A DNA stretch of 46,672 nt. It comes from a virus. The position numbers were made by a program, and so were the translations under genes. The stretch is from the IMG/VR virus record IMGVR_UViG_3300009610_000040, positions 1-46,672 of that record, one strand, 5' to 3'. Below the pieces are notes generated by a model. It was not told the DNA's origin. It searched no databases and worked only from the letters and a program-made list of their open reading frames with translations. Positions 1 through 46,672 of this stretch are shown in pieces. Numbering within the stretch: the first letter of the stretch is position 1; every line of letters starts with the position of its first letter.

Positions 1-251
1 CCTGCGTCGATCATCTCCTGGATCTGCTCGTCAGACACGCGCTGCGGCCCCCTTGGCTGCTGCTGCGGAATCTGCGAACGCAACACATTTTGTGTCAGAA
101 TCTCCTGGTTGCTGCGCAGCTGCTCGAACTGCTGCGTCAGTCGGTCGTAGTCCTCGCGAAGCACGTAGCCTGGAGGTGCTTGCTCCCGCTCAGGGGAGAT
201 CTCGAGTTCACTTGGCTGCGGTTCGTCGGTCGTACTCTCGTCGTCTGGCAT
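1..251 (-). CDS. Partial scaffold-like protein (C-terminus beyond left edge)
   Basis: An open frame starts with ATG at 251 and runs off the left edge (83 complete codons). A purine-rich AGAGGAG lies 7 bases before the start. The visible protein begins MPDDESTTDEPQ, is very acidic, and has a heptad-rich Gln/Glu stretch (LTQQFEQLRSNQEILTQ) followed by a Gln/Pro-rich segment. Acidic, coiled-coil proteins directly after the portal are usually capsid scaffolds, so scaffold is inferred from composition and position; no motif proves it. It overlaps the end of the preceding 87-residue gene by 44 bases. A capsid gene would be expected next, outside the window. Confidence 0.55.
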   Translation of the reverse strand, partial: MPDDESTTDEPQPSELEISPEREQAPPGYVLREDYDRLTQQFEQLRSNQEILTQNVLRSQIPQQQPRGPQRVSDEQIQEMIDA

Positions 252-471
252 CTTCCAACTCCTCTCCGATAGCCCAGGTGCGCAGCCACTTCATCTCGTC
301 TACGGCGCCCAGGAGCCTAACGTATTCGTCCCTTTCCAGCAACTTAGAAAAAGCCTTCTGCTTGGCAGTTTCGATCCTCAAATTGATCAGCTCCAGGAAG
401 GCCTCCTTCAAGAGGGGCTCCTTTCGAAGCACCAGCTTGAGGGCTTCCCCAACCTCCGATTGCTTAGACAT
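208..471 (-). CDS. Small helical protein after the portal, unknown function
   Basis: An 87-residue protein starting with ATG at 471 and overlapping the portal stop by 8 bases, which suggests translational coupling. It is highly charged and predicted helical throughout (for example LKEAFLELINLRIETAKQKA), with no Cys and no membrane segment. I do not recognise the family. Its place between portal and the scaffold-like gene suggests a small head-assembly or portal-associated protein, but this is position only. Confidence 0.7.
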   Translation of the reverse strand: MSKQSEVGEALKLVLRKEPLLKEAFLELINLRIETAKQKAFSKLLERDEYVRLLGAVDEMKWLRTWAIGEELEDARRREYDRRTAAK

Positions 472-2428
472 TCACGGCTCCCAGCGGGCCACCCGCAGGC
501 GGCTCCAGTCCAGTCACCTCACCAGCTCCAGGAGGCGGCGGCGGAGTCCCGCCAGGGACGCCAGCCACCTCAGGCGGCATGCCAGTGCCCTGCTGGCCAG
601 CCAGTTGCCCCAGCATAGCTGCGATGTCGTTGCCCTGGATGCCCTGCTGCTGGGCCTCCTGCTTGTAGATCTCGTCGAGCTGGATGATGAACATCGCCGG
701 ATCTCGAACCTGATCGAAGGTCCTGATGGTGCGGTCCATGGCTTCGCCAGCTGCGCTGATGATCTTGTGAACGGTGGTCCTCACCTCTTGGGGGACCTGC
801 GGGTTCGAAGCGATGTTGACCAGTCCGAGGAGCTGCTCGTAGTAGGTTCCGAGCACCTGCATCAGCTGGAGGCTGCCCTGCCGGTCGGAGTCGCGATTGA
901 CCGAGGCGCTGGAGGCAGTGAGCTCAATCTTGTAGGAGTCATCGAAAGTGGGGTCGCGCAGCAGCTCCAGGACCGAGTCCGCTTGCTCCCGGCCAAGCAC
1001 AGCCAGCAGGCGGTCCTCCACGATGGGATCTTCCATCATGGCCCGCTCCTGATAGCGGTAGATGCACTGCCTCACAGCCGCCGAGGTGGCATCGCGCATC
1101 GCATCATAGGCTGGAGTGAAGCGCTGGTTCACCTGCTGGATCATGGACAGGGCTGTGATGCCGGGGGTGCGGGAGCCCATGTTGCCCCCCTGCCCAGTCT
1201 GAAGGTCGCTCAACCCAGATCGGCGCTCAGCGTACTGCATGATGATGGCCTCAGCCTGCATGGAGCTGGGGTACACATCAGCCATCTGTAGAGCTACAAT
1301 GTCCTGCGAAGGGTTCTCAAATTCGAGATAGCGCCCTGGCCACACCTCGAGAGTCTCGTTGTAGCGACCCTCCTTGCCAGCCCAGATTCGGCAGTTCGCG
1401 AGCAGCATGTTCAAGAGGCGCTGGCAGTGAATCTCCGTCGCCGCATCCTGAAAAGGCCCCAGCATCTCCAGGACCCCAATACCGTTGAAAATGTGGGGCC
1501 GGGGCTGATAGACCATGGATTCGTAAGGCCGAGCCCGGTCAAAGGGGTTCGGTTTAACGAAAAGCACATTGCCTGAGGTGCGGTCCCAGACGACCATCAG
1601 GTCCTCTGAGATACCGTCTTCGTCGATGTCGTAGCTGATGTAGAGCTGGAAGATCTCGTACAGCTCACGGGAGGCCTGCCCCGTCTCCTGAGTGCGGGCC
1701 AGCATCTCCCGTTTGTGGCGCACGTAGCCCCGGTCCCCACCTGCTTGGGTCACTCCGTCCAGGTCCCAGCCCAGCCTCTGGCCCTGGTAGTTGAGCTCAG
1801 GCTTGGTCAGCCAGCTGCGGTGGCCCAGCCACCTCGAGTCGTGGAGGCTCTGCGGAGCGTTACCTGGGACGAAGAAGTCCTCGCATGGTATGGCCACCAT
1901 CCGTGGGCTGCTTTGGACTATCTTGCGTCCCAGGCTCGTCTTCTTTCGTTTTTCGATCCAGGGGATGTAGTAGACTCCGGTGCCCAGCTGCACATCATCG
2001 AGGAACGCAGTGGAGGCTGCTTCGCGGAAGCGCCACTCGTTGGCCACGCCCCAGTCAATGAAGCGCTGTAGGGCCTTGGCAGGCTCTATCTGGTCAGGGG
2101 TGGAAGGCCTGACTGTGACCACGGGACTGATCTGAAAGATTGTGTCGATGGCCTGGGCGTAGATTGCATCTGCGGCGATAGCTCCAATCGGGACCTCGAT
2201 GTTCGGAGCGTTGGGGATCGGAATGTCTCGGGTTGGGTGCTTAGGCTGAGCGTCGTACTGCCGTAGCAACTCACCAAAAAGCACATCAATGCTACCACGA
2301 CTAGAGATTGCATCCTCTACCTCCTCTCGGAGATCTCGGGCCAAATACTCTACTTGCTCCTCAGTGGGAGGCTTGATCCCCTGGACATCTTCGGCTTCGG
2401 GGATGATGGCTGCTTGCTGCGCAATCAT
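464..2428 (-). CDS. Portal protein
   Basis: A 654-residue protein likely to form the dodecameric ring at the capsid vertex through which DNA is packaged and ejected. Typical portal features are visible: an acidic N-terminus, the segment YYIPWIEKRKKTSLGR near residue 155, the loop IPCEDFFVPGNAP near 185, an ARPYESMVYQPRPHIFNGIGVLEMLGPFQDAATEIHCQRLLNMLLA stretch (given here as the core IFNGIGVLEMLGPFQDAATE) near 310, and LQTGQGGNMGSRTPG near 410, then a Gln/Gly/Pro-rich tail. The length fits podovirus-type portals. ATG at 2428 overlaps the preceding stop as ATGA. It sits downstream of terminase and fibre genes and upstream of the scaffold-like gene. Confidence 0.85.
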   Translation of the reverse strand: MIAQQAAIIPEAEDVQGIKPPTEEQVEYLARDLREEVEDAISSRGSIDVLFGELLRQYDAQPKHPTRDIPIPNAPNIEVPIGAIAADAIYAQAIDTIFQISPVVTVRPSTPDQIEPAKALQRFIDWGVANEWRFREAASTAFLDDVQLGTGVYYIPWIEKRKKTSLGRKIVQSSPRMVAIPCEDFFVPGNAPQSLHDSRWLGHRSWLTKPELNYQGQRLGWDLDGVTQAGGDRGYVRHKREMLARTQETGQASRELYEIFQLYISYDIDEDGISEDLMVVWDRTSGNVLFVKPNPFDRARPYESMVYQPRPHIFNGIGVLEMLGPFQDAATEIHCQRLLNMLLANCRIWAGKEGRYNETLEVWPGRYLEFENPSQDIVALQMADVYPSSMQAEAIIMQYAERRSGLSDLQTGQGGNMGSRTPGITALSMIQQVNQRFTPAYDAMRDATSAAVRQCIYRYQERAMMEDPIVEDRLLAVLGREQADSVLELLRDPTFDDSYKIELTASSASVNRDSDRQGSLQLMQVLGTYYEQLLGLVNIASNPQVPQEVRTTVHKIISAAGEAMDRTIRTFDQVRDPAMFIIQLDEIYKQEAQQQGIQGNDIAAMLGQLAGQQGTGMPPEVAGVPGGTPPPPPGAGEVTGLEPPAGGPLGAVNV

Positions 2429-2676
2429 GCGGCCTCAGGCTCAATGGGCGTCGTAGGATGGTTCCGCTCGAGCAGGGTGATCCTGCGGCTGGTCACAAAC
2501 CGGAGGGCCAGGTTGCCCACAGTCGCGATGAAGGCCACAGTCTCGGCCTCCAGCTTGAGGCCAAAGACTTCCTCGAGCAGGAACACCAGGCCCAGACCGC
2601 TGCCGTTGGCCCAGGCCACCTTGCTCTTGTAGATGGGCTTGGTGGGCTCCGGTGGTGGTGCCTGGTACTGCGTCAT
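2425..2676 (-). CDS. Small membrane protein, holin-like
   Basis: An 83-residue protein beginning MTQYQAPPPEPTKP. The longer frame upstream has no good start; ATG at 2676 overlaps the previous stop as ATGA, so that start is chosen. After a Pro-rich N-terminus comes KPIYKSKVAWANGSG, a hydrophobic stretch (LGLVFLLEEVFGL) and AFIATVGNLALRFVTSRR. This 'KSxxxWxN ... NLxLRxxT' layout is common in small phage membrane proteins often annotated as holins. One or two membrane segments are possible. Lysis function is inferred and no endolysin is adjacent, so it could instead be a virion-associated membrane protein. Confidence 0.6.
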   Translation of the reverse strand: MTQYQAPPPEPTKPIYKSKVAWANGSGLGLVFLLEEVFGLKLEAETVAFIATVGNLALRFVTSRRITLLERNHPTTPIEPEAA

Positions 2677-2957
2677 CAGGCGTTCCCTGTGCAGAGGGTC
2701 ACAATCAAGAGGCCCCCGGTGGACACTGTAGCCAGCCTCACACCTTTGACCCACCCGAACTTGCCCGAGGCCTCCTGGCCGTTCACGACTGGAATGGCCT
2801 TCCAGATGATATTGCCATCCAGATTGTGGACCACAAAGCCCGTTGCGGAGGCCGCCTGGAGGGCCATGAAGCACTCGACGTTGCACTTGTCGAAGGCCAA
2901 CTCGTCGTTGGCTGCGCTCATCGAGAACACATTGTTTCCAAGAACTACGACAGCCAT
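2676..2957 (-). CDS. Conserved-looking small protein, unknown function
   Basis: A 93-residue protein starting with ATG at 2957, with a strong GAGGAGG site just upstream that overlaps the end of the adhesin-like gene. The sequence is beta-rich in character (VVVLGNNVFSMSAAND; GFVVHNLDGNIIWKAIPVV; VRLATVSTGGLLIVTL). There are three Cys residues and no signal peptide. I do not recognise the family. Its position between the adhesin-like and holin-like genes hints at a small virion or tail-tip accessory protein. Confidence 0.7.
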   Translation of the reverse strand: MAVVVLGNNVFSMSAANDELAFDKCNVECFMALQAASATGFVVHNLDGNIIWKAIPVVNGQEASGKFGWVKGVRLATVSTGGLLIVTLCTGNA

Positions 2958-2966
2958 CAGGCCTCC

Positions 2967-5900
2967 TCAGGGCGGGGGTGGTGTAGGGGTCATGGTTGGG
3001 AACAGGGTGGGCTGCGGCGTCTGGCTATGAGCCCTGGCCCACCCATCCTTCACGGGCTTCAAGAGGACCATCTCGCGCTCGCACATGGCCTTGAAGGTCC
3101 AATAGGGGATCTCGTTGACTTCGGAAAGCGGCGGCGGGCTCTGCGGATCGGTGTACTCCACGGGGCCAGCGCAGTTGTTCTGCACCGTGGGGTTGAACCA
3201 GGCCACATCGCAAACGGACACATCGGGTGCCACGTCGTAGAACGACATGCACATGTGATCCTGACCGGAGCCGCAGGCATCCTCATCCTCGCGGCAGGCC
3301 AGGCTCCAGCAGGTGGCCCACTTCCCGGTCATGTAGCCCGGATCTCCGACCAGGCTGTAGGCCATCAAGTTCAAGAGCGCCCCAGCGCACCTTGGGGTGA
3401 CCTTGTTGTCCTCGAGCCCCAAGCTGGGGTCGGTGTCGATGGCCTTGAAGTCTGCGATCAGCCGGTTCATCTGGGGCACGATGTAGATGCGCTCATAGCA
3501 TTCGAAGATTCCGTAGGCATCCGGGTCGTTGCCGGTCGGAAAGTTCTTCCACCTAGAAGTGTCACAGGTTGTGCAGCTCCCACCCGCTTGGCAAATATGC
3601 TTCCACGCCCAGTCGTAGAAGTCAAAGGGGAAGGTGTAGAGGTTTTCAGGATCTGAGGGATCTCCAGGGCCGCCCTCCTCGCACTCGTTGCGGACCTTGT
3701 CCTTCTCGGCGTGGTCCGTGATTCTGTCCATGAAGTTGTCCGCAGGCTCGTAGCCCTCGATGCGGGTAACCGGGATCGGGAACGGCGGCTCATCCTCTGG
3801 GTCATCCCCATCTGGGATGAAGCCACCCTCCTTGTTGTCTGTGTGGGTGGCATCGCAGATGCCGTCGTGGAAGGTGGCCCCTCCGCACTGGCCCCCTTCT
3901 TCAGGACCAGGGGTCGCAGGGCCATTCCCAGTGCAGTCCTTGAAGCAGATCTGGCCCAGCCGACTCAGCTGCCTTCTCCAGGAGTCCGTGATCGAGGTAG
4001 CCGCATCGCAGTTGGCATCAGTCGAGGGCAGGCTGGGTGGCGGTGTCGGCCCCAGCGGAGTGAAAGTCCTGGTGGGCGTAGGCCCAATGAAGGTCGGCGT
4101 GAACGTCCTGGTTTGGGTGGGCCACGGGGTCCAAATCGGAGTTCCGAGGGTGTTCACCGGCCTCGGGTACCCAGACTGGGGCCGACAGTCCAGGATCTTC
4201 AGGGAGCGCCACTCGGGCTCGATGTTCGTTTGCTTCTCCTCGATGCAGGCCCTGTAGGTCTGGACCTGGCGGGCCTTGCAGGCATCGGTCATCTCTCCGA
4301 AGTCGTCCCAGCACAGCTCCCAGTCGCCTTCGAAGAACTGCTCAATCGACTCCTGCATGTCGATCCAGGGCACCCCAGTGGCCTTGGCCACCTTCAGAAT
4401 CGCAGTCCTGAGCCACGCCTGCTCCCTAAAGTTGTGGTGCCCAGCGGGAGGCAGCGGCTCAATCACAGCGATGGCCACCGCTTCGCGGGCATGGACGCCA
4501 GCCACAGCCCTCCTGAAGTTTTGGAGCACCGTAGGCACCCTGGGGCGCTCCTGGCAGTAGCCCTCACACCCAGCGATGTTCTTTTCGGCGCTCGAGTAGA
4601 TGTTGGGCTGGCACCAGCTCAGCTCCGCATCCTCCGGGTTGGGGTCCCCGGTGCAGAACAAGAGCTCCAGGTCGCAGTCATTCCCGAGTTCGCCCGAGGG
4701 CTGGGTGCACCGCATGTTGGTGTCCGGTTCCAAGAGAGGGTTGGCGTTGGCGAACGGCCCATAGGTGTCCTGCACACGGCACGGATCTCCGTCGTCGCCC
4801 TCGCCGGGGTTGTGGCAGATGCCCTGCTTGTGCTCGCCGGTCATCTCGTTCGGCCCCAGCGTGATCAGGACCACGTCCGAGAACACGTCAATGCCAGCCT
4901 CGACGTTGCCACCCGAAGTGATCTCACAGTCGGGCAGCGGCCCCTCCTGCCTGCGGGCCATCTCCACCGAGTAGCCCCCAACCTGGTAGTTGCAGATCCC
5001 GTCCTGGGTGATCACCAGGTGCTGCACCGCAGTCCAGAAGATGTTGTCCAGGGTCCTCGAGGAGCTGGCATCCAAGCCCAGGCCCAGCAGCCCGTCCTCG
5101 TTCATGTCCGGAATCCGGAGCTTGGTGTGCGTGAAGGTCGGAGTGATCGTGGGTGTCGGCGTCTCCGTAGGAGTGAAGGTAAAGGTGTTCGAGGGGGTCG
5201 GCGTCGCGGTGGGCACCGAGGCCTGGATGGGCACCAGCGACAGCCCGGCCACGCAGCTGTTGTGCGCGATCACCGGCCTCAGCGGCCCCGTGGTGGTGAA
5301 CTGGCCCCGCATCATCATGATGTGCGGAGGGTCCGTGATGACGTTCTCGATGCGAGTGATGACCGTCGATTCGTAGTCGAGTGGAGGGGGCCAGTCCCCA
5401 GGGCCGATGAGCCAGCCCTCCAGCTCATCCCCAATCAGCACCGGGGTGGGGGACTCCAGGGCCAGCGACGTGGAAAAGCCTCGGCCCTGAGTCAGCCCAG
5501 CAGGCTCCATCCGCGAGGCCCCAAACACCAGGAGGCCCCCCTGGACGGACGCGCTGGGCAGCGTCAGCACCTCAGCATCGCTGTCGGAGGTGCGAGCCAG
5601 GGTGGTCCACAGCGGATCAACGAAGATGTGCAACCCCCCATTGGGAGTCGGAGTGGGCGTTGGGGTCGGAACTCCGGTTTGGCAGGCCCGGTCCCACGGA
5701 TAGGTGCCCCCTCCAAGGTAGTCCTTCTGGGGGATCACCTCGACGAAGGCCATGCCCCTAGCCTCGATTTGGCCCCCATCCTCGAGAACCCGCTTTTGGA
5801 GCTCGAACCTATGGGTGACAGCCGGGCCAGCAGGGGCCAGCGAGTACCAGTAGCCGATGGTGCCGATGGACTCCGCGTCAGCGGTGGTCACCTCCAGCAT

Positions 5901-7811
5901 CCGCTCTGTACCGACATGACCGAAGGACACCGCCGTAGCGATGGCGCAGGTGGTGCCCCAGTGCCACGCCGCATCCTCTGATTCGCCCTCCTCAAAGTCC
6001 GCGTACTCACCGTCTCCATCCCCTGTGTGGATGACATTGGTGGCCAGGCAGTAGACCAGGCGCAGCTCAGCTGTGCGGGGCATCCCCCCACCCACAGACT
6101 GGATGTTGGCCCTTCCCTTGACAATGCCCCTAGCATTCTGGGGCAAATCTATGTTCACGAAGGCCCCGTTGACTGGGACCCAGCCATCATCGTTGTCGCC
6201 CACGACGTTCGAGGAAACCGGAATGTCGAAGGCCTTTTTTGCCGGGACCGGGGTGGCTGCCCCCGGTGTCGGCGGGTGCCGAAGGGTGTACGCAACCCCA
6301 ATCCCCAGGGTGCCGAGGCCATCAACCGGGGTGTCCGAGTAGGCCACCATGGTGATGTCCCGGAGGGTGATCTCGTTCTCGCCGTCATCGGACTCACAGT
6401 AGAGCCGGAACTCGGCTTCGGTGATGCCATCGGTCAGATCGTCGCCGGGCACATTCACAGAAAAGACAGCGTCCCCACCCATCTCGGCCAGGTCATCCGG
6501 CGAATCGAAGTAGTGGGTCCAGGGCCAAAAGCAGCCCGGTTGGGGGCTTACTTCGGCGTCCACATCGCTGTCCAGGCAGCTCCCAAACTCGACTTCGTCC
6601 TCCTCCAGGTCCGTTTGGAGGCCGCGCACCACCTGGCAGGCTATGTTGCGGTTGGAGGAGCCCCCATGCAGCGAAACCCCAAAATCAAAGTGCACAAAGA
6701 CCCTCGACTCTCGACCTGGGAACAGCTCCGTGATGGTGATCTCAGCCACTTTCTTGGGGACCACCTCCGTAACCAGAAACGACTCCGTCGAGGAGCTGGC
6801 CCACGGCAGCCTGCCCGCAGCAGGCACCGACGTAGGCGTAGGCGAGAACGTAGCCGTAGGCACCGGGGTATTGGTGGGGACCGGCGTGTTGGTCGGAACC
6901 GGGGTGTTCGTTGCCGTAGGTGGAGGCGTGTTCGTAGCTGTGGGTGGAGGCGTCGGGCTAGGTCCCAACGTGTTCGTAGCTGTAGGCGGCGGCGTGTTCG
7001 TAGCCGTTGGCACAGGAGTGTTCGTTGAGGTGGGCAACGGTGTATTGGTGTTGGTGGGGGTGAAGGCTGGGGCGTCATCGTAAACGACAGCTCCTGCCGA
7101 CCTCTCAGTGGAGAGCAACTCTGAGTTCCATCCAAGGCTAACTGTAGTGTTGGCTGTAGCCACCCCAAACTCAATCTGCGCCTCCCCTGTATCGCCAGAG
7201 GGGTCAAAAAAGGGTGGGGAGCCATCCTCAGCCATGTAGCTGCCCGGATCTGTTCCAACGTAGCTATCGGCAGTATCTGTAGCATCGTTGCTGGCCGTAA
7301 AGGCCGAGATCACACAGTCACCTGTGGTCGTGTCTACAGTCAGAGTGATGGATGTTGAGGCCAAGGTCCCAGCCCCAGTCACTGCACTGTCCGAGTCAGC
7401 CCCCGCAGCTGCGTTGCACAGCGTTGCCACAGTGGCCCAGCCAATCTCCGGGGCCACATCGTCCATAGACAGCGCAAAGTCCACATCGGTGAAGCTGAAC
7501 GGAGCAGACGAGTCGATGCGCCAGAACCTGACAGCCGGATCATTGGTGCCCGTCCCACCGTCGTGGAACAGGTCCTCCGTCATGGACACCCCGTTGGCCG
7601 TGGGCACGTTGTCCGTGTTTGGGTTGGCGAAGTCCTGGAACACAAAAATCAGCTTTGAAGGCCCCGTTTCAGCGCAGGCCGGTGGGTCGTAGTTGTTGAG
7701 GGTAATCGCACCCCCAGCCTGCGATACATGCTGCACGTTGTTGATCGAGCAGGCCCCTTCGACCACCTGTGGGGCCAAAAAGAGCAACAAAAAGAGGAGA
7801 ATCAGCGGCAT
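2967..7811 (-). CDS. Giant secreted or virion adhesin-like protein with Pro/Thr linkers
   Basis: A 1,614-residue protein. I start at ATG 7811 because this gives a clean Sec-type signal peptide, MPLILLFLLLFLAPQVVEG, followed by Ala-Cys; a GTG at 7862 would add 17 charged residues in front. The gene overlaps the preceding fibre stop by 10 bases. At least four Pro/Thr linkers (the largest at residues about 249-330) separate globular, Cys-containing modules, and the protein ends in PTMTPTPPPP. A middle module has VVLITLGPNEM and nearby helices that recall SGNH/GDSL hydrolases, but I cannot complete the catalytic set. Late-operon position suggests receptor binding or glycan attack. A secreted moron is the alternative. 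Confidence 0.75.
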   Translation of the reverse strand: MPLILLFLLLFLAPQVVEGACSINNVQHVSQAGGAITLNNYDPPACAETGPSKLIFVFQDFANPNTDNVPTANGVSMTEDLFHDGGTGTNDPAVRFWRIDSSAPFSFTDVDFALSMDDVAPEIGWATVATLCNAAAGADSDSAVTGAGTLASTSITLTVDTTTGDCVISAFTASNDATDTADSYVGTDPGSYMAEDGSPPFFDPSGDTGEAQIEFGVATANTTVSLGWNSELLSTERSAGAVVYDDAPAFTPTNTNTPLPTSTNTPVPTATNTPPPTATNTLGPSPTPPPTATNTPPPTATNTPVPTNTPVPTNTPVPTATFSPTPTSVPAAGRLPWASSSTESFLVTEVVPKKVAEITITELFPGRESRVFVHFDFGVSLHGGSSNRNIACQVVRGLQTDLEEDEVEFGSCLDSDVDAEVSPQPGCFWPWTHYFDSPDDLAEMGGDAVFSVNVPGDDLTDGITEAEFRLYCESDDGENEITLRDITMVAYSDTPVDGLGTLGIGVAYTLRHPPTPGAATPVPAKKAFDIPVSSNVVGDNDDGWVPVNGAFVNIDLPQNARGIVKGRANIQSVGGGMPRTAELRLVYCLATNVIHTGDGDGEYADFEEGESEDAAWHWGTTCAIATAVSFGHVGTERMLEVTTADAESIGTIGYWYSLAPAGPAVTHRFELQKRVLEDGGQIEARGMAFVEVIPQKDYLGGGTYPWDRACQTGVPTPTPTPTPNGGLHIFVDPLWTTLARTSDSDAEVLTLPSASVQGGLLVFGASRMEPAGLTQGRGFSTSLALESPTPVLIGDELEGWLIGPGDWPPPLDYESTVITRIENVITDPPHIMMMRGQFTTTGPLRPVIAHNSCVAGLSLVPIQASVPTATPTPSNTFTFTPTETPTPTITPTFTHTKLRIPDMNEDGLLGLGLDASSSRTLDNIFWTAVQHLVITQDGICNYQVGGYSVEMARRQEGPLPDCEITSGGNVEAGIDVFSDVVLITLGPNEMTGEHKQGICHNPGEGDDGDPCRVQDTYGPFANANPLLEPDTNMRCTQPSGELGNDCDLELLFCTGDPNPEDAELSWCQPNIYSSAEKNIAGCEGYCQERPRVPTVLQNFRRAVAGVHAREAVAIAVIEPLPPAGHHNFREQAWLRTAILKVAKATGVPWIDMQESIEQFFEGDWELCWDDFGEMTDACKARQVQTYRACIEEKQTNIEPEWRSLKILDCRPQSGYPRPVNTLGTPIWTPWPTQTRTFTPTFIGPTPTRTFTPLGPTPPPSLPSTDANCDAATSITDSWRRQLSRLGQICFKDCTGNGPATPGPEEGGQCGGATFHDGICDATHTDNKEGGFIPDGDDPEDEPPFPIPVTRIEGYEPADNFMDRITDHAEKDKVRNECEEGGPGDPSDPENLYTFPFDFYDWAWKHICQAGGSCTTCDTSRWKNFPTGNDPDAYGIFECYERIYIVPQMNRLIADFKAIDTDPSLGLEDNKVTPRCAGALLNLMAYSLVGDPGYMTGKWATCWSLACREDEDACGSGQDHMCMSFYDVAPDVSVCDVAWFNPTVQNNCAGPVEYTDPQSPPPLSEVNEIPYWTFKAMCEREMVLLKPVKDGWARAHSQTPQPTLFPTMTPTPPPP
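6822..7067 (-). repeat. DNA repeats encoding a Pro/Thr linker
   Basis: The segment encodes roughly 80 residues made of variants of the hexamer-like pattern TNTPxPTA, for example PPPTATNTP and PVPTNTPVPT. At DNA level it is a degenerate array of short GC-rich units. Such linkers are typical of extended, often glycosylated, secreted proteins. Slippage at these repeats could change linker length between isolates. Confidence 0.85.
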
Positions 7812-10228
7812 CCGACCGTGACCAGGAAGTCGTAGGCAATCTCTGAAACGCACCCAATGCACATCAGGTGCATGGCGATTCGATCCCCGACAGCCCAGCT
7901 GATGTTCTTTGCGGGAATCTGATTTGGAAGGTCCAGACTAGCTACATAGTCGGTGTTGCTGAGCACCGTTGCGGCCACATCCAGGTCCTCAACAAAGTTC
8001 TTCGAAAAGCGCACCGTCACATTCTGACCCGAGAGATCAGGCAGCGGAGCCCTCTCTGGGTTGCTGTCGTCGTAGACAGTCACGGTCACATTGCGGACGC
8101 GAACACAGGCAAACGGAGCCCCAATCTCGGCGTTCAGCCGGTCATTAACCATCTCGCCGTTCATCTGGTTGGCCCAGTTGAAGCCAGAGGGCTCATCCCC
8201 CTCCTGGAGAATGAAGTCGTTGGCCTTGAACAGGAAGTTCGTCGGAATCGTGGAGATGCTGAGCCCGCCCGCGCTCTCAATGTCCGCTTGCGTGAGGGTC
8301 CACTCCAGGTCGGGATCGACATCAATCATCAGGGTCTGATCGAAGTCCTCCGAGAACTCCATGGTGGGGCCTTCTTTGACGATCACCACCGGCTCCGTAG
8401 CGATGGCTGGAAGGTCAAAGGTGTCTACCCAGCTGATCGTAGCCCCTCCACCTTCTCCGCCGCCACCCAGGGCTATTTCCTCCCAGATGTTGGCGCTCGA
8501 GTCCCACCTGAACAGGATGCCCTCGTTCTCAGTGACGGTCCTGGAGGTGTTCCCAAAGAGCTGGATGTTGGTGTCTGGCTCGTCATCGTCGTCCTGAAAC
8601 GTGAGCGAAAAGGCGCTCTCGTTGACCACGAAAATGAGGGTGCCGTTGGCATCGTCCTCAGGAGCCCCAATCGTTGGGGTGCCATCCAGCACCATGGGGG
8701 AGCCGGTGATGTTCGAGACCTGAATCAGCGACGAGTCCGTGGTTGGGATCTCATCGTCGGTGGCGTCAATCAGCACCAGCGTCGGCACAATCGAGATGGT
8801 CTGCACAAAGTCGGTGTCCCCAAGGAAGCTCTTGTCCCCGGCAAAGCCTTGGGCCACATCGGTCACTCCACCTTGGTCAATGCCGATGCCCGCGTTGGGA
8901 ATGTTCAGCACATGGGTGGCCCCAAACGAGCTCCAGTTGGGACTCGTCCCAGCGTTCCCGTTGTCCAGGAACTGATGGACGCCGGGGAGGCCGTTGATGC
9001 TCATGACGCCAACAATCGAGCCGCCCACCTGCCACCACTTGCCTCCGGTGTACATGAGGGTCATAGCCTGGCCGTTCGCCAGCGTCACCGACTCGTTGTT
9101 GAACAGCTCCATGTTCGATCCGGGAAGGTCCGACTCGTCCTCAAAAGTGACGGAGTCTGCGCTCAGCACGGCCAAGATGCCGATGGTGCCGTCGTTGGGC
9201 GCGTTCAGCAGGTGCGGCTCCGAAATCATGACCAGATCGTCGCCTGAGGTGTTGGTCACCTTCATGAAATTGGAGGTGAAGCCCAGGGTGGTATTGTTCG
9301 CGGCCAGCGAGATGGAGCTGGGCTCGAACGCAATCGCTCCCCCGAAGTTCTTTGCTCCCTCAAAGGTCTGGTTTCCTGTTGAAACGAGGCCCCTGGCCGT
9401 GTCCGAGGCATCCGGGATGCAGAACTCGTGGTCGTCGGTGGTGCTGGTGATCTCAAAGTCGGTGCAGGTGTCAGCCGTCGAGAAGGTCTGCGTCGTGGCC
9501 GTCAAGGCGTTCAGGGTGGTGATGCCGCTCCCGGCTTCGCCCAACTGATCGGAGGCGCACGCCCACTCGAACGGGCTTGCCGAGGCTTTCAGGACCTGCC
9601 CATCGGCGCAGTCCTGGAGCCCCATGGTCTTGGCCTCCGAGCCGAAGGTCGCCAGCCCGCCATCAGGAGCAAGGCCAGTCACATATTCACCGATTGTTTC
9701 GGTTTCGAGGGTGATGCAGTCTGTGCACACCAGGTCCGTCCCAATGGTGGTTACGCCGCTCAGGGTCTTGTCGCCGTCAATAGTTTGGGTGCCGAAGTTG
9801 ACTACACCCCTCACATCGGGTGCTGCATCCGGGAGGTGCCAGGTGTGCGTGCCTGCGGCACTGGTGATGGCGAAGTCGGAGCCCACGGAGTCCACTTCGA
9901 AGGTCTGAAGGGCATCTGTCTCGCCATTCATCGAGGTGATCCCCGCCCCTCCTCCCCCCGCCCCAACCTCCTGGTAGGCCCCTCCGTTGATGCTCAGCTT
10001 CAGGAGGTTGTCATTCGAGTCGCAGGCCAGGGTCATGCGGCTGCTCTGCGAAACCGCTGGCAGAGCCCGGCAGGCCATGTTGAGGGACCACCTGTCTCCT
10101 TGGGAGCTCCTCTCAAACTTGAGAAAGGACTCGCTCTGGGAGCTGATGGTCATGTTCTGGGCAGAATGCCCCGCCGCGTGCGAAGGCAGCAGGGCCAGCA
10201 GCAAAGCCAGCAGCCAGAGCCGTCTCAT
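7802..10228 (-). CDS. Tail-fibre-like protein with repeats and signal peptide
   Basis: An 808-residue protein with ATG at 10228 overlapping the preceding stop as ATGA. Residues 1-23 form a Sec-type signal (MRRLWLLALLLALLPSHAAG). A fibre repeat occurs three times, at about 96-165, 235-302 and 408-476: a GI(T/S)xxN start, QTF, an FxIxS..H.xxxP-(D/N)-A core, then (R/Q)G...G(x)KxF. Between copies lie two related modules that contain PNDGTIGILAVL / PEDDANGTLIFVV and end in GGKWWQVGG / SANIWEEIA. This repeat style is common in phage tail fibres. The C-terminal part (about 600-808) looks distinct and may be a tip or chaperone-like domain. A signal peptide on a fibre is unexpected. Confidence 0.8.
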   Translation of the reverse strand: MRRLWLLALLLALLPSHAAGHSAQNMTISSQSESFLKFERSSQGDRWSLNMACRALPAVSQSSRMTLACDSNDNLLKLSINGGAYQEVGAGGGGAGITSMNGETDALQTFEVDSVGSDFAITSAAGTHTWHLPDAAPDVRGVVNFGTQTIDGDKTLSGVTTIGTDLVCTDCITLETETIGEYVTGLAPDGGLATFGSEAKTMGLQDCADGQVLKASASPFEWACASDQLGEAGSGITTLNALTATTQTFSTADTCTDFEITSTTDDHEFCIPDASDTARGLVSTGNQTFEGAKNFGGAIAFEPSSISLAANNTTLGFTSNFMKVTNTSGDDLVMISEPHLLNAPNDGTIGILAVLSADSVTFEDESDLPGSNMELFNNESVTLANGQAMTLMYTGGKWWQVGGSIVGVMSINGLPGVHQFLDNGNAGTSPNWSSFGATHVLNIPNAGIGIDQGGVTDVAQGFAGDKSFLGDTDFVQTISIVPTLVLIDATDDEIPTTDSSLIQVSNITGSPMVLDGTPTIGAPEDDANGTLIFVVNESAFSLTFQDDDDEPDTNIQLFGNTSRTVTENEGILFRWDSSANIWEEIALGGGGEGGGATISWVDTFDLPAIATEPVVIVKEGPTMEFSEDFDQTLMIDVDPDLEWTLTQADIESAGGLSISTIPTNFLFKANDFILQEGDEPSGFNWANQMNGEMVNDRLNAEIGAPFACVRVRNVTVTVYDDSNPERAPLPDLSGQNVTVRFSKNFVEDLDVAATVLSNTDYVASLDLPNQIPAKNISWAVGDRIAMHLMCIGCVSEIAYDFLVTVGCR

Positions 10229-10608
10229 CAGTCGGCCCTGACGTAGATGGCCAGGTCCATGACGGTGTCGGCGGCGTTGGTGGCCGTACCCCCAACAGCG
10301 AAGCGCACGTAGGGCGCCTTGAAGTCGGGGATGGCGTCAAAGACGTTCCACCTGGACAGGTCCCCAATGTCGCCAACGGCTATGGTGAACAGAACCACCG
10401 GGAAGGACCAGTCGTCCTCCTCCTTGCCATCGGCGCTGATCTGGTAGCCCACCAGGAGCCCCGAGTTGGGTACATCCGAGCAGGTGGGCACCCGCCAAAG
10501 CAGCGATTCGACCCGCACTTCACCCGAGAGTTTGATCCCGTTGGTGTAGCTGGCCAAAAGGTTGGGGATCGCAAATCCCCTGTGCAACAGGGTGCGTAGA
10601 CTGGCCAC
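10228..10608 (-). CDS. Virion-operon protein, unknown function
   Basis: A 126-residue protein when started at GTG 10608, which has GGGGAGG five bases upstream; a GTG at 10650 would give 140 residues but its ribosome site is only two bases away. The protein is beta-rich (GIKLSGEVRVESLLWRV; WSFPVVLFTIAVGD; APYVRFAVGG; VMDLAIYVRAD) and looks like a compact jelly-roll or immunoglobulin-like fold. The end YVRFAVGGTATNAADTVMD resembles phage carbohydrate-binding or tail-accessory domains. It is directly upstream of the fibre and probably part of the same fibre module. Family not recognised. Confidence 0.7.
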   Translation of the reverse strand: MASLRTLLHRGFAIPNLLASYTNGIKLSGEVRVESLLWRVPTCSDVPNSGLLVGYQISADGKEEDDWSFPVVLFTIAVGDIGDLSRWNVFDAIPDFKAPYVRFAVGGTATNAADTVMDLAIYVRAD

Positions 10609-10662
10609 GGTGCCCTCCCCAAGGCAGTTTGCCCTCAAGGAGGAGGGCACCGCCTCCCGGAA

Positions 10663-10839
10663 CTACTTGTGAGTGTTGCTCTTGAGCGAGCGATTGATGC
10701 CGCCGCCCATGGTCTTGTTCTTGTCGCCCCGGAACTTGAACTCCGGGCTCTTGCCGCCAGTGCGGCCCTGCGATTGCGTGTTCTTCTCCATGCGCTTGGC
10801 GCGGGCCAAGCCAGGTTCAAAGTCGCCGCCTCCAGCCAT
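10663..10839 (-). CDS. 58-residue basic protein, unknown function
   Basis: A short gene reading MAGGGDFEPGLARAKRMEKN at its start and ending in NRSLKSNTHK. A strong GGAGG site lies 6 bases upstream of ATG 10839. The protein is rich in Gly, Lys, Arg and polar residues, has no hydrophobic core, and is probably disordered or nucleic-acid or protein binding. It fills the gap between the terminase nuclease gene and the fibre block exactly, with no competing frame, which supports it as real. Function unknown. Confidence 0.7.
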   Translation of the reverse strand: MAGGGDFEPGLARAKRMEKNTQSQGRTGGKSPEFKFRGDKNKTMGGGINRSLKSNTHK

Positions 10840-10893
10840 CAGGAACCTCCTTCGTAAGGTCGTGAATCGGGCACAGCCCTACCACGAGCCAGC

Positions 10894-11574
10894 TTAAGAA
10901 ACAAGCATCTCCTCAGAGTCCTTGCGTTTGTTCTGGTCTTTGAATTTGAGGCGCTTCATCCGGTACTCCTGGACGCGCCTCTCGATGATCCAGGCCGGTG
11001 CCCCGCTCTTGCGGAGGTACCTGGCCATGTTCTCGATTTCGTCGTCATCCTGCTCAACTTTTGCGCGCTTGGGCAGCATGCTGATGGCCGAAGACAGCGC
11101 ATCGACAAGGTCGAACGTGGCTGACATGGGGTGGGTGGCCAGCTCCTCCTCGAGCTCGAGCTGCCCATCTTGGAGGAACAGTCGGCCCTGCGCGATCATG
11201 GGCTGCAAGGCAGCACGGTTGCGAAAGGGCTTCTCAATCTTGTTGGGCTGCAACACCTTCACCAGGGGGATGCGCACGTTCGTCAGGCGCGCTTCGCGAC
11301 GGACGCCGTCGCCAAAGAGGCTCTGCATGCCGTTGGCCTCGATGCCAAACTTGGACGGAGTGAAGGTGGAGTTGACCCAAAAGATCTTCTCGTAGAGCTT
11401 GTCCGTGCTGGTGCGGTCGGCCCAGGCGTACATGACGAAGATGCGGTCCAGCCAGTCCCTGGCCACCACGACGATGGCGCTCCGCGCTTGCTGCTTCTTG
11501 ATTTGGGACTTGCCGCCTGCGGGGTCGCAGAAGGCGGTCCAGTCAACCAGGTCCTCGACTTTGATGGGCTCCAT
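10894..11574 (-). CDS. Terminase large subunit, nuclease half (split gene)
   Basis: A 226-residue protein matching only the C-terminal RNase H-like nuclease of a large terminase, the part that cuts concatemeric DNA at packaging start and end. Acidic residues sit where expected: D17 in AFCDPAGG, E79 in FGIEANGMQSLF, and D155/D158 in ATFDLVDAL. There is no Walker motif. The ATPase half is a separate gene upstream (11,804-12,988), and a small membrane-protein gene lies between. ATG at 11574 overlaps the small gene's stop as ATGA, so this is a true independent start. The halves probably reassemble as a complex. The C-terminus is Lys/Arg-rich. Confidence 0.8.
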   Translation of the reverse strand: MEPIKVEDLVDWTAFCDPAGGKSQIKKQQARSAIVVVARDWLDRIFVMYAWADRTSTDKLYEKIFWVNSTFTPSKFGIEANGMQSLFGDGVRREARLTNVRIPLVKVLQPNKIEKPFRNRAALQPMIAQGRLFLQDGQLELEEELATHPMSATFDLVDALSSAISMLPKRAKVEQDDDEIENMARYLRKSGAPAWIIERRVQEYRMKRLKFKDQNKRKDSEEMLVS

Positions 11575-11804
11575 CAGTCTCGATTCTTGTAGCAGCAGAC
11601 CTTGAGCTCCTTCTGCATCTCCTCGATGACTTCGGCGTAGTGCTCGCGGCCCTTCTGCTCGAGCTGCACAGCCTTGACGGACTCGTTCAGCTGCGCTACC
11701 CGCCCCAGGGCAGCGGTGAACCCGACCGCCAGGAGCACATTCAGGACGTTCAGGAGGATCTTGATGACGAAACTCAAGTCCATCTTCCCGTTCGAGGGTC
11801 CCAT
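11574..11804 (-). CDS. Small membrane protein with coiled coil, inside terminase locus
   Basis: A 76-residue protein with ATGA overlaps at both ends (with the ATPase gene before and the nuclease gene after), a strong sign that it is translated. Residues about 8-34 form one membrane segment (LSFVIKILLNVLNVLLAVGF), followed by a helical, heptad-like part (AQLNESVKAVQLEQKGREHY) and a short Cys-Cys-containing tail. The layout recalls Rz-type inner-membrane spanins or small holins, but it is short for a spanin and no outer-membrane partner is obvious. Function is inferred only. Confidence 0.75.
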   Translation of the reverse strand: MGPSNGKMDLSFVIKILLNVLNVLLAVGFTAALGRVAQLNESVKAVQLEQKGREHYAEVIEEMQKELKVCCYKNRD

Positions 11805-12988
11805 CAGCCCAAACGCAGCCTCCGACCCCCCAAGTGCTCCTTTCGGGCCTTGAAAAGGTCGAAAATCTCGCCTGTCTTAACCACTTTTCCGAACTTGGGG
11901 GGCGGAATGGCGTTCACATCCGGTGAATTTGAGGCTCGCTCCTCCAAAACGGCGTCCAAAGTGTTCTCGTCGAACCTGAGCAGCCCATTTTCGATGCTGA
12001 ACCGCCTAATCAGGTTCATATCGAAGTCAGTCAGCTCCGGATCAGCCGCAGAATTCATGTAAAGCAGGGAGAACAGGGAGCCCAGCTCGTCCTTCAGCCG
12101 CTGCAAGGTGACCAAGGAGAACATTTCGGGAAAGATAGGCTCCCCGCCCTCCACTGCTTTGCGACAGATGACTTCGACAGTGGGGTCGTTGCGCTCGATG
12201 TAGGAGTACAGGTCGTGGACAGCCCAGCGGGTGCCGATGATGATCTCCAGACTCTTGTCTGGGTCGTCCATCAGGGCGCGGCTGGTCTTGTGCCACTCGA
12301 TGGCGTTGTACATGAGCGTTGGCGAGTTTGCGGCCTCCAGGGTCACCAGATCGTCCTTGAGCAGAACGTCGTAGTGGCGGCCAGTCACAGCGCCGCCCAC
12401 GCCGATGGTCTCGATGGAGGCCTCCGGGTACTCCTTGTTGCGCGGGATCATGATTTCTTCGCCGTTCCACTTCTTGGATTCGCGGCGCGCATTGTCCCAC
12501 ACGCGGTGCGGCCAAAAGGCCCGCAGCAGCTCGTTAGCCTCCAGCTGGATCATGATCCATCGGAGTTGGTGCTGCGCGTTGGTGGCAGTCTCGTTGGCGA
12601 GGAGGATGCGCGTGTTACAGCCTTCCATGCCTGGGAAGTAGGGGTTGGAGTCCGCATTCTGTAACAGGATGTGAAGCACCAGGGCTCGACACATCGAAGT
12701 CTTCAGGTGATCGCGGGGCATCAGGAGGAGCTTGCGGTACGGCGGAAACCGCGAGAGGAATCTGCACGCAGGCAGGTGCAACGATTGGGTCAGCCGGTCC
12801 AGCCCCAGAATGCCTTTACCGAAGACGAACAGGTCTGCTTCGGCTTTGGCCCGGAACTCCTCTACGAAGGAGCCGGGGATCGTGGCACCTGCCTGGCGTA
12901 CTTCTCCACCCTTTGTGATAACGAATTCGACGGGCTCAACCCGATCAGCGAAGGGGTCGCCTCCGGCGTGGGGCTCAGGGGAGCTCAT
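11804..12988 (-). CDS. Terminase large subunit, ATPase half (split gene)
   Basis: A 394-residue ATPase of the DNA-packaging motor. ATG at 12988 is chosen because GAGGAGG lies 9 bases upstream; a longer frame has no such site. Visible motifs: a Walker A-like PRDHLKTS at 91-98, Walker B YDVLLKDD at 206-213, and the coupling motif IIGTRWAVHDLY at 250-261. After SLLYMNSAADPEL (about 307-319), where a fused nuclease domain would normally begin, the protein continues for about 75 residues and stops. The nuclease is a separate downstream gene. It overlaps the small-terminase gene by 14 bases. Confidence 0.85.
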   Translation of the reverse strand: MSSPEPHAGGDPFADRVEPVEFVITKGGEVRQAGATIPGSFVEEFRAKAEADLFVFGKGILGLDRLTQSLHLPACRFLSRFPPYRKLLLMPRDHLKTSMCRALVLHILLQNADSNPYFPGMEGCNTRILLANETATNAQHQLRWIMIQLEANELLRAFWPHRVWDNARRESKKWNGEEIMIPRNKEYPEASIETIGVGGAVTGRHYDVLLKDDLVTLEAANSPTLMYNAIEWHKTSRALMDDPDKSLEIIIGTRWAVHDLYSYIERNDPTVEVICRKAVEGGEPIFPEMFSLVTLQRLKDELGSLFSLLYMNSAADPELTDFDMNLIRRFSIENGLLRFDENTLDAVLEERASNSPDVNAIPPPKFGKVVKTGEIFDLFKARKEHLGGRRLRLG

Positions 12989-13658
12989 CGGCAGCGGCCT
13001 CCTCGGCCTGCATGGCTGCCTCCACCTCAGCGAGGGGCCAGGGCTCCTCGAACGTGGTGGGTTTGAAGGGGACGGCAATCGGGGGGCCTGCTGCGACTTC
13101 GCGCAGCGCTGCCTGCATGCGGTCCAGCGAGTCGCGGTCGATCACCAGGTGGTGCGTCCGTTCCTCGTGCACCTCGCGCTTCTTGGGGATCACGCGGTCC
13201 ACGGCGTCCTCGATTTGCTTCGCAGCCATCAGGCGCACGCGGGGGTCGTCCTGGTGCGAGGCCGGGTTGTCGCGCATCTGCACCAGGAATTCGAAGTTGG
13301 GGCCAGCCTCAGCAGTAATTCTCTCGAGGAGCTGCGCGACCGTAGCGGTGCGCAGGGCTTCTCGCTCTTGGGCTAGGCGCACCTGAAAGAGGGGGGAGTT
13401 GATGATGCCGGTGATAGTTTGGGGATTGACACCGATGTCTAAGGCGATGTCTTTGGGCTTCCGCCCAAGGAGCACCTGGTAGAGGATCATCTGGTTGCGG
13501 TCGCTCCAGCGCTTGATGCGCTGGACGGTGGATGCGGGGTCGCGCTGGTGCGCGGTTTCGCCGGGGGGCCAGCCGTTGGCCGCACGGGCAGCGATGGCGT
13601 CCTCCCGCGAGGGAACACGCTCCTGCTGGGTGCGTCCGGGCCGGGTTACTCGTTCCAT
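12975..13658 (-). CDS. Terminase small subunit-like protein
   Basis: A 227-residue protein from ATG 13658; GTG at 13733 would add 25 residues, and neither start has a clear ribosome site, so the N-terminus is uncertain. A helix-turn-helix-like segment (QVLLGRKPKDIALDIGVNPQ) is followed by a long helical region (LLERITAEAGPNFEFLVQMR; KQIEDAVDRVIPKKREV) and an acidic Ala/Glu-rich tail. This architecture and its place directly before the large-terminase ATPase match small terminases, which bind the packaging start site and regulate the motor. It is the first gene of the left late operon. Confidence 0.7.
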   Translation of the reverse strand: MERVTRPGRTQQERVPSREDAIAARAANGWPPGETAHQRDPASTVQRIKRWSDRNQMILYQVLLGRKPKDIALDIGVNPQTITGIINSPLFQVRLAQEREALRTATVAQLLERITAEAGPNFEFLVQMRDNPASHQDDPRVRLMAAKQIEDAVDRVIPKKREVHEERTHHLVIDRDSLDRMQAALREVAAGPPIAVPFKPTTFEEPWPLAEVEAAMQAEEAAADELP

Positions 13659-13785
13659 CTGCGATTTTTGGTCTCTGGGCCGAAGGCCCCTCGAGAGTGG
13701 CCGCAGGAGGCTCTGGGGGGCCGCCAGTTGCACCGCTCGCGCCGCTGGCAGCCCCCCTACCTACCCAGCCACAGGAGGCAGCCTG

Positions 13786-13814
13786 AACGTAGCCTGGGGC
13801 TTCGCGAAGGTCAA
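13786..13814 (-). promoter_or_regulatory. Candidate sigma70-type late promoter (minus strand)
   Basis: On the minus strand, TTGACC (13,809-13,814) and TACGTT (13,786-13,791) are separated by exactly 17 bases. The -35 element matches 5/6 and the -10 element only 3/6. It lies about 130 bases before the small-terminase start and just beyond the terminator of the upstream gene, so it could drive the left late operon, perhaps with an activator. The rest of the 314-base gap 13,659-13,972 holds this site and the terminator. Confidence 0.4.
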
Positions 13815-13919
13815 GCGATAAAATTTTTATTGCGCATACTTGGAGGGCTTCAGCGCAGCGCGCAGCGGTGCGTGGGGGGCCTACCGGGGTCGAAGACCCC
13901 ACCCCCCCTTCGCACGCGC

Positions 13920-13966
13920 AAAAAAAAACACGGGAGAGCCAAGGGCTTTTGCCCTTGACCCTCCCG
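13920..13966 (-). terminator. Rho-independent terminator (minus strand)
   Basis: The hairpin has an inner perfect stem CAAGGGC/GCCCTTG (13,940-13,946 with 13,951-13,957) around a 4-base loop and an outer stem CGGGAG/CTCCCG. In the minus-strand sense it is followed within two bases by a run of nine T (13,920-13,928). It begins 7 bases beyond the stop of the 99-residue gene, so it ends that transcript and insulates the late terminase operon. Confidence 0.88.
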
Positions 13967-13972
13967 TTTGTC

Positions 13973-14272
13973 TTACTTGCTGGCCTTCTCGTCGGCGTCG
14001 ATCATGGCGAGGTACTCATCCGCGTGTGTCAAGATCCAGCGCCAATTGGCCACGCTGCGGTTGATCGGCTTCATGCCCTTGCCGGTCTCAAGCAGCGTCC
14101 ATTTGCCCGCGCCCTTGACCACTTCGCCCTTGCCGTTCTTGAAGTCTTCCGACTTCTTGAACACGTAGTGTTTCTCTTTCGGCTTCGGCTTCGCTGCCTC
14201 TAGCGCTTGCGCTACTGCCGCCGCTACTGCCGCGTCCATATCCGCTTTCGTGTACCCGATCTTTGATGCCAT
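13973..14272 (-). CDS. 99-residue protein with Ala-rich helix, unknown function
   Basis: Starts at ATG 14272 with AAGGAG 8 bases upstream; an upstream in-frame extension to 14371 has no ribosome site. The protein opens MASKIGYTKADMDAAVAAAV, an Ala-rich helix followed by a Lys/Pro/Glu stretch, then a conserved-looking domain with KHYVFKKSEDFKNGKGEV and ANWRWILTHADEYLAMIDAD. It is monocistronic or the last gene of the rightward-lying minus operon, with a strong terminator directly after it. Upstream operator-like boxes suggest dedicated regulation. Family not recognised; a small DNA- or host-protein-binding factor is possible. Confidence 0.75.
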   Translation of the reverse strand: MASKIGYTKADMDAAVAAAVAQALEAAKPKPKEKHYVFKKSEDFKNGKGEVVKGAGKWTLLETGKGMKPINRSVANWRWILTHADEYLAMIDADEKASK

Positions 14273-14443
14273 CTCTGTTCTCCTTGGCTGGGTTCCGGCG
14301 TGATTGCCGAAAACATGCCGCCATTCTACCACACCAGCTCTTAGACCAACCACACCCCCTCCCTTTTGCACCCTCTCCTAGTCGCTCCTTATGTGTGTTA
14401 GATTCTCTGTGTTTCACTCTCTTGGCCTCGTTATGTCTGATCA

Positions 14444-14449
14444 ATAATA
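14444..14449 (-). promoter_or_regulatory. Possible -10 element upstream of the 99-residue gene
   Basis: On the minus strand the hexamer TATTAT (5/6 match to TATAAT) lies about 170 bases before ATG 14272. No good -35 is found at 16-18 bases; instead the operator-like pair at 14,474-14,514 covers that region. This would fit an activator-dependent promoter but is weak on its own. The remainder of 14,273-14,440 shows nothing that I can interpret. Confidence 0.25.
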
Positions 14450-14473
14450 CGTCAGTAAGCATACTCTAATACA

Positions 14474-14514
14474 CCTCAGAGGCTAGCTCAGGTGGCTGTT
14501 GTATACCTCTGAGG
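14474..14514. promoter_or_regulatory. Pair of operator-like near-palindromes CCTC-W-GAGG
   Basis: Two 9-base near-palindromes, CCTCAGAGG at 14,474-14,482 and CCTCTGAGG at 14,506-14,514, occur with centres 32 bases apart (about three helical turns). Both are embedded in ACCTCWGAGGC, and they are also reverse complements of each other, so the pair can be read as direct repeats of one operator or as the arms of one hairpin. They lie in the gap between the 99-residue gene and the 26-residue peptide, a likely regulatory position. Confidence 0.5.
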
Positions 14515-14537
14515 CATATGACGAATTGCATAACTGC

Positions 14538-14618
14538 TTAGGGCAGCGGCCTGGTCAGCTTGACGAATATGACTAGCAGCCAGAACGCTACCCAGAACCA
14601 GAAGCCAAACGAAATCAT
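14538..14618 (-). CDS. 26-residue membrane micropeptide
   Basis: A tiny frame MISFGFWFWVAFWLLVIFVK followed by LTRPLP. Almost the whole peptide is one aromatic-rich membrane helix with a positive C-terminus. TAAGGTG lies about 6 bases before ATG 14618. It follows the VWA gene on the same strand after a 90-base gap that contains a hairpin. No other frame competes. Such peptides in phages can act as toxins, pinholin-like or host-membrane modulators; the role here is unknown. Confidence 0.45.
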   Translation of the reverse strand: MISFGFWFWVAFWLLVIFVKLTRPLP

Positions 14619-14645
14619 CAAAGCACCTTAAGGCGAATCAGAGCC

Positions 14646-14672
14646 CCCTGGCAGCCCAATAGCTGCCAAGGG
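14646..14672 (-). other. Stem-loop after the VWA gene
   Basis: TGGCAGC/GCTGCCA forms a perfect 7-bp stem around CCAATA, extended by CCC/GGG with single unpaired bases. It lies about 35 bases beyond the VWA gene stop. No T-run follows on the minus strand, so it may be an RNA processing or stability element or a partial attenuator rather than a full terminator. Confidence 0.45.
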
Positions 14673-14708
14673 ACTCCATAGGCTTGTTCGTCGCCTCCTA
14701 AGCAGTGT

Positions 14709-16256
14709 TTAGCTACGCTTCATGCTGTAGTTTGCTGCCTTCAAGAAGGCCAGAGCCTCCACGAAGTCGTTAGCCCTGTAGATGCCGTGCTGGTCACAGA
14801 CACCATAGCAGGCCTTCCTGAGTTCCTCGTGAGAGCTCTCAGACTTGCCTGTCACCATCCCATCGCTGAGCCACACCAGCGGCTTAGACTGCTTGGCCAA
14901 CCACACCAAGCTAGGGAAGTCCACGATGTTGCCACCATGGGCATTGGGATGCTGCAAGGGAGTCTTAGAGATCTTGCCCTCCCAAGAGATAATCCGCAGC
15001 TCCCCCTCATCCCCAGAGCCAGCATAAGTAGCTATGCGAGCCATAGGCAGGTGCTGCAAGATGGTGTTGAGATCGTTCTCAGTGAGCGACATAGACCCAC
15101 TGTAGTCGATCAAGAGCGACCCTCCAGGCTTCCTACGCTTCTCAGCGAAGATCCGCCCATCGCTCATGAACCTGGCCATGTGCTTGACCAGAGCACCCTC
15201 ATCACGGGGCCTCGAACCAGCCCTAACCTGGCCACAAGAGGGATGCGGTACACCGTCCTTGAGCGGCATGATGGTCAAGTGCCCCGACATCTCAAAACCA
15301 CCGTCCATGATCTTGGTTTTGCCATGCGGCTTGCCATCGGTTTCGCTCTCAAACTCCTCTCCACCCTTGGCCCAATGGACTCTCATCTCATCTCGACGCT
15401 CCAAGAGACTCGGATCAGGTGGAGGCAGGCCCAACAAGGCCTCAGCACTGCCCCCCTTGGGCCTCGTGAGGTGGAGCAGCTCATCGGTCTTGAACACCTC
15501 ATCCATGCCCCCAAGCACCTCATGAATGCGCCTGAGAATGGCCTTGGTCCACTCGAAGTTCTCGAGCTTCTCCTTGGACTCCTTAGGCTCCTTGTCCATG
15601 TGGACAAAGCAGGCAGCCAGAATGTGCTGAATCCAGCTAGGCATCGCATTCCTCATGCTGCTCACAGGCAGCAAGGGAGTGTCGTTGTAGATTTGAGAGA
15701 CCTCCCTGTTGAGAGTAAAGCCACCAGCATGGTACCTCAGCTTGTGAGGCTGCAAGAGGAACCTAAAGAGCAGCAGCACAATGAAGTGTGCCATCCCTCT
15801 TTGAGAGTAAAGGGCATCCAGGGCAGCCGCCTTAAAGCCGTACCTGATTGCCTCATCCCTCTCAGGAGTCACCCTAGCCATCTCCCCAAAGACCAGGTCG
15901 CTCAAGAGGCCGAGCCTGAGATCCTCAGCCGCTTGAACCAGCTCCTCAGTCAGCTCGTACTGGGCAGCCAGCTCAGAGGGCTTCACGTCCCTCGGAGTGT
16001 ACTTGGAGTGCAGCATCTCGTGACACTGCCCATAGCGATCCTGCTCTGTAGCTGCTCTGACCTGCATCCTACGCTCTTGCAAGTCAGTCTTGCTCTGGCC
16101 TCCCTCCCTGACATCCCATTGCTCTCCGTCAAGGGCATTGGGGAGAGGCAGCGGCAAGTAGCCCGGCTGCCCCTCCTCCTTGACCCAAGCTGAAGTAGGC
16201 ACCTTGCGCCTAACCTGCCTCAGCATGTTCTTGGTCCTCGCCTTGCTTGTAGGCAT
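14709..16256 (-). CDS. VWA-domain protein with HExxH motif (CobT-like partner of MoxR ATPase)
   Basis: A 515-residue protein. The C-terminal third is a von Willebrand A domain with the metal-site motif LLIDYSGSMS (D384, S386, S388) and a second acidic motif VWLSDG (D465). The N-terminal region has CHEMLHSKYT with HEMLH at 79-83, a zincin-like HExxH that is also seen in phage proteins called CobT-like. The middle is helical with a hydrophobic stretch near 155-170. The ATPase gene lies immediately upstream, one base apart. Family knowledge: MoxR AAA+ proteins and VWA proteins work as pairs to remodel or load metals into targets. The target in this phage is unknown, and true cobalamin synthesis is unlikely. 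Confidence 0.8.
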   Translation of the reverse strand: MPTSKARTKNMLRQVRRKVPTSAWVKEEGQPGYLPLPLPNALDGEQWDVREGGQSKTDLQERRMQVRAATEQDRYGQCHEMLHSKYTPRDVKPSELAAQYELTEELVQAAEDLRLGLLSDLVFGEMARVTPERDEAIRYGFKAAALDALYSQRGMAHFIVLLLFRFLLQPHKLRYHAGGFTLNREVSQIYNDTPLLPVSSMRNAMPSWIQHILAACFVHMDKEPKESKEKLENFEWTKAILRRIHEVLGGMDEVFKTDELLHLTRPKGGSAEALLGLPPPDPSLLERRDEMRVHWAKGGEEFESETDGKPHGKTKIMDGGFEMSGHLTIMPLKDGVPHPSCGQVRAGSRPRDEGALVKHMARFMSDGRIFAEKRRKPGGSLLIDYSGSMSLTENDLNTILQHLPMARIATYAGSGDEGELRIISWEGKISKTPLQHPNAHGGNIVDFPSLVWLAKQSKPLVWLSDGMVTGKSESSHEELRKACYGVCDQHGIYRANDFVEALAFLKAANYSMKRS

Positions 16257-16257
16257 C

Positions 16258-17013
16258 TCACTCCTCCGAAGCCAGCCTCAGAGCGTCGAACACCGCCGCC
16301 CCGTCCGGCCCCCAAACCACCTTGCAGGCCAACTGCTCCTTGTCCTTGAGTGCTCCAGGCAGGTTCTCAACCAGGGTCACGAAGTTCTCCCAACCCCGGA
16401 AGCCCACCTGCCTCACAACGTGCTCAAAGTCCCTGGCCGAGCAGCCCTTGAACATGTTTTCAGCCACCTGCTGGTACTTCTTGGGCAGGGTCTTGAACGC
16501 CTCGGGAGCCGGAGCAGCGATGAACAACTGCGCTCCCAAGCGGCTCCTGAGAGCCTCCGGCAGGTCCTCCGGGATGCCGTTCATGGTGGCGATGACCCTG
16601 TGAGGGAACTTCACCTCCAGGTTGGGCTTCTGCATGTCGCCAGTGGGCAGAGTCACAGCCGCCTGATCCGGTGGGTCCAGCACCGCAAACAGGAAGCTCA
16701 GAGCGTCCGCAGACGCCTTGTCGATCTCGTTCAGCACCAAGAGGCCGCCCTGATCCCACCACCTCAGGCAAGGGCCGTCCAGCCAAGCGAACTCACCCGG
16801 CCCAGAGGGCACAAAGTGCCCCCTGAGCTCCGCTGCCGGGGTGTCCTCGGTCATGGTCAGGGAGAACCAGGGCTCCTCCTTGGCCAGGCTCTTGAACGCC
16901 GCCCGGCTCTTGCCGGTCCCCGGAGGGCCGTACAGCACAGCCCTCTGGATCGCCTTCAGAACGCTCAGAACCTGCGGCCATGTGACCAGCTTCGCCTTGT
17001 TGTTGTCGCTCAT
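16258..17013 (-). CDS. MoxR/CobS-type AAA+ ATPase
   Basis: About 251 residues from ATG 17013; a GTG at 17022 overlapping the previous stop (GTGA) would add three residues, but its AAGGAG site is only three bases away. Numbered from the GTG, Walker A is GPPGTGKS at 32-39, Walker B LLVLNEID at 94-101, sensor 1 in VIATMNG near 148, and an arginine-rich ALRSRL near 157-162. NEIDKAS and the short length fit MoxR-type ATPases. The VWA gene follows directly, the usual MoxR/VWA pairing. It probably hydrolyses ATP to remodel a protein target. Confidence 0.85.
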   Translation of the reverse strand: MSDNNKAKLVTWPQVLSVLKAIQRAVLYGPPGTGKSRAAFKSLAKEEPWFSLTMTEDTPAAELRGHFVPSGPGEFAWLDGPCLRWWDQGGLLVLNEIDKASADALSFLFAVLDPPDQAAVTLPTGDMQKPNLEVKFPHRVIATMNGIPEDLPEALRSRLGAQLFIAAPAPEAFKTLPKKYQQVAENMFKGCSARDFEHVVRQVGFRGWENFVTLVENLPGALKDKEQLACKVVWGPDGAAVFDALRLASEE

Positions 17014-17018
17014 AACGC

Positions 17019-17192
17019 TCACCCTCTCCTTGTGGGGCTTTTACCCACCTTTGCGCTGTATGCAGCGCCCTTCTTGTTGCGGTACTTGGATGCTTGCCGA
17101 CCAGTAGGCAGCACCCCGGCCTCTGTGCAGTGTCGCTGGAACTCCTGGTCTTGGGCAGCGAAACTGCGATTCGTGTAGACCTTGTCTGCCAT
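17019..17192 (-). CDS. 57-residue basic protein upstream of MoxR ATPase
   Basis: A short gene starting MADKVYTNRSFAAQDQEF from ATG 17192, with GAGAGGAG four bases upstream, and ending in KVGKSPTRRG. It is basic, with a Lys/Arg-rich centre (GRQASKYRNKKGAAY) and a single Cys. It fills the space between the coiled-coil gene and the ATPase gene precisely. No known family; nucleic-acid binding or adaptor roles are possible. Confidence 0.7.
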   Translation of the reverse strand: MADKVYTNRSFAAQDQEFQRHCTEAGVLPTGRQASKYRNKKGAAYSAKVGKSPTRRG

Positions 17193-17201
17193 AGCTCCTC
17201 T

Positions 17202-17666
17202 CTAGTCCTTGAGAGCCTTCCCCATGGCGGCCATGATCCTGTCGTGCTTCTTGACCAGGCTGTAGTAGCGGTCAAGCAGCTCAGCGTTGCCCTGCCTCAG
17301 GGTGCTCAGAGCAGCCGTATCCCTGGAGTGCTCCACCTTCAGGACCTCCACTTGCTGCTCCAAGAAGCCCTTTTCGTTCCTGAGCTGCTCCTCCAGGTCG
17401 CTGATCTTGTTTTCCTTGGCGCTGAGCTGCCTGTAGAGCATGTCCTTGTGCTCCACCAACGCCTTGATCTCCCGCTCCAGGCTCTCAGTGCCGCTGAGCC
17501 CCCTCACCGCAGCCAGCTCAGCCTTGACGCTGTGCAGCTCCCTATAGACCCGCTGCTCAGACTCCTTGGTGTCCTCAAGCTCCAACCAGAGCTTGGCGCT
17601 CCTAGCCTCCACCTCTTTGGCCGCCTCCACAGCGTCCAAGAGCTGCCTCTCCAGTGAAAGTCTCAT
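17202..17666 (-). CDS. Coiled-coil protein, unknown function
   Basis: A 154-residue protein that is almost entirely a predicted coiled coil, with Leu/Glu/Lys heptads (LVEHKDMLYRQLSAKENKIS; LEEQLRNEKGFLEQQVEVLK) and no membrane segment. ATG 17666 overlaps the preceding stop as ATGA. It sits in the MoxR/VWA operon next to another coiled-coil protein, so the two may form a scaffold or an adaptor for the ATPase. Function is not known. Confidence 0.75.
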   Translation of the reverse strand: MRLSLERQLLDAVEAAKEVEARSAKLWLELEDTKESEQRVYRELHSVKAELAAVRGLSGTESLEREIKALVEHKDMLYRQLSAKENKISDLEEQLRNEKGFLEQQVEVLKVEHSRDTAALSTLRQGNAELLDRYYSLVKKHDRIMAAMGKALKD

Positions 17667-18184
17667 CCCTCTTTCCTCTCTAGGCTCTCTTGAGCCTTCT
17701 CAAAGGCCTCAACCATGGCCTTGTAACCGTCCCGCTCCGCCTTGAGATCCCCAATGTGATCCAGGATCACATCCATCTCGCTTGGAGCCATGAACTCCGC
17801 CATAGTCTGCCCCTTAGGCAGACAGGCCAGGAGGATCTCCACGAGCAGCTTGCGCTGAGAAGCCACAATGTCCGCATGGAACTTGTTTGCGGCCTTGTGC
17901 TTCTCAAGAGCATCGCCCTCCAAGGCCTTGTTGATGCTCCTCACCTGCTCAATCTCGACCTCCATGGCCTTGTTGGCATCCAGCAGCTCCTCCACAGCCT
18001 GGCTCACTGTGCTCAGGTACGTCTCGCCCTCATCGGGGTCAGGAGCATTCCCCAACCCCGGATAGAGCATCTCGTAGAGCTTGTAGAGCCCCTGCAAGTA
18101 GTAGGTCAGGATGCGGCAGAGCCCCTCGACCTCTGCAACCAACTGCTTCTTGGTCCTCTTGGCCTCTTTGATCCCTTTAGCCAT
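17663..18184 (-). CDS. Helical protein in MoxR/VWA operon, unknown function
   Basis: A 173-residue protein starting at ATG 18184, which overlaps the preceding stop as ATGA (a GTG one codon earlier is less likely). It is helical, with a Tyr/Leu-rich part (CRILTYYLQGLYKLYEMLYP), an acidic loop and long charged helices. No family recognised. Tight overlaps with both neighbours show that it is co-translated in the operon. Confidence 0.75.
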   Translation of the reverse strand: MAKGIKEAKRTKKQLVAEVEGLCRILTYYLQGLYKLYEMLYPGLGNAPDPDEGETYLSTVSQAVEELLDANKAMEVEIEQVRSINKALEGDALEKHKAANKFHADIVASQRKLLVEILLACLPKGQTMAEFMAPSEMDVILDHIGDLKAERDGYKAMVEAFEKAQESLERKEG

Positions 18185-18474
18185 CACTCTTTGACCTCCT
18201 TGGCCTTCTCAAGCTCCTCAATCACATGCTCTCCAGCCCACTTGAACACCTCTCGCATGCTCTTGAAGCGGTAAACGCCGAAGCGGCTCATGTCGCTCAT
18301 CCACGACACTCCGGTCGTCATGAACAGCACAGCCACCACCACCGACCACACCAAGCTCTCCTTGGTGATCCAGAAGCACAGCACTAGAGCACCAAGCATG
18401 TATGAGTCGTTGATTACGCTCTCCCACCAACGCTCTCTGAGCACCACTACCGTCCTCTTGCTACCCTCTGCCAT
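18184..18474 (-). CDS. Two-helix membrane protein
   Basis: A 96-residue protein with two likely membrane segments, YMLGALVLCFWITKESLVW (residues about 25-43) and VVVAVLFMTTGVSWM (about 45-59), between charged ends. The C-terminus is amphipathic and Lys/Glu-rich (FKWAGEHVIEELEKAKEVKE). ATGA overlaps link it to both neighbours. It could anchor the coiled-coil and ATPase proteins of this operon to the inner membrane, but that is inference from context. Confidence 0.75.
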   Translation of the reverse strand: MAEGSKRTVVVLRERWWESVINDSYMLGALVLCFWITKESLVWSVVVAVLFMTTGVSWMSDMSRFGVYRFKSMREVFKWAGEHVIEELEKAKEVKE

Positions 18475-19013
18475 CAGTGCCTCGTCTCGCTCTCAGGGTC
18501 CACCATGACGGGACCCATCGCCATCTTGAGCACCATGCCCAAGTTCTTGTGCAGCTCGCTCACCTTGGCCACAAACTGCGCCTTGCTGCCCACGTCGTCG
18601 ATGGACTCCATAGCCAGGCTCAGGAGCACGTCCATGCACAGGCTCTCAGGAGTCCAGTTCTTGGTCTTGTCGATGGCGTTGACCGCTTGAGCCGCCTCCT
18701 GCATCAGCGACCCCAAAGCGTCCCTGAGGTCCTTGGGGTGCGCCAAAGAGGGCTCCAAGAACACCGACCCCAAGATCCGGGTGTTCCTGGTGCCGTCCTC
18801 GTCCACCTTGGGCGTCTCCACACTGCACACCTCCAGGTAGAGACCGCCCTTAGGCTTAAAGCCCTCAGCGGCGCACCTCGGCATGAAGCCCCCCAAGTTG
18901 TCCTTCTGGGCCTCAAAGTGCTCTCTGACCTTGGTCATATCCACGTCATCCTGACCATCAGCCTCGATCATGATGCCCTCTCCACCACTGCTCTTGAACT
19001 TTGTGTGCTTCAT
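18474..19013 (-). CDS. First gene of MoxR/VWA operon, unknown function
   Basis: A 179-residue protein with ATG 19013 preceded by AGGAGAGAGG. The N-terminus is acidic and polar (EGIMIEADGQDDVDMTKVRE), followed by a beta-like segment (GGLYLEVCSVETPKVDEDGT; GSVFLEPSLAHPKDLRDAL) and C-terminal helices (MLKxx-style; KMAMGPVMVDPESETRH). No membrane segment. As first gene of the minus-strand operon it may be made earliest and most. Family unknown. Confidence 0.75.
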   Translation of the reverse strand: MKHTKFKSSGGEGIMIEADGQDDVDMTKVREHFEAQKDNLGGFMPRCAAEGFKPKGGLYLEVCSVETPKVDEDGTRNTRILGSVFLEPSLAHPKDLRDALGSLMQEAAQAVNAIDKTKNWTPESLCMDVLLSLAMESIDDVGSKAQFVAKVSELHKNLGMVLKMAMGPVMVDPESETRH

Positions 19014-19163
19014 AACCTCTCTCCTGTGTTGGTTAAAGGTGAATTGCTATAACCCCTATATACTAAAGCAGCATAGCTACCATGTTGGATCGCCGCTGCC
19101 TCGGAAACTGCCGAATCCTACCATTCTCCTCTTAAGCAACCACCCCTCTTATAGGATATGAGG

Positions 19164-19198
19164 CTTATCCCGATATAGGCGCACATAGTCTTATCCCG
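19164..19198. repeat. Two direct repeats CTTATCCCG
   Basis: The 9-base sequence CTTATCCCG occurs at 19,164-19,172 and 19,190-19,198, 26 bases apart. TTATCC is the start of the DnaA-box consensus TTATCCACA, but the last three bases do not match, so these are DnaA-box-like at best. Confidence 0.45.
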
Positions 19199-19232
19199 CG
19201 CAGTCCTTCTAATTACACGGGCGCGGCTGCAC

Positions 19233-19304
19233 ATACGCACCCCCACCCTAATACGCTCCGCTAATACGCCTCGGCTCATACGCACCGTTGCTAAACAAAT
19301 ACGC
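19233..19304. repeat. Iteron-like array of five ATACGC hexamers
   Basis: ATACGC starts at 19,233, 19,251, 19,264, 19,278 and 19,299, all in the same orientation (GCGTAT on the other strand, mostly followed by KAG or TTG). Spacing is 13-21 bases. Five copies in 72 bases is far more than expected by chance, and this is the pattern of binding-site arrays for a replication initiator or a regulator. Confidence 0.55.
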
Positions 19305-19308
19305 ATCC

Positions 19309-19334
19309 GGGGGGTGGGGAGGAGGGGGGTGGGG
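19309..19334 (+). other. G-quadruplex motif
   Basis: The plus strand has G6-T-G4-AGGA-G6-T-G4, four long G runs with very short loops, which satisfies the standard quadruplex motif strongly. It lies 8 bases before the first arm of the nested inverted repeat. It might block polymerases, mark a primer site or fold the control region. Confidence 0.6.
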
Positions 19335-19341
19335 ACCCCGC

Positions 19342-19629
19342 CAGGAAGAATCAGGAAGAATCAGGAAAGATTTTTTCGCCTAACTCCAGGCGCCACAACG
19401 AAAAACCAATTTTTCTGATTTTTCTGCCAGCTATAGCCCAACCGGCCCCTCACACGCGAAAGAGCCCCCTACAGTATAGCATATATATATATCAATAAAT
19501 GATATACTAAATTAATAGGAATCGTGTACGAGGGGGCGGGACCCACCAGAAAAATCAGAAAAATCACTTTTTGAGGCCCGCATTGAACTTACGCGAAAAA
19601 TTCTTCCGAATTCTTCCTGATTCTTCCTG
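19342..19629. repeat. Nested inverted repeat around an AT-rich core
   Basis: Outer arms: CAGGAAGAATCAGGAAGAAT at 19,342-19,361 is a perfect 20-base inverted copy of 19,610-19,629, each continuing imperfectly into TTTTTCGC on the inner side. Inner arms: ATTTTTCTG twice at 19,409-19,426 is a perfect 18-base inverted copy of 19,547-19,564. Both pairs share a midpoint near 19,486. Within each arm the units are tandem repeats of 10 or 9 bases. The core (about 19,471-19,520) is almost only A and T, with AGTATA/TATACT. The symmetry suggests bidirectional origin firing or symmetric control of both divergent operons. Confidence 0.8.
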
Positions 19630-19653
19630 CCCAAAATATTTTCAATTGATAGC

Positions 19654-19682
19654 TTGACAGGCATTTCGAGGTTTGCTATCGT
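19654..19682 (+). promoter_or_regulatory. Sigma70-type promoter for the plus-strand early operon
   Basis: TTGACA (perfect, 19,654-19,659), 17-base spacer, TATCGT (19,677-19,682, 4/6). Predicted start near 19,689, about 22 bases before ATG 19711, which has AAGGAG upstream. It is just outside the right arm of the nested inverted repeat. A host RNA polymerase promoter fits the absence of a phage RNA polymerase gene in the window. Confidence 0.75.
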
Positions 19683-19710
19683 CCCCGGCAACCCACAGGA
19701 AGGAGTACAG

Positions 19711-19947
19711 ATGCAAAAATCCGCTCCAGAAGTCATCGACGAGATCGGGACCATCGGTCTAAAGTTGACTCAAGAAACCTCCGTGGACCGGCTCTTGGTC
19801 CTCGGGATTTCCAAAGAAGGGCTCAGCATCAGCTCAAACATCTGCTGCAACCGCCACCTACGCCTAGCCCTCCTAACCTCAGCCCTCATGATCGAGGACA
19901 ACGACGAGCCCATCTCAAAGCACCTCGTAGACCTCACCGAACACTAG
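19711..19947 (+). CDS. Early protein, paralogue A of a small family
   Basis: A 78-residue protein; ATG 19711 has CACAGGAAGGAG upstream and follows the promoter closely, so it is the first protein made from this operon. A core beta-strand-like motif VDRLLVLGISKEGLSISSN is followed by a helix with RLALLTSALMI. The same pattern (V-hydrophobic-IG(L/I)-x-x-(E/D)G...SN plus helix) occurs in the next gene and, more weakly, in 23,244-23,480, so these look like duplicated genes. Possible host take-over factor; function unknown. Confidence 0.75.
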   Translation: MQKSAPEVIDEIGTIGLKLTQETSVDRLLVLGISKEGLSISSNICCNRHLRLALLTSALMIEDNDEPISKHLVDLTEH

Positions 19948-19955
19948 GAGGCCCC

Positions 19956-20198
19956 GTGAAACCAGACAGCCCAGACGGCAAGCGTTTTCAAGAGATCCTC
20001 ACAGTCGTAGCGCGCATGATGGAGGGCACGGGCCTCTATGGCTTCGTGATCATTGGTCTGACCGAAGATGGCCAAGTGGTAGCCAGCAACGCCAACTGCC
20101 AACACGCTGTAGCTGAGACCCTCGCAGACGCCCTGCGCGTGGCCCTAGACAAGGACAGCCACGAAACTGTGATCGAGATCGACCGCAGCACACACTAG
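19956..20198 (+). CDS. Early protein, paralogue B of a small family
   Basis: An 80-residue protein from GTG 19956 with AGGAGG close upstream. Its core GFVIIGLTEDGQVVASNANC matches the preceding gene's core position by position, followed by a helix (AVAETLADALRVAL) and an acidic end. The two genes lie eight bases apart and are probably a tandem duplication. No known family; likely a small soluble early protein. Confidence 0.75.
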   Translation: MKPDSPDGKRFQEILTVVARMMEGTGLYGFVIIGLTEDGQVVASNANCQHAVAETLADALRVALDKDSHETVIEIDRSTH

Positions 20199-20221
20199 CC
20201 CAGCCAACCACAGGAGGAGGA

Positions 20222-20473
20222 ATGGCCCACTTCTACGGAACAGTGAAAGGATCTGGGGGCACAGCCAGTCGCTGTGGCTCCAAGGCCTCAAGCCTAATCA
20301 GCATGACAGCCAGCTACGAGGGTGCCGTCAAAGTGATCTTGCACTACGACCCAGCCACCAACCAAGACTTCGCCCACGTCGAGCTTGTGCCGTGGCTGGG
20401 CTCCGGCGTCAACAAAGTCCTCTATAGTGGCCCCGTGGGTGGGCCTACGGACCGGAAGGACGCCGCCTCATGA
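20222..20473 (+). CDS. Conserved small phage protein, unknown function
   Basis: An 83-residue protein starting MAHFYGTVKGSGGTASRCG at ATG 20222, with CACAGGAGGAGG upstream. It has a beta-rich middle (GAVKVILHYDP; FAHVELVPWLGSGVNKVLYS). I recall proteins of this shape (MAHFYGxVxGxRGxxTRxGxK...) as widespread, uncharacterised phage early proteins. Its stop overlaps the next start as ATGA. Confidence 0.8.
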   Translation: MAHFYGTVKGSGGTASRCGSKASSLISMTASYEGAVKVILHYDPATNQDFAHVELVPWLGSGVNKVLYSGPVGGPTDRKDAAS

Positions 20474-20640
20474 CCCTGGACCCTTTTGAGAAAGGACCCT
20501 GCTCACAATGTGGAGAGCCCACCTGCGAGGACTGTGGTGGCTGCCCAGTCTGCGAAGCCTGTCCAGACTGCGGAGCCTGTCACGGCTGCACATGCAGCGG
20601 CTCCGACCCCTTTGACTGGCCTGGAGACTCAGCCCTATGA
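20470..20640 (+). CDS. Cysteine-every-third-residue mini-protein
   Basis: A 56-residue protein (MTLDPFEKGPCSQCGEPTCE and onward) that contains 11 Cys. Between residues 19 and 40 there is a Cys at every third position (19, 22, 25, 28, 31, 34, 37, 40) plus C42, giving a run of overlapping CxxC motifs with Gly, Pro, Asp, Glu between. The ends are acidic and aromatic (SDPFDWPGDSAL). It probably binds metal, like a zinc ribbon or metallothionein, or an iron-sulfur cluster. It is linked to both neighbours by ATGA overlaps, which supports translation. Confidence 0.7.
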   Translation: MTLDPFEKGPCSQCGEPTCEDCGGCPVCEACPDCGACHGCTCSGSDPFDWPGDSAL

Positions 20641-20792
20641 CCACAACACCCGAAGAAGACATTAACCGCCTCAAGCACAACGTAGCAATGGCCAAGCGCA
20701 ACCTCCTGCACGCCAGAATCAACTCTGGAGTGTCTATCGTCCTGGCTATCTGGTTCCTCACCCTCTTACTGGCCAAAGGATGCGAAGCATGA
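20637..20792 (+). CDS. 51-residue membrane protein
   Basis: ATG 20637 overlaps the previous stop as ATGA. The N-terminal half is a basic, amphipathic helix (INRLKHNVAMAKRNLLHARI) and the C-terminal half a single membrane helix (VSIVLAIWFLTLLLAKGC). The stop overlaps the next start. A small inner-membrane protein of unknown role. Confidence 0.65.
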   Translation: MTTTPEEDINRLKHNVAMAKRNLLHARINSGVSIVLAIWFLTLLLAKGCEA

Positions 20793-21289
20793 CCTACCGC
20801 TCACCCGAACCCGAAGAACTCCACTGGGAGCTCATCCCCTGGGCCGGGCTCAGGCGCCTTGCCAGGCGCTACGCCAAGGGCTCCAAGATGCGCGCCGACC
20901 GGGGCGAGGACGCCCGCGAGTGGGAGAAGGGCCTGGCCTGGGACTCCACCTTCCGTCACATCATGTGGCACCTCTGGCGCTACAACGCCATCAAGCAGGG
21001 CTGGCTCGAGGACGACGGCGACGACCACCTGGCAGCCGCAGCCTGGGGCTGCTTCGCTGAAATGCACTTCGAAGGGGTGGCCCCAACCCCGCCCAGCCCC
21101 ACCCCACCCCAAGAAGAACAGCTCTCCTTCAACTTCCGCGCAGACAAGCCCATCGAGGAGCAGATCGGAGAGGAGATCCGCCGCCCCACCTTCAGACATG
21201 GGGGGCTCACAATGCGTGACATTACTGAAGCCCTAGACCGCTTCGAAGAAGCCTCAAAAGGAAACCCAGCCAAACGGAGGAAGCCATGA
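20789..21289 (+). CDS. dATP/dGTP diphosphohydrolase-like (DUF5664-type) protein
   Basis: A 166-residue protein from ATG 20789 (an in-frame ATG at 20780 is possible; the chosen one has the ATGA overlap). The N-terminal part has the pattern ELIPWAGLRRLARRYAKGSK...W-E-K-G-L..., a RHIMWHLWRYNAIKQG segment and HLAAAAWGCFAEMHFE, which resembles phage proteins annotated as dATP/dGTP diphosphohydrolase. Members act on deoxynucleotide pools, but only one of them is well characterised and the assignment here is from pattern recall. The C-terminal part after a Pro-rich linker has no clear domain. Confidence 0.65.
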   Translation: MTYRSPEPEELHWELIPWAGLRRLARRYAKGSKMRADRGEDAREWEKGLAWDSTFRHIMWHLWRYNAIKQGWLEDDGDDHLAAAAWGCFAEMHFEGVAPTPPSPTPPQEEQLSFNFRADKPIEEQIGEEIRRPTFRHGGLTMRDITEALDRFEEASKGNPAKRRKP

Positions 21290-21498
21290 CCACCTTCTGG
21301 ATTCTGATTGTTGTAGCCCAGGTGTCCTACGGAATCTCTGTGACGCCCATCGAGTTTGTAGACAAGGCTGCCTGCCAAGAGGCAGCAGCAAAAGTCATCC
21401 CACTGGTTGGTAAATCCTTCGGCAAGGTGGATGCCCTCTGTGTCCGCAAACGCACTGCTGAGAGGTTCCGCTTTGGCACCACCGAGGAGGTAGAATGA
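21286..21498 (+). CDS. Small exported or membrane protein
   Basis: A 70-residue protein with an N-terminal hydrophobic segment, MTTFWILIVVAQVSYGISVT, that could be a signal peptide or membrane anchor, followed by a soluble domain with two Cys (AACQEAAAKV; VDALCVRKRT), which may form a disulfide outside the cytoplasm. Similar short proteins occur in other phage early regions. ATGA overlaps at both ends. Confidence 0.7.
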   Translation: MTTFWILIVVAQVSYGISVTPIEFVDKAACQEAAAKVIPLVGKSFGKVDALCVRKRTAERFRFGTTEEVE

Positions 21499-21785
21499 CC
21501 ATCGAAATCTGGAAATACACACTCGCTGTGAAGCATTCGCAGGTGGTCGAGATGCCCAAGCACGCCAAGCTCTTGACTGTCCAGGTGAACTTGGGGGAGC
21601 CTTGCGTTTGGGCAGCCGTCAACACCCAGGAGACCTATGAGAAGCGGGTTCTCATCACCTACGGGACCGGCCATCCGGTCCAAGAGATCACCCTCTTTCC
21701 TTTCTTGGGGACCTATCAGCTTGAACAGGCAGACCTGCCCTTTCCGCTGGTGTTCCACGTCTTCGACGGCGGAGTAGCCGCATGA
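21495..21785 (+). CDS. DUF7352-like small phage protein
   Basis: A 96-residue protein starting MTIEIWKYTLAVKHSQVVEM. The pattern IWKY.L....-Q-V-xMP, LTVQVNLGEPCVWAAV, a GTGHP motif (ITYGTGHPVQ) and a final LVFHVFD fits a widespread phage family (DUF7352) with no known function. ATGA overlaps link it to its neighbours. The match is from memory of the pattern and is strong. Confidence 0.8.
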   Translation: MTIEIWKYTLAVKHSQVVEMPKHAKLLTVQVNLGEPCVWAAVNTQETYEKRVLITYGTGHPVQEITLFPFLGTYQLEQADLPFPLVFHVFDGGVAA

Positions 21786-21976
21786 CCGAAGCCGAGAAGC
21801 TAGAGATCAAGCTCCAGGCCACCACCAACGTGCTGGGCAAGGCCACTTCCATCCTGGCTGAGTTCCTGGACCTGTGGGACCTGTATCGCAGCGAGCCAGA
21901 CGAGGGCCGCAAGGCAGAGCTACGCGGCAGGATAGACAACCTGGTGGATGGTGCCCGCATGGGGAGGCCCTCATGA
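21782..21976 (+). CDS. 64-residue helical protein, unknown function
   Basis: A small, acidic, helix-forming protein (MTEAEKLEIKLQATTNVLGK; AEFLDLWDLYRSEPDEGRKA) with ATGA overlap at both ends. No family recognised and no membrane segment or metal site is visible. Confidence 0.65.
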   Translation: MTEAEKLEIKLQATTNVLGKATSILAEFLDLWDLYRSEPDEGRKAELRGRIDNLVDGARMGRPS

Positions 21977-22293
21977 CCGAAGACAGAGCCGAAGGCAGGC
22001 GCCTCAAAGAAGCTGGCATTGCCCTAGCCTCTGGCAACAGGCGATCCCTCCTGGAGTTCGCACAGGCCATAGCGGTGGAGCTGGCTGCGCGCCGCCCTGA
22101 CAGGCGGGTCACAGCCGACGACGTACAACTCAAGCTCGAACAGCTTGGCGTTCCTGCTGGAGCCCTGGGCAACGCCGCAGGCGGGCTGTTTCGCAGCAAG
22201 GCCTGGGAGTTCACAGGCCAATTCACAGAGAGCCGCAGGCCCCGAAGGCACTGCAACCTACTGAGAGTGTGGCAACTGAAGGGGGGAGCATGA
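21973..22293 (+). CDS. Conserved phage protein with winged-helix character
   Basis: A 106-residue protein from ATG 21973 (the frame is open further upstream but this start overlaps the previous stop as ATGA). Pattern: EGRRLKEAGIALASGNRRSL, AIAVELAARRPDRRVTADDV, an LGNAAGGLFRSKAWEFTGQF segment and a terminal RVWQLK. Proteins of this form are common in phage early regions; the 'RS/GKxWExTGxx' and final VWxL are typical. The order of helices and strands suggests a winged-helix DNA-binding fold, which is inference. Confidence 0.75.
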   Translation: MTEDRAEGRRLKEAGIALASGNRRSLLEFAQAIAVELAARRPDRRVTADDVQLKLEQLGVPAGALGNAAGGLFRSKAWEFTGQFTESRRPRRHCNLLRVWQLKGGA

Positions 22294-22541
22294 TCCCTTG
22301 CATGGAATGCGCTGTCACCAAAGCGAAGCTCAAGGAAGCCCTGGAGATCATTAGGCGGCAGGACGCTAGCCTAGAGGCTGGGGCCACAGCCATGGCCAAA
22401 GCTGGGAAGATCTTGGACATCAGCGCTGACCGCCTGATGAACCTGGGCCTAGCCTACGAAGCTGTCAAGGCTGAGCTCGAGGACACCAAAAAGAAGCTGG
22501 CCGACGCGGCGGGAGGTGCGGATGCTCCGCGTGCACGTTGA
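22290..22541 (+). CDS. 83-residue helical protein with N-terminal CxxC
   Basis: From ATG 22290, overlapping the previous stop as ATGA. It begins MIPCMECAVTKAKLKEALEI, a CxxC followed by long helices rich in Ala, Leu and Lys, and ends in a coiled-coil-like segment (KAELEDTKKKLADAAGG). It overlaps the next gene by 20 bases. Family unknown. Confidence 0.65.
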   Translation: MIPCMECAVTKAKLKEALEIIRRQDASLEAGATAMAKAGKILDISADRLMNLGLAYEAVKAELEDTKKKLADAAGGADAPRAR

Positions 22542-22761
22542 ACTGGACAAGTACGGGCGTGGCGACGACGTGTCGGTTCTGCACACCGTCTGCATTGCCA
22601 ACGTTGGCGGCGATGATGAGGTCGGCTTTTACGATGTATGGCTGGAGGATCGTCCTCATCATCGCCGCACCACGCGGCACACGCGCAGCGATGGCCCACT
22701 CGTGCTGGCGATGAAGGCTATCAAGGAAGTGCGCCAATTCGGCGCCAGAGGTGCGGTATGA
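22522..22761 (+). CDS. Small acidic/basic protein, unknown function
   Basis: A 79-residue protein from ATG 22522, with GGGAGG 5 bases upstream; GTG at 22516 would add two residues. The N-terminus is a likely beta strand (MLRVHVELDKYGRGDD; VSVLHTVCIANVGGDDEVGF), followed by a His/Arg-rich loop and a helix (VLAMKAIKEVRQFG). It may bind metal or nucleic acid. Not recognised. Confidence 0.6.
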   Translation: MLRVHVELDKYGRGDDVSVLHTVCIANVGGDDEVGFYDVWLEDRPHHRRTTRHTRSDGPLVLAMKAIKEVRQFGARGAV

Positions 22762-22826
22762 GCGCAGGTGAGATTGCCGCTGAGATAGCCGCCCTGCGCA
22801 CCCGCGCCACCAAGGAGACCACATGA
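22758..22826 (+). CDS. 22-residue micro-ORF
   Basis: MSAGEIAAEIAALRTRATKE plus TT. It starts inside the previous stop (ATGA) and ends in an ATGA that begins the next gene, so it could exist only for translational coupling or be a real micropeptide. There is no strong ribosome site of its own. It is included because it accounts for the otherwise empty interval. Confidence 0.4.
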   Translation: MSAGEIAAEIAALRTRATKETT

Positions 22827-23041
22827 AGCTCTACCGCAACGCCTACAGGACTGAAGCCGAAGGCAGCAAGGGCTTTGAGTGGTTCAGCTCCCTTGCAGAA
22901 GCACGGAGTGCCTGGCGCTCCATGGTGGAGTGTGGGAACCACGAAGGCCCCATGGTCTTCACTGTGCACTACGTGCAACCCAACAAGAGTAGCCTACGGA
23001 AGTTCCTCAACGACTTCGCAGGCTACCCTGACAACGGATAG
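22823..23041 (+). CDS. 72-residue soluble protein, unknown function
   Basis: Starts MKLYRNAYRTEAEGSKGFEW with an AAGGAG site and the ATGA overlap. A central helix (LAEARSAWRSMVECG) and a C-terminal strand-helix (MVFTVHYVQPNKSSLRKFLN) suggest a small alpha/beta fold. No membrane segment. Family not recognised. Confidence 0.7.
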   Translation: MKLYRNAYRTEAEGSKGFEWFSSLAEARSAWRSMVECGNHEGPMVFTVHYVQPNKSSLRKFLNDFAGYPDNG

Positions 23042-23049
23042 GAGGAGCT

Positions 23050-23247
23050 ATGTCTCTATTGTCACTGATTGTGGCACTTGTGGTGGTCGGCGTCATCATG
23101 TGGGCCATCAACGCCTACATTCCGATGGAGGCCCGCATCAAGAACATCCTCAACATCGTGGTGATCATCGTCGTCGTCTTCTGGCTGCTCAAGGTCTTCG
23201 GCGTCATCGGGCGCATGGACACCATCACCGTGGGTTTACTTTCATGA
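23050..23247 (+). CDS. Thivi_2564-like membrane protein
   Basis: A 65-residue protein with two membrane segments (LIVALVVVGVIMWAINAYIP and NILNIVVIIVVVFWLLKVFG) joined by a short loop containing MEARIK. This pattern is widespread in bacteria and phages as the Thivi_2564 family of membrane proteins; its function is unknown. GGAGG precedes ATG 23050. It may modify the host inner membrane early in infection. Confidence 0.8.
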   Translation: MSLLSLIVALVVVGVIMWAINAYIPMEARIKNILNIVVIIVVVFWLLKVFGVIGRMDTITVGLLS

Positions 23248-23480
23248 CCAACAAAGTTTCAAGGCTCAAGCCTGGCTGCATCTCCGCAAGGACCCTGCTT
23301 GGGCAGCGCCTCGGAGACATCAAGGACACCGACACAGTGCTGATTGTGGTGCGAAGCGAAGACGGCAACTACGAAATGTACAGCTCAGACGGGATGAGCA
23401 CAGACCAAGTGTGCGCTGCCTCCCTCTATGTACAAGGGTTTGCAATCAAAGCCAGCCACGGCCAAGTTCACGAAGAATAA
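23244..23480 (+). CDS. Possible third member of the small early-protein family
   Basis: A 78-residue protein from ATG 23244 (ATGA overlap). The core DTVLIVVRSEDGNYEMYSSD followed by a helix (VCAASLYVQGFAI) has the same strand-EDG-turn-strand-SS/SN-helix order as the genes at 19,711 and 19,956. The N-terminus (VSRLKPGCISARTLLGQR) differs. Relationship is suggested, not proven. Function unknown. Confidence 0.65.
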   Translation: MTNKVSRLKPGCISARTLLGQRLGDIKDTDTVLIVVRSEDGNYEMYSSDGMSTDQVCAASLYVQGFAIKASHGQVHEE

Positions 23481-23499
23481 CCAGCCTTTAGGAGGGCTC

Positions 23500-23766
23500 A
23501 TGGATCTACGAATCAGAAAGGAATACGACCGGACTTTGTGCAAAAAGAATTGCTCAAAGGCCAACCCCCTCGGAGTGTGCCACTGCAAAGGCTGCTCCGG
23601 GGAGAAGCACGGCTCAGGCCGAGTCACGCCCGAGCACCTCTTTACGCTCGCAGACAAGAAGCTGCACGACCCCAAGATCACCGATCAGGACGAGGAGTTC
23701 TGGCTAGGTGTGATGAGCCTCACCATCAAGCACCACAACCGCAAGAAGCTGCGGAGAGCTGCATGA
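23500..23766 (+). CDS. Cys-cluster protein, unknown function
   Basis: An 88-residue protein from ATG 23500, with AGGAGGG close upstream; the open frame begins earlier without a ribosome site. It has C-x3-C and C-x-C-x2-C (CKKNCSKANPLGVCHCKGCS), which could bind zinc, followed by a basic helical tail (LTIKHHNRKKLRRAA). A small metal-binding, perhaps nucleic-acid-binding, early protein. Confidence 0.65.
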   Translation: MDLRIRKEYDRTLCKKNCSKANPLGVCHCKGCSGEKHGSGRVTPEHLFTLADKKLHDPKITDQDEEFWLGVMSLTIKHHNRKKLRRAA

Positions 23767-23897
23767 GCAGACCCAAATCACACAAGTCCAAGAAGCAGGT
23801 GGGGCTCCTCCTTTCGGAGGGGTCCCCCCTCACCAGGGAGCAGAAAGCCAAACTCAAGCGCGAGCTACACTCAGGAGCAGTGAAGGTCAAGAAATGA
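23763..23897 (+). CDS. 44-residue basic protein
   Basis: MSRPKSHKSKKQVGLLLSEG and onward, rich in Lys and Ser, from ATG 23763 with an ATGA overlap at the start. The end overlaps the next start as ATGA. Strongly basic and probably unstructured; a nucleic-acid-binding or small regulatory role is possible. Confidence 0.6.
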   Translation: MSRPKSHKSKKQVGLLLSEGSPLTREQKAKLKRELHSGAVKVKK

Positions 23898-24472
23898 GAG
23901 ACAACCACGACATCGTACTTCAGGAGAACCTACCTCCTACACCTGAAACCACTGAGTGGGTCAACATCGTCTACTTGAAAAGGAAGAACAAGCCAGCGTG
24001 CTCGCACCGAGTCATCCACAAGCTGTGCGAAAATCGCATGTACGTAGCTTGCGGGCGCCTCATGGAACTTAACAGACCATCCTACATGATCAAGAGAACC
24101 TGCTCCTCTGTGGCGGAGCACGAGTTGTGCAGCAGGTGTGAGAAGGCTATTCTCAACCCCGACCTAATCAAGCTGTTCAACGACACCGCCCTGCGTGAGG
24201 AGCACTACCAACAGGTGGAGGAGGACCGCCAGGCCCAAGCCAAAAAGATCGTGCCCCAATTCAAGCCGGTGTCTCCCAAGGAGTGGGCCGAGCGCCTTCT
24301 ACGCCTGCGTACCTACCTCAACTTCTCTCAGGCCGAGCTGGCCGACACCTTGGGAATCACGCCCTCCACCATCTGGCGCTGGGAATCAGGAGACGTGCTG
24401 CCCAGCAAGCTGGCCTTCTACGCTGTTGCCTACTTCCAAAATAGATTGAACGAGAACGGAGACCCAGAATGA
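23894..24472 (+). CDS. Xre-type HTH regulator with Cys-rich N-terminus
   Basis: A 192-residue protein. Residues about 131-185 form a classical HTH domain (SQAELADTLGITPSTIWRWE), typical of phage and plasmid regulators. The N-terminal part has seven Cys/His (C36, H38, C45, C53, C70, C79, C82), the last as C-x2-C, which could form a zinc site. The middle is helical (residues 87-120). Position deep in the early operon suggests a control protein for middle or late gene switching. An operator candidate is the CCTCWGAGG pair near 14,500 or the nested repeats near 19,490; neither is tested. Confidence 0.75.
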   Translation: MRDNHDIVLQENLPPTPETTEWVNIVYLKRKNKPACSHRVIHKLCENRMYVACGRLMELNRPSYMIKRTCSSVAEHELCSRCEKAILNPDLIKLFNDTALREEHYQQVEEDRQAQAKKIVPQFKPVSPKEWAERLLRLRTYLNFSQAELADTLGITPSTIWRWESGDVLPSKLAFYAVAYFQNRLNENGDPE

Positions 24473-24732
24473 AACGTCCCCTAGCTCGACCCGGTCCTAA
24501 CGGCTACGTCCAATACTTGACAAGGAAGCTGCCCGTCAGAATCCATCGCGAGCTACTTCGTCTAGCCAAGCACGACGACATGCACCTACAAGACATGGTG
24601 AACAAGGTCCTCGACCTGGGCATCAGCTACATGCTGGCAGCCCGAGACCTGAAGCCCCTCCCCGACAAGCTGGAGGGACCCATCGACTGGAACAAAGTGC
24701 CTGAAGACGAACCCCTCATGCACCACAACTGA
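24469..24732 (+). CDS. Possible ribbon-helix-helix-like small protein
   Basis: An 87-residue protein from ATG 24469 (ATGA overlap) with the segment RKLPVRIHRELLRLAKHDDM followed by QDMVNKVLDLGISYML, which resembles the strand-helix-helix of Arc/MetJ-type DNA-binding proteins. The C-terminus is Pro/Asp-rich. It lies directly after the HTH regulator. Assignment is tentative. Confidence 0.55.
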   Translation: MKRPLARPGPNGYVQYLTRKLPVRIHRELLRLAKHDDMHLQDMVNKVLDLGISYMLAARDLKPLPDKLEGPIDWNKVPEDEPLMHHN

Positions 24733-24743
24733 AGGGAGGAGCC

Positions 24744-25028
24744 ATGCAGAAGAAGCGGATAACACCCAGAGCACTGTCCGTCTATGCAAAGGGGGTCAAG
24801 AACTACGTCAAGAACCCAGGAGTAACCAAGGAACAAGCCAAGAAGATGACTGACCACCTGAAGCACGAGGTGCGAAGCAGGCCCTGGGCGGAGCCAGGCC
24901 TAGCAAGGCTCAGGGCTGAAACAGCCAAGGACTTTGCCAAAGACGCCCAAGGAACCAAGCACTACATCAACAAGGAGTTTGCAGGCGTTCAAAGGAAGAT
25001 CAAGAGAATGAAAGCGAAAACCAAGTAA
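24744..25028 (+). CDS. 94-residue basic protein, unknown function
   Basis: From ATG 24744, with GGAGG upstream. Lys/Arg-rich, helical (RALSVYAKGVKNYVKN; NKEFAGVQRKIKRMKAKTK) with no Cys. Probably binds DNA or RNA. Next to two other small basic proteins, which may all be nucleic-acid-binding. Family unknown. Confidence 0.65.
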   Translation: MQKKRITPRALSVYAKGVKNYVKNPGVTKEQAKKMTDHLKHEVRSRPWAEPGLARLRAETAKDFAKDAQGTKHYINKEFAGVQRKIKRMKAKTK

Positions 25029-25047
25029 CCCAACCAAGGGAGGAGCC

Positions 25048-25260
25048 ATGGCGGAGATCCCAAGACGCACAAAAACTATCCTGGCCAAGAACATCAAAAA
25101 GAGTGAGAAAAGGGAGTCGTTCAGGGGTAACACCAAACTCCCAGCAAGCACAGTTCGCAGGGTCATTGACGTAGCTGAACCAGCAGTAGCTGCCAACCTG
25201 GCCAAGAAGATAGCCAAGAAGCAACAGAAGCAAACCCTACACAAAAAGAAGGAGGACTGA
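25048..25260 (+). CDS. 70-residue basic protein, unknown function
   Basis: From ATG 25048, with GGAGG upstream. The protein is rich in Lys and Arg (IPRRTKTILAKNIKKSEKRE; NLAKKIAKKQQKQTLHKKKE), lacks Cys and a hydrophobic core, and is likely nucleic-acid-binding. Follows the other basic protein. Confidence 0.65.
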   Translation: MAEIPRRTKTILAKNIKKSEKRESFRGNTKLPASTVRRVIDVAEPAVAANLAKKIAKKQQKQTLHKKKED

Positions 25261-25262
25261 AG

Positions 25263-25529
25263 ATGCCCAACGTCACAATGAAGCAGTACCAGATCTGGTT
25301 GACCCTCAAGAACAAGCACGCCATCCGCCTTGGGAACATGGTCCCCTGGTCCAACACTACCACCCCCGAGGAGCAGGCTGAGGCAGCCCTACACAAGGCA
25401 GCCGAGGCCGCAGTCAAGAACGCCATGGGCGCAGCCCAGGGAGACGGTGTCCTCACCGGCAGCTACAACATCTCCACCAAGACAGCCTCCATCGTCGTGG
25501 ACGTTCCAGTGCAGGACCTGAAGCCCTAG
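25263..25529 (+). CDS. 88-residue soluble protein, unknown function
   Basis: Starts MPNVTMKQYQIWLTLKNKHA at ATG 25263, two bases after the previous stop, with GGAGG in the preceding gene end. An Ala/Glu-rich helix (EEQAEAALHKAAEAAVKNAM) precedes a strand-rich C-terminus (GSYNISTKTASIVVDVPV). No known family. It precedes the nuclease gene by about 60 bases. Confidence 0.7.
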   Translation: MPNVTMKQYQIWLTLKNKHAIRLGNMVPWSNTTTPEEQAEAALHKAAEAAVKNAMGAAQGDGVLTGSYNISTKTASIVVDVPVQDLKP

Positions 25530-25591
25530 CCAAGTCCGCGTCTGCGGACATGGCACTAAAACAAACAGCACGCCAGCCACAGGAGTCTCAA

Positions 25592-26584
25592 ATGGCAATG
25601 ATCGTAGACGGTGTCTACTACGTAGATAACTCAACCTTGAAGGCGGTGGCCAGGTGCGACACAGACGCCTACCTACAGTACGTGTGTGGCTACCGCCTCA
25701 AGCAGACCGAAGAACGAGCCCCCCTCAAATCAGGGACAGCCATCCACGAGGCCCTGGCCACAGCCTTCCGCGCCATGGCCTCTGGCTCGAGCGCCCTGGA
25801 GGCCCAGATCCTGGGCTTCGAAACCCTCACCAACGAATATCGGGATTGGGCGCTGGCCGAGATCCCCCCGAACGACCGCCTGGGCTGGCCCAACATCTCC
25901 AAGCTCTACAACGCTTGGTGCGAAGTCCAACTCGGCAGCCTCCCCTTCTACTTCACCGACCCCCGCATGGTGGAGATCGGCTTTGCCCATCCCCTCGACG
26001 AGGACGGCGAGTTCGTTTTCTACGGGCGGATGGACGGCATCGCCAACCACGTCATTGACGATTCCTGGGTGGTGGTCGAGCACAAGACCACCGGGCGGAT
26101 GGACTCCCTTTGGGCCAACCAGTGGCACATGGACAGCCAGGTCAGCGGCTACATCTGGGCCGCGCAGCAGCACAACCCCGAAGTTTTTGGGTGCATCATC
26201 AACGGCATCGAAACCAGCCTTCTTCCTTCGGACGAGAAGCGCAAATGCAAACTCCACGGGGTGCCCTATTCTGAATGCGGGACCTGGCCAGACCATTTGA
26301 AACGCCGTCTCAGCGGCCCCATCACCCGGACGCCCGAGCAAATCCTCCAGTGGAAGAAGACCGCACTACAGCTAGCCCGTCGCTTTCAGCAGATGCACAA
26401 GATGTTGGGGGTTGACCCCAAACAGGTTGAAATGCTAGCTATGCAGGGCATGTTCAACGCCTCCTGCAAGTGGTGCAACGTCCGTGACTTCTGCTCTGTA
26501 GGTAGGCCCATTGACAGAATTGACAGCATGTTCGAGTATGCACCCTGGACTCCATACGACCCACTCCAATTCAAAGCCTCTTAA
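25592..26584 (+). CDS. RecB/Cas4-like PD-(D/E)XK nuclease
   Basis: A 330-residue protein from ATG 25592, which has CCACAGGAG 7 bases upstream (an upstream in-frame ATG lacks this). It shows the PD-(D/E)XK set: GTAIHEA (H52), GRMDGI (D148), VVVEHKTTG (E163, K165) and QVSGY (Q183), the order of RecB/Cas4 nucleases. Cysteines C22 and C292, C295, C301 (C-x2-C-x5-C) could hold a 4Fe-4S cluster, as in Cas4 and AddB. It likely acts as an exonuclease in phage recombination or DNA processing, together with the Sak4-like ATPase and SSB-like protein downstream. Confidence 0.85.
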   Translation: MAMIVDGVYYVDNSTLKAVARCDTDAYLQYVCGYRLKQTEERAPLKSGTAIHEALATAFRAMASGSSALEAQILGFETLTNEYRDWALAEIPPNDRLGWPNISKLYNAWCEVQLGSLPFYFTDPRMVEIGFAHPLDEDGEFVFYGRMDGIANHVIDDSWVVVEHKTTGRMDSLWANQWHMDSQVSGYIWAAQQHNPEVFGCIINGIETSLLPSDEKRKCKLHGVPYSECGTWPDHLKRRLSGPITRTPEQILQWKKTALQLARRFQQMHKMLGVDPKQVEMLAMQGMFNASCKWCNVRDFCSVGRPIDRIDSMFEYAPWTPYDPLQFKAS

Positions 26585-26622
26585 CAGGGCCACAGGCCCC
26601 CTAACCCAGCAAGGAGAACAAG

Positions 26623-27015
26623 ATGACTGAACCAGCAGGTGAGGGCTACGCCCCTCGCAAGGTAGTCCGAGCCAACCGAGTCGAACCTCCACACGAAGCA
26701 CACGAAGCCCCAGTTTCTGACACCTCAGTGGTCTGGGAGGAGCCAGGCCCCACCCGCTCTGTGGGGGGAGCGCGTGGCAGTGGCCGTCACTACGCCACCC
26801 TACAGAAGCTGATGGCCCACCCCGGCAATTGGGCTCGCGTCTTCTTGGGCGCCAAGAAGCGCGCCTACAGCTTCACCACCCACATGCGGAACATCGTCAA
26901 GACCAACCCCGACACCCTCGGAGCTGTCAGCGACTGGCAGTTTGCTTCGCGCCTCGTAGACCCAGCAGAAGACATTGGGGCAGGGTACGTCATGTACGCC
27001 CCCAAGGAAGACTAG
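26623..27015 (+). CDS. 130-residue protein between nuclease and ATPase genes
   Basis: From ATG 26623, with AAGGAG upstream. The N-terminal half is polar and Pro/Glu-rich (probably disordered); the C-terminal half is a compact domain with HYATLQKLMAHPGNWARVFL, KKRAYSFTTHMRNIVKTNP and GAGYVMYAPKED. This form resembles small conserved recombination-cluster proteins, but I cannot name it. A hairpin covers its stop codon. Confidence 0.7.
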   Translation: MTEPAGEGYAPRKVVRANRVEPPHEAHEAPVSDTSVVWEEPGPTRSVGGARGSGRHYATLQKLMAHPGNWARVFLGAKKRAYSFTTHMRNIVKTNPDTLGAVSDWQFASRLVDPAEDIGAGYVMYAPKED

Positions 27016-27036
27016 CTGAGCGCAGCTCAGTCTAGT
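27011..27036 (+). other. Hairpin over the stop codon of the preceding gene
   Basis: ACTAGCTGAGC pairs with GCTCAG-t-CTAGT (11 bp with one bulged base and a GCA loop). The stop TAG at 27,013-27,015 lies within the left arm. No T-run follows. It may be an RNA stability or processing element before the ATPase gene. Confidence 0.5.
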
Positions 27037-27068
27037 GCCGGTCCCACAGCCCAGCCACAGGAGGAACA

Positions 27069-27830
27069 ATGCAAACAGAACCTATCCACGTCATCTGCTA
27101 CGGCGACTCGGGTGCTGGAAAGAGCACCTTCGCTGCCACCTTCCCAAGGCCGCTGCGGGTCTGGCTCTTTGACGAGTTCGGCAAGAGCAGGCCCTACCGG
27201 GCCTCGGGCGGCGAAGTCGAAGACTACGTAGACGACTTCGGCACCAACTGCACCAGCATCGACGCCGGAACTGACAAACAAGTTGTGATCGAAAAGTACT
27301 TTGACTTCGATCCCAGCACCGGCGAGTCCAGCGGCTTCCACCGCTTCCTGCAAAGGCGCGAACGCTACCTCAGGTCCAAGGCGTGGCAGGACGACGCCAC
27401 CCTGGTGGTGGACTCCGTGACCTTCATGGAGCTGGCCGCTCGCAAGTACGACCAGCACGTCACCAACAAAACTGCCCGTGACCCCCGCCAGTGGTTCGCA
27501 GCCAGCACAGATGCCCTTGAGGACACCCTCATGGTCAAGCTGATGGGCCTCCCCATCAACGTGGTGGTGCTGGCACACATCGACGAGGAACGGGACGAAG
27601 TCCACGGTGCAATGGTCTTCAACCCCTCTGCTCCTGGACGCCTCAAGAAGCGCCTCCCCTCAGCCTACGGGGAGTTCTACAGGGCCTATGCCACCCGCGA
27701 CGAGGCTGGTGATCCGGCCTGGGCTCTCCAGACACGCTCCGACCGGCGCTACAACGCTGCTTCGCAGATCGGAGCCCCAAACCCTTGCTACCCACACTAC
27801 CAAGAGTTGTGGATTCCCCCAGCTCTCTAA
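27069..27830 (+). CDS. Sak4-like RecA-fold ATPase
   Basis: A 253-residue protein from ATG 27069, after CCACAGGAGG. Walker A GDSGAGKST at 12-20, Walker B LVVDS at 112-116, and a later Ser/Asp-His pair (VVLAHIDEERDEV). The pattern and size fit phage Sak4-type single-strand annealing/strand-exchange ATPases, which work with a phage SSB. The next gene is SSB-like and the upstream gene cluster has an exonuclease, which supports a recombination role. No DNA-packaging or helicase motifs are present. Confidence 0.8.
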   Translation: MQTEPIHVICYGDSGAGKSTFAATFPRPLRVWLFDEFGKSRPYRASGGEVEDYVDDFGTNCTSIDAGTDKQVVIEKYFDFDPSTGESSGFHRFLQRRERYLRSKAWQDDATLVVDSVTFMELAARKYDQHVTNKTARDPRQWFAASTDALEDTLMVKLMGLPINVVVLAHIDEERDEVHGAMVFNPSAPGRLKKRLPSAYGEFYRAYATRDEAGDPAWALQTRSDRRYNAASQIGAPNPCYPHYQELWIPPAL

Positions 27831-27851
27831 CCACAGGAAAGGAAAGATCAA

Positions 27852-28475
27852 ATGCCCACAGTGAATTGGGAAGACGTACCTGACAGCGTGCTGCTGCCGC
27901 ACGACATCTACGACGCCGTCATCAAGAGCACCGAGCTCAAGTTCTCCAAGGGTGGGGACGGCAAGGTGCAGAAGCTGATGGCCGTGGTGGCCTTCGAAGT
28001 CACCGCCCCGGAGCGCTTCGAAGGCTGGGTCCGCACCAACTACTACGTCCTCGGCACGGACGACGATCCAGAGGCAGTCGAAGAAGCCACCTCCAAGGAC
28101 TCAGGAGGCTTCCGTGGCCTGAAGCGCCTCGCGAAGTGCGCCAACACCCCGCTGGACCCCGAGCTGGAAGTGACCCTGGAGGCCCTCCCCGGCGCCCAGG
28201 TCTCCCTCATGGTCACCCAGGAGAAGGACAACCAGGGCCGCATGCAGAACCGCATCACCACCGTCTATCCGGTGGGGGAGCAATTGCCCGGCAGTTTGAG
28301 CACGGGTTCTGCTCCTGCGGCCCCAGCCCGGGCCGCTCAGCGCACCGCCCCACCCCGCCCCTCCACCCCTCCCAGCCGCCCCTCAGCCCCAGCAGCCCGC
28401 CGTGCCCCCGTGGAGGAGGGCACAGACGAAAACCCTCAGCCCGCCCCTCGCCAGCAGTCCTTCCGCCGGATGTAG
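27852..28475 (+). CDS. SSB-like single-strand DNA-binding protein
   Basis: A 207-residue protein from ATG 27852. The N-terminal 140 residues look like an OB-fold (YDAVIKSTELKFSKGGDGKV; KLMAVVAFEVTAPERFEGWV; RTNYYVLGTDDDPEAV; VSLMVTQEKDNQGRMQNRIT). It is of the DUF669/SSB-like type often found next to Sak4. The C-terminal part is a long Pro/Ala/Ser-rich linker ending in SFRRM, without the acidic tip of classical SSBs. Near the end is an AAACCCT heptamer that could shift some ribosomes into a zinc-finger extension. Binds and protects single-stranded DNA in replication and recombination. Confidence 0.75.
   Translation: MPTVNWEDVPDSVLLPHDIYDAVIKSTELKFSKGGDGKVQKLMAVVAFEVTAPERFEGWVRTNYYVLGTDDDPEAVEEATSKDSGGFRGLKRLAKCANTPLDPELEVTLEALPGAQVSLMVTQEKDNQGRMQNRITTVYPVGEQLPGSLSTGSAPAAPARAAQRTAPPRPSTPPSRPSAPAARRAPVEEGTDENPQPAPRQQSFRRM
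28430..28436 (+). promoter_or_regulatory. Candidate -1 ribosomal frameshift heptamer
   Basis: AAACCCT is in the correct register: the SSB frame reads A-AAC-CCT (codons 28,431-28,436), the canonical XXX-YYY-Z layout. After a -1 slip the next codon is TCA and the frame stays open to the TGA at 28,628, reaching a clear C2H2 zinc finger. The region is GC-rich, and a CGCC/GGCG hairpin lies about 50 bases downstream. Confidence 0.5.
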
Positions 28476-28630
28476 GGGCTCCGCCAAAGGCGCCAAGGAA
28501 GCCACGAGCTCCCAAGAAGCCTGAAGGCCTCGAATGTGTGATCTGCGGCTCCTGGGTGGAACGCTCGAACCTGAGCGACCACGTCCGTCAGCACGAGGCC
28601 GAAGAAGGGGTCGCGGACCACAGCGTCTGA
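28436..28630 (+). CDS. C2H2 zinc-finger module without its own start (possible SSB extension)
   Basis: The frame -1 to SSB encodes 64 residues from the frameshift point to TGA 28,628: a Pro/Lys-rich linker followed by ECVICGSWVERSNLSDHVRQ and H, i.e. C-x2-C-x11-H-x3-H, then an acidic end. The frame has no ATG and no credible GTG/TTG start with a ribosome site in the region between the SSB end and the finger. Possibilities: a programmed -1 frameshift giving a 259-residue SSB-zinc-finger fusion; a non-standard start; or a sequencing indel that split one gene. Confidence 0.5.
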   Translation, partial: SARPSPAVLPPDVGAPPKAPRKPRAPKKPEGLECVICGSWVERSNLSDHVRQHEAEEGVADHSV

Positions 28631-28633
28631 ACA

Positions 28634-28668
28634 GAGGGGGGCGCCTCCACGCCGGAGGCGTCCCTCTC
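28634..28668 (+). terminator. Strong hairpin before the DNA polymerase gene
   Basis: A 15-bp stem (GAGGGGGGCGCCTCC with GGAGGCGTCCCTCTC, two G-T pairs) around a 5-base loop. Only a short, weak T-run (CTTTG) follows, so termination would be partial; it may instead reduce polymerase expression or shape the mRNA. It ends 19 bases before ATG 28688. Confidence 0.5.
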
Positions 28669-28687
28669 TCGCTTTGAAAGGACACCC

Positions 28688-31141
28688 ATGCCCCGAATCG
28701 TAAAGGATGAGGGACCGCTCTCAGCAAAGATCGTCCTCGTGGGCGAAGCCCCCGGCAGGCAGGAGGACGAGTCAGGAAGGCCCTTCGTGGGCAAGTCCGG
28801 AGCCAAGCTCGAGTACTGGTGGCGCCAGGTGGGGCTCCGCAGGAGCCAGATCTACATCACCAACGTCCATCAGGAGCGCCCACCCGAGAACAAGATTGCA
28901 GCTATCAGCCCCTCCGTGATGGCTGCCAGCATCGACTCCCTCCACGAGAGGCTTGCCCTCCTGGAGGACCCCAATGTCATAGTTCCAACGGGCAACACAG
29001 CCCTCCAGGCTCTCACCGGCCAGCGCTCCATCACCAAGTACCGAGGCAGCATTCTCAACTACATTGACCACAACGGTAGGCACATCAAGGTCATCCCCAC
29101 CATCCATCCGGCTTCGATCTTCCACATGATGAAGACTGGAAACCCTGGAAGGGTTGAGAAGCACTGCCTCGCGGACTGGCAGAGGATCGCAAACGAAGCC
29201 GCTTCGCCCGAGTTCAACCTCCCAGAGAGGCACCATGACATCCTCCCAACCCACAAAGAGTGCCAGGACTACCTGGAGGAAGTGAGGGACCTTGGACCCG
29301 GCGAAGCCCTCTCCGTCGATATTGAAACTGCCCAAGGCAAGATCCTTTGCGTTGGGTTTGCCTTCCAGAACGACCGCTCCTTCGTCATCCCCCTGGAGGA
29401 CAAGAGGCACTGGAGCACAGACCGCGATGTGCACCGGGCTCGCGAAACGATTGAGGAGATCTGCGGCACGCAGGTCCCCAAGATCCTACAGAACGGGCTC
29501 TACGACACCTACTGGCTAGCTCAGCTCTACGGCATCGACGTTCGCAACTACGTCTGGGATGTGAAGGCCATGCACCACACCTTCGACCCAGTCGATGACC
29601 ACAGCCTGGCCTACATGCAGAGTGTCTACACGAGGGAGCCCTTCCACAAGGACGAAGCCAAGGACCCAGACAAGGTCTCAGCCTATGCCAGCAACCTACA
29701 TGCGTTGCAAACCTACTGCGGCCTAGACAACTGTGTGCAGCACGAGCTGTACGAAGTGTTCCACGGACGCCTCATGGTTGAGGAACTTCTCGACTTCTAC
29801 CTGGAGCTCTATCCAGACCTGTTCCAAAGCATCTTGCACATGATGATGGGCGGCATACGCACAGCGTCTTCGACGCGGAAGCTGGCGCACATGCGCATCC
29901 ACTCCAGGCTCATCGAGATCCAGGATGCCCTGTCTGGGCTGCTAGGCGAAAAGATCTACGCCAAAACAGGCTTGAGCCCCATCAAAATCAGGAAGCTCCT
30001 GTACGAGAAGCTGGGCCTCCCAGTGCAGCGCAACCGCCAAACAGGCAACGTCACCACCGACGAAGTCGCTCTCCTAAAGCTGAACATGACCCACCCGGCT
30101 GAGGCCCAGCCAGCCATCCCCCTGATTCTGGAGCACCGCAGGCAGAGCCACCTCATGCAGTTTTTCGATGAGGGGGCCACGGACCACGACGGCTACATCA
30201 GGTGCGAGTACACAACCACCACCGAAGCGGGGAGGCTGGCCTCCAAGTCCAATCCCCTCGGCACCGGGCGCAATCTCCAGAACGTGGATCGCGAAGTCCG
30301 CGATACATTCCTCCCCGATGAGGGCCACATCTTCCTCGAGGCCGACCTTAGCCAGGCCGAGAGCAAAGTTGTCTACGTGTTGAGTGGCGACCCCGAACTA
30401 ATCAGGCTGGCACAGTTGCCTAGCTGGGAGTTCGATCAGCACACTTACAATGCTGCTCAAATCTTTGGTATCTCCGAGAAGGACGTAACAAAAGCGCAGC
30501 GGGACTTCGGCAAGAAGACCGTCCATGGAGCCCAGCGGGGCCTGCGCGGAAAGAAGATGTCCGATGGGCTCCTCAAGGACGGCTACGTTGTAGACTCCGT
30601 AGAGTGCGACGCCAAGCTAGATAGGTACCTCAAGAAGTTTGACATCGAGCGCTACTTCAAGTGGGTGCGCAAGCAAATGGCCATGCGCCGCCGCCTTCAG
30701 AACAGTTGGGGCCGCATCTGGGACATCACCCACGAGCGCTTCGGGGACGACCTGTTCAGGAGGGGCTACAGCTTCCTGCCACAGTCGGAGGTAGCAGACC
30801 TTCTGAACATGTGGGGCCTCAACCCCACTGTGAAGCTACTGGATTGCCCTAAGTATTCAAAGTTCGATGTACTGCCAGCCAGGGTGTGCGCCCAGATCCA
30901 CGATGCCATCCTCGTTTCAACTCCTCCTGACGAGGCCTATGACATAGCCACCTTCATCCAAAAGAGCCTTGAGCGCCCCCGCATCTACTTTGGAGACACC
31001 AAGCACGGAGTGCCCCTCACCATCGGAGTCGAGTTCAAGATCGGCACCTCCTGGAAGGGTACCTACAGCTTCAAGAGGCTGCCCAGCCGCGACGAGTTCA
31101 ACGACCACGTAAGGAGACTAGTGGATGGCTCTGTCAAATGA
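28688..31141 (+). CDS. UDG-like / 3'-5' exonuclease / family A DNA polymerase
   Basis: An 817-residue replicative DNA polymerase. Residues 1-180 are a family-4 uracil-DNA-glycosylase-like domain (GEAPGRQED at 19-27, GRPFVG at 30-35, HPASIF at 140-145) that lacks the four Fe-S cysteines of true family 4. An exonuclease domain follows with DIE 211-213, NGLYD 269-273 and Y343...D347. The polymerase domain has TTTTEAGRLASKSNPLGTGR, motif A LEADLSQAE (D553), motif B RDFGKKTVHGAQRG near 605-618 and motif C QIHDAILV (HDA at 738-740, instead of the usual HDE). AGGA precedes ATG 28688. The combination resembles SPO1-type polymerases as I recall them. Confidence 0.85.
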   Translation: MPRIVKDEGPLSAKIVLVGEAPGRQEDESGRPFVGKSGAKLEYWWRQVGLRRSQIYITNVHQERPPENKIAAISPSVMAASIDSLHERLALLEDPNVIVPTGNTALQALTGQRSITKYRGSILNYIDHNGRHIKVIPTIHPASIFHMMKTGNPGRVEKHCLADWQRIANEAASPEFNLPERHHDILPTHKECQDYLEEVRDLGPGEALSVDIETAQGKILCVGFAFQNDRSFVIPLEDKRHWSTDRDVHRARETIEEICGTQVPKILQNGLYDTYWLAQLYGIDVRNYVWDVKAMHHTFDPVDDHSLAYMQSVYTREPFHKDEAKDPDKVSAYASNLHALQTYCGLDNCVQHELYEVFHGRLMVEELLDFYLELYPDLFQSILHMMMGGIRTASSTRKLAHMRIHSRLIEIQDALSGLLGEKIYAKTGLSPIKIRKLLYEKLGLPVQRNRQTGNVTTDEVALLKLNMTHPAEAQPAIPLILEHRRQSHLMQFFDEGATDHDGYIRCEYTTTTEAGRLASKSNPLGTGRNLQNVDREVRDTFLPDEGHIFLEADLSQAESKVVYVLSGDPELIRLAQLPSWEFDQHTYNAAQIFGISEKDVTKAQRDFGKKTVHGAQRGLRGKKMSDGLLKDGYVVDSVECDAKLDRYLKKFDIERYFKWVRKQMAMRRRLQNSWGRIWDITHERFGDDLFRRGYSFLPQSEVADLLNMWGLNPTVKLLDCPKYSKFDVLPARVCAQIHDAILVSTPPDEAYDIATFIQKSLERPRIYFGDTKHGVPLTIGVEFKIGTSWKGTYSFKRLPSRDEFNDHVRRLVDGSVK

Positions 31142-32363
31142 CTACCTCCCGGATCACGAACCACCAACCTTCATCAACTGTTATGTCCATGCTGCTGGAG
31201 AGTCGAAGGCTCCAGATGAGTTCAACCTTTGGATGGCCCTCTCCCTGGTTGCAGCCTGTGTCGGTAAGCGGGTTTGGTACGAGAAGTTTAAGGATTCCAA
31301 ACTTTACCCTAACCTATACACAATGCTTGTTGGGGTTTCGGGTGGCGGTAAGGGGACGGCTATCAAGAGGGCAGTCTCCTTTCTAGGGCACCTAGACGCA
31401 GACACCCTGGAGCGAATCTCTTACTTCCGAGGCAAGACCACTCCGCAAGCCCTGATCACTTACATGTCGGAGGACATTGTCAAAGAAGGTGTCACCGTGC
31501 ACTACGCCAAGACCTGGGTCTGGTTCGTCGTAGGCGAGCTGGCCATGCAGGTGGGCGGCGGGCCGAAGGCCGACGACTTCATCAAGCACATGACCGAACT
31601 CTATGAGGGAGACTATGAGTTTACTGAAGCCACTCGTATGTATGGGGTCCACCGCATCAAAGACCCTTGCATTAATTGGACCTCAGGCTCCACCAAGGAG
31701 TGGCTGGTGGGCTCGATTGGCAAACAAGACATCCTGTCAGGATTCTTTGCTCGAGTCTGCGCTATTCCTTGCCCGCGCAAAGAGAACTGGAGGGACTATC
31801 CAGATCCGATAATGCCCCCTGACTACGACTCCGTTAATGCTTGGTGTGTAGAGTTCATCAAGCGCCTCGTCCACCAAGAGGGGCGCATGCACTTCGATGA
31901 GGAGGCCGCAGCCTTCAGGCGCATGTGGTACGTCTCCAGGCCTGACCCCACCGAGGAGTTGCTCTGGCCCTTCTTCGAACGCCAGGACGACCACGTCATC
32001 AAGCTGTCCATGCTCCTGGCCCTGGCTGACGGGCGCATGACCATGATCAAACGAGACGTAGAGGAAGCCGTCGAGCTGACCATGATGGTCTACAGCAGGC
32101 TGCCCCAGCTTCTTGAATACGCACACAGAACCCCAGAAACCGAGATGATGGCCTGGCTCTCCGAGATCCTCCGCAACAAAGGAGGATGGATCTCCCACTC
32201 AGCCCTCTTAAAGAAGGCCTCCAACCGAGGAGCGAACAAGACCAAGTTCTCTGAGTTCATCAGCACCCTCATGGAGAGGGGTGATGTGATCATGGCTTCC
32301 AAGAAGGGTACCGGAGGCAAATACTATTGCTGGCACACCTTCAAGAAAGCCGAGATCCCCTAG
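31125..32363 (+). CDS. DUF3987-type ATPase (helicase/primase-like)
   Basis: A 412-residue protein from ATG 31125, overlapping the polymerase end by 17 bases, with AAGGAG 8 bases upstream. Walker A is GVSGGGKGT at 70-78; further conserved-looking parts include VVGELAMQVGGGPKADDFIK and WLVGSIGKQDILSGFFARV, which resemble DUF3987 proteins annotated as phage helicases or primase-associated ATPases. The C-terminal part is a winged-helix-like segment (SALLKKASNRGANKTKFSEF). It probably acts with the polymerase at the fork. No separate DnaB-type helicase is visible in the window. Confidence 0.7.
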   Translation: MALSNDYLPDHEPPTFINCYVHAAGESKAPDEFNLWMALSLVAACVGKRVWYEKFKDSKLYPNLYTMLVGVSGGGKGTAIKRAVSFLGHLDADTLERISYFRGKTTPQALITYMSEDIVKEGVTVHYAKTWVWFVVGELAMQVGGGPKADDFIKHMTELYEGDYEFTEATRMYGVHRIKDPCINWTSGSTKEWLVGSIGKQDILSGFFARVCAIPCPRKENWRDYPDPIMPPDYDSVNAWCVEFIKRLVHQEGRMHFDEEAAAFRRMWYVSRPDPTEELLWPFFERQDDHVIKLSMLLALADGRMTMIKRDVEEAVELTMMVYSRLPQLLEYAHRTPETEMMAWLSEILRNKGGWISHSALLKKASNRGANKTKFSEFISTLMERGDVIMASKKGTGGKYYCWHTFKKAEIP

Positions 32364-35077
32364 ATGGTGCCCAGGGGAACCCGAGTGGACTTAGCCTTGC
32401 CAGCCCCCGGGAACATGTAGGGCTCCACAACCGCCTTCTGGATGAAGGAGCCGCCTCCACCAAACTCGCGGGACAGCGACCGGGTGCCGTGCAACAGCTC
32501 GCTGGAATCTCCGCTCGTCATAGCCCAGAAGGCCGAACTCCCAATCTGGAGTCCGTTGATGAGGGAGCTTCCAGCGGGCGGCACGATGAAGTTCTTGAGG
32601 GCCAGCTCGTTTCCGAGGAGGGAAGTCATAATCAGGTCGGCGTAGATGCCCAGCGAGCCAATCCCGACCATCCCCACCAGGCCAGCCGTGATGATGTTGG
32701 TGATGGTGGGGTCCTCCAGGTTCTCCTCGATCAGCTCACTCGAGAGGGTCTCTCCCATCATCGAGGCGCGGCCCGCGCTCACAGCGATGCCGATGCCCGG
32801 GAACGCAGTCAGCAGGGTGCCCCAGGCCCTCAGAGAGCGCTGCGGGTCGCTCTTGAACATGCCCGGGCTCAGCTCCTTCAGCATGAACTCCATCTGCCCC
32901 AGCCCGAAGGTCTTGTACTGGTAGGCAAACTGGCCCATCGGGTGCTCGTTCCTCCAGAGGGGCATGCTCTGAATCCCACTTTTGAATTGGGTCGAATCAG
33001 AGATCCGCAGCCCAGACCTGGAGCGCATGGCCGCAATCACTGAGGTGTCGCCGTTCTGCACGGCCTTCAGCACGGCCTCGGGGTCCAGGTCCAGCTCGTT
33101 GAACCGGAACTTCACCTTGCGGTGCTCCAGCCCCTTCCTTCCCTGCTTCGCAAGGGTGTTCACAAGCTGGTCGAAGTAGGCCTCGCCAGCCAGCACCGAC
33201 AGCGACCTGTTCCAGCTCTCGATGCCTCGGAAGGCTCCCATGCTGATGCCGACCATGCCCCTGCCCAGCTTCTGAATGCCTCCAAGGGTGCCCTTGGTGA
33301 TCTCCGCTGGGTTGACCAGGCCCTCCATCCCGTTCTGCCGAACATGGGCACCAACCTCACCAATCAGCCTCAGCACCCCATGAGGGTCGTCCGCGAAGGT
33401 GATCGGAAGGGCTCCGCTCTCCTCAGCTACCTTGGAGATGGCCCTCTTTCCGTCGCGCCGCACCCGGGCTGCCAGGTGTAGGCCCGCCTTGATCATGGGC
33501 CTCAGCCCCACTCGCATCAGGGTGTTCAGGGGCTGGGTGGAGTTGGCCAGGAACCCGAGGCTCAGCTTGGCCCCCTGCCACAGATAGAGCTCCCGCAAGA
33601 GAGGGTTGCGGTGGAGGCCCGAGTCCTTCTGGCCGATCTCCAGGTGATAGACCTTGGTGGCGAAGTCCACGTTCCGGGAACCGAACTGCCCGCCCCCACT
33701 TTCAGCATCCAGCTGGGCTAACAGCCTGTGAATGTGCTTGTCGTTGTGGCCGAGGACGGTGGTGTCCGCGATGCGGTAGGCGTTGCGGGTCCAGGTGGCC
33801 ATGTAGGCCTTCTGCATGTCCGCGAGGTAGCCGGTGACGCCGAGGCGGTCCATCTCCAGGTTTCCGGCCAGGCGCTCACTGTTCTTGTTGAGGTACTTCT
33901 CGACGATCTCGACGGTGTGCTTGTAGTTGGTGTGGATGAGGGGCTTGTTGGTCATCATCTGGCGTGCCAGGGCCGCGATGTCCATGGTGCGGTCGCCCGG
34001 AGTGCGACCCTTCGAAGCCTGCTTCTCTAGGAGGCCGATGGCCTCGTCGCGGTTGCGCAGCCCGAACATCTCGATGGCATCGGTGATCATGCCCTCAGTG
34101 ATGCGCTTGTCCTGGACCTTGGACATGTCGAAGCGGTGTGGGAAGTAGCGTCCGGTGTGCCCAGGCATGTGCCCCGGCTGGATCTTGGGCTTCACCTTGA
34201 GGCCGATGACCTTGGCTTCGCTGTAGAACTGGTCGTCCAGCTTCTTGATGTCCTGATAGACCTGCTCCATGACACCCTGGAAGGGGGTGTTGTCCACCAT
34301 CAGGATGTTTCCTTTTTCGTCCTTGGTGGCGTAGCGCAGCTTGTTGAACTCCACGTACTGCTGGTAGCCCTCCAGGACCAGCTCACCACGGCGGCGGTTG
34401 GTGGACTTCCTGTCAGCGTCCCTCAAGAGGGTCAGATTCTTTTGGAGTTTGGCGTTGCTTCTCGCAAGGAGGGCGTCAGCGAGGTTGTTGCGCCTCTCAA
34501 AGAGCTTGGCCATCACCATGCCCGCTGGCCCCATATTCGAGAGCGAGGCGTGCACAGAGGCCAGCCACCTGTTGCCACCCACCAGCTTGTAGCGCAGCGA
34601 GTGCACAGTGCGCTGCCCAATCAGGTAGGAGGACACGTCGTCCAGGTCGGGGAGGCCCTCCAGGTAGGAGCCAATCAGGGCGCCGTCCTCTCCAAGGTCC
34701 CGCCAGTGCATGGTGGGCTCCAGCTTGGGGATGCCCCCATGGGCTGCGTGCCCCAAGATCTCAGCGGACTTCTGGGTCTTGGCGATGTCCCCCTCAGTCA
34801 TGTCCTTCAGAAAGAGTTGGGCCTTGGCCATGGTGGTGGCCAGGTCCTCTCCCTCCTGGCCGAAGACCATGAGGCCCCCACGGATGCCAAGGTCGCGGTT
34901 GATCTTGGGGCCACCGAAGCCGATCTTGCCGTTCTCGAGCTTGTAGGTGCGGAAGTTGTGCACACGGTGGGCGTACTGCGAGAGCTTTGCCCACTCCGGG
35001 TCCGGGTCTTTGGCGCTGACGCGGACCTTGGACTTCGCGAGGGGGCAGAACGGGTCCTTCAGATATTCTTCGGTCAT
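32360..35077 (-). CDS. Large internal virion / ejection protein
   Basis: A 905-residue protein from ATG 35077 (overlaps the preceding stop as ATGA; GTG at 35089 would add four residues). Much of it is soluble and helical, with segments such as KPKIQPGHMPGHTGRYFPHR. The C-terminus has Ala/Gly-rich helices and a membrane-like stretch (NIITAGLVGMVGIGSLGIYA). Proteins of this type and position in podoviruses are ejected internal proteins that help DNA cross the envelope. The 3' end meets the convergent DUF3987 gene in a shared CTAG. Confidence 0.65.
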   Translation of the reverse strand: MTEEYLKDPFCPLAKSKVRVSAKDPDPEWAKLSQYAHRVHNFRTYKLENGKIGFGGPKINRDLGIRGGLMVFGQEGEDLATTMAKAQLFLKDMTEGDIAKTQKSAEILGHAAHGGIPKLEPTMHWRDLGEDGALIGSYLEGLPDLDDVSSYLIGQRTVHSLRYKLVGGNRWLASVHASLSNMGPAGMVMAKLFERRNNLADALLARSNAKLQKNLTLLRDADRKSTNRRRGELVLEGYQQYVEFNKLRYATKDEKGNILMVDNTPFQGVMEQVYQDIKKLDDQFYSEAKVIGLKVKPKIQPGHMPGHTGRYFPHRFDMSKVQDKRITEGMITDAIEMFGLRNRDEAIGLLEKQASKGRTPGDRTMDIAALARQMMTNKPLIHTNYKHTVEIVEKYLNKNSERLAGNLEMDRLGVTGYLADMQKAYMATWTRNAYRIADTTVLGHNDKHIHRLLAQLDAESGGGQFGSRNVDFATKVYHLEIGQKDSGLHRNPLLRELYLWQGAKLSLGFLANSTQPLNTLMRVGLRPMIKAGLHLAARVRRDGKRAISKVAEESGALPITFADDPHGVLRLIGEVGAHVRQNGMEGLVNPAEITKGTLGGIQKLGRGMVGISMGAFRGIESWNRSLSVLAGEAYFDQLVNTLAKQGRKGLEHRKVKFRFNELDLDPEAVLKAVQNGDTSVIAAMRSRSGLRISDSTQFKSGIQSMPLWRNEHPMGQFAYQYKTFGLGQMEFMLKELSPGMFKSDPQRSLRAWGTLLTAFPGIGIAVSAGRASMMGETLSSELIEENLEDPTITNIITAGLVGMVGIGSLGIYADLIMTSLLGNELALKNFIVPPAGSSLINGLQIGSSAFWAMTSGDSSELLHGTRSLSREFGGGGSFIQKAVVEPYMFPGAGKAKSTRVPLGTI

Positions 35078-38000
35078 TTCTTCTTGCACCCTTTCACGCC
35101 CATGGAGCTCGGCGTGGTGGTCCGCTGCTCCTCAGGGATGCGGGCCTGCTTGGCCTCCGTGTTCTGAAGATCCTGCATGGCCCCCGGCAGCTCCTCCACC
35201 CGGGTGGCCGGAACCAGCGGCACCTCTCCAGAGCCCTTCCGCTGAAGCGGAGGAAGGTCGTGGCTCAACTCAGCATCAATGCGGCGCATCCGCAGCACGG
35301 CCACATCCTGGAGGTACATCGCCAGGGTGGTGGCCTTCTCGCGCCGGGGGTCGCTCTTGGGCATCCCCTCCAGCAGCTTCAGCACCTTCTTGGCGTCCAG
35401 GAGAAGGTCGTCAATCGGGATCTTGTCTACGGGCATGCCCTCAAAGCTGAACTTGTCAGCGGACATTGTGAGGAACCTGGCCTTGCCAGCTTTGATGAGA
35501 CGGTCCACCTCCTCGGTGCTGAGGGTGAAAACCTCGCGGACCCCCTTGTCATCGGGGAGCATCTGCTGCACCACCGTGTGGAACTTGTCCTCGCGGATGA
35601 CCTTGAGGTTCATCGAGGGGTTGCGGGTCCCTCGACCCTGCCTCTCCATCCGGGTCAGGTCCTTCCGGGGGATGTAGTGGTCGATGTTCAAGATCTCACC
35701 AACGGTGTTGTCTTCGCGCCAGGTGGCTGAAGCGCCCTTGGCCGAAGGCTCAAAGGGCTCCTTCCCAGAGATCCTGCCCACCGGATAAGTGAGGGGGGTG
35801 GGCTCCTCGGCCAGGACCTGCTTGATGGGGAGCGCGGAGATGCGAGCCCGCTCAGCAGCCTCCAAGGACTCTCGGGTGGACACCTCAGCTAGGGGCTGCG
35901 ACAGCGCCTGCACCACCGCATCCGGCACCAGCAGCTCGCCCTCGGCGTTCACCCTGCCCCTGACCATCATGGAGTTGGTGAAGCGCCCCGGGCCTTCGAA
36001 AGAGACAGTGGCCAGGCCCAGCGGATCTTCGTGCGGGCTCACGATGACGGTGCCCTGCCTCTGGACCTTGCCCCCAGCTATGCCGATGCCCGAACCGGAA
36101 CGCAGTGTGATATTGCTGCTGCCCTTGGGGAGGGCCAGCAGGTTCTGGGTCATGCGGTTCTGGACGGCCTCGCTGACATTCCTCTCGGTTTGGGCAAAGG
36201 GCTCAGAAGGTACAGATGGGTGCTTTAGTCTGCCAGGCAGCCAGACCCCCTGAGCTGGAGGAGCCAGCTCTCCGAAGGACGAAGTGCGCCCCATCACGGG
36301 CTCCGTGGGACCCATCCCTGAGGGGGCCACCATGCGGATGTCCTCGCCTTCGGCAACGCCCCTCCTCTGGAGGACAGTGCGAACCTCGGGCTCCGGGGCT
36401 GGGATGGTGCCGGAGGTGGGCCGCACAAAGGGCTGGGGCTGCGGCTCGGTTTCGTGCAGGTAACTTCTGTAGCTCCTGGCCTCCTTAGTTTTGAGGCGGG
36501 TCCCTGCATCGCGGACGCGGCGCTTGGCCAGCCCAGCCTGATGCTTCACTATGCGGTTGGCCTCAGCCGCCTCCTGTATCAGAAGGTCGGCCTTGTGCAT
36601 GAGGTAGGTTTCGAAGCCCAGCTGCTGGCCCATCTCCTTTTCGACTTTGAGCTCGAACGGAGTGGTGCCATCATGGATCTCGGTGGAGCTGGGAGCCCTG
36701 CGGCTCTTGGGTTCGATCCTCCATGGGGAGAGCTTGCCCTCAGCGTCCAGCTGCATCAGGTCGATGGGGCCGAGGACCTGCCCATCTCCTGTTACCTCGA
36801 TGCCCAACTTCTGAAGGACTCGGCGGTCGAAGTCCGCGTCCGTCATGTTGAGCTCGGTCATCGGGTCCATGTCCTTCATGGCTGCCCGCATCGCGTTCTC
36901 TTTGGTTTTGTACTTGCGGCCCATCTTCGCATGGGTGTCCATGCGGGCTGCCAGGGCCTCCTCCTCGATTTCGGAGTTCACCTCCGTAACAGCCCGCTGA
37001 TAGTCAGGGCTGCGCAGCATCTGGAAGGAGAGTTCTGGTTCCAGAGGGAGGCGGGCCACCATGTTCTCGAGATCCAGGATCTCATCGGCCTTGGACATCT
37101 CGCGTTCCATCTGGCGGAACGCCATGGTCTGGGGGCCTGGATCATCAAAGAGGCGGAGCTGCTCGGGCCAGAAGTCCAGCTGCCCCCCAGCCCTGGGCAT
37201 GCCCACCTCTGGACCAGGGGCCGCAGCCTCCCGGGGGGCACCAGCTACCACGCGACCGAAGGCCGTGTTCGGAAAGCCCCTCTTGTTGGGGAACAGAGGC
37301 TGCGGCGGCCCCACCGTGCCCTTGGGCTTCTTGAGGAACAGCTCGCCGGTCTCACCAGCTTCGGGACCGATGCCCAAAGCAGCCATCAGGTCCTGCTTGC
37401 CGTGAGCACTGTCCACGATCAGGCTGCCGTCCTCGACCATGGGGCGCAGGCCCCTCAGCTCGGACTCCGTGAACTCCAGGTTGATGGTGTGTCCCGGAGC
37501 AAACTGGTGCTCAACCCCGTTGATCTTGAGGCCCATGGCCCGCATGGTGTCGGCCTTGACACCCAGGGTGTCCCTGGTCTCGTCGATGATCATCTTGGGG
37601 CGCGCAACCCGGTCACGATGCAAGGCCAGAATGTGGAGGCCCAGGTCGGATTTCATCATGTCCGGGCTGCGCTTCAGCGCCTTGATGATGAAGTCTGCTT
37701 CCTCGCCTTCAAGGGGGGCTTGGGCTGCGCGGAAGGCCATCTCAGCAGCAGCCTCGCGATTCATCTTGCCACCCGAGGCGTAGATGAGGCCGTCTATAAC
37801 TCGACCAGCCTGCTCATCTATTTCCTTCACGATGCTGGGGTCTTGGGTGTTGCGGAACTTCATGGCCTCCAGCGAGGCCTTGGGGCCGAAGCGGCTGGCC
37901 AACTTGCCAGCACCCATGAAGCCCAGGCCCAAGGCCAGCACCCCAGCGGGAGTGGCAACGAAGTCCTGGAAGGGGTCCTGTTCCTCGCCCCCCATCTTGC

Positions 38001-38652
38001 GTTCGAGGGCGTGCGTAGCCCCAAGCAGCACACCGGAGGACGCATCCTCCATGCCCCGGGCCAGGCCCCTCTCAGTGATCCAGCGCCGGGCCGCCTGCTT
38101 CCCCGTTTCTTGGAGGGCCTGCCCGCTCTCGGAGACAGCCCTGGCCCCCACCTTGGCGGCCACCGACTCAAAGGCATCCGGCAGGAGCTTGCCAGCAGCG
38201 CTCCTGAAAAGGGGACCACCTACACCGGCTGTGAGGGCCGTGCCCAGGCCCAGCTCGAGAACGTCGCGGCCCGCAGCCAGCCACCTGGCCTTGTTGGCCG
38301 AGTCCACCTCAACCCCAAGCATGTCACCGAAGGCCGCAGTGAGAGGGCGTTGGGCCACTCCAGCCTCAAACCTGCGCCCCGCCTCGATGGCAGGACCCAC
38401 CACCGGCAAGTACTCCCCAATGTCAGCTGCCTTCTCGGCTATGCCGGGGGCGTTCTTCTCGATGAACTGGCTGGCCAGCCGCTGCTGCGCATCCGTGGTC
38501 AGGACCCCAAACTCGTGGTGATTCTCTGCCATGAACTGGCGCATGGCATAGACTTGGGATTGGGGGTCCAGCTGCTGGAAAGCTGGGTCCCTCAGATACT
38601 GCCTTCCCTTGTCGGGGAGGGTCAGCTCCCTCTGGATCTGGGGGGCGGGCAT
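35074..38652 (-). CDS. Giant internal virion / polyvalent-type protein
   Basis: A 1,192-residue protein from ATG 38652, overlapping the preceding stop as TAATG. The N-terminus is helical and could be a docking domain (QRELTLPDKGRQYLRDPAFQ). Residues about 75-170 contain two amphipathic or membrane-like parts (AADIGEYLPVVGPAIEAG; ELGLGTALTAGVGGPLFR). The rest is long helices, Pro-rich linkers and a basic tip. No enzyme motif that I can identify, including a transglycosylase. Size, order and composition fit podovirus internal core/ejection proteins. Confidence 0.65.
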   Translation of the reverse strand: MPAPQIQRELTLPDKGRQYLRDPAFQQLDPQSQVYAMRQFMAENHHEFGVLTTDAQQRLASQFIEKNAPGIAEKAADIGEYLPVVGPAIEAGRRFEAGVAQRPLTAAFGDMLGVEVDSANKARWLAAGRDVLELGLGTALTAGVGGPLFRSAAGKLLPDAFESVAAKVGARAVSESGQALQETGKQAARRWITERGLARGMEDASSGVLLGATHALERKMGGEEQDPFQDFVATPAGVLALGLGFMGAGKLASRFGPKASLEAMKFRNTQDPSIVKEIDEQAGRVIDGLIYASGGKMNREAAAEMAFRAAQAPLEGEEADFIIKALKRSPDMMKSDLGLHILALHRDRVARPKMIIDETRDTLGVKADTMRAMGLKINGVEHQFAPGHTINLEFTESELRGLRPMVEDGSLIVDSAHGKQDLMAALGIGPEAGETGELFLKKPKGTVGPPQPLFPNKRGFPNTAFGRVVAGAPREAAAPGPEVGMPRAGGQLDFWPEQLRLFDDPGPQTMAFRQMEREMSKADEILDLENMVARLPLEPELSFQMLRSPDYQRAVTEVNSEIEEEALAARMDTHAKMGRKYKTKENAMRAAMKDMDPMTELNMTDADFDRRVLQKLGIEVTGDGQVLGPIDLMQLDAEGKLSPWRIEPKSRRAPSSTEIHDGTTPFELKVEKEMGQQLGFETYLMHKADLLIQEAAEANRIVKHQAGLAKRRVRDAGTRLKTKEARSYRSYLHETEPQPQPFVRPTSGTIPAPEPEVRTVLQRRGVAEGEDIRMVAPSGMGPTEPVMGRTSSFGELAPPAQGVWLPGRLKHPSVPSEPFAQTERNVSEAVQNRMTQNLLALPKGSSNITLRSGSGIGIAGGKVQRQGTVIVSPHEDPLGLATVSFEGPGRFTNSMMVRGRVNAEGELLVPDAVVQALSQPLAEVSTRESLEAAERARISALPIKQVLAEEPTPLTYPVGRISGKEPFEPSAKGASATWREDNTVGEILNIDHYIPRKDLTRMERQGRGTRNPSMNLKVIREDKFHTVVQQMLPDDKGVREVFTLSTEEVDRLIKAGKARFLTMSADKFSFEGMPVDKIPIDDLLLDAKKVLKLLEGMPKSDPRREKATTLAMYLQDVAVLRMRRIDAELSHDLPPLQRKGSGEVPLVPATRVEELPGAMQDLQNTEAKQARIPEEQRTTTPSSMGVKGCKKK

Positions 38653-40439
38653 TACTTGAGTCCCTTGAGGATTGCGTCGGCTTGTATACGAGCTGCCTTA
38701 GCCCTCTTTGCTGCCTCTCCAGATTTACGTTCTCCTGTCTTGAGGTAGGTACCAACCTTCTTGGCAATTTCCTTGTTGGTCTGTTCACCCAAATAGGCCT
38801 TGATCTTGAAGGCCATCTCCTGATCCTCTTTTGAGTTGCTCGCCTCCAAGGTCGGGAGCAGCTTCCTGAGCCTCTTTTTCTCGGCCTCACCTTCGCTCCG
38901 CTTGCCACGGCCAGGCTTGTCACCTGCTGCGGCATTGAACTTGAACCCAGCGTCGGGGGTGGTGTCCATGTCTTCAGCGGTGGCTGCGCGCATGGGGTTC
39001 ATGTAGCCCTCTTGCGAGACGCCACGCTCGGAGCCCAGCTTCTCTATGGGACTCAGGCCCCACAGCATCCCGGTCTCGTTCTCAGCGTCAGGCCCCCCTA
39101 CGGGGTGGCCCCCCGGGATGTTGCCTGAAGCCGGGAAGATGGTGTTCGTAACTACGCTGGTGATGCGGTTCTCCATGTTCTTGCGCATCGGCCCGGGCAG
39201 CGTCTCGAGCCCCTGCCACGAAGGCTTGCCGAACAGCCCCTGCCCAGGATCGTAGATCATGGCGAGCTGCTTCGTCCTGGACATCACCCGGCTCTGGAAC
39301 TCCTCCGGGGACATGCCACCAGCCATCGTGGCCTCGGCCTGGGTTAGGACCACAGCCCTGCGGGCCGCAATGCCGATCATCCTGTCCTGGGCGGTGCTGA
39401 TCGTCGTCTCGTTGGACTGGCCCGGGATGACCACCTCGTTCCAGAACTCCAACTGCTCCTTCTCGGATAGGGCTAGGTCCTCAGAAGCCGTGATGATGTT
39501 GCCGAAGGTGACGCCGCTACCGTTGATGCCTCCTCCAGAGCCACCACCTCGACCCACCAGGTCAGGGTTGGAGTAGTTGACCCCCGGAGGGATCATCTTG
39601 TACCAGCCCTCGTCGCCCTGGGCGAAGGCCTCCATGATGGCGCCCGCGTTCTCGATGCTCACCCCACCGTCGATCAGCTGGCCGTAGACTGGGAGGAAGC
39701 TCTTGAGCTTCTCATCACTCCGACCCGTGCCCTGCGCGAAGTCTTGGGCCTTCCCGAGGCGGGTGTTCTGATCACCCATGGTTCTGATGCTTCCCAGCTC
39801 AGCTGCCGTGAGCTCCTGACCGTAGTCACCGGCCAGCGCCTGCTGCTCAGGAGGTAGCTTGAAGAAAGCATCGCGCATGCCCCTTTGCATCTCAGGCCTG
39901 GTGGGACCCCTCTCGTAGTAGGCTCCAGGTTGGCCACCTACGTTGGGATCGAATTGCATGCCACGCAGCTCCCCAAACTGGGTATCCTGCGGAATGGGCT
40001 TCCCTGACTCCTCCTGAGACTGAGCGAAGGTCTTGAATGCCTCAAAGGTCTGCCCGTAGGCCTCATCCCTGAGGCCACCAATCAGCCCCTCCCTAATGTC
40101 ATCCATCGCCTTGCGCTGCTTCTGCTGGGCCTTGAAGGAATCAAGCTGCACCACCCCACGAAACATGGCAGCTACATCGGAGCCAGCCGCCGCCTCAAGT
40201 TTCTTTGGGTCTACTACACCGAAGGCTCCACCTTCTTTGAAGGGGTCAATTCCCTGGTTGATCAGCTCATGGGTGTGGAGCACCAGGTCGGCCTTCTCCT
40301 TGGCCTCCTGCACCGGGTCGCCCAGGATCTTCCGCAGCAGCACAGCTGCAATCTCATGGACAGGGTTGGCAGCCCTCGGATAGTAACCCTCGTAGGACTG
40401 CGCCTGCTGCCGACCCAATAGGCCCTGACGCTCAGCCAT
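38652..40439 (-). CDS. Internal virion-type protein
   Basis: A 595-residue protein from ATG 40439, which has AGGAGG five bases upstream (a GTG six bases earlier is less likely). Mostly helical and polar, with a Gly-rich segment (LVGRGGGSGGGINGSGVTFG) and a Lys-rich C-terminus (KAARIQADAILKGLK). It precedes the two giant internal proteins and is probably part of the same core or ejection set. No domain recognised. Confidence 0.65.
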   Translation of the reverse strand: MAERQGLLGRQQAQSYEGYYPRAANPVHEIAAVLLRKILGDPVQEAKEKADLVLHTHELINQGIDPFKEGGAFGVVDPKKLEAAAGSDVAAMFRGVVQLDSFKAQQKQRKAMDDIREGLIGGLRDEAYGQTFEAFKTFAQSQEESGKPIPQDTQFGELRGMQFDPNVGGQPGAYYERGPTRPEMQRGMRDAFFKLPPEQQALAGDYGQELTAAELGSIRTMGDQNTRLGKAQDFAQGTGRSDEKLKSFLPVYGQLIDGGVSIENAGAIMEAFAQGDEGWYKMIPPGVNYSNPDLVGRGGGSGGGINGSGVTFGNIITASEDLALSEKEQLEFWNEVVIPGQSNETTISTAQDRMIGIAARRAVVLTQAEATMAGGMSPEEFQSRVMSRTKQLAMIYDPGQGLFGKPSWQGLETLPGPMRKNMENRITSVVTNTIFPASGNIPGGHPVGGPDAENETGMLWGLSPIEKLGSERGVSQEGYMNPMRAATAEDMDTTPDAGFKFNAAAGDKPGRGKRSEGEAEKKRLRKLLPTLEASNSKEDQEMAFKIKAYLGEQTNKEIAKKVGTYLKTGERKSGEAAKRAKAARIQADAILKGLK

Positions 40440-40448
40440 CTGCACCTC

Positions 40449-40901
40449 CTACAGGACGCCGCCTTCGCTGCTCCTGCTCTTGGTCTTACCAGCTCCAGCC
40501 AGTGCTCCAAGCGCAGCCGTCAGCAGCCCCTGGGTCATGCCTGGAACCTGACCCATCAGCTCGCTGGCCACCTGCGTTGGAATCTGACCAATGCCAGCCT
40601 GGCCCTGCTGGCTCATCTGGGCCAGCGTCCGGTTGCCGTAGGCCGTCCCAGCCTGCCCCGACCTGGCCAGGCGGGCCTCCGTCCCCGTGAGGGCCTGCCC
40701 AAGGGCTTGGCGCTGCTGCGACACCGCCTGCTGGATCATGGGGACCCTGGCTCCCACACCTCCGGTGTTGAGGGCCTCTCCCATCTGGCGGAACAGCTCG
40801 GAGCGGACGTTGCCGAAGCCCGCCCCAAAGATCTCCTCGTTCAGGAAGGGCTGAACGCCCTTGCCGGTCTTGCCACTGGATTTGGAGCTCCCACCACTCA
40901 T
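40449..40901 (-). CDS. Small internal virion-type protein, Gln/Ala-rich
   Basis: A 150-residue protein from ATG 40901 (GGAGGTGCCC upstream and ATGA overlap). It is Gln/Ala/Gly-rich and helical (MIQQAVSQQRQALGQALTGT; RLARSGQAGTAYGNRTLAQM). The C-terminal end is Ala/Leu-rich (LLTAALGALAGAGK), which could insert into membranes. It fits the small internal or ejection proteins that precede the large ones in podoviruses. Confidence 0.65.
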   Translation of the reverse strand: MSGGSSKSSGKTGKGVQPFLNEEIFGAGFGNVRSELFRQMGEALNTGGVGARVPMIQQAVSQQRQALGQALTGTEARLARSGQAGTAYGNRTLAQMSQQGQAGIGQIPTQVASELMGQVPGMTQGLLTAALGALAGAGKTKSRSSEGGVL

Positions 40902-41716
40902 TGGGCACCTCCAGTGAGCTTTCCGCCCTGGATGTTGTACACGTTCTGGACGGTGTAGGGAGACTGCCCGGTCTTGTTGAGCAGCTTCTGGCGCAGCGTG
41001 TTCTCAACCACGAACTGGGCAAGGGTCCTCGGGTCGATGCCCGTGATGCCACCCTTCGCGAATTGCTCTCCCAAGGCTGTATGCGTGGCCGACTCACCAC
41101 CGATGATGGGCTTCACGATGTTGCGGGCGAACTGCCCGAACCAGTTGCCCTGGCCCAGCGCCTCAAATCCAGGTATCGGCGTCGGCGTAGCCATACCCAT
41201 GGTCGAACCAGCCACAGACATGGGACCACCAGTCTGGCCGAAGCCGGGGGCTCCCGTCATGCCGCCCTCAGCGATCTTGGCGAACTGAGCAATGGGGCTG
41301 GCATTGACAGCAGGGGCTGCGCCCTTCATGACTCCAGAAGCACCGCTAGCCAGGCCGCCAGCAGCACCTCCACTCAAACCACCACCCTTGGCACCAATGC
41401 CGTCTCCACTGAGAACACCGCCCCCAGCTCCACCGCTAAGGGCACCACCCTTGGCTCCGCCACTCAAGGCCCCGCCCTTGGCACCACCACTCAGGGCGCC
41501 ACCACCAGCCCCGCTGATCAGGGGTTTGGCAGCATCAAGGGCAGCAGCTCCAAGACCAACTTGACCCGCAGTGCCAATGCCAGCAGCGCCCATCGGGGCA
41601 GATCCAACCGCCGACATTCCGCCTGCGGAGCCCAGGTAGCCTCCAGTGCTCATGCCTCCAGTTGCGGCGGCAGCGGTGGTGGTTCCACCACCGAACAGCC
41701 CGGCTAGGAAGCCCAT
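40898..41716 (-). CDS. Gly/Ala-rich protein with 9-residue repeats
   Basis: A 272-residue protein from ATG 41716. The N-terminal half is extremely Gly/Ala/Ser-rich, with five degenerate copies of GGALSGGAK at about residues 71-120. The C-terminal half is a normal domain (WFGQFARNIVKPIIGGESAT; LAQFVVENTLRQKLLNKTGQ). Low-complexity Gly/Ala proteins of this kind occur in podovirus internal or tail modules. It could be an ejected protein that unfolds easily. Function unknown. Confidence 0.65.
   Translation of the reverse strand: MGFLAGLFGGGTTTAAAATGGMSTGGYLGSAGGMSAVGSAPMGAAGIGTAGQVGLGAAALDAAKPLISGAGGGALSGGAKGGALSGGAKGGALSGGAGGGVLSGDGIGAKGGGLSGGAAGGLASGASGVMKGAAPAVNASPIAQFAKIAEGGMTGAPGFGQTGGPMSVAGSTMGMATPTPIPGFEALGQGNWFGQFARNIVKPIIGGESATHTALGEQFAKGGITGIDPRTLAQFVVENTLRQKLLNKTGQSPYTVQNVYNIQGGKLTGGAQ
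41357..41506 (-). repeat. 27-bp coding repeats (GGALSGGAK)
   Basis: Five degenerate units of 27 bases encode GGALSGGAK, GGALSGGAK, GGALSGGAG, GGVLSGDG-like and GGGLSGGAA. The first two units are the same at protein level. Copy number is likely to vary between relatives by slippage. Confidence 0.75.
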
Positions 41717-42252
41717 CGGCTATCCCCAGTGAAATCTTCGAAGGTCAGCTGCTCGCCCATCGCTTCCTCCTTCTTGTGTCTCGAGGTGGCCTCTTTCCAG
41801 GCCTCTCGAGTCAGGAGGGCCAGGTAGCCCTTGACTCCGTTGGGGTACATGCCCGGAACCTCGGCCAAAATTTTATAGCCCAGCCTCCGGTAGATGTCCA
41901 GGAGCCTTTCCTGACTGGTCGCCACCAACAGCGATTCTGTCACTTCCAGTGCCGCATCTATGACCTTGCGGCTGTCGATCCAGCCGTGCATGGTCCGCTC
42001 CTTGGGATCGAGCCAGATGGCCATCGTTTCAGCTTCGATCATCTGGTCGAACCACCAGCAGAAGATGATGGCCGTCTCCTCCTTGTTGAGCTTGTAGAAG
42101 AAGCGGTTGCACTTGCCGATCATCTCAAAGAAGGTGCTCAGTGGGATCTCGCGGCCCCACACCTTCTCCAGGTCTCCATTTTCTACCATCTTGAACCACA
42201 GCCCTGCCAGCAGGATGTCCTCTGCTGCCTGTCCTTGATACTTGTAGATCAT
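41704..42252 (-). CDS. GNAT-like acetyltransferase candidate in virion operon
   Basis: A 182-residue protein from ATG 42252 (GGAGGGAGCCGC upstream, ATGA overlap; a GTG 18 bases earlier is possible). It has LLVATSQERLLDIYRRLGYK, a pattern like the C-terminal part of GNAT enzymes, after MAIWLDPKERTMHGWIDSR, which resembles the strand before the CoA site. The N-terminus is helical and Trp-rich. Small acetyltransferase-like proteins occur near the virion genes of some podoviruses. The activity is not proven. Confidence 0.45.
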   Translation of the reverse strand: MIYKYQGQAAEDILLAGLWFKMVENGDLEKVWGREIPLSTFFEMIGKCNRFFYKLNKEETAIIFCWWFDQMIEAETMAIWLDPKERTMHGWIDSRKVIDAALEVTESLLVATSQERLLDIYRRLGYKILAEVPGMYPNGVKGYLALLTREAWKEATSRHKKEEAMGEQLTFEDFTGDSRWAS

Positions 42253-44783
42253 GCGGCTCCCTCCATACACGGTTCATAAATGTCCAGCTCGATGCCCCAA
42301 ATGGTGATCTGAAGCAGCGGCGCTATCGAGATCAGCCTGACTCCCACCACCTTGGTGGGGAAGCCTGCGACCATCTCCACCTGCTGCCTCCCCGAGGTGT
42401 TCACAGTCCCCAGAAAGTGTGCCTCGTCGTTGTAGAACACGAGCTGCACAAACACGTTCTGGCCCTGCGTATCCAGGTCGAGGAACACAAACTTGACCAC
42501 AGCTTCGCTATCGACGGTGCTCCTGTAGGTGGGGGTCTGCACCTGCATCGGGAGGGTGAAGGTCCCTCCCAGGTCCTCCATCTTGTAGGTGTTGCCTCCG
42601 ATGGAGGCCACCGGCTTCTGCTCATCCCTGTGTGAGTAGAGGGTGTCTGCCTCCACCTGGAGCAGCCTCCACCTGTCGGCCATCGGCCTGTAAATCAAGA
42701 TGCAGCTGCCATTCGAGATGAAGTACTCGTCCTCGCCCCAGCAGGCAGTCTCTCCAGCGAAGGGCGCGATGGTCTCCGAAGACTGGTCCAGGAACAGGGG
42801 AGCAATCTGCTCGTACCCAATCAGCCTGGACCCCGACCCGTCAAAGAGGCGGATGCCGTCGATGGCCTGGTAGAAGATGCCGTAGGGCGTGGCCACCACT
42901 GTGTGCGGCTTGTAGGTTCCAGGCGCACCAAAGATCTGGGTGGAGTTGAAGTTCTCCTCATCATCACCGGAGATCCTGAAGACGTGCTGCTGCGTGAACA
43001 CATAAAGGACATCGTTCCAGACCACCCCAGCCATGGTTGGGTCATCTGTGGTTCCGCAGATCACATCCCCCTGAAAGGCCTGAGGCCGTCCAGCGGGGCT
43101 GTACCAGGCTCGGTCGGGGTGATCGGAGTCGGCCACCCACCAGGCCCTTCCGGCGAAGGGCTCAGAGACAACGAAGTCGTAGGTATCTGGAGGTGGGTCG
43201 TTGTCGAGGAGGAGCTCGAGTTCTTGGAGGAACTCAGGGAAGTCCGCTTCGACAAGGTGATCTCCGGTGAACAGCCCAGGGTAGTCAGCAACAGTGTCAG
43301 TGAAAAGAGCGGCGTCGTACTCCACCTCGCCAGCCTTGAACATGATCTCGCCATGGCCCACAGTCCTCCAAATCTCGATGTGGGTGATGGATCTGGCCAG
43401 AGCCTCGGCCTCCGTCAGGACAGGCAGGTTGCCCACACTGACGAACTCACGATCCACTCCCTTAATCATGACCTTGGTGGGGTTAGGGTTTGAGCGGTGG
43501 CCAGTCACTGAGTCCAGGTAGGTCACTTGGTATTGGTAGTCTCCGATGATACCGGAGCCACCCACCAGGCTGGGCCTAGCCCAATAGACAGCTGTGTCAA
43601 CTGCAATCAGGTCTCTCTCAAACAGGACAGTCAGCTTGATGGCCCGGATGTCATTCCAGTCACTAGCTATCTCTCCGCCCTTGACGAACGAGGCCTTCGG
43701 CACCCTAATCCTGAACCAGGTGTCATACTTGTTAGGGATGGCTGGGGTGCCAGTCAGGTTGACAATGGCTTCGTCGTCCGCAGCGCTCCCAATGTCCTCA
43801 CGGCGCACGAAGCGGCGGTCAGTCACAATGTCGTTAAACGAACGGCTCGGATCAACATCATAGGCAATGATACGGCCATTGGAGTCCACCAAGTTGTGGG
43901 TACCCATCAAGGTCTGCACAACCCGAACTACACCCTTAGGCTCCTGCAAGCTGGCCCCAGCCGTGTTGTCCATCGGGATGCGCCTGGTCAGCGTGCCCAC
44001 CTCAAAGGTGGTGTCTCCAATGCTGAACTGGATCTCGATGCCGGTGATGGCCGTCATGTCGCTGGCCCGGAAGTAGACCTGGATGAAGTCCTCCTCAGAG
44101 CTCTTGACTCCAGGCGTCGTATCTTGGTCCAGATCCAGGGTGCCAATGTCATCGTGGACAATGGCCAGCATGGCAGGATCACCAGCAGCAGGAGGGCCAC
44201 TGATGGTCTGCTTGATGGCGAAGGCGCTACCCCCTCCAATCGGAACGATGTCCGTCTCGAGCGTTGGTGCCACCCCATGCAGCTCGTGCCACTCCGTGGC
44301 GCCAACCGCATCGGTTGCGTCGATCAGCTTGCTGACGTTGTTCCCTGCTGAGCCAACAGTGAACCCATCCTCAGGGGCTGCGATGCCCCAGTTTGAAGGC
44401 GTCCCATCCGGGGCAAACTTCATCAGCTTGCCTCCACCCGCCACGAACAGATAGTCCTCCAGGTAGTCGAGGTAGGGCCGCATCTTCAAGAAGGTGAGCC
44501 TGTCCCCGTTCTGGAGGTGGTCTGGGTTGGCCGGAAGGGTGTTCCGGTAGATGGTGTCCCCGGAGGCCTGGTAGAGGCCATCGGCAAAGATGCTGTACCC
44601 GGCTTCGCCCCCAATGTTGTCTACGAAGATGGAGGGCAGTGCTGACTGGATCACTCCGTCCAGGTTGCGGGCCACCCCAAACAGGCGCCTCATGGTGCCT
44701 TCAGGCAGCCCATCGGGGCCACCGTTCAGCCAGAGGCCCTTGCTGAACTGCCGGATCTTAATTCGTTTGCGATCCGCTTGCAT
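42249..44783 (-). CDS. Tail/stabilisation-like protein (beta-propeller type)
   Basis: An 844-residue protein from ATG 44783. It starts MQADRKRIKIRQFSKGLWLN, then a beta-rich body in which kelch or propeller-like repeats occur (GEAGYSIFADGLYQASGDTI; LEDYLFVAGGGKLMKFAPDG; YVFTQQHVFRISGDDEENFN; VVATPYGIFYQAIDGIRLFD; ETACWGEDEYFISNGSCILI). These are typical of tail tubular B or P22 gp10-like tail and stabilisation proteins. It follows the adaptor genes in the order of podoviruses, so a tail nozzle or tube function is likely. Confidence 0.7.
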   Translation of the reverse strand: MQADRKRIKIRQFSKGLWLNGGPDGLPEGTMRRLFGVARNLDGVIQSALPSIFVDNIGGEAGYSIFADGLYQASGDTIYRNTLPANPDHLQNGDRLTFLKMRPYLDYLEDYLFVAGGGKLMKFAPDGTPSNWGIAAPEDGFTVGSAGNNVSKLIDATDAVGATEWHELHGVAPTLETDIVPIGGGSAFAIKQTISGPPAAGDPAMLAIVHDDIGTLDLDQDTTPGVKSSEEDFIQVYFRASDMTAITGIEIQFSIGDTTFEVGTLTRRIPMDNTAGASLQEPKGVVRVVQTLMGTHNLVDSNGRIIAYDVDPSRSFNDIVTDRRFVRREDIGSAADDEAIVNLTGTPAIPNKYDTWFRIRVPKASFVKGGEIASDWNDIRAIKLTVLFERDLIAVDTAVYWARPSLVGGSGIIGDYQYQVTYLDSVTGHRSNPNPTKVMIKGVDREFVSVGNLPVLTEAEALARSITHIEIWRTVGHGEIMFKAGEVEYDAALFTDTVADYPGLFTGDHLVEADFPEFLQELELLLDNDPPPDTYDFVVSEPFAGRAWWVADSDHPDRAWYSPAGRPQAFQGDVICGTTDDPTMAGVVWNDVLYVFTQQHVFRISGDDEENFNSTQIFGAPGTYKPHTVVATPYGIFYQAIDGIRLFDGSGSRLIGYEQIAPLFLDQSSETIAPFAGETACWGEDEYFISNGSCILIYRPMADRWRLLQVEADTLYSHRDEQKPVASIGGNTYKMEDLGGTFTLPMQVQTPTYRSTVDSEAVVKFVFLDLDTQGQNVFVQLVFYNDEAHFLGTVNTSGRQQVEMVAGFPTKVVGVRLISIAPLLQITIWGIELDIYEPCMEGAA

Positions 44784-44910
44784 TCTCGAGAGCCCTCAGC
44801 CTGCGTTCGATGATCCTCAAACGGGAGTTCACCTGCTCCTGGAGCTTCTTCAGGGCTGCTGCCTGATCCGGCTCACTGGTTGGGGGGATGTCATCCAGCT
44901 TGCGGCCCAT
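44758..44910 (-). CDS. 50-residue coiled-coil protein
   Basis: From ATG 44910 (ATGA overlap with the adaptor stop); the open frame upstream lacks a ribosome site. It reads MGRKLDDIPPTSEPDQAAAL followed by a helix with Leu, Arg and Glu heptads (KKLQEQVNSRLRIIERRLRA). It ends inside the start region of the tail-protein gene. A small coiled-coil, possibly a tail-assembly chaperone or connector. Function not known. Confidence 0.6.
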   Translation of the reverse strand: MGRKLDDIPPTSEPDQAAALKKLQEQVNSRLRIIERRLRALENASGSQTN

Positions 44911-45497
44911 CAGGGAGGCCCCCCAATCCCGCGCAGCACCGTAGCCAGCCTGAGGTAGAGCTCCGCTGCCTTCTTGTCGCAGTGGCTGCTCTCGCGAGAG
45001 AACTCCTTGGCCAGGATGGCACAAGCAATCGGAAGGTCCAACCAATCCGGGACATCCAGGTTGTCCGTGACGTACAGCAGGACCAGATTGCCATCTGGGT
45101 AGCTGGAGCCGAAGTCCGTAGGAAACGGAACCGGATCTCCATCCAGCAGCGGAATCGGGTACAGCCTGACGGTGCGCTCTGCCTCATGGTTGAGCACATA
45201 GTGCACAGGGATGCCCGTCTCGCTGCGCCAGTCCCGCTGCTGCAAATCGAGCTGGTGCACGGGAGCCCTGGTCAGCTCCTTGTTGGCGTAGAAGGCTGTC
45301 AGGATGCGGATGCAGTCCTCAGGCCAGTCGTAAACGAAGACGCCCGAGCCCACCTCGATGATCGAAGCGGCCACCTGCACCTGCGAATCCTGGAGCGCCA
45401 GCACCGACTCCACGTAGTAGGCGTCCAGCTGCGTATCCGTCATCGAGGTGAGGGCCAGGAAGTTGGCCAGCTCCACATTTTGTGCTTGGTTGCTCAT
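44910..45497 (-). CDS. Head-tail adaptor-like protein 3
   Basis: A 195-residue protein from ATG 45497 (ATGA overlap). The layout IIEVGSGVFVYDWPEDCIRI, ERTVRLYPIPLLDGDPVP and VLLYVTDNLDVPDWLDL resembles phage adaptor or collar proteins (tail tubular A-type) that link portal and tail. The C-terminus is helical (AELYLRLATVLRGIG). It is the third such gene in a row. Confidence 0.65.
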   Translation of the reverse strand: MSNQAQNVELANFLALTSMTDTQLDAYYVESVLALQDSQVQVAASIIEVGSGVFVYDWPEDCIRILTAFYANKELTRAPVHQLDLQQRDWRSETGIPVHYVLNHEAERTVRLYPIPLLDGDPVPFPTDFGSSYPDGNLVLLYVTDNLDVPDWLDLPIACAILAKEFSRESSHCDKKAAELYLRLATVLRGIGGPP

Positions 45498-46081
45498 TCT
45501 TCTTTTTGGGGCTCCAACCGGCCCATGGCGATCTCAGCAGCCTCGACGTGTTTGGTCCGCAGCAGCAGCAGCACCTCCACAATGTCTTGCAGGAGGGGGA
45601 GGTGCTCGTCTGGAAGGTCCAGCACGGAGGAGGCCTCCGTCACCATCGCCGGGCGCTGCTGTTCACGCACTGTGACAATCTCAGCGAAGGTATCCGAGGG
45701 CGGCCACATGACCAGCAGCGAGGTGCCCACGGGAGCCCACACCTGCATGGTCTCCGGGACTTCGCCATCCAGGATGGAGTACCTCCACCAGTCCCTGCGG
45801 ACCTGGATCATCTGAGCCCACCGGCACGGACTGAGCCTGCGGTTCACAGCACCCTGGAACAGGTCGAGGATCTGGAGCGTCTCGTCGGGGTCCACCGGAT
45901 ACAGGGTTTGGTCCGGTTCGGAGCTGAAGGTCCGGTCCCGAGCCATCAGGCCCAGGCCCCTCACCAGGAGCACCTGGACCCGGTCGATCAGGTCGTAGAC
46001 CTGGTTGATGGTCGTAGCTACGCCCTCGGGGTCCCTCACCCGCTCGAGAACGAGAGTGGCCACCTCCAGAGCTGTGGTCAT
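45494..46081 (-). CDS. Head-tail adaptor-like protein 2
   Basis: A 195-residue protein from ATG 46081 (ATGA overlap). N-terminal helices (ATTINQVYDLIDRVQVLLVR), then strands (DQTLYPVDPDETLQILDLFQ; WWRYSILDGEVPETMQVWAP; SLLVMWPP) and a C-terminal helix (LPLLQDIVEVLLLLRTKHVE). This is the same order as in adaptor/collar proteins. Likely forms a ring below the portal or the next disc of the neck. Confidence 0.65.
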   Translation of the reverse strand: MTTALEVATLVLERVRDPEGVATTINQVYDLIDRVQVLLVRGLGLMARDRTFSSEPDQTLYPVDPDETLQILDLFQGAVNRRLSPCRWAQMIQVRRDWWRYSILDGEVPETMQVWAPVGTSLLVMWPPSDTFAEIVTVREQQRPAMVTEASSVLDLPDEHLPLLQDIVEVLLLLRTKHVEAAEIAMGRLEPQKEE

Positions 46082-46672
46082 CAGGGCCTCGCGCCGCGAA
46101 TGTAAATCTCGTCCCTGGCGTTCTGCACGTCGTAGCTGCCGCCCCGAACATCCTGCCCGAGGAACTGGTAGATGAAGCTCACATCATCGACAGAGCGATC
46201 CGAACGGATGGCGTCCATGATCTCCCGCTCCCAGCTGGTGCTCTGCGCCCTGGACTCGTTGCGCCAGTACCCAGCCACATCGTGCCTGCCAGCGTTGGCC
46301 TCCTGCGAGGCCCGGTACCTGTACAGGTCGATGAGCGCCCCCTCTCGGAGGACGTACAACTCGATGGGCTTGGGAAGCTCGTCCAGCAGGGTCAGCTCCT
46401 GCGGCGACTCCCAGTAGGTGTAGTAGAGGACTTCCCGTTGGCTGGACCCAGGGTAGAGCTCGATTTGAACCGCACCGTTCTCATCGCGCCCGTTCTCGGC
46501 CCAGTACCACGGGCCTCCTGAGGCCAGCACCCTATCGGGGGCACCCCAATCCAGCATGTTCAGGCTACGGTTCTGGACTTCGATCCTCCTGCGAGGGAAG
46601 ACGAAGCGGCCCAGCCACTTCACTTCAGAGTTGGAGGGAGCCAGCGAGAAGCGTCGTGTAAGGATGCAATAG
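46081..46672 (-). CDS. Head-tail adaptor-like protein 1 (partial, start beyond right edge)
   Basis: The frame is open from the right edge to the stop at 46,081 (196 codons); a GTG at 46623 lacks a ribosome site, so the true start is probably outside. Segments NRSLNMLDWGAPDRVLASGG, AVQIELYPGSSQREVLYYTY and PIELYVLREGALIDLYRYRA match the C-terminal part of phage adaptor proteins, in which LDxxxPxxW, ielYP and YWxxPxxL patterns recur. It is the first of three adaptor-like genes. Confidence 0.65.
   Translation of the reverse strand, partial: YCILTRRFSLAPSNSEVKWLGRFVFPRRRIEVQNRSLNMLDWGAPDRVLASGGPWYWAENGRDENGAVQIELYPGSSQREVLYYTYWESPQELTLLDELPKPIELYVLREGALIDLYRYRASQEANAGRHDVAGYWRNESRAQSTSWEREIMDAIRSDRSVDDVSFIYQFLGQDVRGGSYDVQNARDEIYIRGARP

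Follow-up and report, generated by a model that had tools for sequence, protein, structure and literature searches.

Separate genes encode the ATPase and nuclease domains of the large terminase in a clade of phages

How the phage large terminase (TerL) silences its nuclease while DNA is being pumped is an open question, which has mostly been approached by mutating single-chain enzymes or truncating them to individual domains. In the locus described here, two activities otherwise tied together in one chain, pumping and cutting, lie on separate proteins. The locus belongs to the IMG/VR virus record IMGVR_UViG_3300009610_000040, of which positions 1 to 46,672 (46,672 bases; hereafter the window) were analysed. 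Does it encode a functional two-chain motor, a damaged gene or the parts of a protein that is later rejoined, and what is the role of the small membrane-protein gene that separates the two halves?

All of the terminase genes lie on the minus strand. The ATPase half (394 aa; 11,804–12,988) runs from an ATG at 12,988 to a TGA at 11,804, and is followed by a 76-aa gene (11,574–11,804), with one predicted membrane helix and then a charged, coiled-coil-like stretch, and by the nuclease half (226 aa; 10,894–11,574). A first-pass annotation had placed these three ORFs here and had quoted their motifs (PRDHLKTS, YDVLLKDD and GTRW in the ATPase; D17, E79 and D155/D158 in the nuclease), all of which are present, but its description of 4-base ATGA overlaps needs correction: the junctions read TGATG, each a clean stop and start overlapping by a single base, with the A of the stop TGA shared with the ATG. 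A probable small terminase (TerS) gene (12,975–13,733), HTH-like and with a weak match to the terminase small subunit family phrog_2538 (E = 0.005), lies upstream and overlaps the start of the ATPase gene; a comparable gene precedes the ATPase gene in two related contigs, L014 and L016. Each TerL half occurs once in the 46,672-base record. A portal gene is found in the genome too, and together with the TerS-like gene it provides genomic context for packaging, no more.

Just upstream of the terminase genes is a MoxR-type AAA_5 ATPase (16,258–17,022, minus strand; Pfam, 1.6e-15) followed by a 515-aa VWA-like gene, the pair spanning 14,709–17,022 (minus strand); a vWFA gene is also found near the terminase of Podoviridae sp. 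ctLwi270. Long virion genes of 909, 1192, 597 and 844 aa (32,360–44,783, minus strand) match internal virion proteins only weakly, one of them with a match to the endolysin-domain family phrog_342 (1.5e-5), and they look like podovirus-like ejection proteins.

HMM searches against PHROGs placed both halves on the same family, phrog_38, the ATPase half at positions 270–524 (E = 8e-32) and the nuclease half at positions 547–722 (E = 1e-18), while Pfam, searched with the window proteins, recognised neither. As the two matches occupy adjacent stretches of phrog_38, they represent a single terminase divided at its interdomain linker. AlphaFold2 models of each half were built from alignments of split relatives. 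In the ATPase model (pLDDT 84), residues 35–316 superpose on residues 2–294 of the PhiV-1 TerL structure 8dgc (Z 25.7; 260 residues at rmsd 2.4); the next structural neighbours are the T4 gp17, HK97 and P74-26 terminases. The half is a P-loop terminase ATPase domain carrying a Walker A-like PRDHLKTS, which follows the variant form PR(D/E)HxKT, a Walker B KDD and a GTRW coupling motif; the Walker A lysine (K96), the Walker B pair (D212-D213) and the coupling residues (G252-T253-x-W255) are invariant across 24 aligned ATPase sequences. Model and profiles together exclude a nuclease domain at the end of this gene, which would have spoken against the split.

The nuclease half yielded a model of higher confidence (pLDDT 90). 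Foldseek matched it to 8dgc (E = 3e-8), the RB49 gp17 nuclease (1e-5) and the G20c nuclease (2.5e-4), with further matches to the P22 terminase nuclease and RuvC. Across 26 aligned sequences D17, D155 and D158 never vary and E79 hardly does; these are the conserved acidic residues of an RNase H/RuvC-like nuclease.

To place this arrangement among related genomes, relatives were collected by scans with either half separately, a search that is independent of the split. The same division, which the first-pass annotation had proposed looking for, was found in 32 distinct contigs, made up of the window itself, 30 more from viruses and a single one filed under a Dehalococcoidia genome, and again in a second small clade. 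In the window and its 31 relatives the two domains never share a polypeptide; given their separate ORFs, we describe them as a split variant of TerL. Identities to the window ATPase half are mostly 37–62%, and all relatives at or above about 41% are split. A tree of 65 rows groups the 30 usable split members in one clade (UFBoot 99, SH-aLRT 100), with no fused member inside; the only sequences known for this main clade are metagenome contigs and a single MAG contig. The second split clade, also fully supported (100/100), has six members (ctLwi270/L009, L032, L034, L086, L091 and L092). A further 65 more distant loci, some of them near-duplicates, are fused, and the fused relatives fall outside. 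The tree prefers two fissions, requiring two changes and showing one change in 3% of bootstrap trees, though in an AU test on 28 rows a single origin is not rejected (p 0.40). Comparison of the window with contig L017 reveals purifying selection on both halves (dN about 0.35; dS 1.2 or saturated).

The split is real, and is neither a sequencing error nor the remnant of an intron. Metagenome assemblies often contain single-base indels, and damaged terminase copies do exist among the relatives: TerL of L103 (2559–4145) falls into two adjacent ORFs through a mid-domain break in the ATPase, of another kind than the split in the window, and the nuclease half of L060, the contig filed under Dehalococcoidia, has two in-frame TAG codons (9700–9770) just before DPAGGK, for which a decayed prophage, contamination or error are candidates. 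An artefact or a decaying gene would nonetheless have to account for 32 contigs with the same split, each with its own stops and starts and with different DNA between the halves, and for the purifying selection on both; we give this explanation almost no credence. Indels that restore one long frame, in particular, are very unlikely because the split recurs in independent assemblies. Scarcely more probable is that the halves are exons around a self-splicing intron, or are joined by a split intein or a frameshift, in the way supposed for phages phD2B/K1E and reported for Twort. Introns are known to target TerL genes (PMC4246154, PMC6409932), and among the relatives several have an intein in the ATPase half or an HNH endonuclease between the halves. 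Against this, no group I or II intron was detected by Rfam in the window and seven related loci, whether at the gathering threshold or, within the region, at a permissive one (an intron of an undescribed class would escape this search), and no homing endonuclease appears among the ORFs and Pfam matches between the window halves. The halves have their own ends, with one-base overlaps with the intervening gene, and some pairs in relatives abut or overlap in other frames. In addition, about 14–16 nuclease residues precede the first catalytic Asp, too few for half of an intein.

Intein-like insertions do occur in TerL ATPase domains among the relatives, at three sites. One is at Walker A, in L058 (171–3923) and the fused L059 (2443–5052); another lies inside the GT/RW coupling motif, in L027 (27–1148), L056 (7521–10,178) and L058, which thus has two insertions; the third follows FAC and precedes the LNAP/MNNP motif, in the split L009 (5929–7584) and the fused L080 (7980–10,274). 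Separately, a Twister-P5 ribozyme scoring above the Rfam gathering score was found in the split-clade phage contig L021 (908–970, minus strand).

The first-pass annotation had further suggested that the membrane protein between the halves might coordinate packaging with lysis or the membrane, a suggestion that finds no footing in the comparison of loci. The protein is strongly hydrophobic over a single stretch starting near residue 10 (Kyte-Doolittle mean 2.16 over 19 residues); it has no Pfam or PHROG family match and, by phmmer, no homologue among the proteins occupying the same place in the other split contigs. Spacing between the halves ranges from overlap up to about 5.7 kb: the junction of the halves has become a permissive slot. 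Seven members (L024, L030, L045, L047, L053, L063 and L068) have no gene there. Small membrane proteins of different families occupy the slots of the window, L014/L025/L069, L021, L051 and L056, whereas L027 has a GTA_holin_3TM holin (E = 4e-12), L060 a recombination endonuclease VII (Endonuclease VII/HNH, E = 2e-20), L019 a weak Endonuclease VII/HNH match, L015 an RNase T-type exonuclease (E = 3e-9) with a relative in L066, and L029 a metallophosphoesterase (E = 7e-5). Lipoprotein-like proteins are found in the slots of L048 and L015, and other slots hold unknown proteins. By phmmer, cargo is shared only within L014/L025/L069, L048/L056, L055/L073 and L015/L066. A first tBLASTn comparison had suggested the 76-aa protein as a conserved third subunit, which the slot comparison ruled out.

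Because slots range from empty to filled with unrelated genes, and the window protein has no homologues among them, we regard the membrane protein as cargo, more likely a passenger than a part of the motor. Its one-base overlaps with both halves do suggest coupled translation, and small proteins of strong hydrophobicity are somewhat commoner in the slot than in the flanks (11/47 versus 43/411, p 0.015, from crude ORF calls and uncorrected for shared ancestry). However, the protein is not conserved: besides the seven cargo-free members, many carry soluble cargo, and the slot protein of ctLwi270 lacks a membrane helix, making a role as an integral coordinator tying packaging to membrane or lysis highly unlikely. 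A lysis function carried in the slot, as a small holin or an inner-membrane spanin-like protein, would be compatible with a two-chain terminase and is a serious possibility, if somewhat short of probable. Lysis genes sit among the terminase genes in T7-type phages, the 76-aa protein has an N-terminal membrane helix followed by a charged coiled-coil-like tail, and the slots of L048 and L015 contain lipoprotein and membrane-protein neighbours. The enrichment of small hydrophobic proteins, together with the GTA-type holin recognised in the slot of L027 alone, suggests a lysis role for some slot proteins. For the window protein itself, the missing Pfam or PHROG match weighs the other way, and no lysin or spanin partner was recognised beside its gene in the window.

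The two-chain large terminase put forward on first reading is borne out by homology and fold, by catalytic residues that do not vary and by a split kept in 32 contigs. There are two genes with two folds, the active-site residues are conserved in each, and so is the division between them. We consider it very probable that the locus encodes a functional enzyme, in which a single-chain TerL underwent ancient fission and the halves would now be joined by protein contact. The ancestor would have been a single-chain T7/PhiV-1-like (phrog_38) TerL, cut in the ATPase–nuclease linker; each piece has its own start and stop, in the same order and on the same strand. How the chains assemble, and in what order they act, can be sketched only conditionally. 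Docked on the portal as a ring, the ATPase chain would presumably be the motor, while the nuclease chain would bind to it by protein contact and make the initiating and terminating cuts. TerS would mark the DNA, the ATPase-bound nuclease chain would cut it and the ring would pump, with the nuclease returning or being reactivated when packaging finishes.

A candidate for the contact is found at the end of the ATPase chain. About 75 residues (approximately 317–394; 11,804–12,040, minus strand) extend beyond the aligned range of solved TerL ATPases. Model confidence is low here (pLDDT mostly 40–83), and most rows of the ATPase alignment stop near residue 318. The window protein ends in RRLRLG, an R-x-R/K tail found in 25 of 32 clade members (related sequences rather than 32 independent events) against a background of 4.6%, as counted in 9-residue stretches sampled along the whole of these proteins. 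Many fused relatives, for their part, have a TGY C-terminus after the nuclease, which occurs in none of the split members of the main clade. Two roles suggest themselves for this new tail, recruitment of the nuclease or a takeover of portal docking: with it, the clade-specific extension may stand in for the lost covalent link or, alternatively, for a tail at the nuclease end with which fused relatives may dock on the portal. The nuclease might go further and behave as an exchangeable subunit, recruited through the new ATPase tail, joining the ring just for the start and the end of packaging and leaving during translocation, such that cutting is set by binding rather than by intrachain domain movement; this stronger reading is possible, though somewhat less likely than not. 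The nuclease half could also act with a different partner.

That a phage clade has kept pumping and cutting apart, on different chains, across a large evolutionary distance indicates that covalent linkage is not needed. In such a natural two-component system, motor and cutter could be mixed, titrated and labelled separately. There are consequences for virus discovery as well, as searches that require a full-length TerL would misread these phages, and counts of TerL genes as a measure of genome number would likewise be misled.

Divided terminases have been described before: TerL lies in two ORFs in phages phD2B, K1E and Twort, reported as intron cases (PMC4246154, PMC6409932), with the intron in phD2B/K1E thought to be spliced out to give one protein (PMC4246154). 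In the literature searched, mostly outside subscription journals, these were the only cases reported, and no conserved two-chain TerL was described. Those genes resemble the window in having other DNA between two ORFs, but theirs are interrupted by introns with homing endonucleases, whereas the window has no detected intron and both of its halves are complete genes. A closer parallel is ctLwi270 (MW202554.1), where TerL is annotated as two CDS. It shares the order of ATPase gene, small gene (62 aa) and nuclease gene, with 36% and 25% identity in the two halves, but belongs to the second clade; its ATPase half has no long C-terminal extension but does contain an intein, and its slot protein is soluble and unrelated to that of the window. 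In phi29, the chain of the motor ATPase gp16 likewise has no working nuclease, but that phage packages unit genomes and is not known to have a cutting subunit, whereas the window, judging by its sequence, appears to retain an active nuclease as a separate gene. The gp16 nuclease is described as vestigial (PMC7672431). With the PhiV-1/T7-type TerL (8dgc; phrog_38), finally, the window has both domain folds and the active-site residues in common; there they form one polypeptide, and here two.

Follow-up and report, generated by a model that had tools for sequence, protein, structure and literature searches.

A MoxR-type ATPase and a VWA protein bearing a dispensable candidate metal site form a conserved two-gene unit in environmental phages

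Pairs of genes encoding a MoxR-type AAA+ ATPase and a VWA protein are part of the core of N4-like phages and are present in hundreds of environmental phage sequences. The proposals published for them conflict, ranging from virion assembly to cobalamin synthesis and stress, and none of the tailed-phage examples considered here from the literature has a tested function; a CRISPRi study of phage genes mentions neither N4 nor MoxR. In group 2.2 jumbo phages, a MoxR ATPase is encoded together with a vWA-metallopeptidase (ASV44729/ASV44728), for which a role in virion assembly was proposed (PMC7824862). The N4 genes gp24 and gp25, which lie close together, belong to the core of N4-like phages and are transcribed in the middle period (PMC4193335). 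For archaeal tailed viruses and cyanophages, AAA+/VWA pairs were instead proposed to act as CobS/CobT-like subunits (PMC8651126). Among bacterial systems, MoxR and vWA proteins form the common core of ternary conflict systems that also contain VMAP and iSTAND components (PMC7159879), and a MoxR-type ATPase is found in NorQ/NorD and CbbQ/CbbO. The sections of the NorQD report drawn on here describe a VWA partner that is bound through its C-terminus and places a finger inside the pore of the ATPase, name nitric oxide reductase as the target of NorD, and describe no peptidase domain in NorD (PMC13036017).

The stretch of DNA analysed here (the window) is the IMG/VR virus record IMGVR_UViG_3300009610_000040, of 46,672 b, in which terminal repeats were not found. 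Portal, large terminase, internal-virion-protein, DNA polymerase A, primase and Sak4-like genes are present, and a megablast search of 50,697 phage records with the first 25 kb found no match. The initial annotation had described a set of seven co-translated minus-strand genes at 14,709–19,013, divergent from the replication genes, and both features hold. Seven co-oriented ORFs were verified, separated by intergenic gaps of −1, −4, −4, +9, −4 and +1 nt, and Shine-Dalgarno-like sequences precede most of their starts; together, these tight gaps and Shine-Dalgarno-like sequences give good support to a single co-translated operon (Table 1). The replication genes (19,654–32,363) lie on the other strand, beyond an intergenic region that contains direct repeats at 19,342–19,367 and 19,248–19,287. 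At its other end, the unit most likely stops at a strong intrinsic terminator (MFE −36.0, against −15.5 ± 2.9 for shuffled sequences) that stands between the operon and the terminase genes, and the position of this terminator suggests that a 132-aa gene beyond the seven probably belongs to the same transcription unit.

Table 1. Positions of the operon genes, their motifs and the flanking elements in the 46,672-b window
Feature	Coordinates	Strand	Remark
Divergent intergenic region between operon and rightward replication genes	19014..19653		640 bp
179-aa protein, first gene of operon	18474..19013	-	no relatives found
96-aa probable membrane protein	18184..18474	-	no relatives found
174-aa probable coiled-coil protein	17663..18187	-	no relatives found
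154-aa probable coiled-coil protein	17202..17666	-	no relatives found
57-aa basic protein, net charge +8	17019..17192	-	no relatives found
MoxR-type AAA+ ATPase, 254 aa	16258..17022	-	AAA_5 match
Walker A GPPGTGKS, ATPase residues 32-39	16906..16929	-	alignment of relatives
VWA protein with N-terminal zincin-like domain, 515 aa	14709..16256	-	phrog_33218 family
HEMLH motif, VWA-protein residues 79-83	16008..16022	-	inside predicted helix 71-86
E111-D112, candidate third metal ligand and acidic neighbour	15921..15926	-	co-conservation
MIDAS DYSGSM, VWA-protein residues 384-389	15090..15107	-	VWA protein
132-aa gene	13973..14371	-	likely last of transcription unit, after 337-nt gap
Strong intrinsic terminator	13930..13967	-	17-bp stem, T run

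The assignment of the sixth gene as a MoxR ATPase is confirmed by a match to Pfam AAA_5 (E 1.6e-15) and by the alignment of relatives, in which the Walker A, Walker B, sensor-1 asparagine and arginine finger are all intact and residues 32–38 are invariant across ten relatives. Translation begins either at the GTG at 17,022 or at an ATG at codon 4. Among solved structures, the best sequence match is the AAA module of midasin (E 2e-21), followed by NorQ (1.8e-6) and then by CbbQ-type proteins.

The VWA protein proved far more divergent. Searches of Pfam, NCBIfam, PADLOC and solved-structure sequences returned nothing useful, and its tblastn search of the 50,697 phage records gave zero matches, even at E 10; a relative's VWA protein likewise found no match in the phage records. 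Pfam detects no VWA domain and gives no convincing match in the window protein or in 39 relatives, all 40 of which match phrog_33218, a family of unknown function. The VWA call nevertheless stands, on this family match, on the MIDAS motif, whose D384, S386 and S388 are invariant in 57/57 non-redundant (nr) relatives, and on the predicted fold. An AlphaFold2 model (overall pLDDT 73, with most of the VWA core >90) has as its best match the VWA domain of NorD bound to NorQ (9qh6_G; Z 10.5, rmsd 3.5 over 154 residues), other VWA folds scoring Z 8.7 and below. Comparing the full-length and N-terminal models with the PDB by Foldseek yielded nothing at E ≤0.001, an absence that does not argue for a new fold, and matches in the viral structure library BFVD (E 1e-12 to 1e-4) include phage proteins annotated as VWFA or CobT.

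This last annotation bears on the proposal that such pairs act as CobS/CobT-like cobaltochelatase subunits that use the CobN of the host. The window has the same AAA+/VWA gene arrangement, and a related phage gene is annotated as cobalamin biosynthesis. However, none of the 40 family members matches the Pfam model of CobT, which had been suggested as a possible affiliation at the outset, an HExxH/E site is retained in the N-terminal domain, and CobN was not found among the scanned window ORFs, making a chelatase role highly improbable. The parallel suggestion of DUF2201 fared no better: in N4 gp25, a protein with an HELWH sequence and the MIDAS-like DTSGSI, Pfam recognises DUF2201_N (E 3e-87) and DUF2201 (E 1e-46), whereas 0/40 members of the window's family match either model.

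Preceding the VWA domain is the HEMLH sequence that had been noted as a possible zincin motif, and several features now place it within a metallopeptidase-like domain. In the full-length model, three strands are followed by the helix that bears the motif (residues 71–86, in a block with pLDDT about 80–93) and by a second helix (104–123) that contains E111. Modelling of the N-terminal domain alone (pLDDT 78) again gave three strands, the HExxH helix and the glutamate helix. This strand-helix-helix order is as expected of a zincin, although no confident structural match was obtained for the domain: the best matches, at Z 5.2, are unrelated helical regulators, and the gluzincin selecase appears at only Z 3.5. 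An HExxH with a downstream glutamate, the gluzincin signature, is present, at a distance from H79 to E111 that varies between 24 and 32 residues across relatives and is most often 28.

Conservation of these residues is strikingly joint. HExxH, E111 and [D/E]112 are retained together in 44 of the 57 nr relatives, and both acids are present in every one of the 44 that have an intact HExxH; in the 13 that have lost HExxH, the two acids never occur together (Fisher p 4e-13, kinship ignored). When zinc-site state was placed on a tree built from the VWA columns only, with the zincin columns excluded, about 7 changes were counted, just 2 of which are forced by well-supported branches; the independent pairs on the tree are all concordant, in numbers too few for a test. 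Judged by this pattern of conservation, the candidate metal site appears to be genuine but dispensable, carried on an obligatory ATPase/VWA core. Its repeated loss, set beside the invariant MIDAS, suggests a machine whose central activity is remodelling, with cleavage as a dispensable addition.

The segment from HExxH to the acidic pair also aligns with VWA proteins of cultured phages (hhalign E 4.5e-6). The AAA-ATPase/VWA pairs of Gordonia and Brevibacterium phages and of DSL-LC01 match by profile over the HExxH motif region, and Gray gp73 and DSL-LC01 have, like the window protein, an HExxH, an acidic pair about 31–32 residues on and a MIDAS. The proteins of these phages are larger, with low sequence similarity and no full-length alignment to that of the window. 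The jumbo-phage pair shares the two-gene architecture and an N-terminal metallopeptidase domain on the VWA protein, a likeness that rests on its described architecture, while the window protein was judged by motif, co-conservation and model. In contrast with the jumbo phages, the window measures 46.7 kb, has podovirus-type genes and encodes a compact ATPase of 254 aa, and in its VWA family the zinc site has been lost repeatedly. Since the jumbo-phage architecture and the CobST proposals are already published, the pair belongs to a known kind, as a new and divergent member whose family lies outside the coverage of Pfam. The present analysis adds how widely the pair occurs in environmental phages, the way the metal-site residues are lost together while the MIDAS stays invariant, and the evidence of gene placement.

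Exact peptide patterns revealed no close relatives of the pair, and the family was reached through alignments. An ATPase relative was found at no fewer than 212 IMG/VR loci, of which 80 were analysed with genes called by codon-usage scoring. A complete VWA gene follows the ATPase gene in 76 of these 80, the remainder having too little sequence or an incomplete VWA gene at that position, and the two genes are at most 60 nt apart in 67 of 77 pairs (the window's included). Searching by the VWA gene gave the same picture, with a MoxR gene immediately upstream in 60 of the 62 loci that could be evaluated and, at one further locus (L148), an ATPase gene 447 bp away. A narrower profile search of genome contigs gave three loci, and at L162, on a 307-kb Verrucomicrobia contig, a homologous pair lies near a WGR-DNA ligase protein. 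The conserved unit is thus two genes, ATPase and VWA, which are nearly always adjacent.

The same cannot be said of the rest of the operon. The membrane, coiled-coil and 57-residue basic proteins of the initial annotation are recovered as described: crude measures give a 19-aa hydrophobic segment in the 96-aa protein (mean Kyte-Doolittle value 1.9) and a coiled-coil-like character for the 174- and 154-aa proteins. Yet no blastp or phmmer relative of any of the five small genes was found in the analysed loci, back-translated searches with the 179-, 96- and 174-aa genes were also without relatives, and the 179-aa gene had no tblastn match in phages. PADLOC matches of the 154-aa protein to PbeC, JetC and LmuB were discarded because those proteins are long coiled coils. 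In the relatives, the ATPase and VWA genes sit beside unrelated neighbours, the outcome that the initial annotation had named as counting against it. The view of the seven genes as one functional set is therefore not supported, and the other five are phage-specific companions.

Gene placement bears on the target. In the largest group, which is mostly marine-looking, the pair shares its gene block with an exonuclease gene (phrog_284) and a gene for a Rad52-like protein, both located within six genes downstream of the pair in 50 of 55 loci. TerL is on the opposite strand in all 53 relatives with a TerL of the same family, cases that are not independent, as most come from one related marine group. 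The context is not uniform: in the window, the operon and the terminase genes share a strand, the latter lying downstream, and in L014 and L095 TerL follows the VWA gene on the same strand. These exceptions would suit a chaperone-protease of virion assembly or maturation, a machine that helps build the head or tail and whose zincin domain processes structural proteins. Such a role has been suggested for jumbo-phage genes of this architecture, with Acidianus two-tailed virus as the analogue (PMC7824862), and a second structural module lies near gp24/gp25 in N4-like roseophages (PMC4193335). Against it stand the strong terminator before the terminase genes, the opposite-strand TerL and the recombination and replication neighbours in relatives, and the middle rather than late transcription of the N4 homologues (PMC4193335). 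Placement thus speaks against the virion-assembly proposal for the window's group, and we consider this role rather unlikely. With modest confidence, placement favours replication, recombination or host complexes as the target class, and action early or in the middle of infection.

Of the roles offered at the outset, the remodelling of a viral or host complex is accordingly the one that fits best; virion maturation is disfavoured by gene placement, and a conflict system lacks positive evidence. We propose, at about even chances, that the pair is a two-gene MoxR/VWA remodeller that acts early or in the middle of infection and clips its target where the zinc site survives. The ATPase would be expected to assemble as a hexamer, on which the VWA protein probably docks through its C-terminal VWA domain, as NorD does on NorQ, an analogy with NorQD as described in the sections of that report drawn on here (PMC13036017). 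The N-terminal region of the VWA protein would carry the target-recognition and effector part, and ATP hydrolysis would twist or pull this adaptor and so remodel the bound protein complex. Where the site is intact, as it is in the window, a metal is probably bound by H79, H83 and E111, and the zincin-like domain probably clips the target or the adaptor. The bound complex may be a replication, recombination or host complex of the early or middle period.

The companion genes could point to a membrane target instead, since the window encodes membrane and coiled-coil neighbours and a membrane-type SPFH/Band_7 gene lies just upstream of the pair in L010. The same features, together with the orphan, phage-specific nature of the companions and the central place of MoxR-vWA modules in bacterial conflict systems (PMC7159879), would fit an effector complex, anchored by the membrane and coiled-coil proteins, that takes apart or cleaves a target belonging to the host or to a rival phage. 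However, no PADLOC family matched beyond coiled-coil noise, a Pfam scan of the operon proteins revealed no VMAP-type third component, and no toxin/antitoxin signature was found. We regard an effector role as unlikely. The bacterial systems also differ in their peptidases, which are mostly of other classes and reside in other proteins. A broader form of the remodeller reading, in which the pair would be a widespread phage ATP-gated unfold-and-clip machine with a peptidase module repeatedly lost from an obligatory AAA+/VWA core, tied in the window to a membrane/coiled-coil platform and acting on replication, recombination or host complexes early in infection, is speculative and unlikely as a whole.

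For the two-gene remodeller itself, the natural versions with active-site and degenerate residues provide a direct route to separating remodelling from cleavage. The two states even occur side by side: locus L114 contains tandem VWA genes, one with the zinc site and one without.

Among the loci encoding relatives of the window's MoxR/VWA pair, L010 and L114 are phage sequences. In L010, the MoxR gene is immediately preceded, on its upstream side, by a gene of the SPFH/Band_7 family. The tandem VWA paralogues of L114, one lacking and one carrying the HExxH metal-site motif, are followed by a DNA primase gene. A third relative, L162, lies on a Verrucomicrobia contig, displays the motifs HELGH and EDAR, and has a gene for a WGR-domain DNA ligase protein nearby; this pair is likely a chromosomal relative tied to DNA repair.

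Within the window, the direct repeats between the MoxR/VWA operon and the rightward replication genes are possibly operators or an origin, and the 192-aa protein is a candidate regulator. The PF18909 domain is one that we take to be associated with MazZ of 2-aminoadenine phages. The large terminase is encoded in two pieces, each overlapping the intervening 76-aa ORF by one base at start and stop codons; the median length of family members in relatives is 636 aa.

Features of the window and of related loci
Feature	Locus	Position	Strand	Details
Tandem VWA paralogues	L114	232-4376		115-kb phage contig
Homologous MoxR/VWA pair	L162	6902-10483		307 kb Verrucomicrobia MAG contig
SPFH/Band_7 (prohibitin-like) phage gene	L010	8772-9737		Pfam E 2.7e-21
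Large terminase piece, 424 aa	window	within 10894-13078	-	phrog_38 profile positions 270-524
Large terminase piece, 226 aa	window	within 10894-13078	-	phrog_38 profile positions 547-722
Membrane/coiled-coil-like ORF, 76 aa	window	11574-11804	-	between terminase pieces
Short direct repeats, CAGGAAGAAT type	window	19248-19640		divergent intergenic region
dATP/dGTP diphosphohydrolase N-terminal domain	window	20780-21289	+	PF18909, E 1.1e-8
192-aa protein	window	23894-24472	+	Xre-like helix-turn-helix at C-terminus

Follow-up and report, generated by a model that had tools for sequence, protein, structure and literature searches.

A 288-bp locus at positions 19,342-19,629 of a 46,672-bp virus record (the window, meaning the whole stretch of DNA analysed) is an inverted duplication of about 115 bp around an AT-rich core and forms a near mirror image. 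Its symmetry is beyond chance, it coincides with the softest DNA of the contig, and it recurs in related phages with unrelated arm sequences, in one relative (G005) as mirrored DnaA-type boxes. We propose that the locus is probably the bidirectional origin of DNA replication of this phage, in which a DNA unwinding element is flanked by initiator sites in mirror image. This reading is favoured because of the softness of the core, the occurrence of the same design in relatives and the mirrored DnaA boxes of G005. To our knowledge, the origins of most environmental phages are unknown, and our search of the open-licence literature found no description of the element for this phage group.

Architecture of the element

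From the outside to the centre, the element consists of 10-bp repeats, 9-bp repeats, a third, GC-rich pair and a small core hairpin. Its parts and the features that adjoin it are as follows.

19,233-19,304, plus strand: five ATACGC copies, possible accessory sites, directly left of the element
19,309-19,334, plus strand: G-string GGGGGGTGGGGAGGAGGGGGGTGGGG, read in the sequence, adjoining the left outer arm
19,342-19,373, plus strand: left outer arm, 10-bp units CAGGAAGAAT CAGGAAGAAT CAGGAAAGAT, the third degenerate; inverted partner at 19,600-19,629
19,409-19,426, plus strand: left inner arm, 9-bp unit ATTTTTCTG in two copies; its 18 bp match 19,547-19,564 perfectly in inverted orientation
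19,441-19,456, plus strand: left third arm, GC-rich, pairing with CGTGTACGAGGGGGCGG at 19,523-19,539 in the gapped flank alignment and the long hairpin fold
19,469-19,528, no strand: AT-rich core, proposed DNA unwinding element; the contig's softest 60-mer by nearest-neighbour stability
19,473-19,482/19,499-19,508: short core hairpin AGTATAGCAT/ATGATATACT, inside the AT-rich core
19,523-19,539, plus strand: right third arm, GC-rich, from the gapped alignment of the flanks
19,547-19,566, plus strand: right inner arm, 2.2 copies of CAGAAAAAT
19,600-19,629, plus strand: right outer arm, ATTCTTCCGA ATTCTTCCTG ATTCTTCCTG
19,654-19,682, plus strand: sigma-70-like promoter (TTGACA-17-TATCGT) for the early operon that runs rightward, some 25 bp beyond the right outer arm

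The initial annotation had described two perfect inverted pairs with a shared midpoint near 19,486, arms built of 10- or 9-base tandem units, and an AT-only core. Both pairs are present where it placed them: the outer, of 20 bp, joins 19,342-19,361 to 19,610-19,629 (midpoint 19,485.5) and the inner, of 18 bp, is centred at 19,486.5. Tandem arrays were likewise found on all four arms, with 2.6 copies of CAGGAAGAAT in the left outer and three of ATTCTTCCTG in the right outer arm, and two copies of ATTTTTCTG facing 2.2 of CAGAAAAAT in the inner arms. The description fell short in extent, as the symmetry runs through the whole 288 bp and includes the third pair and the core hairpin, and it overstated the composition of the core, which is AT-rich (88% AT in its best 40-mer).

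When the left flank was aligned with the reverse complement of the right flank, the symmetry extended without a break between about 30 and 145 bp from the centre, and the spacers between the repeats also matched across the two arms. A scanner for concentric inverted repeats scored the locus at 55.9, whereas 4.1 Mb of locally dinucleotide-shuffled sequence reached at most 18.2. As a single strand, the 288 nt form one long hairpin in which 96 of the 98 pairs join the two arms (DNA z -11.3). Similarity that is continuous rather than confined to isolated sites is not explained by protein sites alone. Since the spacers match as well as the repeats, a function as a cruciform is conceivable, and the hairpin would be expected if its shape, as extruded DNA or as a long structured RNA, were the active principle in place of repeated binding sites. 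We nevertheless regard such a shape-based function as extremely unlikely. Conservation is strongest in short tandem units, the pattern expected of binding sites, Rfam gave no match at 18-21 kb of the contig, and the mismatches between the arms (GT 64, AC 82) have no wobble bias for either RNA strand. The last point suggests that selection has apparently acted on the DNA rather than on a transcript, and a function at the RNA level was rejected on this ground.

In a nearest-neighbour profile of the whole contig, stability is lowest between 19,469 and 19,572, in the core and just to its right, whether windows of 40, 60 or 100 bases are used. The melting profile, which had been put forward as a check on the locus, thus bears out the core as the softest DNA of the contig, and at all three window sizes the core has the property looked for in the AT-rich unwinding element of a replication origin. 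Since the symmetry scanner leaves out the 20 bases to either side of the centre and allows for local composition, the softness of the core is independent of the repeats.

Recurrence in relatives

Relatives of the phage were found with an alignment of its DNA polymerase, which carries a uracil-DNA-glycosylase-like domain (UDG-PolA), and four phage homologues; this recovered hundreds of related IMG/VR contigs. Single-protein scans of IMG/VR with PolA or the left-flank protein recovered no relatives, and no DNA similarity to phage records was found. Comparison with relatives had also been suggested at the outset: the arm sequences of the window are absent from them, and in their place relatives carry their own version of the element. 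Neither of the two refuting conditions named at the outset, lack of both repeat pairs in relatives or skew that places the origin elsewhere, therefore fits the case squarely. The same architecture is found in several of them, with arms that are unrelated in sequence and differ from phage to phage. In G043 TTTATAGAAAAGTTTAGGT/AAAGTTTAGAAGTTTAGG are nested around a TATATA core, in ctMlz233 GCCATTTCC occurs twice on each side, and in G017 there are five nested arms built of a unit that is palindromic, as is typical of dimer sites. The closest relative, G002, whose terminase is 53% identical to that of the window, shows at the corresponding place an AT core between weakly mirrored flanks (Z 3.7).

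We also applied a test blind to symmetry, in which the five softest 60-mers of each contig were taken and their flanks aligned as mirror images and compared with resampled flanks, a match being a score of at least 30 with a Z of at least 8. By these thresholds, which were fixed after the first results had been seen, 15 of the 37 contigs of the UDG-PolA group passed (14 of 36 without the window) and 22 did not. None of 19 random IMG/VR viral contigs, a control drawn afterwards, passed, nor did any of seven named phages (lambda, T7 and P22, and PaP2, PMBT14, Aeromonas P5 and Kuura, these four with related polymerases). The Fisher p is 1.3e-4 (14/36 versus 0/26), or 8.7e-4 against the 19 random contigs, and is to be read with the fact that the relatives, metagenomic contigs and phage records found via one gene, are not statistically independent. 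In four genomes (Mel-JY34, G005, G022 and G024) the scanner found an element that fell below the symmetry-blind criterion, because it lies too near the end of the record or because its core is not among the five softest points. Mel-JY34 is a phage of Microcystis, and its element is placed at about 44.2 kb of the record. The element is therefore common in the polymerase group without being universal. No gene family significantly separated the genomes with an element from those without. The high symmetry score of G004 came from a low-complexity AT repeat (Z 3-4) and was left out of the count, and scanner matches in coding sequence, for example at 17.2 kb in G002, were discounted as inverted repeats of the ordinary kind.

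The length of the locus and its inverted ends resemble those of a small inverted-repeat element, which could suggest an insertion-like element bounded by terminal inverted repeats, or else a site of integration. We consider this scarcely credible, as the locus is single-copy within the contig and the arms differ in every phage, yet the position and the core persist; moreover, no integrase was found among the annotated genes of Mel-JY34, ctMlz233 and ctLwi270 or the scanned genes of the window.

The exact 20-mer of the outer arm occurs in two other IMG/VR contigs. One (L003) has no mirrored element in the stretch read around the 20-mer. The other (L004, IMGVR_UViG_3300047160_035466) carries at 5,199-5,248 about four direct copies of the 10-bp unit AGGAAGAATC, as in the arm of the window; these stand upstream of an early operon that runs leftward and encodes a Sak4-like ATPase, and the contig is otherwise different.

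DnaA boxes and strand skew

In G005 the arms are made of DnaA-type boxes, four on the minus strand to the left of the centre (-146, -113, -102, -91), matched in mirror image by five to the right on the plus strand (+85, +97, +108, +138, +150), and these account for 9 of the 14 DnaA-type boxes of that contig. The minimum of GC skew lies 70 bp from the centre of the G005 element. Clustered DnaA boxes, the criterion for a DnaA-box oriC, are thus found in G005 and not in the window, which has no DnaA box within 350 bp of the element and one in the whole contig; ctLwi270 has a single DnaA box.

Cumulative skew had been proposed as a further check on the locus, and its outcome is divided. In the window the AT-skew and purine minima lie at 19.2-19.3 kb, beside the element, and the plain GC-skew minimum lies elsewhere, at 42.5 kb, so that it fails there as a locator of the element. 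Among 20 genomes, the cumulative AT-skew minimum is no farther from the element than 5% of genome length in 16, and the GC-skew minimum in 10. Skew decides little here, because it tracks the coding strand and divergent transcription gives a similar skew.

Genomic setting

The genes of the contig are podovirus-like and include a portal, a terminase large subunit and internal virion proteins. As first noted from the sequence, the element lies where two operons diverge, between a leftward gene (18,474-19,013), the genes running to the left from 19,013, and a rightward gene whose ribosome site was read in the sequence and whose ATG is at 19,711. The ATACGC cluster to its left holds five of the contig's nine copies on either strand, a concentration of modest significance, as some 6-mer reaches five copies in 73 of 3000 shuffles. 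Several other features of the contig deserve mention. The terminase large subunit is split, on the minus strand, into two ORFs (10,894-11,574 and 11,804-13,078) with a small ORF between them (11,574-11,804); the two match the N- and C-terminal parts of phrog_38, and the gene is split likewise in G002 and ctLwi270. At 14,709-17,022, also on the minus strand, a MoxR-like AAA ATPase (16,258-17,022) stands beside a 515-aa protein; G001 has homologues of both, and there the gene for the ATPase is near the element. At 2,967-7,862 (minus strand) lies the gene for a protein of 1631 aa that contains long Pro/Thr-rich repeats and matched no family.

The initial annotation had offered three readings of the locus, a bidirectional origin, a symmetrical switch, or a site where a protein loops both promoters. 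We favour the first, and the other two, taken together as symmetric operator arrays through which a phage regulator loops or co-represses the diverging operons, seem to us unlikely. The position between leftward structural and rightward early genes, shared by the window and several relatives, would suit such a regulatory hub, as would the sigma-70-like promoter outside the right arm, the gene for an HTH regulator in the early operon (23,894-24,472), whose product the initial annotation had put forward as a candidate binding protein, and the dimer-type palindrome of G017. The promoter came from a consensus scan in which shuffles yield 1.4 such sites, which makes it weak on its own; it is the single good one, lies outside the arms and has no mirrored partner. 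Furthermore, the elements of Mel-JY34 and ctMlz233 lie among annotated rightward genes, operators have no need of the softest DNA of a genome, and the mirrored DnaA boxes of G005 point to initiation.

The position of the element also bears on DNA packaging. The pac site of P1 has groups of hexamers on both sides, and the repeats could in principle be recognised by terminase on both sides of a cut region. In G005, G022, ctLwi270 and G016 the element is a few kilobases from the terminase genes, as it often is, and in Mel-JY34, G047 and G024 it lies 223, 303 and 670 bp, respectively, from the end of the record. A packaging site is very unlikely all the same, since the terminase genes lie at no fixed distance (about 1 to 8 kb), and in the window, G002 and G020 the large terminase gene is about 4-8 kb away. 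Most elements are internal, four of the five contigs with repeated ends having theirs at least 3.6 kb inside, and packaging would leave both the DnaA boxes and the softest core unexplained.

Replication genes and proposed mechanism

The bidirectional origin that we favour would lie upstream of a rightward operon that carries the HTH regulator and a replication module.

25,550-26,584, plus strand: PD-(D/E)XK nuclease (PF12705, E 6e-15)
27,069-27,830, plus strand: Sak4-like AAA ATPase (phrog_124, PF13479)
28,688-31,141, plus strand: DNA polymerase A with N-terminal uracil-DNA-glycosylase-like domain (PF03167 at residues 7-150, PF00476)
31,125-32,363, plus strand: DUF3987 ATPase, candidate replicative helicase (PF13148, predicted MCM-like fold)

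UDG-PolA is present in all 41 genomes compared, being the gene used to find them, and the DUF3987 protein, the nuclease and the Sak4-like ATPase are present in most of the 41. An earlier study predicted DUF3987 to act as a helicase on the basis of its domain association with primases (PMC5862659). The AlphaFold2 model of the window's protein (pLDDT 83, pTM 0.77) has MCM helicases as its closest solved folds (Foldseek E 1e-8 to 1e-6); compared with MCM chains (VIA) it gave a Z of about 20 over 261-352 aligned residues at 9-15% identity. By sequence, the DUF3987 profile had no convincing match in the PDB, and no MCM among its matches. The protein is thus predicted, at the level of fold, to have the MCM AAA+ fold with a C-terminal winged helix. 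The scanned genes of the window, many of the early ones without any match, include no known initiator family and no recognised Orc1/Cdc6.

We infer from these observations that initiator binding, melting, helicase loading and origin activity occur at the element. An initiator, either a phage or a host protein, would bind the repeated sites mirrored on both sides of the AT-rich unwinding element. With both arms bound, the core would be strained and opened, and two helicases could then be loaded at the opened core facing apart. The likely helicase would be the conserved DUF3987 ATPase, and the UDG-PolA protein the likely polymerase.

A broader proposal, possible although we hold it to be doubtful, is that this group of tailed phages has a mirror-symmetric origin whose sequence changes rapidly and whose geometry is fixed. 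Two MCM-like (DUF3987) hexamers would be loaded facing apart, as at archaeal and eukaryotic origins, and the arms would co-evolve as one inverted repeat, such that the specificity of the initiator could be replaced with the symmetry kept. In MCM loading, two hexamers are placed head to head as a double hexamer (PMC6742236). As a geometric criterion, mirror symmetry about the softest DNA locates candidate origins with no need for a conserved sequence, and it ties them to a replication module with an apparently MCM-like helicase. It also offers a direct test of whether bacterial viruses use symmetric, double-helicase style initiation, and it raises the question of how the arms remain alike during sequence turnover.

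Comparison with known systems

Iteron-type theta origins, such as the lambda ori and those of RepA-type plasmids, share with the element short tandem repeats by an AT-rich region near early or replication genes. Unlike them, the element has an array in mirror image on each side, and no initiator gene was recognised. By annotation, the origins of lambda and P22 lie inside the initiator gene, that of lambda having four iterons that point in one direction; neither genome gave a symmetry match in the scan or the soft-point test. The version in G005 resembles a bacterial oriC with DnaA boxes by an AT-rich core, except that its boxes are mirrored on both sides, and the arms of the window are not DnaA boxes. 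In its fold the window's DUF3987 protein resembles the MCM/DUF3987 helicases of mobile elements, from which it differs in standing alone, with no primase domain recognised.

The origins oriS and oriL of herpes simplex virus have inversely oriented binding boxes, an AT-rich spacer and stem-loop potential (PMC12543377). The element shares inverted arms about an AT-rich spacer and the potential to form a stem-loop; it differs in its larger span, its tandem units, its unrelated sequence and the lack of a recognised UL9-like protein. In archaeal origins an AT-rich element is flanked by recognition boxes in inverted orientation (PMC3528665, PMC5333045). The phage departs from an archaeal-type oriC in its tandem 9-10-bp arm units, its bacterial-looking promoter and the lack of a recognised Orc1/Cdc6 gene. 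It resembles that type in the mirrored arrays flanking an AT-rich unwinding element, which may serve as recognition boxes, in a G-string beside the repeats, as at haloarchaeal origins, and in a helicase whose predicted fold is MCM-like.

Follow-up and report, generated by a model that had tools for sequence, protein, structure and literature searches.

An SSB-like gene in a tailed-phage genome probably yields two proteins through programmed −1 ribosomal frameshifting: a fingerless SSB and a minority form that ends in a C2H2 zinc finger. We favor this reading, which is drawn from sequence comparison, because the gene shares the layout around its frame change with a second phage locus, L194, whereas the ten members of the same clade that carry the finger in frame have no such signal. 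The genome is an IMG/VR virus record (IMGVR_UViG_3300009610_000040), analyzed over its full 46,672 nucleotides and referred to below as the window; its portal, terminase, and internal virion proteins, recognized by PHROG matches, assign it to a tailed phage.

An SSB gene beside sak4

The early region of the window encodes, in this order on the plus strand, a PD-(D/E)XK exonuclease, a Sak4-like ATPase, the SSB-like gene, a UDG-family A DNA polymerase, and a primase/helicase-like protein. The Cas4-type exonuclease (25550 to 26584; Pfam PDDEXK_1, 6e-15; phrog_1218 exonuclease) opens an exonuclease-Sak4-SSB module. The Sak4-like AAA ATPase, a single-strand annealing protein (27069 to 27830; Pfam AAA_24, 7.8e-11; phrog_124 Sak4-like, 2.5e-15), lies immediately 5′ of the SSB gene, and the polymerase (28688 to 31141; Pfam DNA_pol_A, 3e-35; UDG, 2e-26), which served as bait for relatives, lies 3′ of the finger frame.

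The SSB-like gene itself (27852 to 28475, plus strand; phrog_2300, 5.8e-10) runs from an ATG at 27852 to a TAG at 28473 to 28475 and encodes a 0-frame product of 207 amino acids, in which an OB-fold core of approximately residues 1 to 140 is followed by a disordered Pro/Ala tail ending EEGTDENPQPAPRQQSFRRM. An AlphaFold model built with 12 relatives shows a disordered tail after a confident core (pLDDT above 90); in a Foldseek search with this model, the OB-fold protein PrgE came out on top (1.2e-5), with RPA and bacterial SSBs next. DUF669 is matched by relatives of this protein, with 22.5 bits for the one at L275, and the window SSB itself stays below the Pfam cut-off for that family. The features by which Sak4-linked DUF669/phrog_2300 SSBs are recognized, namely, the family match, the OB fold, and a sak4 neighbor, are all found in the window. 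On sequence and model, the name is sound: the gene can be called a DUF669/phrog_2300-type SSB with Sak4 as its likely partner, and its binding to single-stranded DNA is predicted. The SSB of HK620, a DUF669 member encoded beside sak4, has been purified and is a genuine SSB (PMC5928155).

The C2H2 finger and its distribution among relatives

The −1 frame is open between a TGA at 27881 and a TGA at 28628 to 28630. Its extension beyond the SSB frame, 64 codons plus TGA (28436 to 28630, plus strand), encodes a Pro/Lys/Ala linker and then a C2H2 finger, CVICGSWVERSNLSDHVRQH, with C-x2-C-x11-H-x3-H spacing, a hydrophobic core, and its Cys and His codons at 28535 to 28594; C2H2 matches in the PDB and conservation in the clade underlie this assignment. 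The first-pass annotation had placed the finger correctly, both in its coordinates and in its frame. It was also right in stating that the finger has no usable start: in the −1 frame, none of ATG, GTG, TTG, or CTG occurs between a GTG at 28136, deep within the SSB core, and a GTG at 28538, within the finger, and a single ATT is found at 28283.

Independent translation of the finger as a small protein, whether begun at an atypical start codon inside the gene or by ribosomes reinitiating at the SSB stop, is in our view very improbable. The ATT at 28283 is preceded by purine-rich sequence, yet a start there would put roughly 80 out-of-frame residues (IARQFEHGFCSCGPSPGRSAHR...) ahead of the finger, a lead with no counterpart in any relative, and start codons are absent near the TAG. 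In L194, GTG codons stand just ahead of the finger, but they lack a Shine-Dalgarno (SD) sequence and would give a product of fewer than 30 residues. Moreover, the finger is fused to the SSB in all in-frame relatives, and nowhere in the clade did we see it as a gene with its own start, the finding that had been named as telling against a frameshift.

Several searches bear on the finger as a domain. A phmmer search of the PDB matched solved C2H2 fingers (ZBTB17, E = 1.1e-5). Against Pfam the finger scored 16 bits, under the cut-off of 27; neither a PF00096 search nor a search for the finger as a degenerate DNA pattern gave a match. With a finger profile from which the window had been left out, the window finger was recovered at an E value of 0.19 over all ORFs, a weak score which indicates that the finger is divergent yet in the expected place. 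After the SSB stop, −1 is the best of the three frames by codon usage, though atypical for the window genome; a switch-point analysis of codon usage puts the frame change late, at 28455 to 28470, with a resolution too coarse to test the heptamer described below. A perfect-looking C2H2 motif was also met in L029 and L030 (CPNCQRGFKTLAGLKSHMRTH; L030, 8024 to 8482), where it belongs to a different reading frame, one that overlaps the polymerase gene at its 3′ end, and is probably due to chance. Since that motif sits in the wrong frame of a polymerase gene, a C2H2 motif alone is no proof. Comparison with relatives settles the matter: judged from the aligned loci, the window finger is real, more than a chance motif, and it is predicted to bind zinc. 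The model of one in-frame relative, L193, has an OB core and, beyond a disordered linker, a beta-beta-alpha unit modeled with confidence (pLDDT, 92 to 93).

A strong hairpin (28633 to 28669, plus strand; −33.6 kcal/mol, z = −4.3) begins 2 to 3 nt past the stop of the finger frame, ahead of the polymerase gene. It has no T-run. Such a stable structure just after the TGA is consistent with that codon being a real gene end. Strong intergenic hairpins also occur on the minus strand of the window, at 13921 to 13970 and 14631 to 14680, the former followed by a T-run and resembling an intrinsic terminator.

Searches with single proteins (SSB, Sak4, and polymerase) revealed no close relatives, and a scan of genome contigs retrieved chiefly uracil-DNA glycosylases and distant polymerases. 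An alignment of polymerases reached phages with 36 to 42% polymerase identity, and a Sak4 alignment added further loci. The impression of an orphan given by the first polymerase alignment was wrong; that alignment had reached only distant kin without fingers. No near-identical contig covering the window junction was found.

Within the resulting clade, 12 of the 14 phages have a C-terminal finger at their SSB; more distantly related loci that encode Sak4, about 50 in all, have 0. In 10 loci, SSB and finger lie in one frame, and the SSB encoded after Sak4 ends in a short CxxC...HxxxH or HxxxC motif (L193, L195, L196/L197, L198, L200, L201, L206, L216, L274, and L275), L216 being partial, with only a 57-codon fragment. 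Two loci, the window and L194, encode the finger in the −1 frame, and two members, L199 and L222, have none. As far as these loci indicate, the SSB-linked C-terminal finger is a clade marker, and the fused SSB-finger protein is the clade norm, given that 10 members carry the finger in frame. The clade thus offers a natural comparison among an obligate fusion, a putative two-form gene, and a fingerless SSB. Two loci showed other peculiarities. In L195, a Sak4-like ORF (3319 to 4131) is apparently permuted, its Walker A segment (GDTGTGKTRFASTF) lying at the C terminus, either naturally or as a contig artifact. In L047, a small gene with two zinc motifs (9728 to 9937) is located between the pieces of a split family A polymerase.

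Candidate signals at the frame change in two phages

Upstream of the SSB stop in the window, an AGGAGG (28414 to 28419, plus strand) with no start codon within reach is a candidate SD-like stimulator. It lies 10 nt 5′ of the heptamer A AAC CCT (28430 to 28436, plus strand), which is in register with the SSB frame and is the sole in-register X_XXY_YYZ of the gene; SD-like stimulators of −1 shifts are located 9 to 14 nt from the slip site (PMC5009743). A slip there is predicted to give an SSB-finger fusion of 259 residues, the length already proposed in the first-pass annotation. A possible stem-loop based on GCCCCU/AGGGGC (28443 to 28479, plus strand) follows 6 nt past the heptamer and spans the SSB stop. 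Its minimum free energy is −17.1, with z = −1.4 over 46 nt and about 0, the same as shuffles, over longer stretches; by stability, it ranks in the top 3.4% of 40-nt windows. An Rfam search returned nothing. An in-register heptamer, an open −1 frame, and an SD-like element at 9 to 14 nt, as expected of bacterial −1 sites, are all present.

The heptamer had been described as canonical. It is indeed in register and of the X_XXY_YYZ form, but in Escherichia coli it would be a weak motif rather than a canonical one: slippage is poor on CCN motifs with mixed X/Z, and A_AAC_CCA failed despite a strong stimulator, while A_AAC_CCU is not one of the three heptamers that failed under the strongest stimulator (PMC4066793). 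By these data, which may not fit the host, the window heptamer is a weak slip motif.

L194 (IMG/VR record IMGVR_UViG_3300044499_000067) is the second −1 case. Its SSB ends EEEEEEAPKKRRAK-stop in the 0 frame and its finger lies in the −1 frame, which has no start before two GTG codons directly ahead of the finger. Here, AGGAGG (5757 to 5762) precedes C_CCA_AAA (5773 to 5779) by 10 nt and the overlapping A_AAA_AAG (5776 to 5782) by 13 nt, and a hairpin, CGGGCC-AAGTA-GGCCCG, starts 6 nt after C_CCA_AAA and crosses the stop (z = −3.0 over 30 nt). Both heptamers count among the shift-prone motifs of E. coli (PMC4066793). On sequence, the L194 junction is a textbook bacterial (dnaX-type) −1 cassette layout, better formed than that of the window, which repeats the same spacing with other letters: AGGAGG, 10 nt, a heptamer, 6 nt, and a stem across the stop. 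The polymerase tree, in which supports within the clade are moderate, rejects the window and L194 as one clade (AU test, p = 0.011), so the two −1 cases probably have independent origins.

How often would such a site arise by chance? The window contains 33 in-register heptamers in 12,841 codons; a perfect AGGAGG lies within 21 nt upstream of two of them, and only that of the SSB gene lies at 10 nt. Among the 12 finger-bearing SSB genes, the 57-codon L216 fragment included, a heptamer with AGGAGG at 9 to 14 nt marks the two frameshifted genes and is absent from all 10 in-frame ones (p = 0.015). When synonymous codons were resampled with the protein held constant, a heptamer plus SD appeared in 11% of draws for the window and 8% for L194, which makes each cassette alone modest evidence. 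In sequence terms, the cassette is suggestive for either gene and stronger for the two jointly.

Two kinds of indel could also have separated the finger from the SSB frame, and together we consider them possible but not probable. First, the true gene may be a single-frame SSB-finger fusion, with a one-base assembly or sequencing error in the contig between approximately 28430 and 28475. This is unlikely in our view, even if the in-frame fusion is the clade norm, most isolated frame disruptions are sequencing errors or indels (PMC3711429), and each −1 case is known from one unreplicated metagenomic contig. The window junction lacks a long homopolymer, no broken genes were noticed elsewhere in the window among the genes tested, and the acidic EEGTDEN confines any indel to after about 28430, at the heptamer or beyond. 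An error would also turn the layout of AGGAGG, heptamer, and 6-nt spacing, together with its repeat in the independent L194, into coincidence. At the L194 junction, six consecutive A residues make an indel likelier. Alternatively, a real indel mutation may have left this lineage with a fingerless SSB only and the finger as a fresh relic, a scenario that we judge slightly less likely still. Loss of the finger seems to be tolerated, as the fingerless SSBs of L199 and L222 indicate, and the window heptamer is a weak slip site. Yet the Cys and His residues of the finger and its coding signal are still intact, and an independent mutation in the same direction would be required in L194, each at a heptamer with AGGAGG 10 nt 5′.

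The proposal of a programmed −1 frameshift joining SSB and finger, as put forward from the window alone, therefore stands in part. The fusion is borne out by the ten one-protein relatives, and AGGAGG, the possible stem, and L194, with its own frame offset and cassette, none of them listed in the first-pass annotation, speak for the shift; slippage itself is putative, the heptamer being weak and most relatives being in frame. That 10 of the 12 finger-bearing relatives need no shift counts against it.

Two proposed SSB forms and known systems

In the mechanism that we infer, with regard to the occurrence of slippage, its rate, and the binding target of the finger alike, most ribosomes would read to the TAG and release the 207-residue SSB with its disordered tail and basic tip. 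Pairing of the anti-SD at AGGAGG, perhaps aided by the stem over the stop, would cause a minority to slip −1 on A AAC CCT and to read 64 further codons, giving the 259-residue SSB with a C2H2 end. The finger may then provide the SSB coat with another contact, to nucleic acid or to protein.

Read in the 0 frame, the SSBs of the window and L194 both have basic ends (APRQQSFRRM and APKKRRAK, respectively). From their sequences, these resemble the basic ends of SSBs of this family that are naturally fingerless, such as RPAMRRLGK in L199, APRRARR in L222, and TVKRR in Microbacterium phages. SSB C termini are a hub that recruits repair and recombination proteins. In the HK620 SSB, the last six residues are required for Sak4 recruitment and for stimulation of annealing (PMC5928155); a C-terminal frameshift would therefore alter the contact-making part of the SSB, and two SSB forms would give the coat two kinds of contact. 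It is about an even call whether −1 frameshifting arose at least twice independently in the clade, turning an obligate SSB-finger fusion into a pair of forms; the ribosome would then set how much of the SSB on single-stranded DNA bears the finger, as a translational dial on the C-terminal interaction end. If so, a mixed SSB coat could be built simply by changing the C terminus in a constant minority of its molecules, and a replication/recombination gene would join the short list of phage genes with known programmed frameshifting.

Programmed −1 frameshifting, sak4-adjacent SSBs, and OB proteins extended by C-terminal modules are each already known; a literature search of the open-access subset found no report of a phage SSB with a frameshift-joined C-terminal module. 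The HK620 SSB is similar in its sak4 neighbor, its OB-type fold, and its partner contact at the C terminus, but it ends in NDYPPF, with no finger and no reported frame change, where the window protein has a finger or a basic tip (PMC5928155). The DUF669 SSBs of Lebethron, Almagne, Polewnik, and MW202455 likewise combine an OB core, a disordered linker, and a C-terminal module; in contrast to the window gene, the modules are encoded in one frame and are SAP/HeH-like (on visual inspection) or SH3/KOW-like, with no finger. Post-linker modules also vary among the DUF669 SSBs of L101 to L112 and L003 (SAP/HeH-like, SH3/KOW-like, and long acidic tracts). DUF669 SSBs are a family with interchangeable ends.

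Two frameshifting systems invite comparison. In the tail assembly chaperones (G/GT) of tailed phages, a −1 slip gives a minority product an extra C-terminal domain, as proposed here, but those are structural genes of another protein family. E. coli dnaX (tau/gamma) is, like the SSB gene, a replication gene with two products that have a common N terminus, and its signal is built alike, with an internal SD about 10 nt upstream, an X_XXY_YYZ heptamer, and a stem-loop a few nucleotides downstream; L194 even has A_AAA_AAG. The −1 shift in dnaX yields the shorter product, whereas here it would yield a longer one with an added zinc finger, and at a heptamer, A_AAC_CCT, that is weak in the window.
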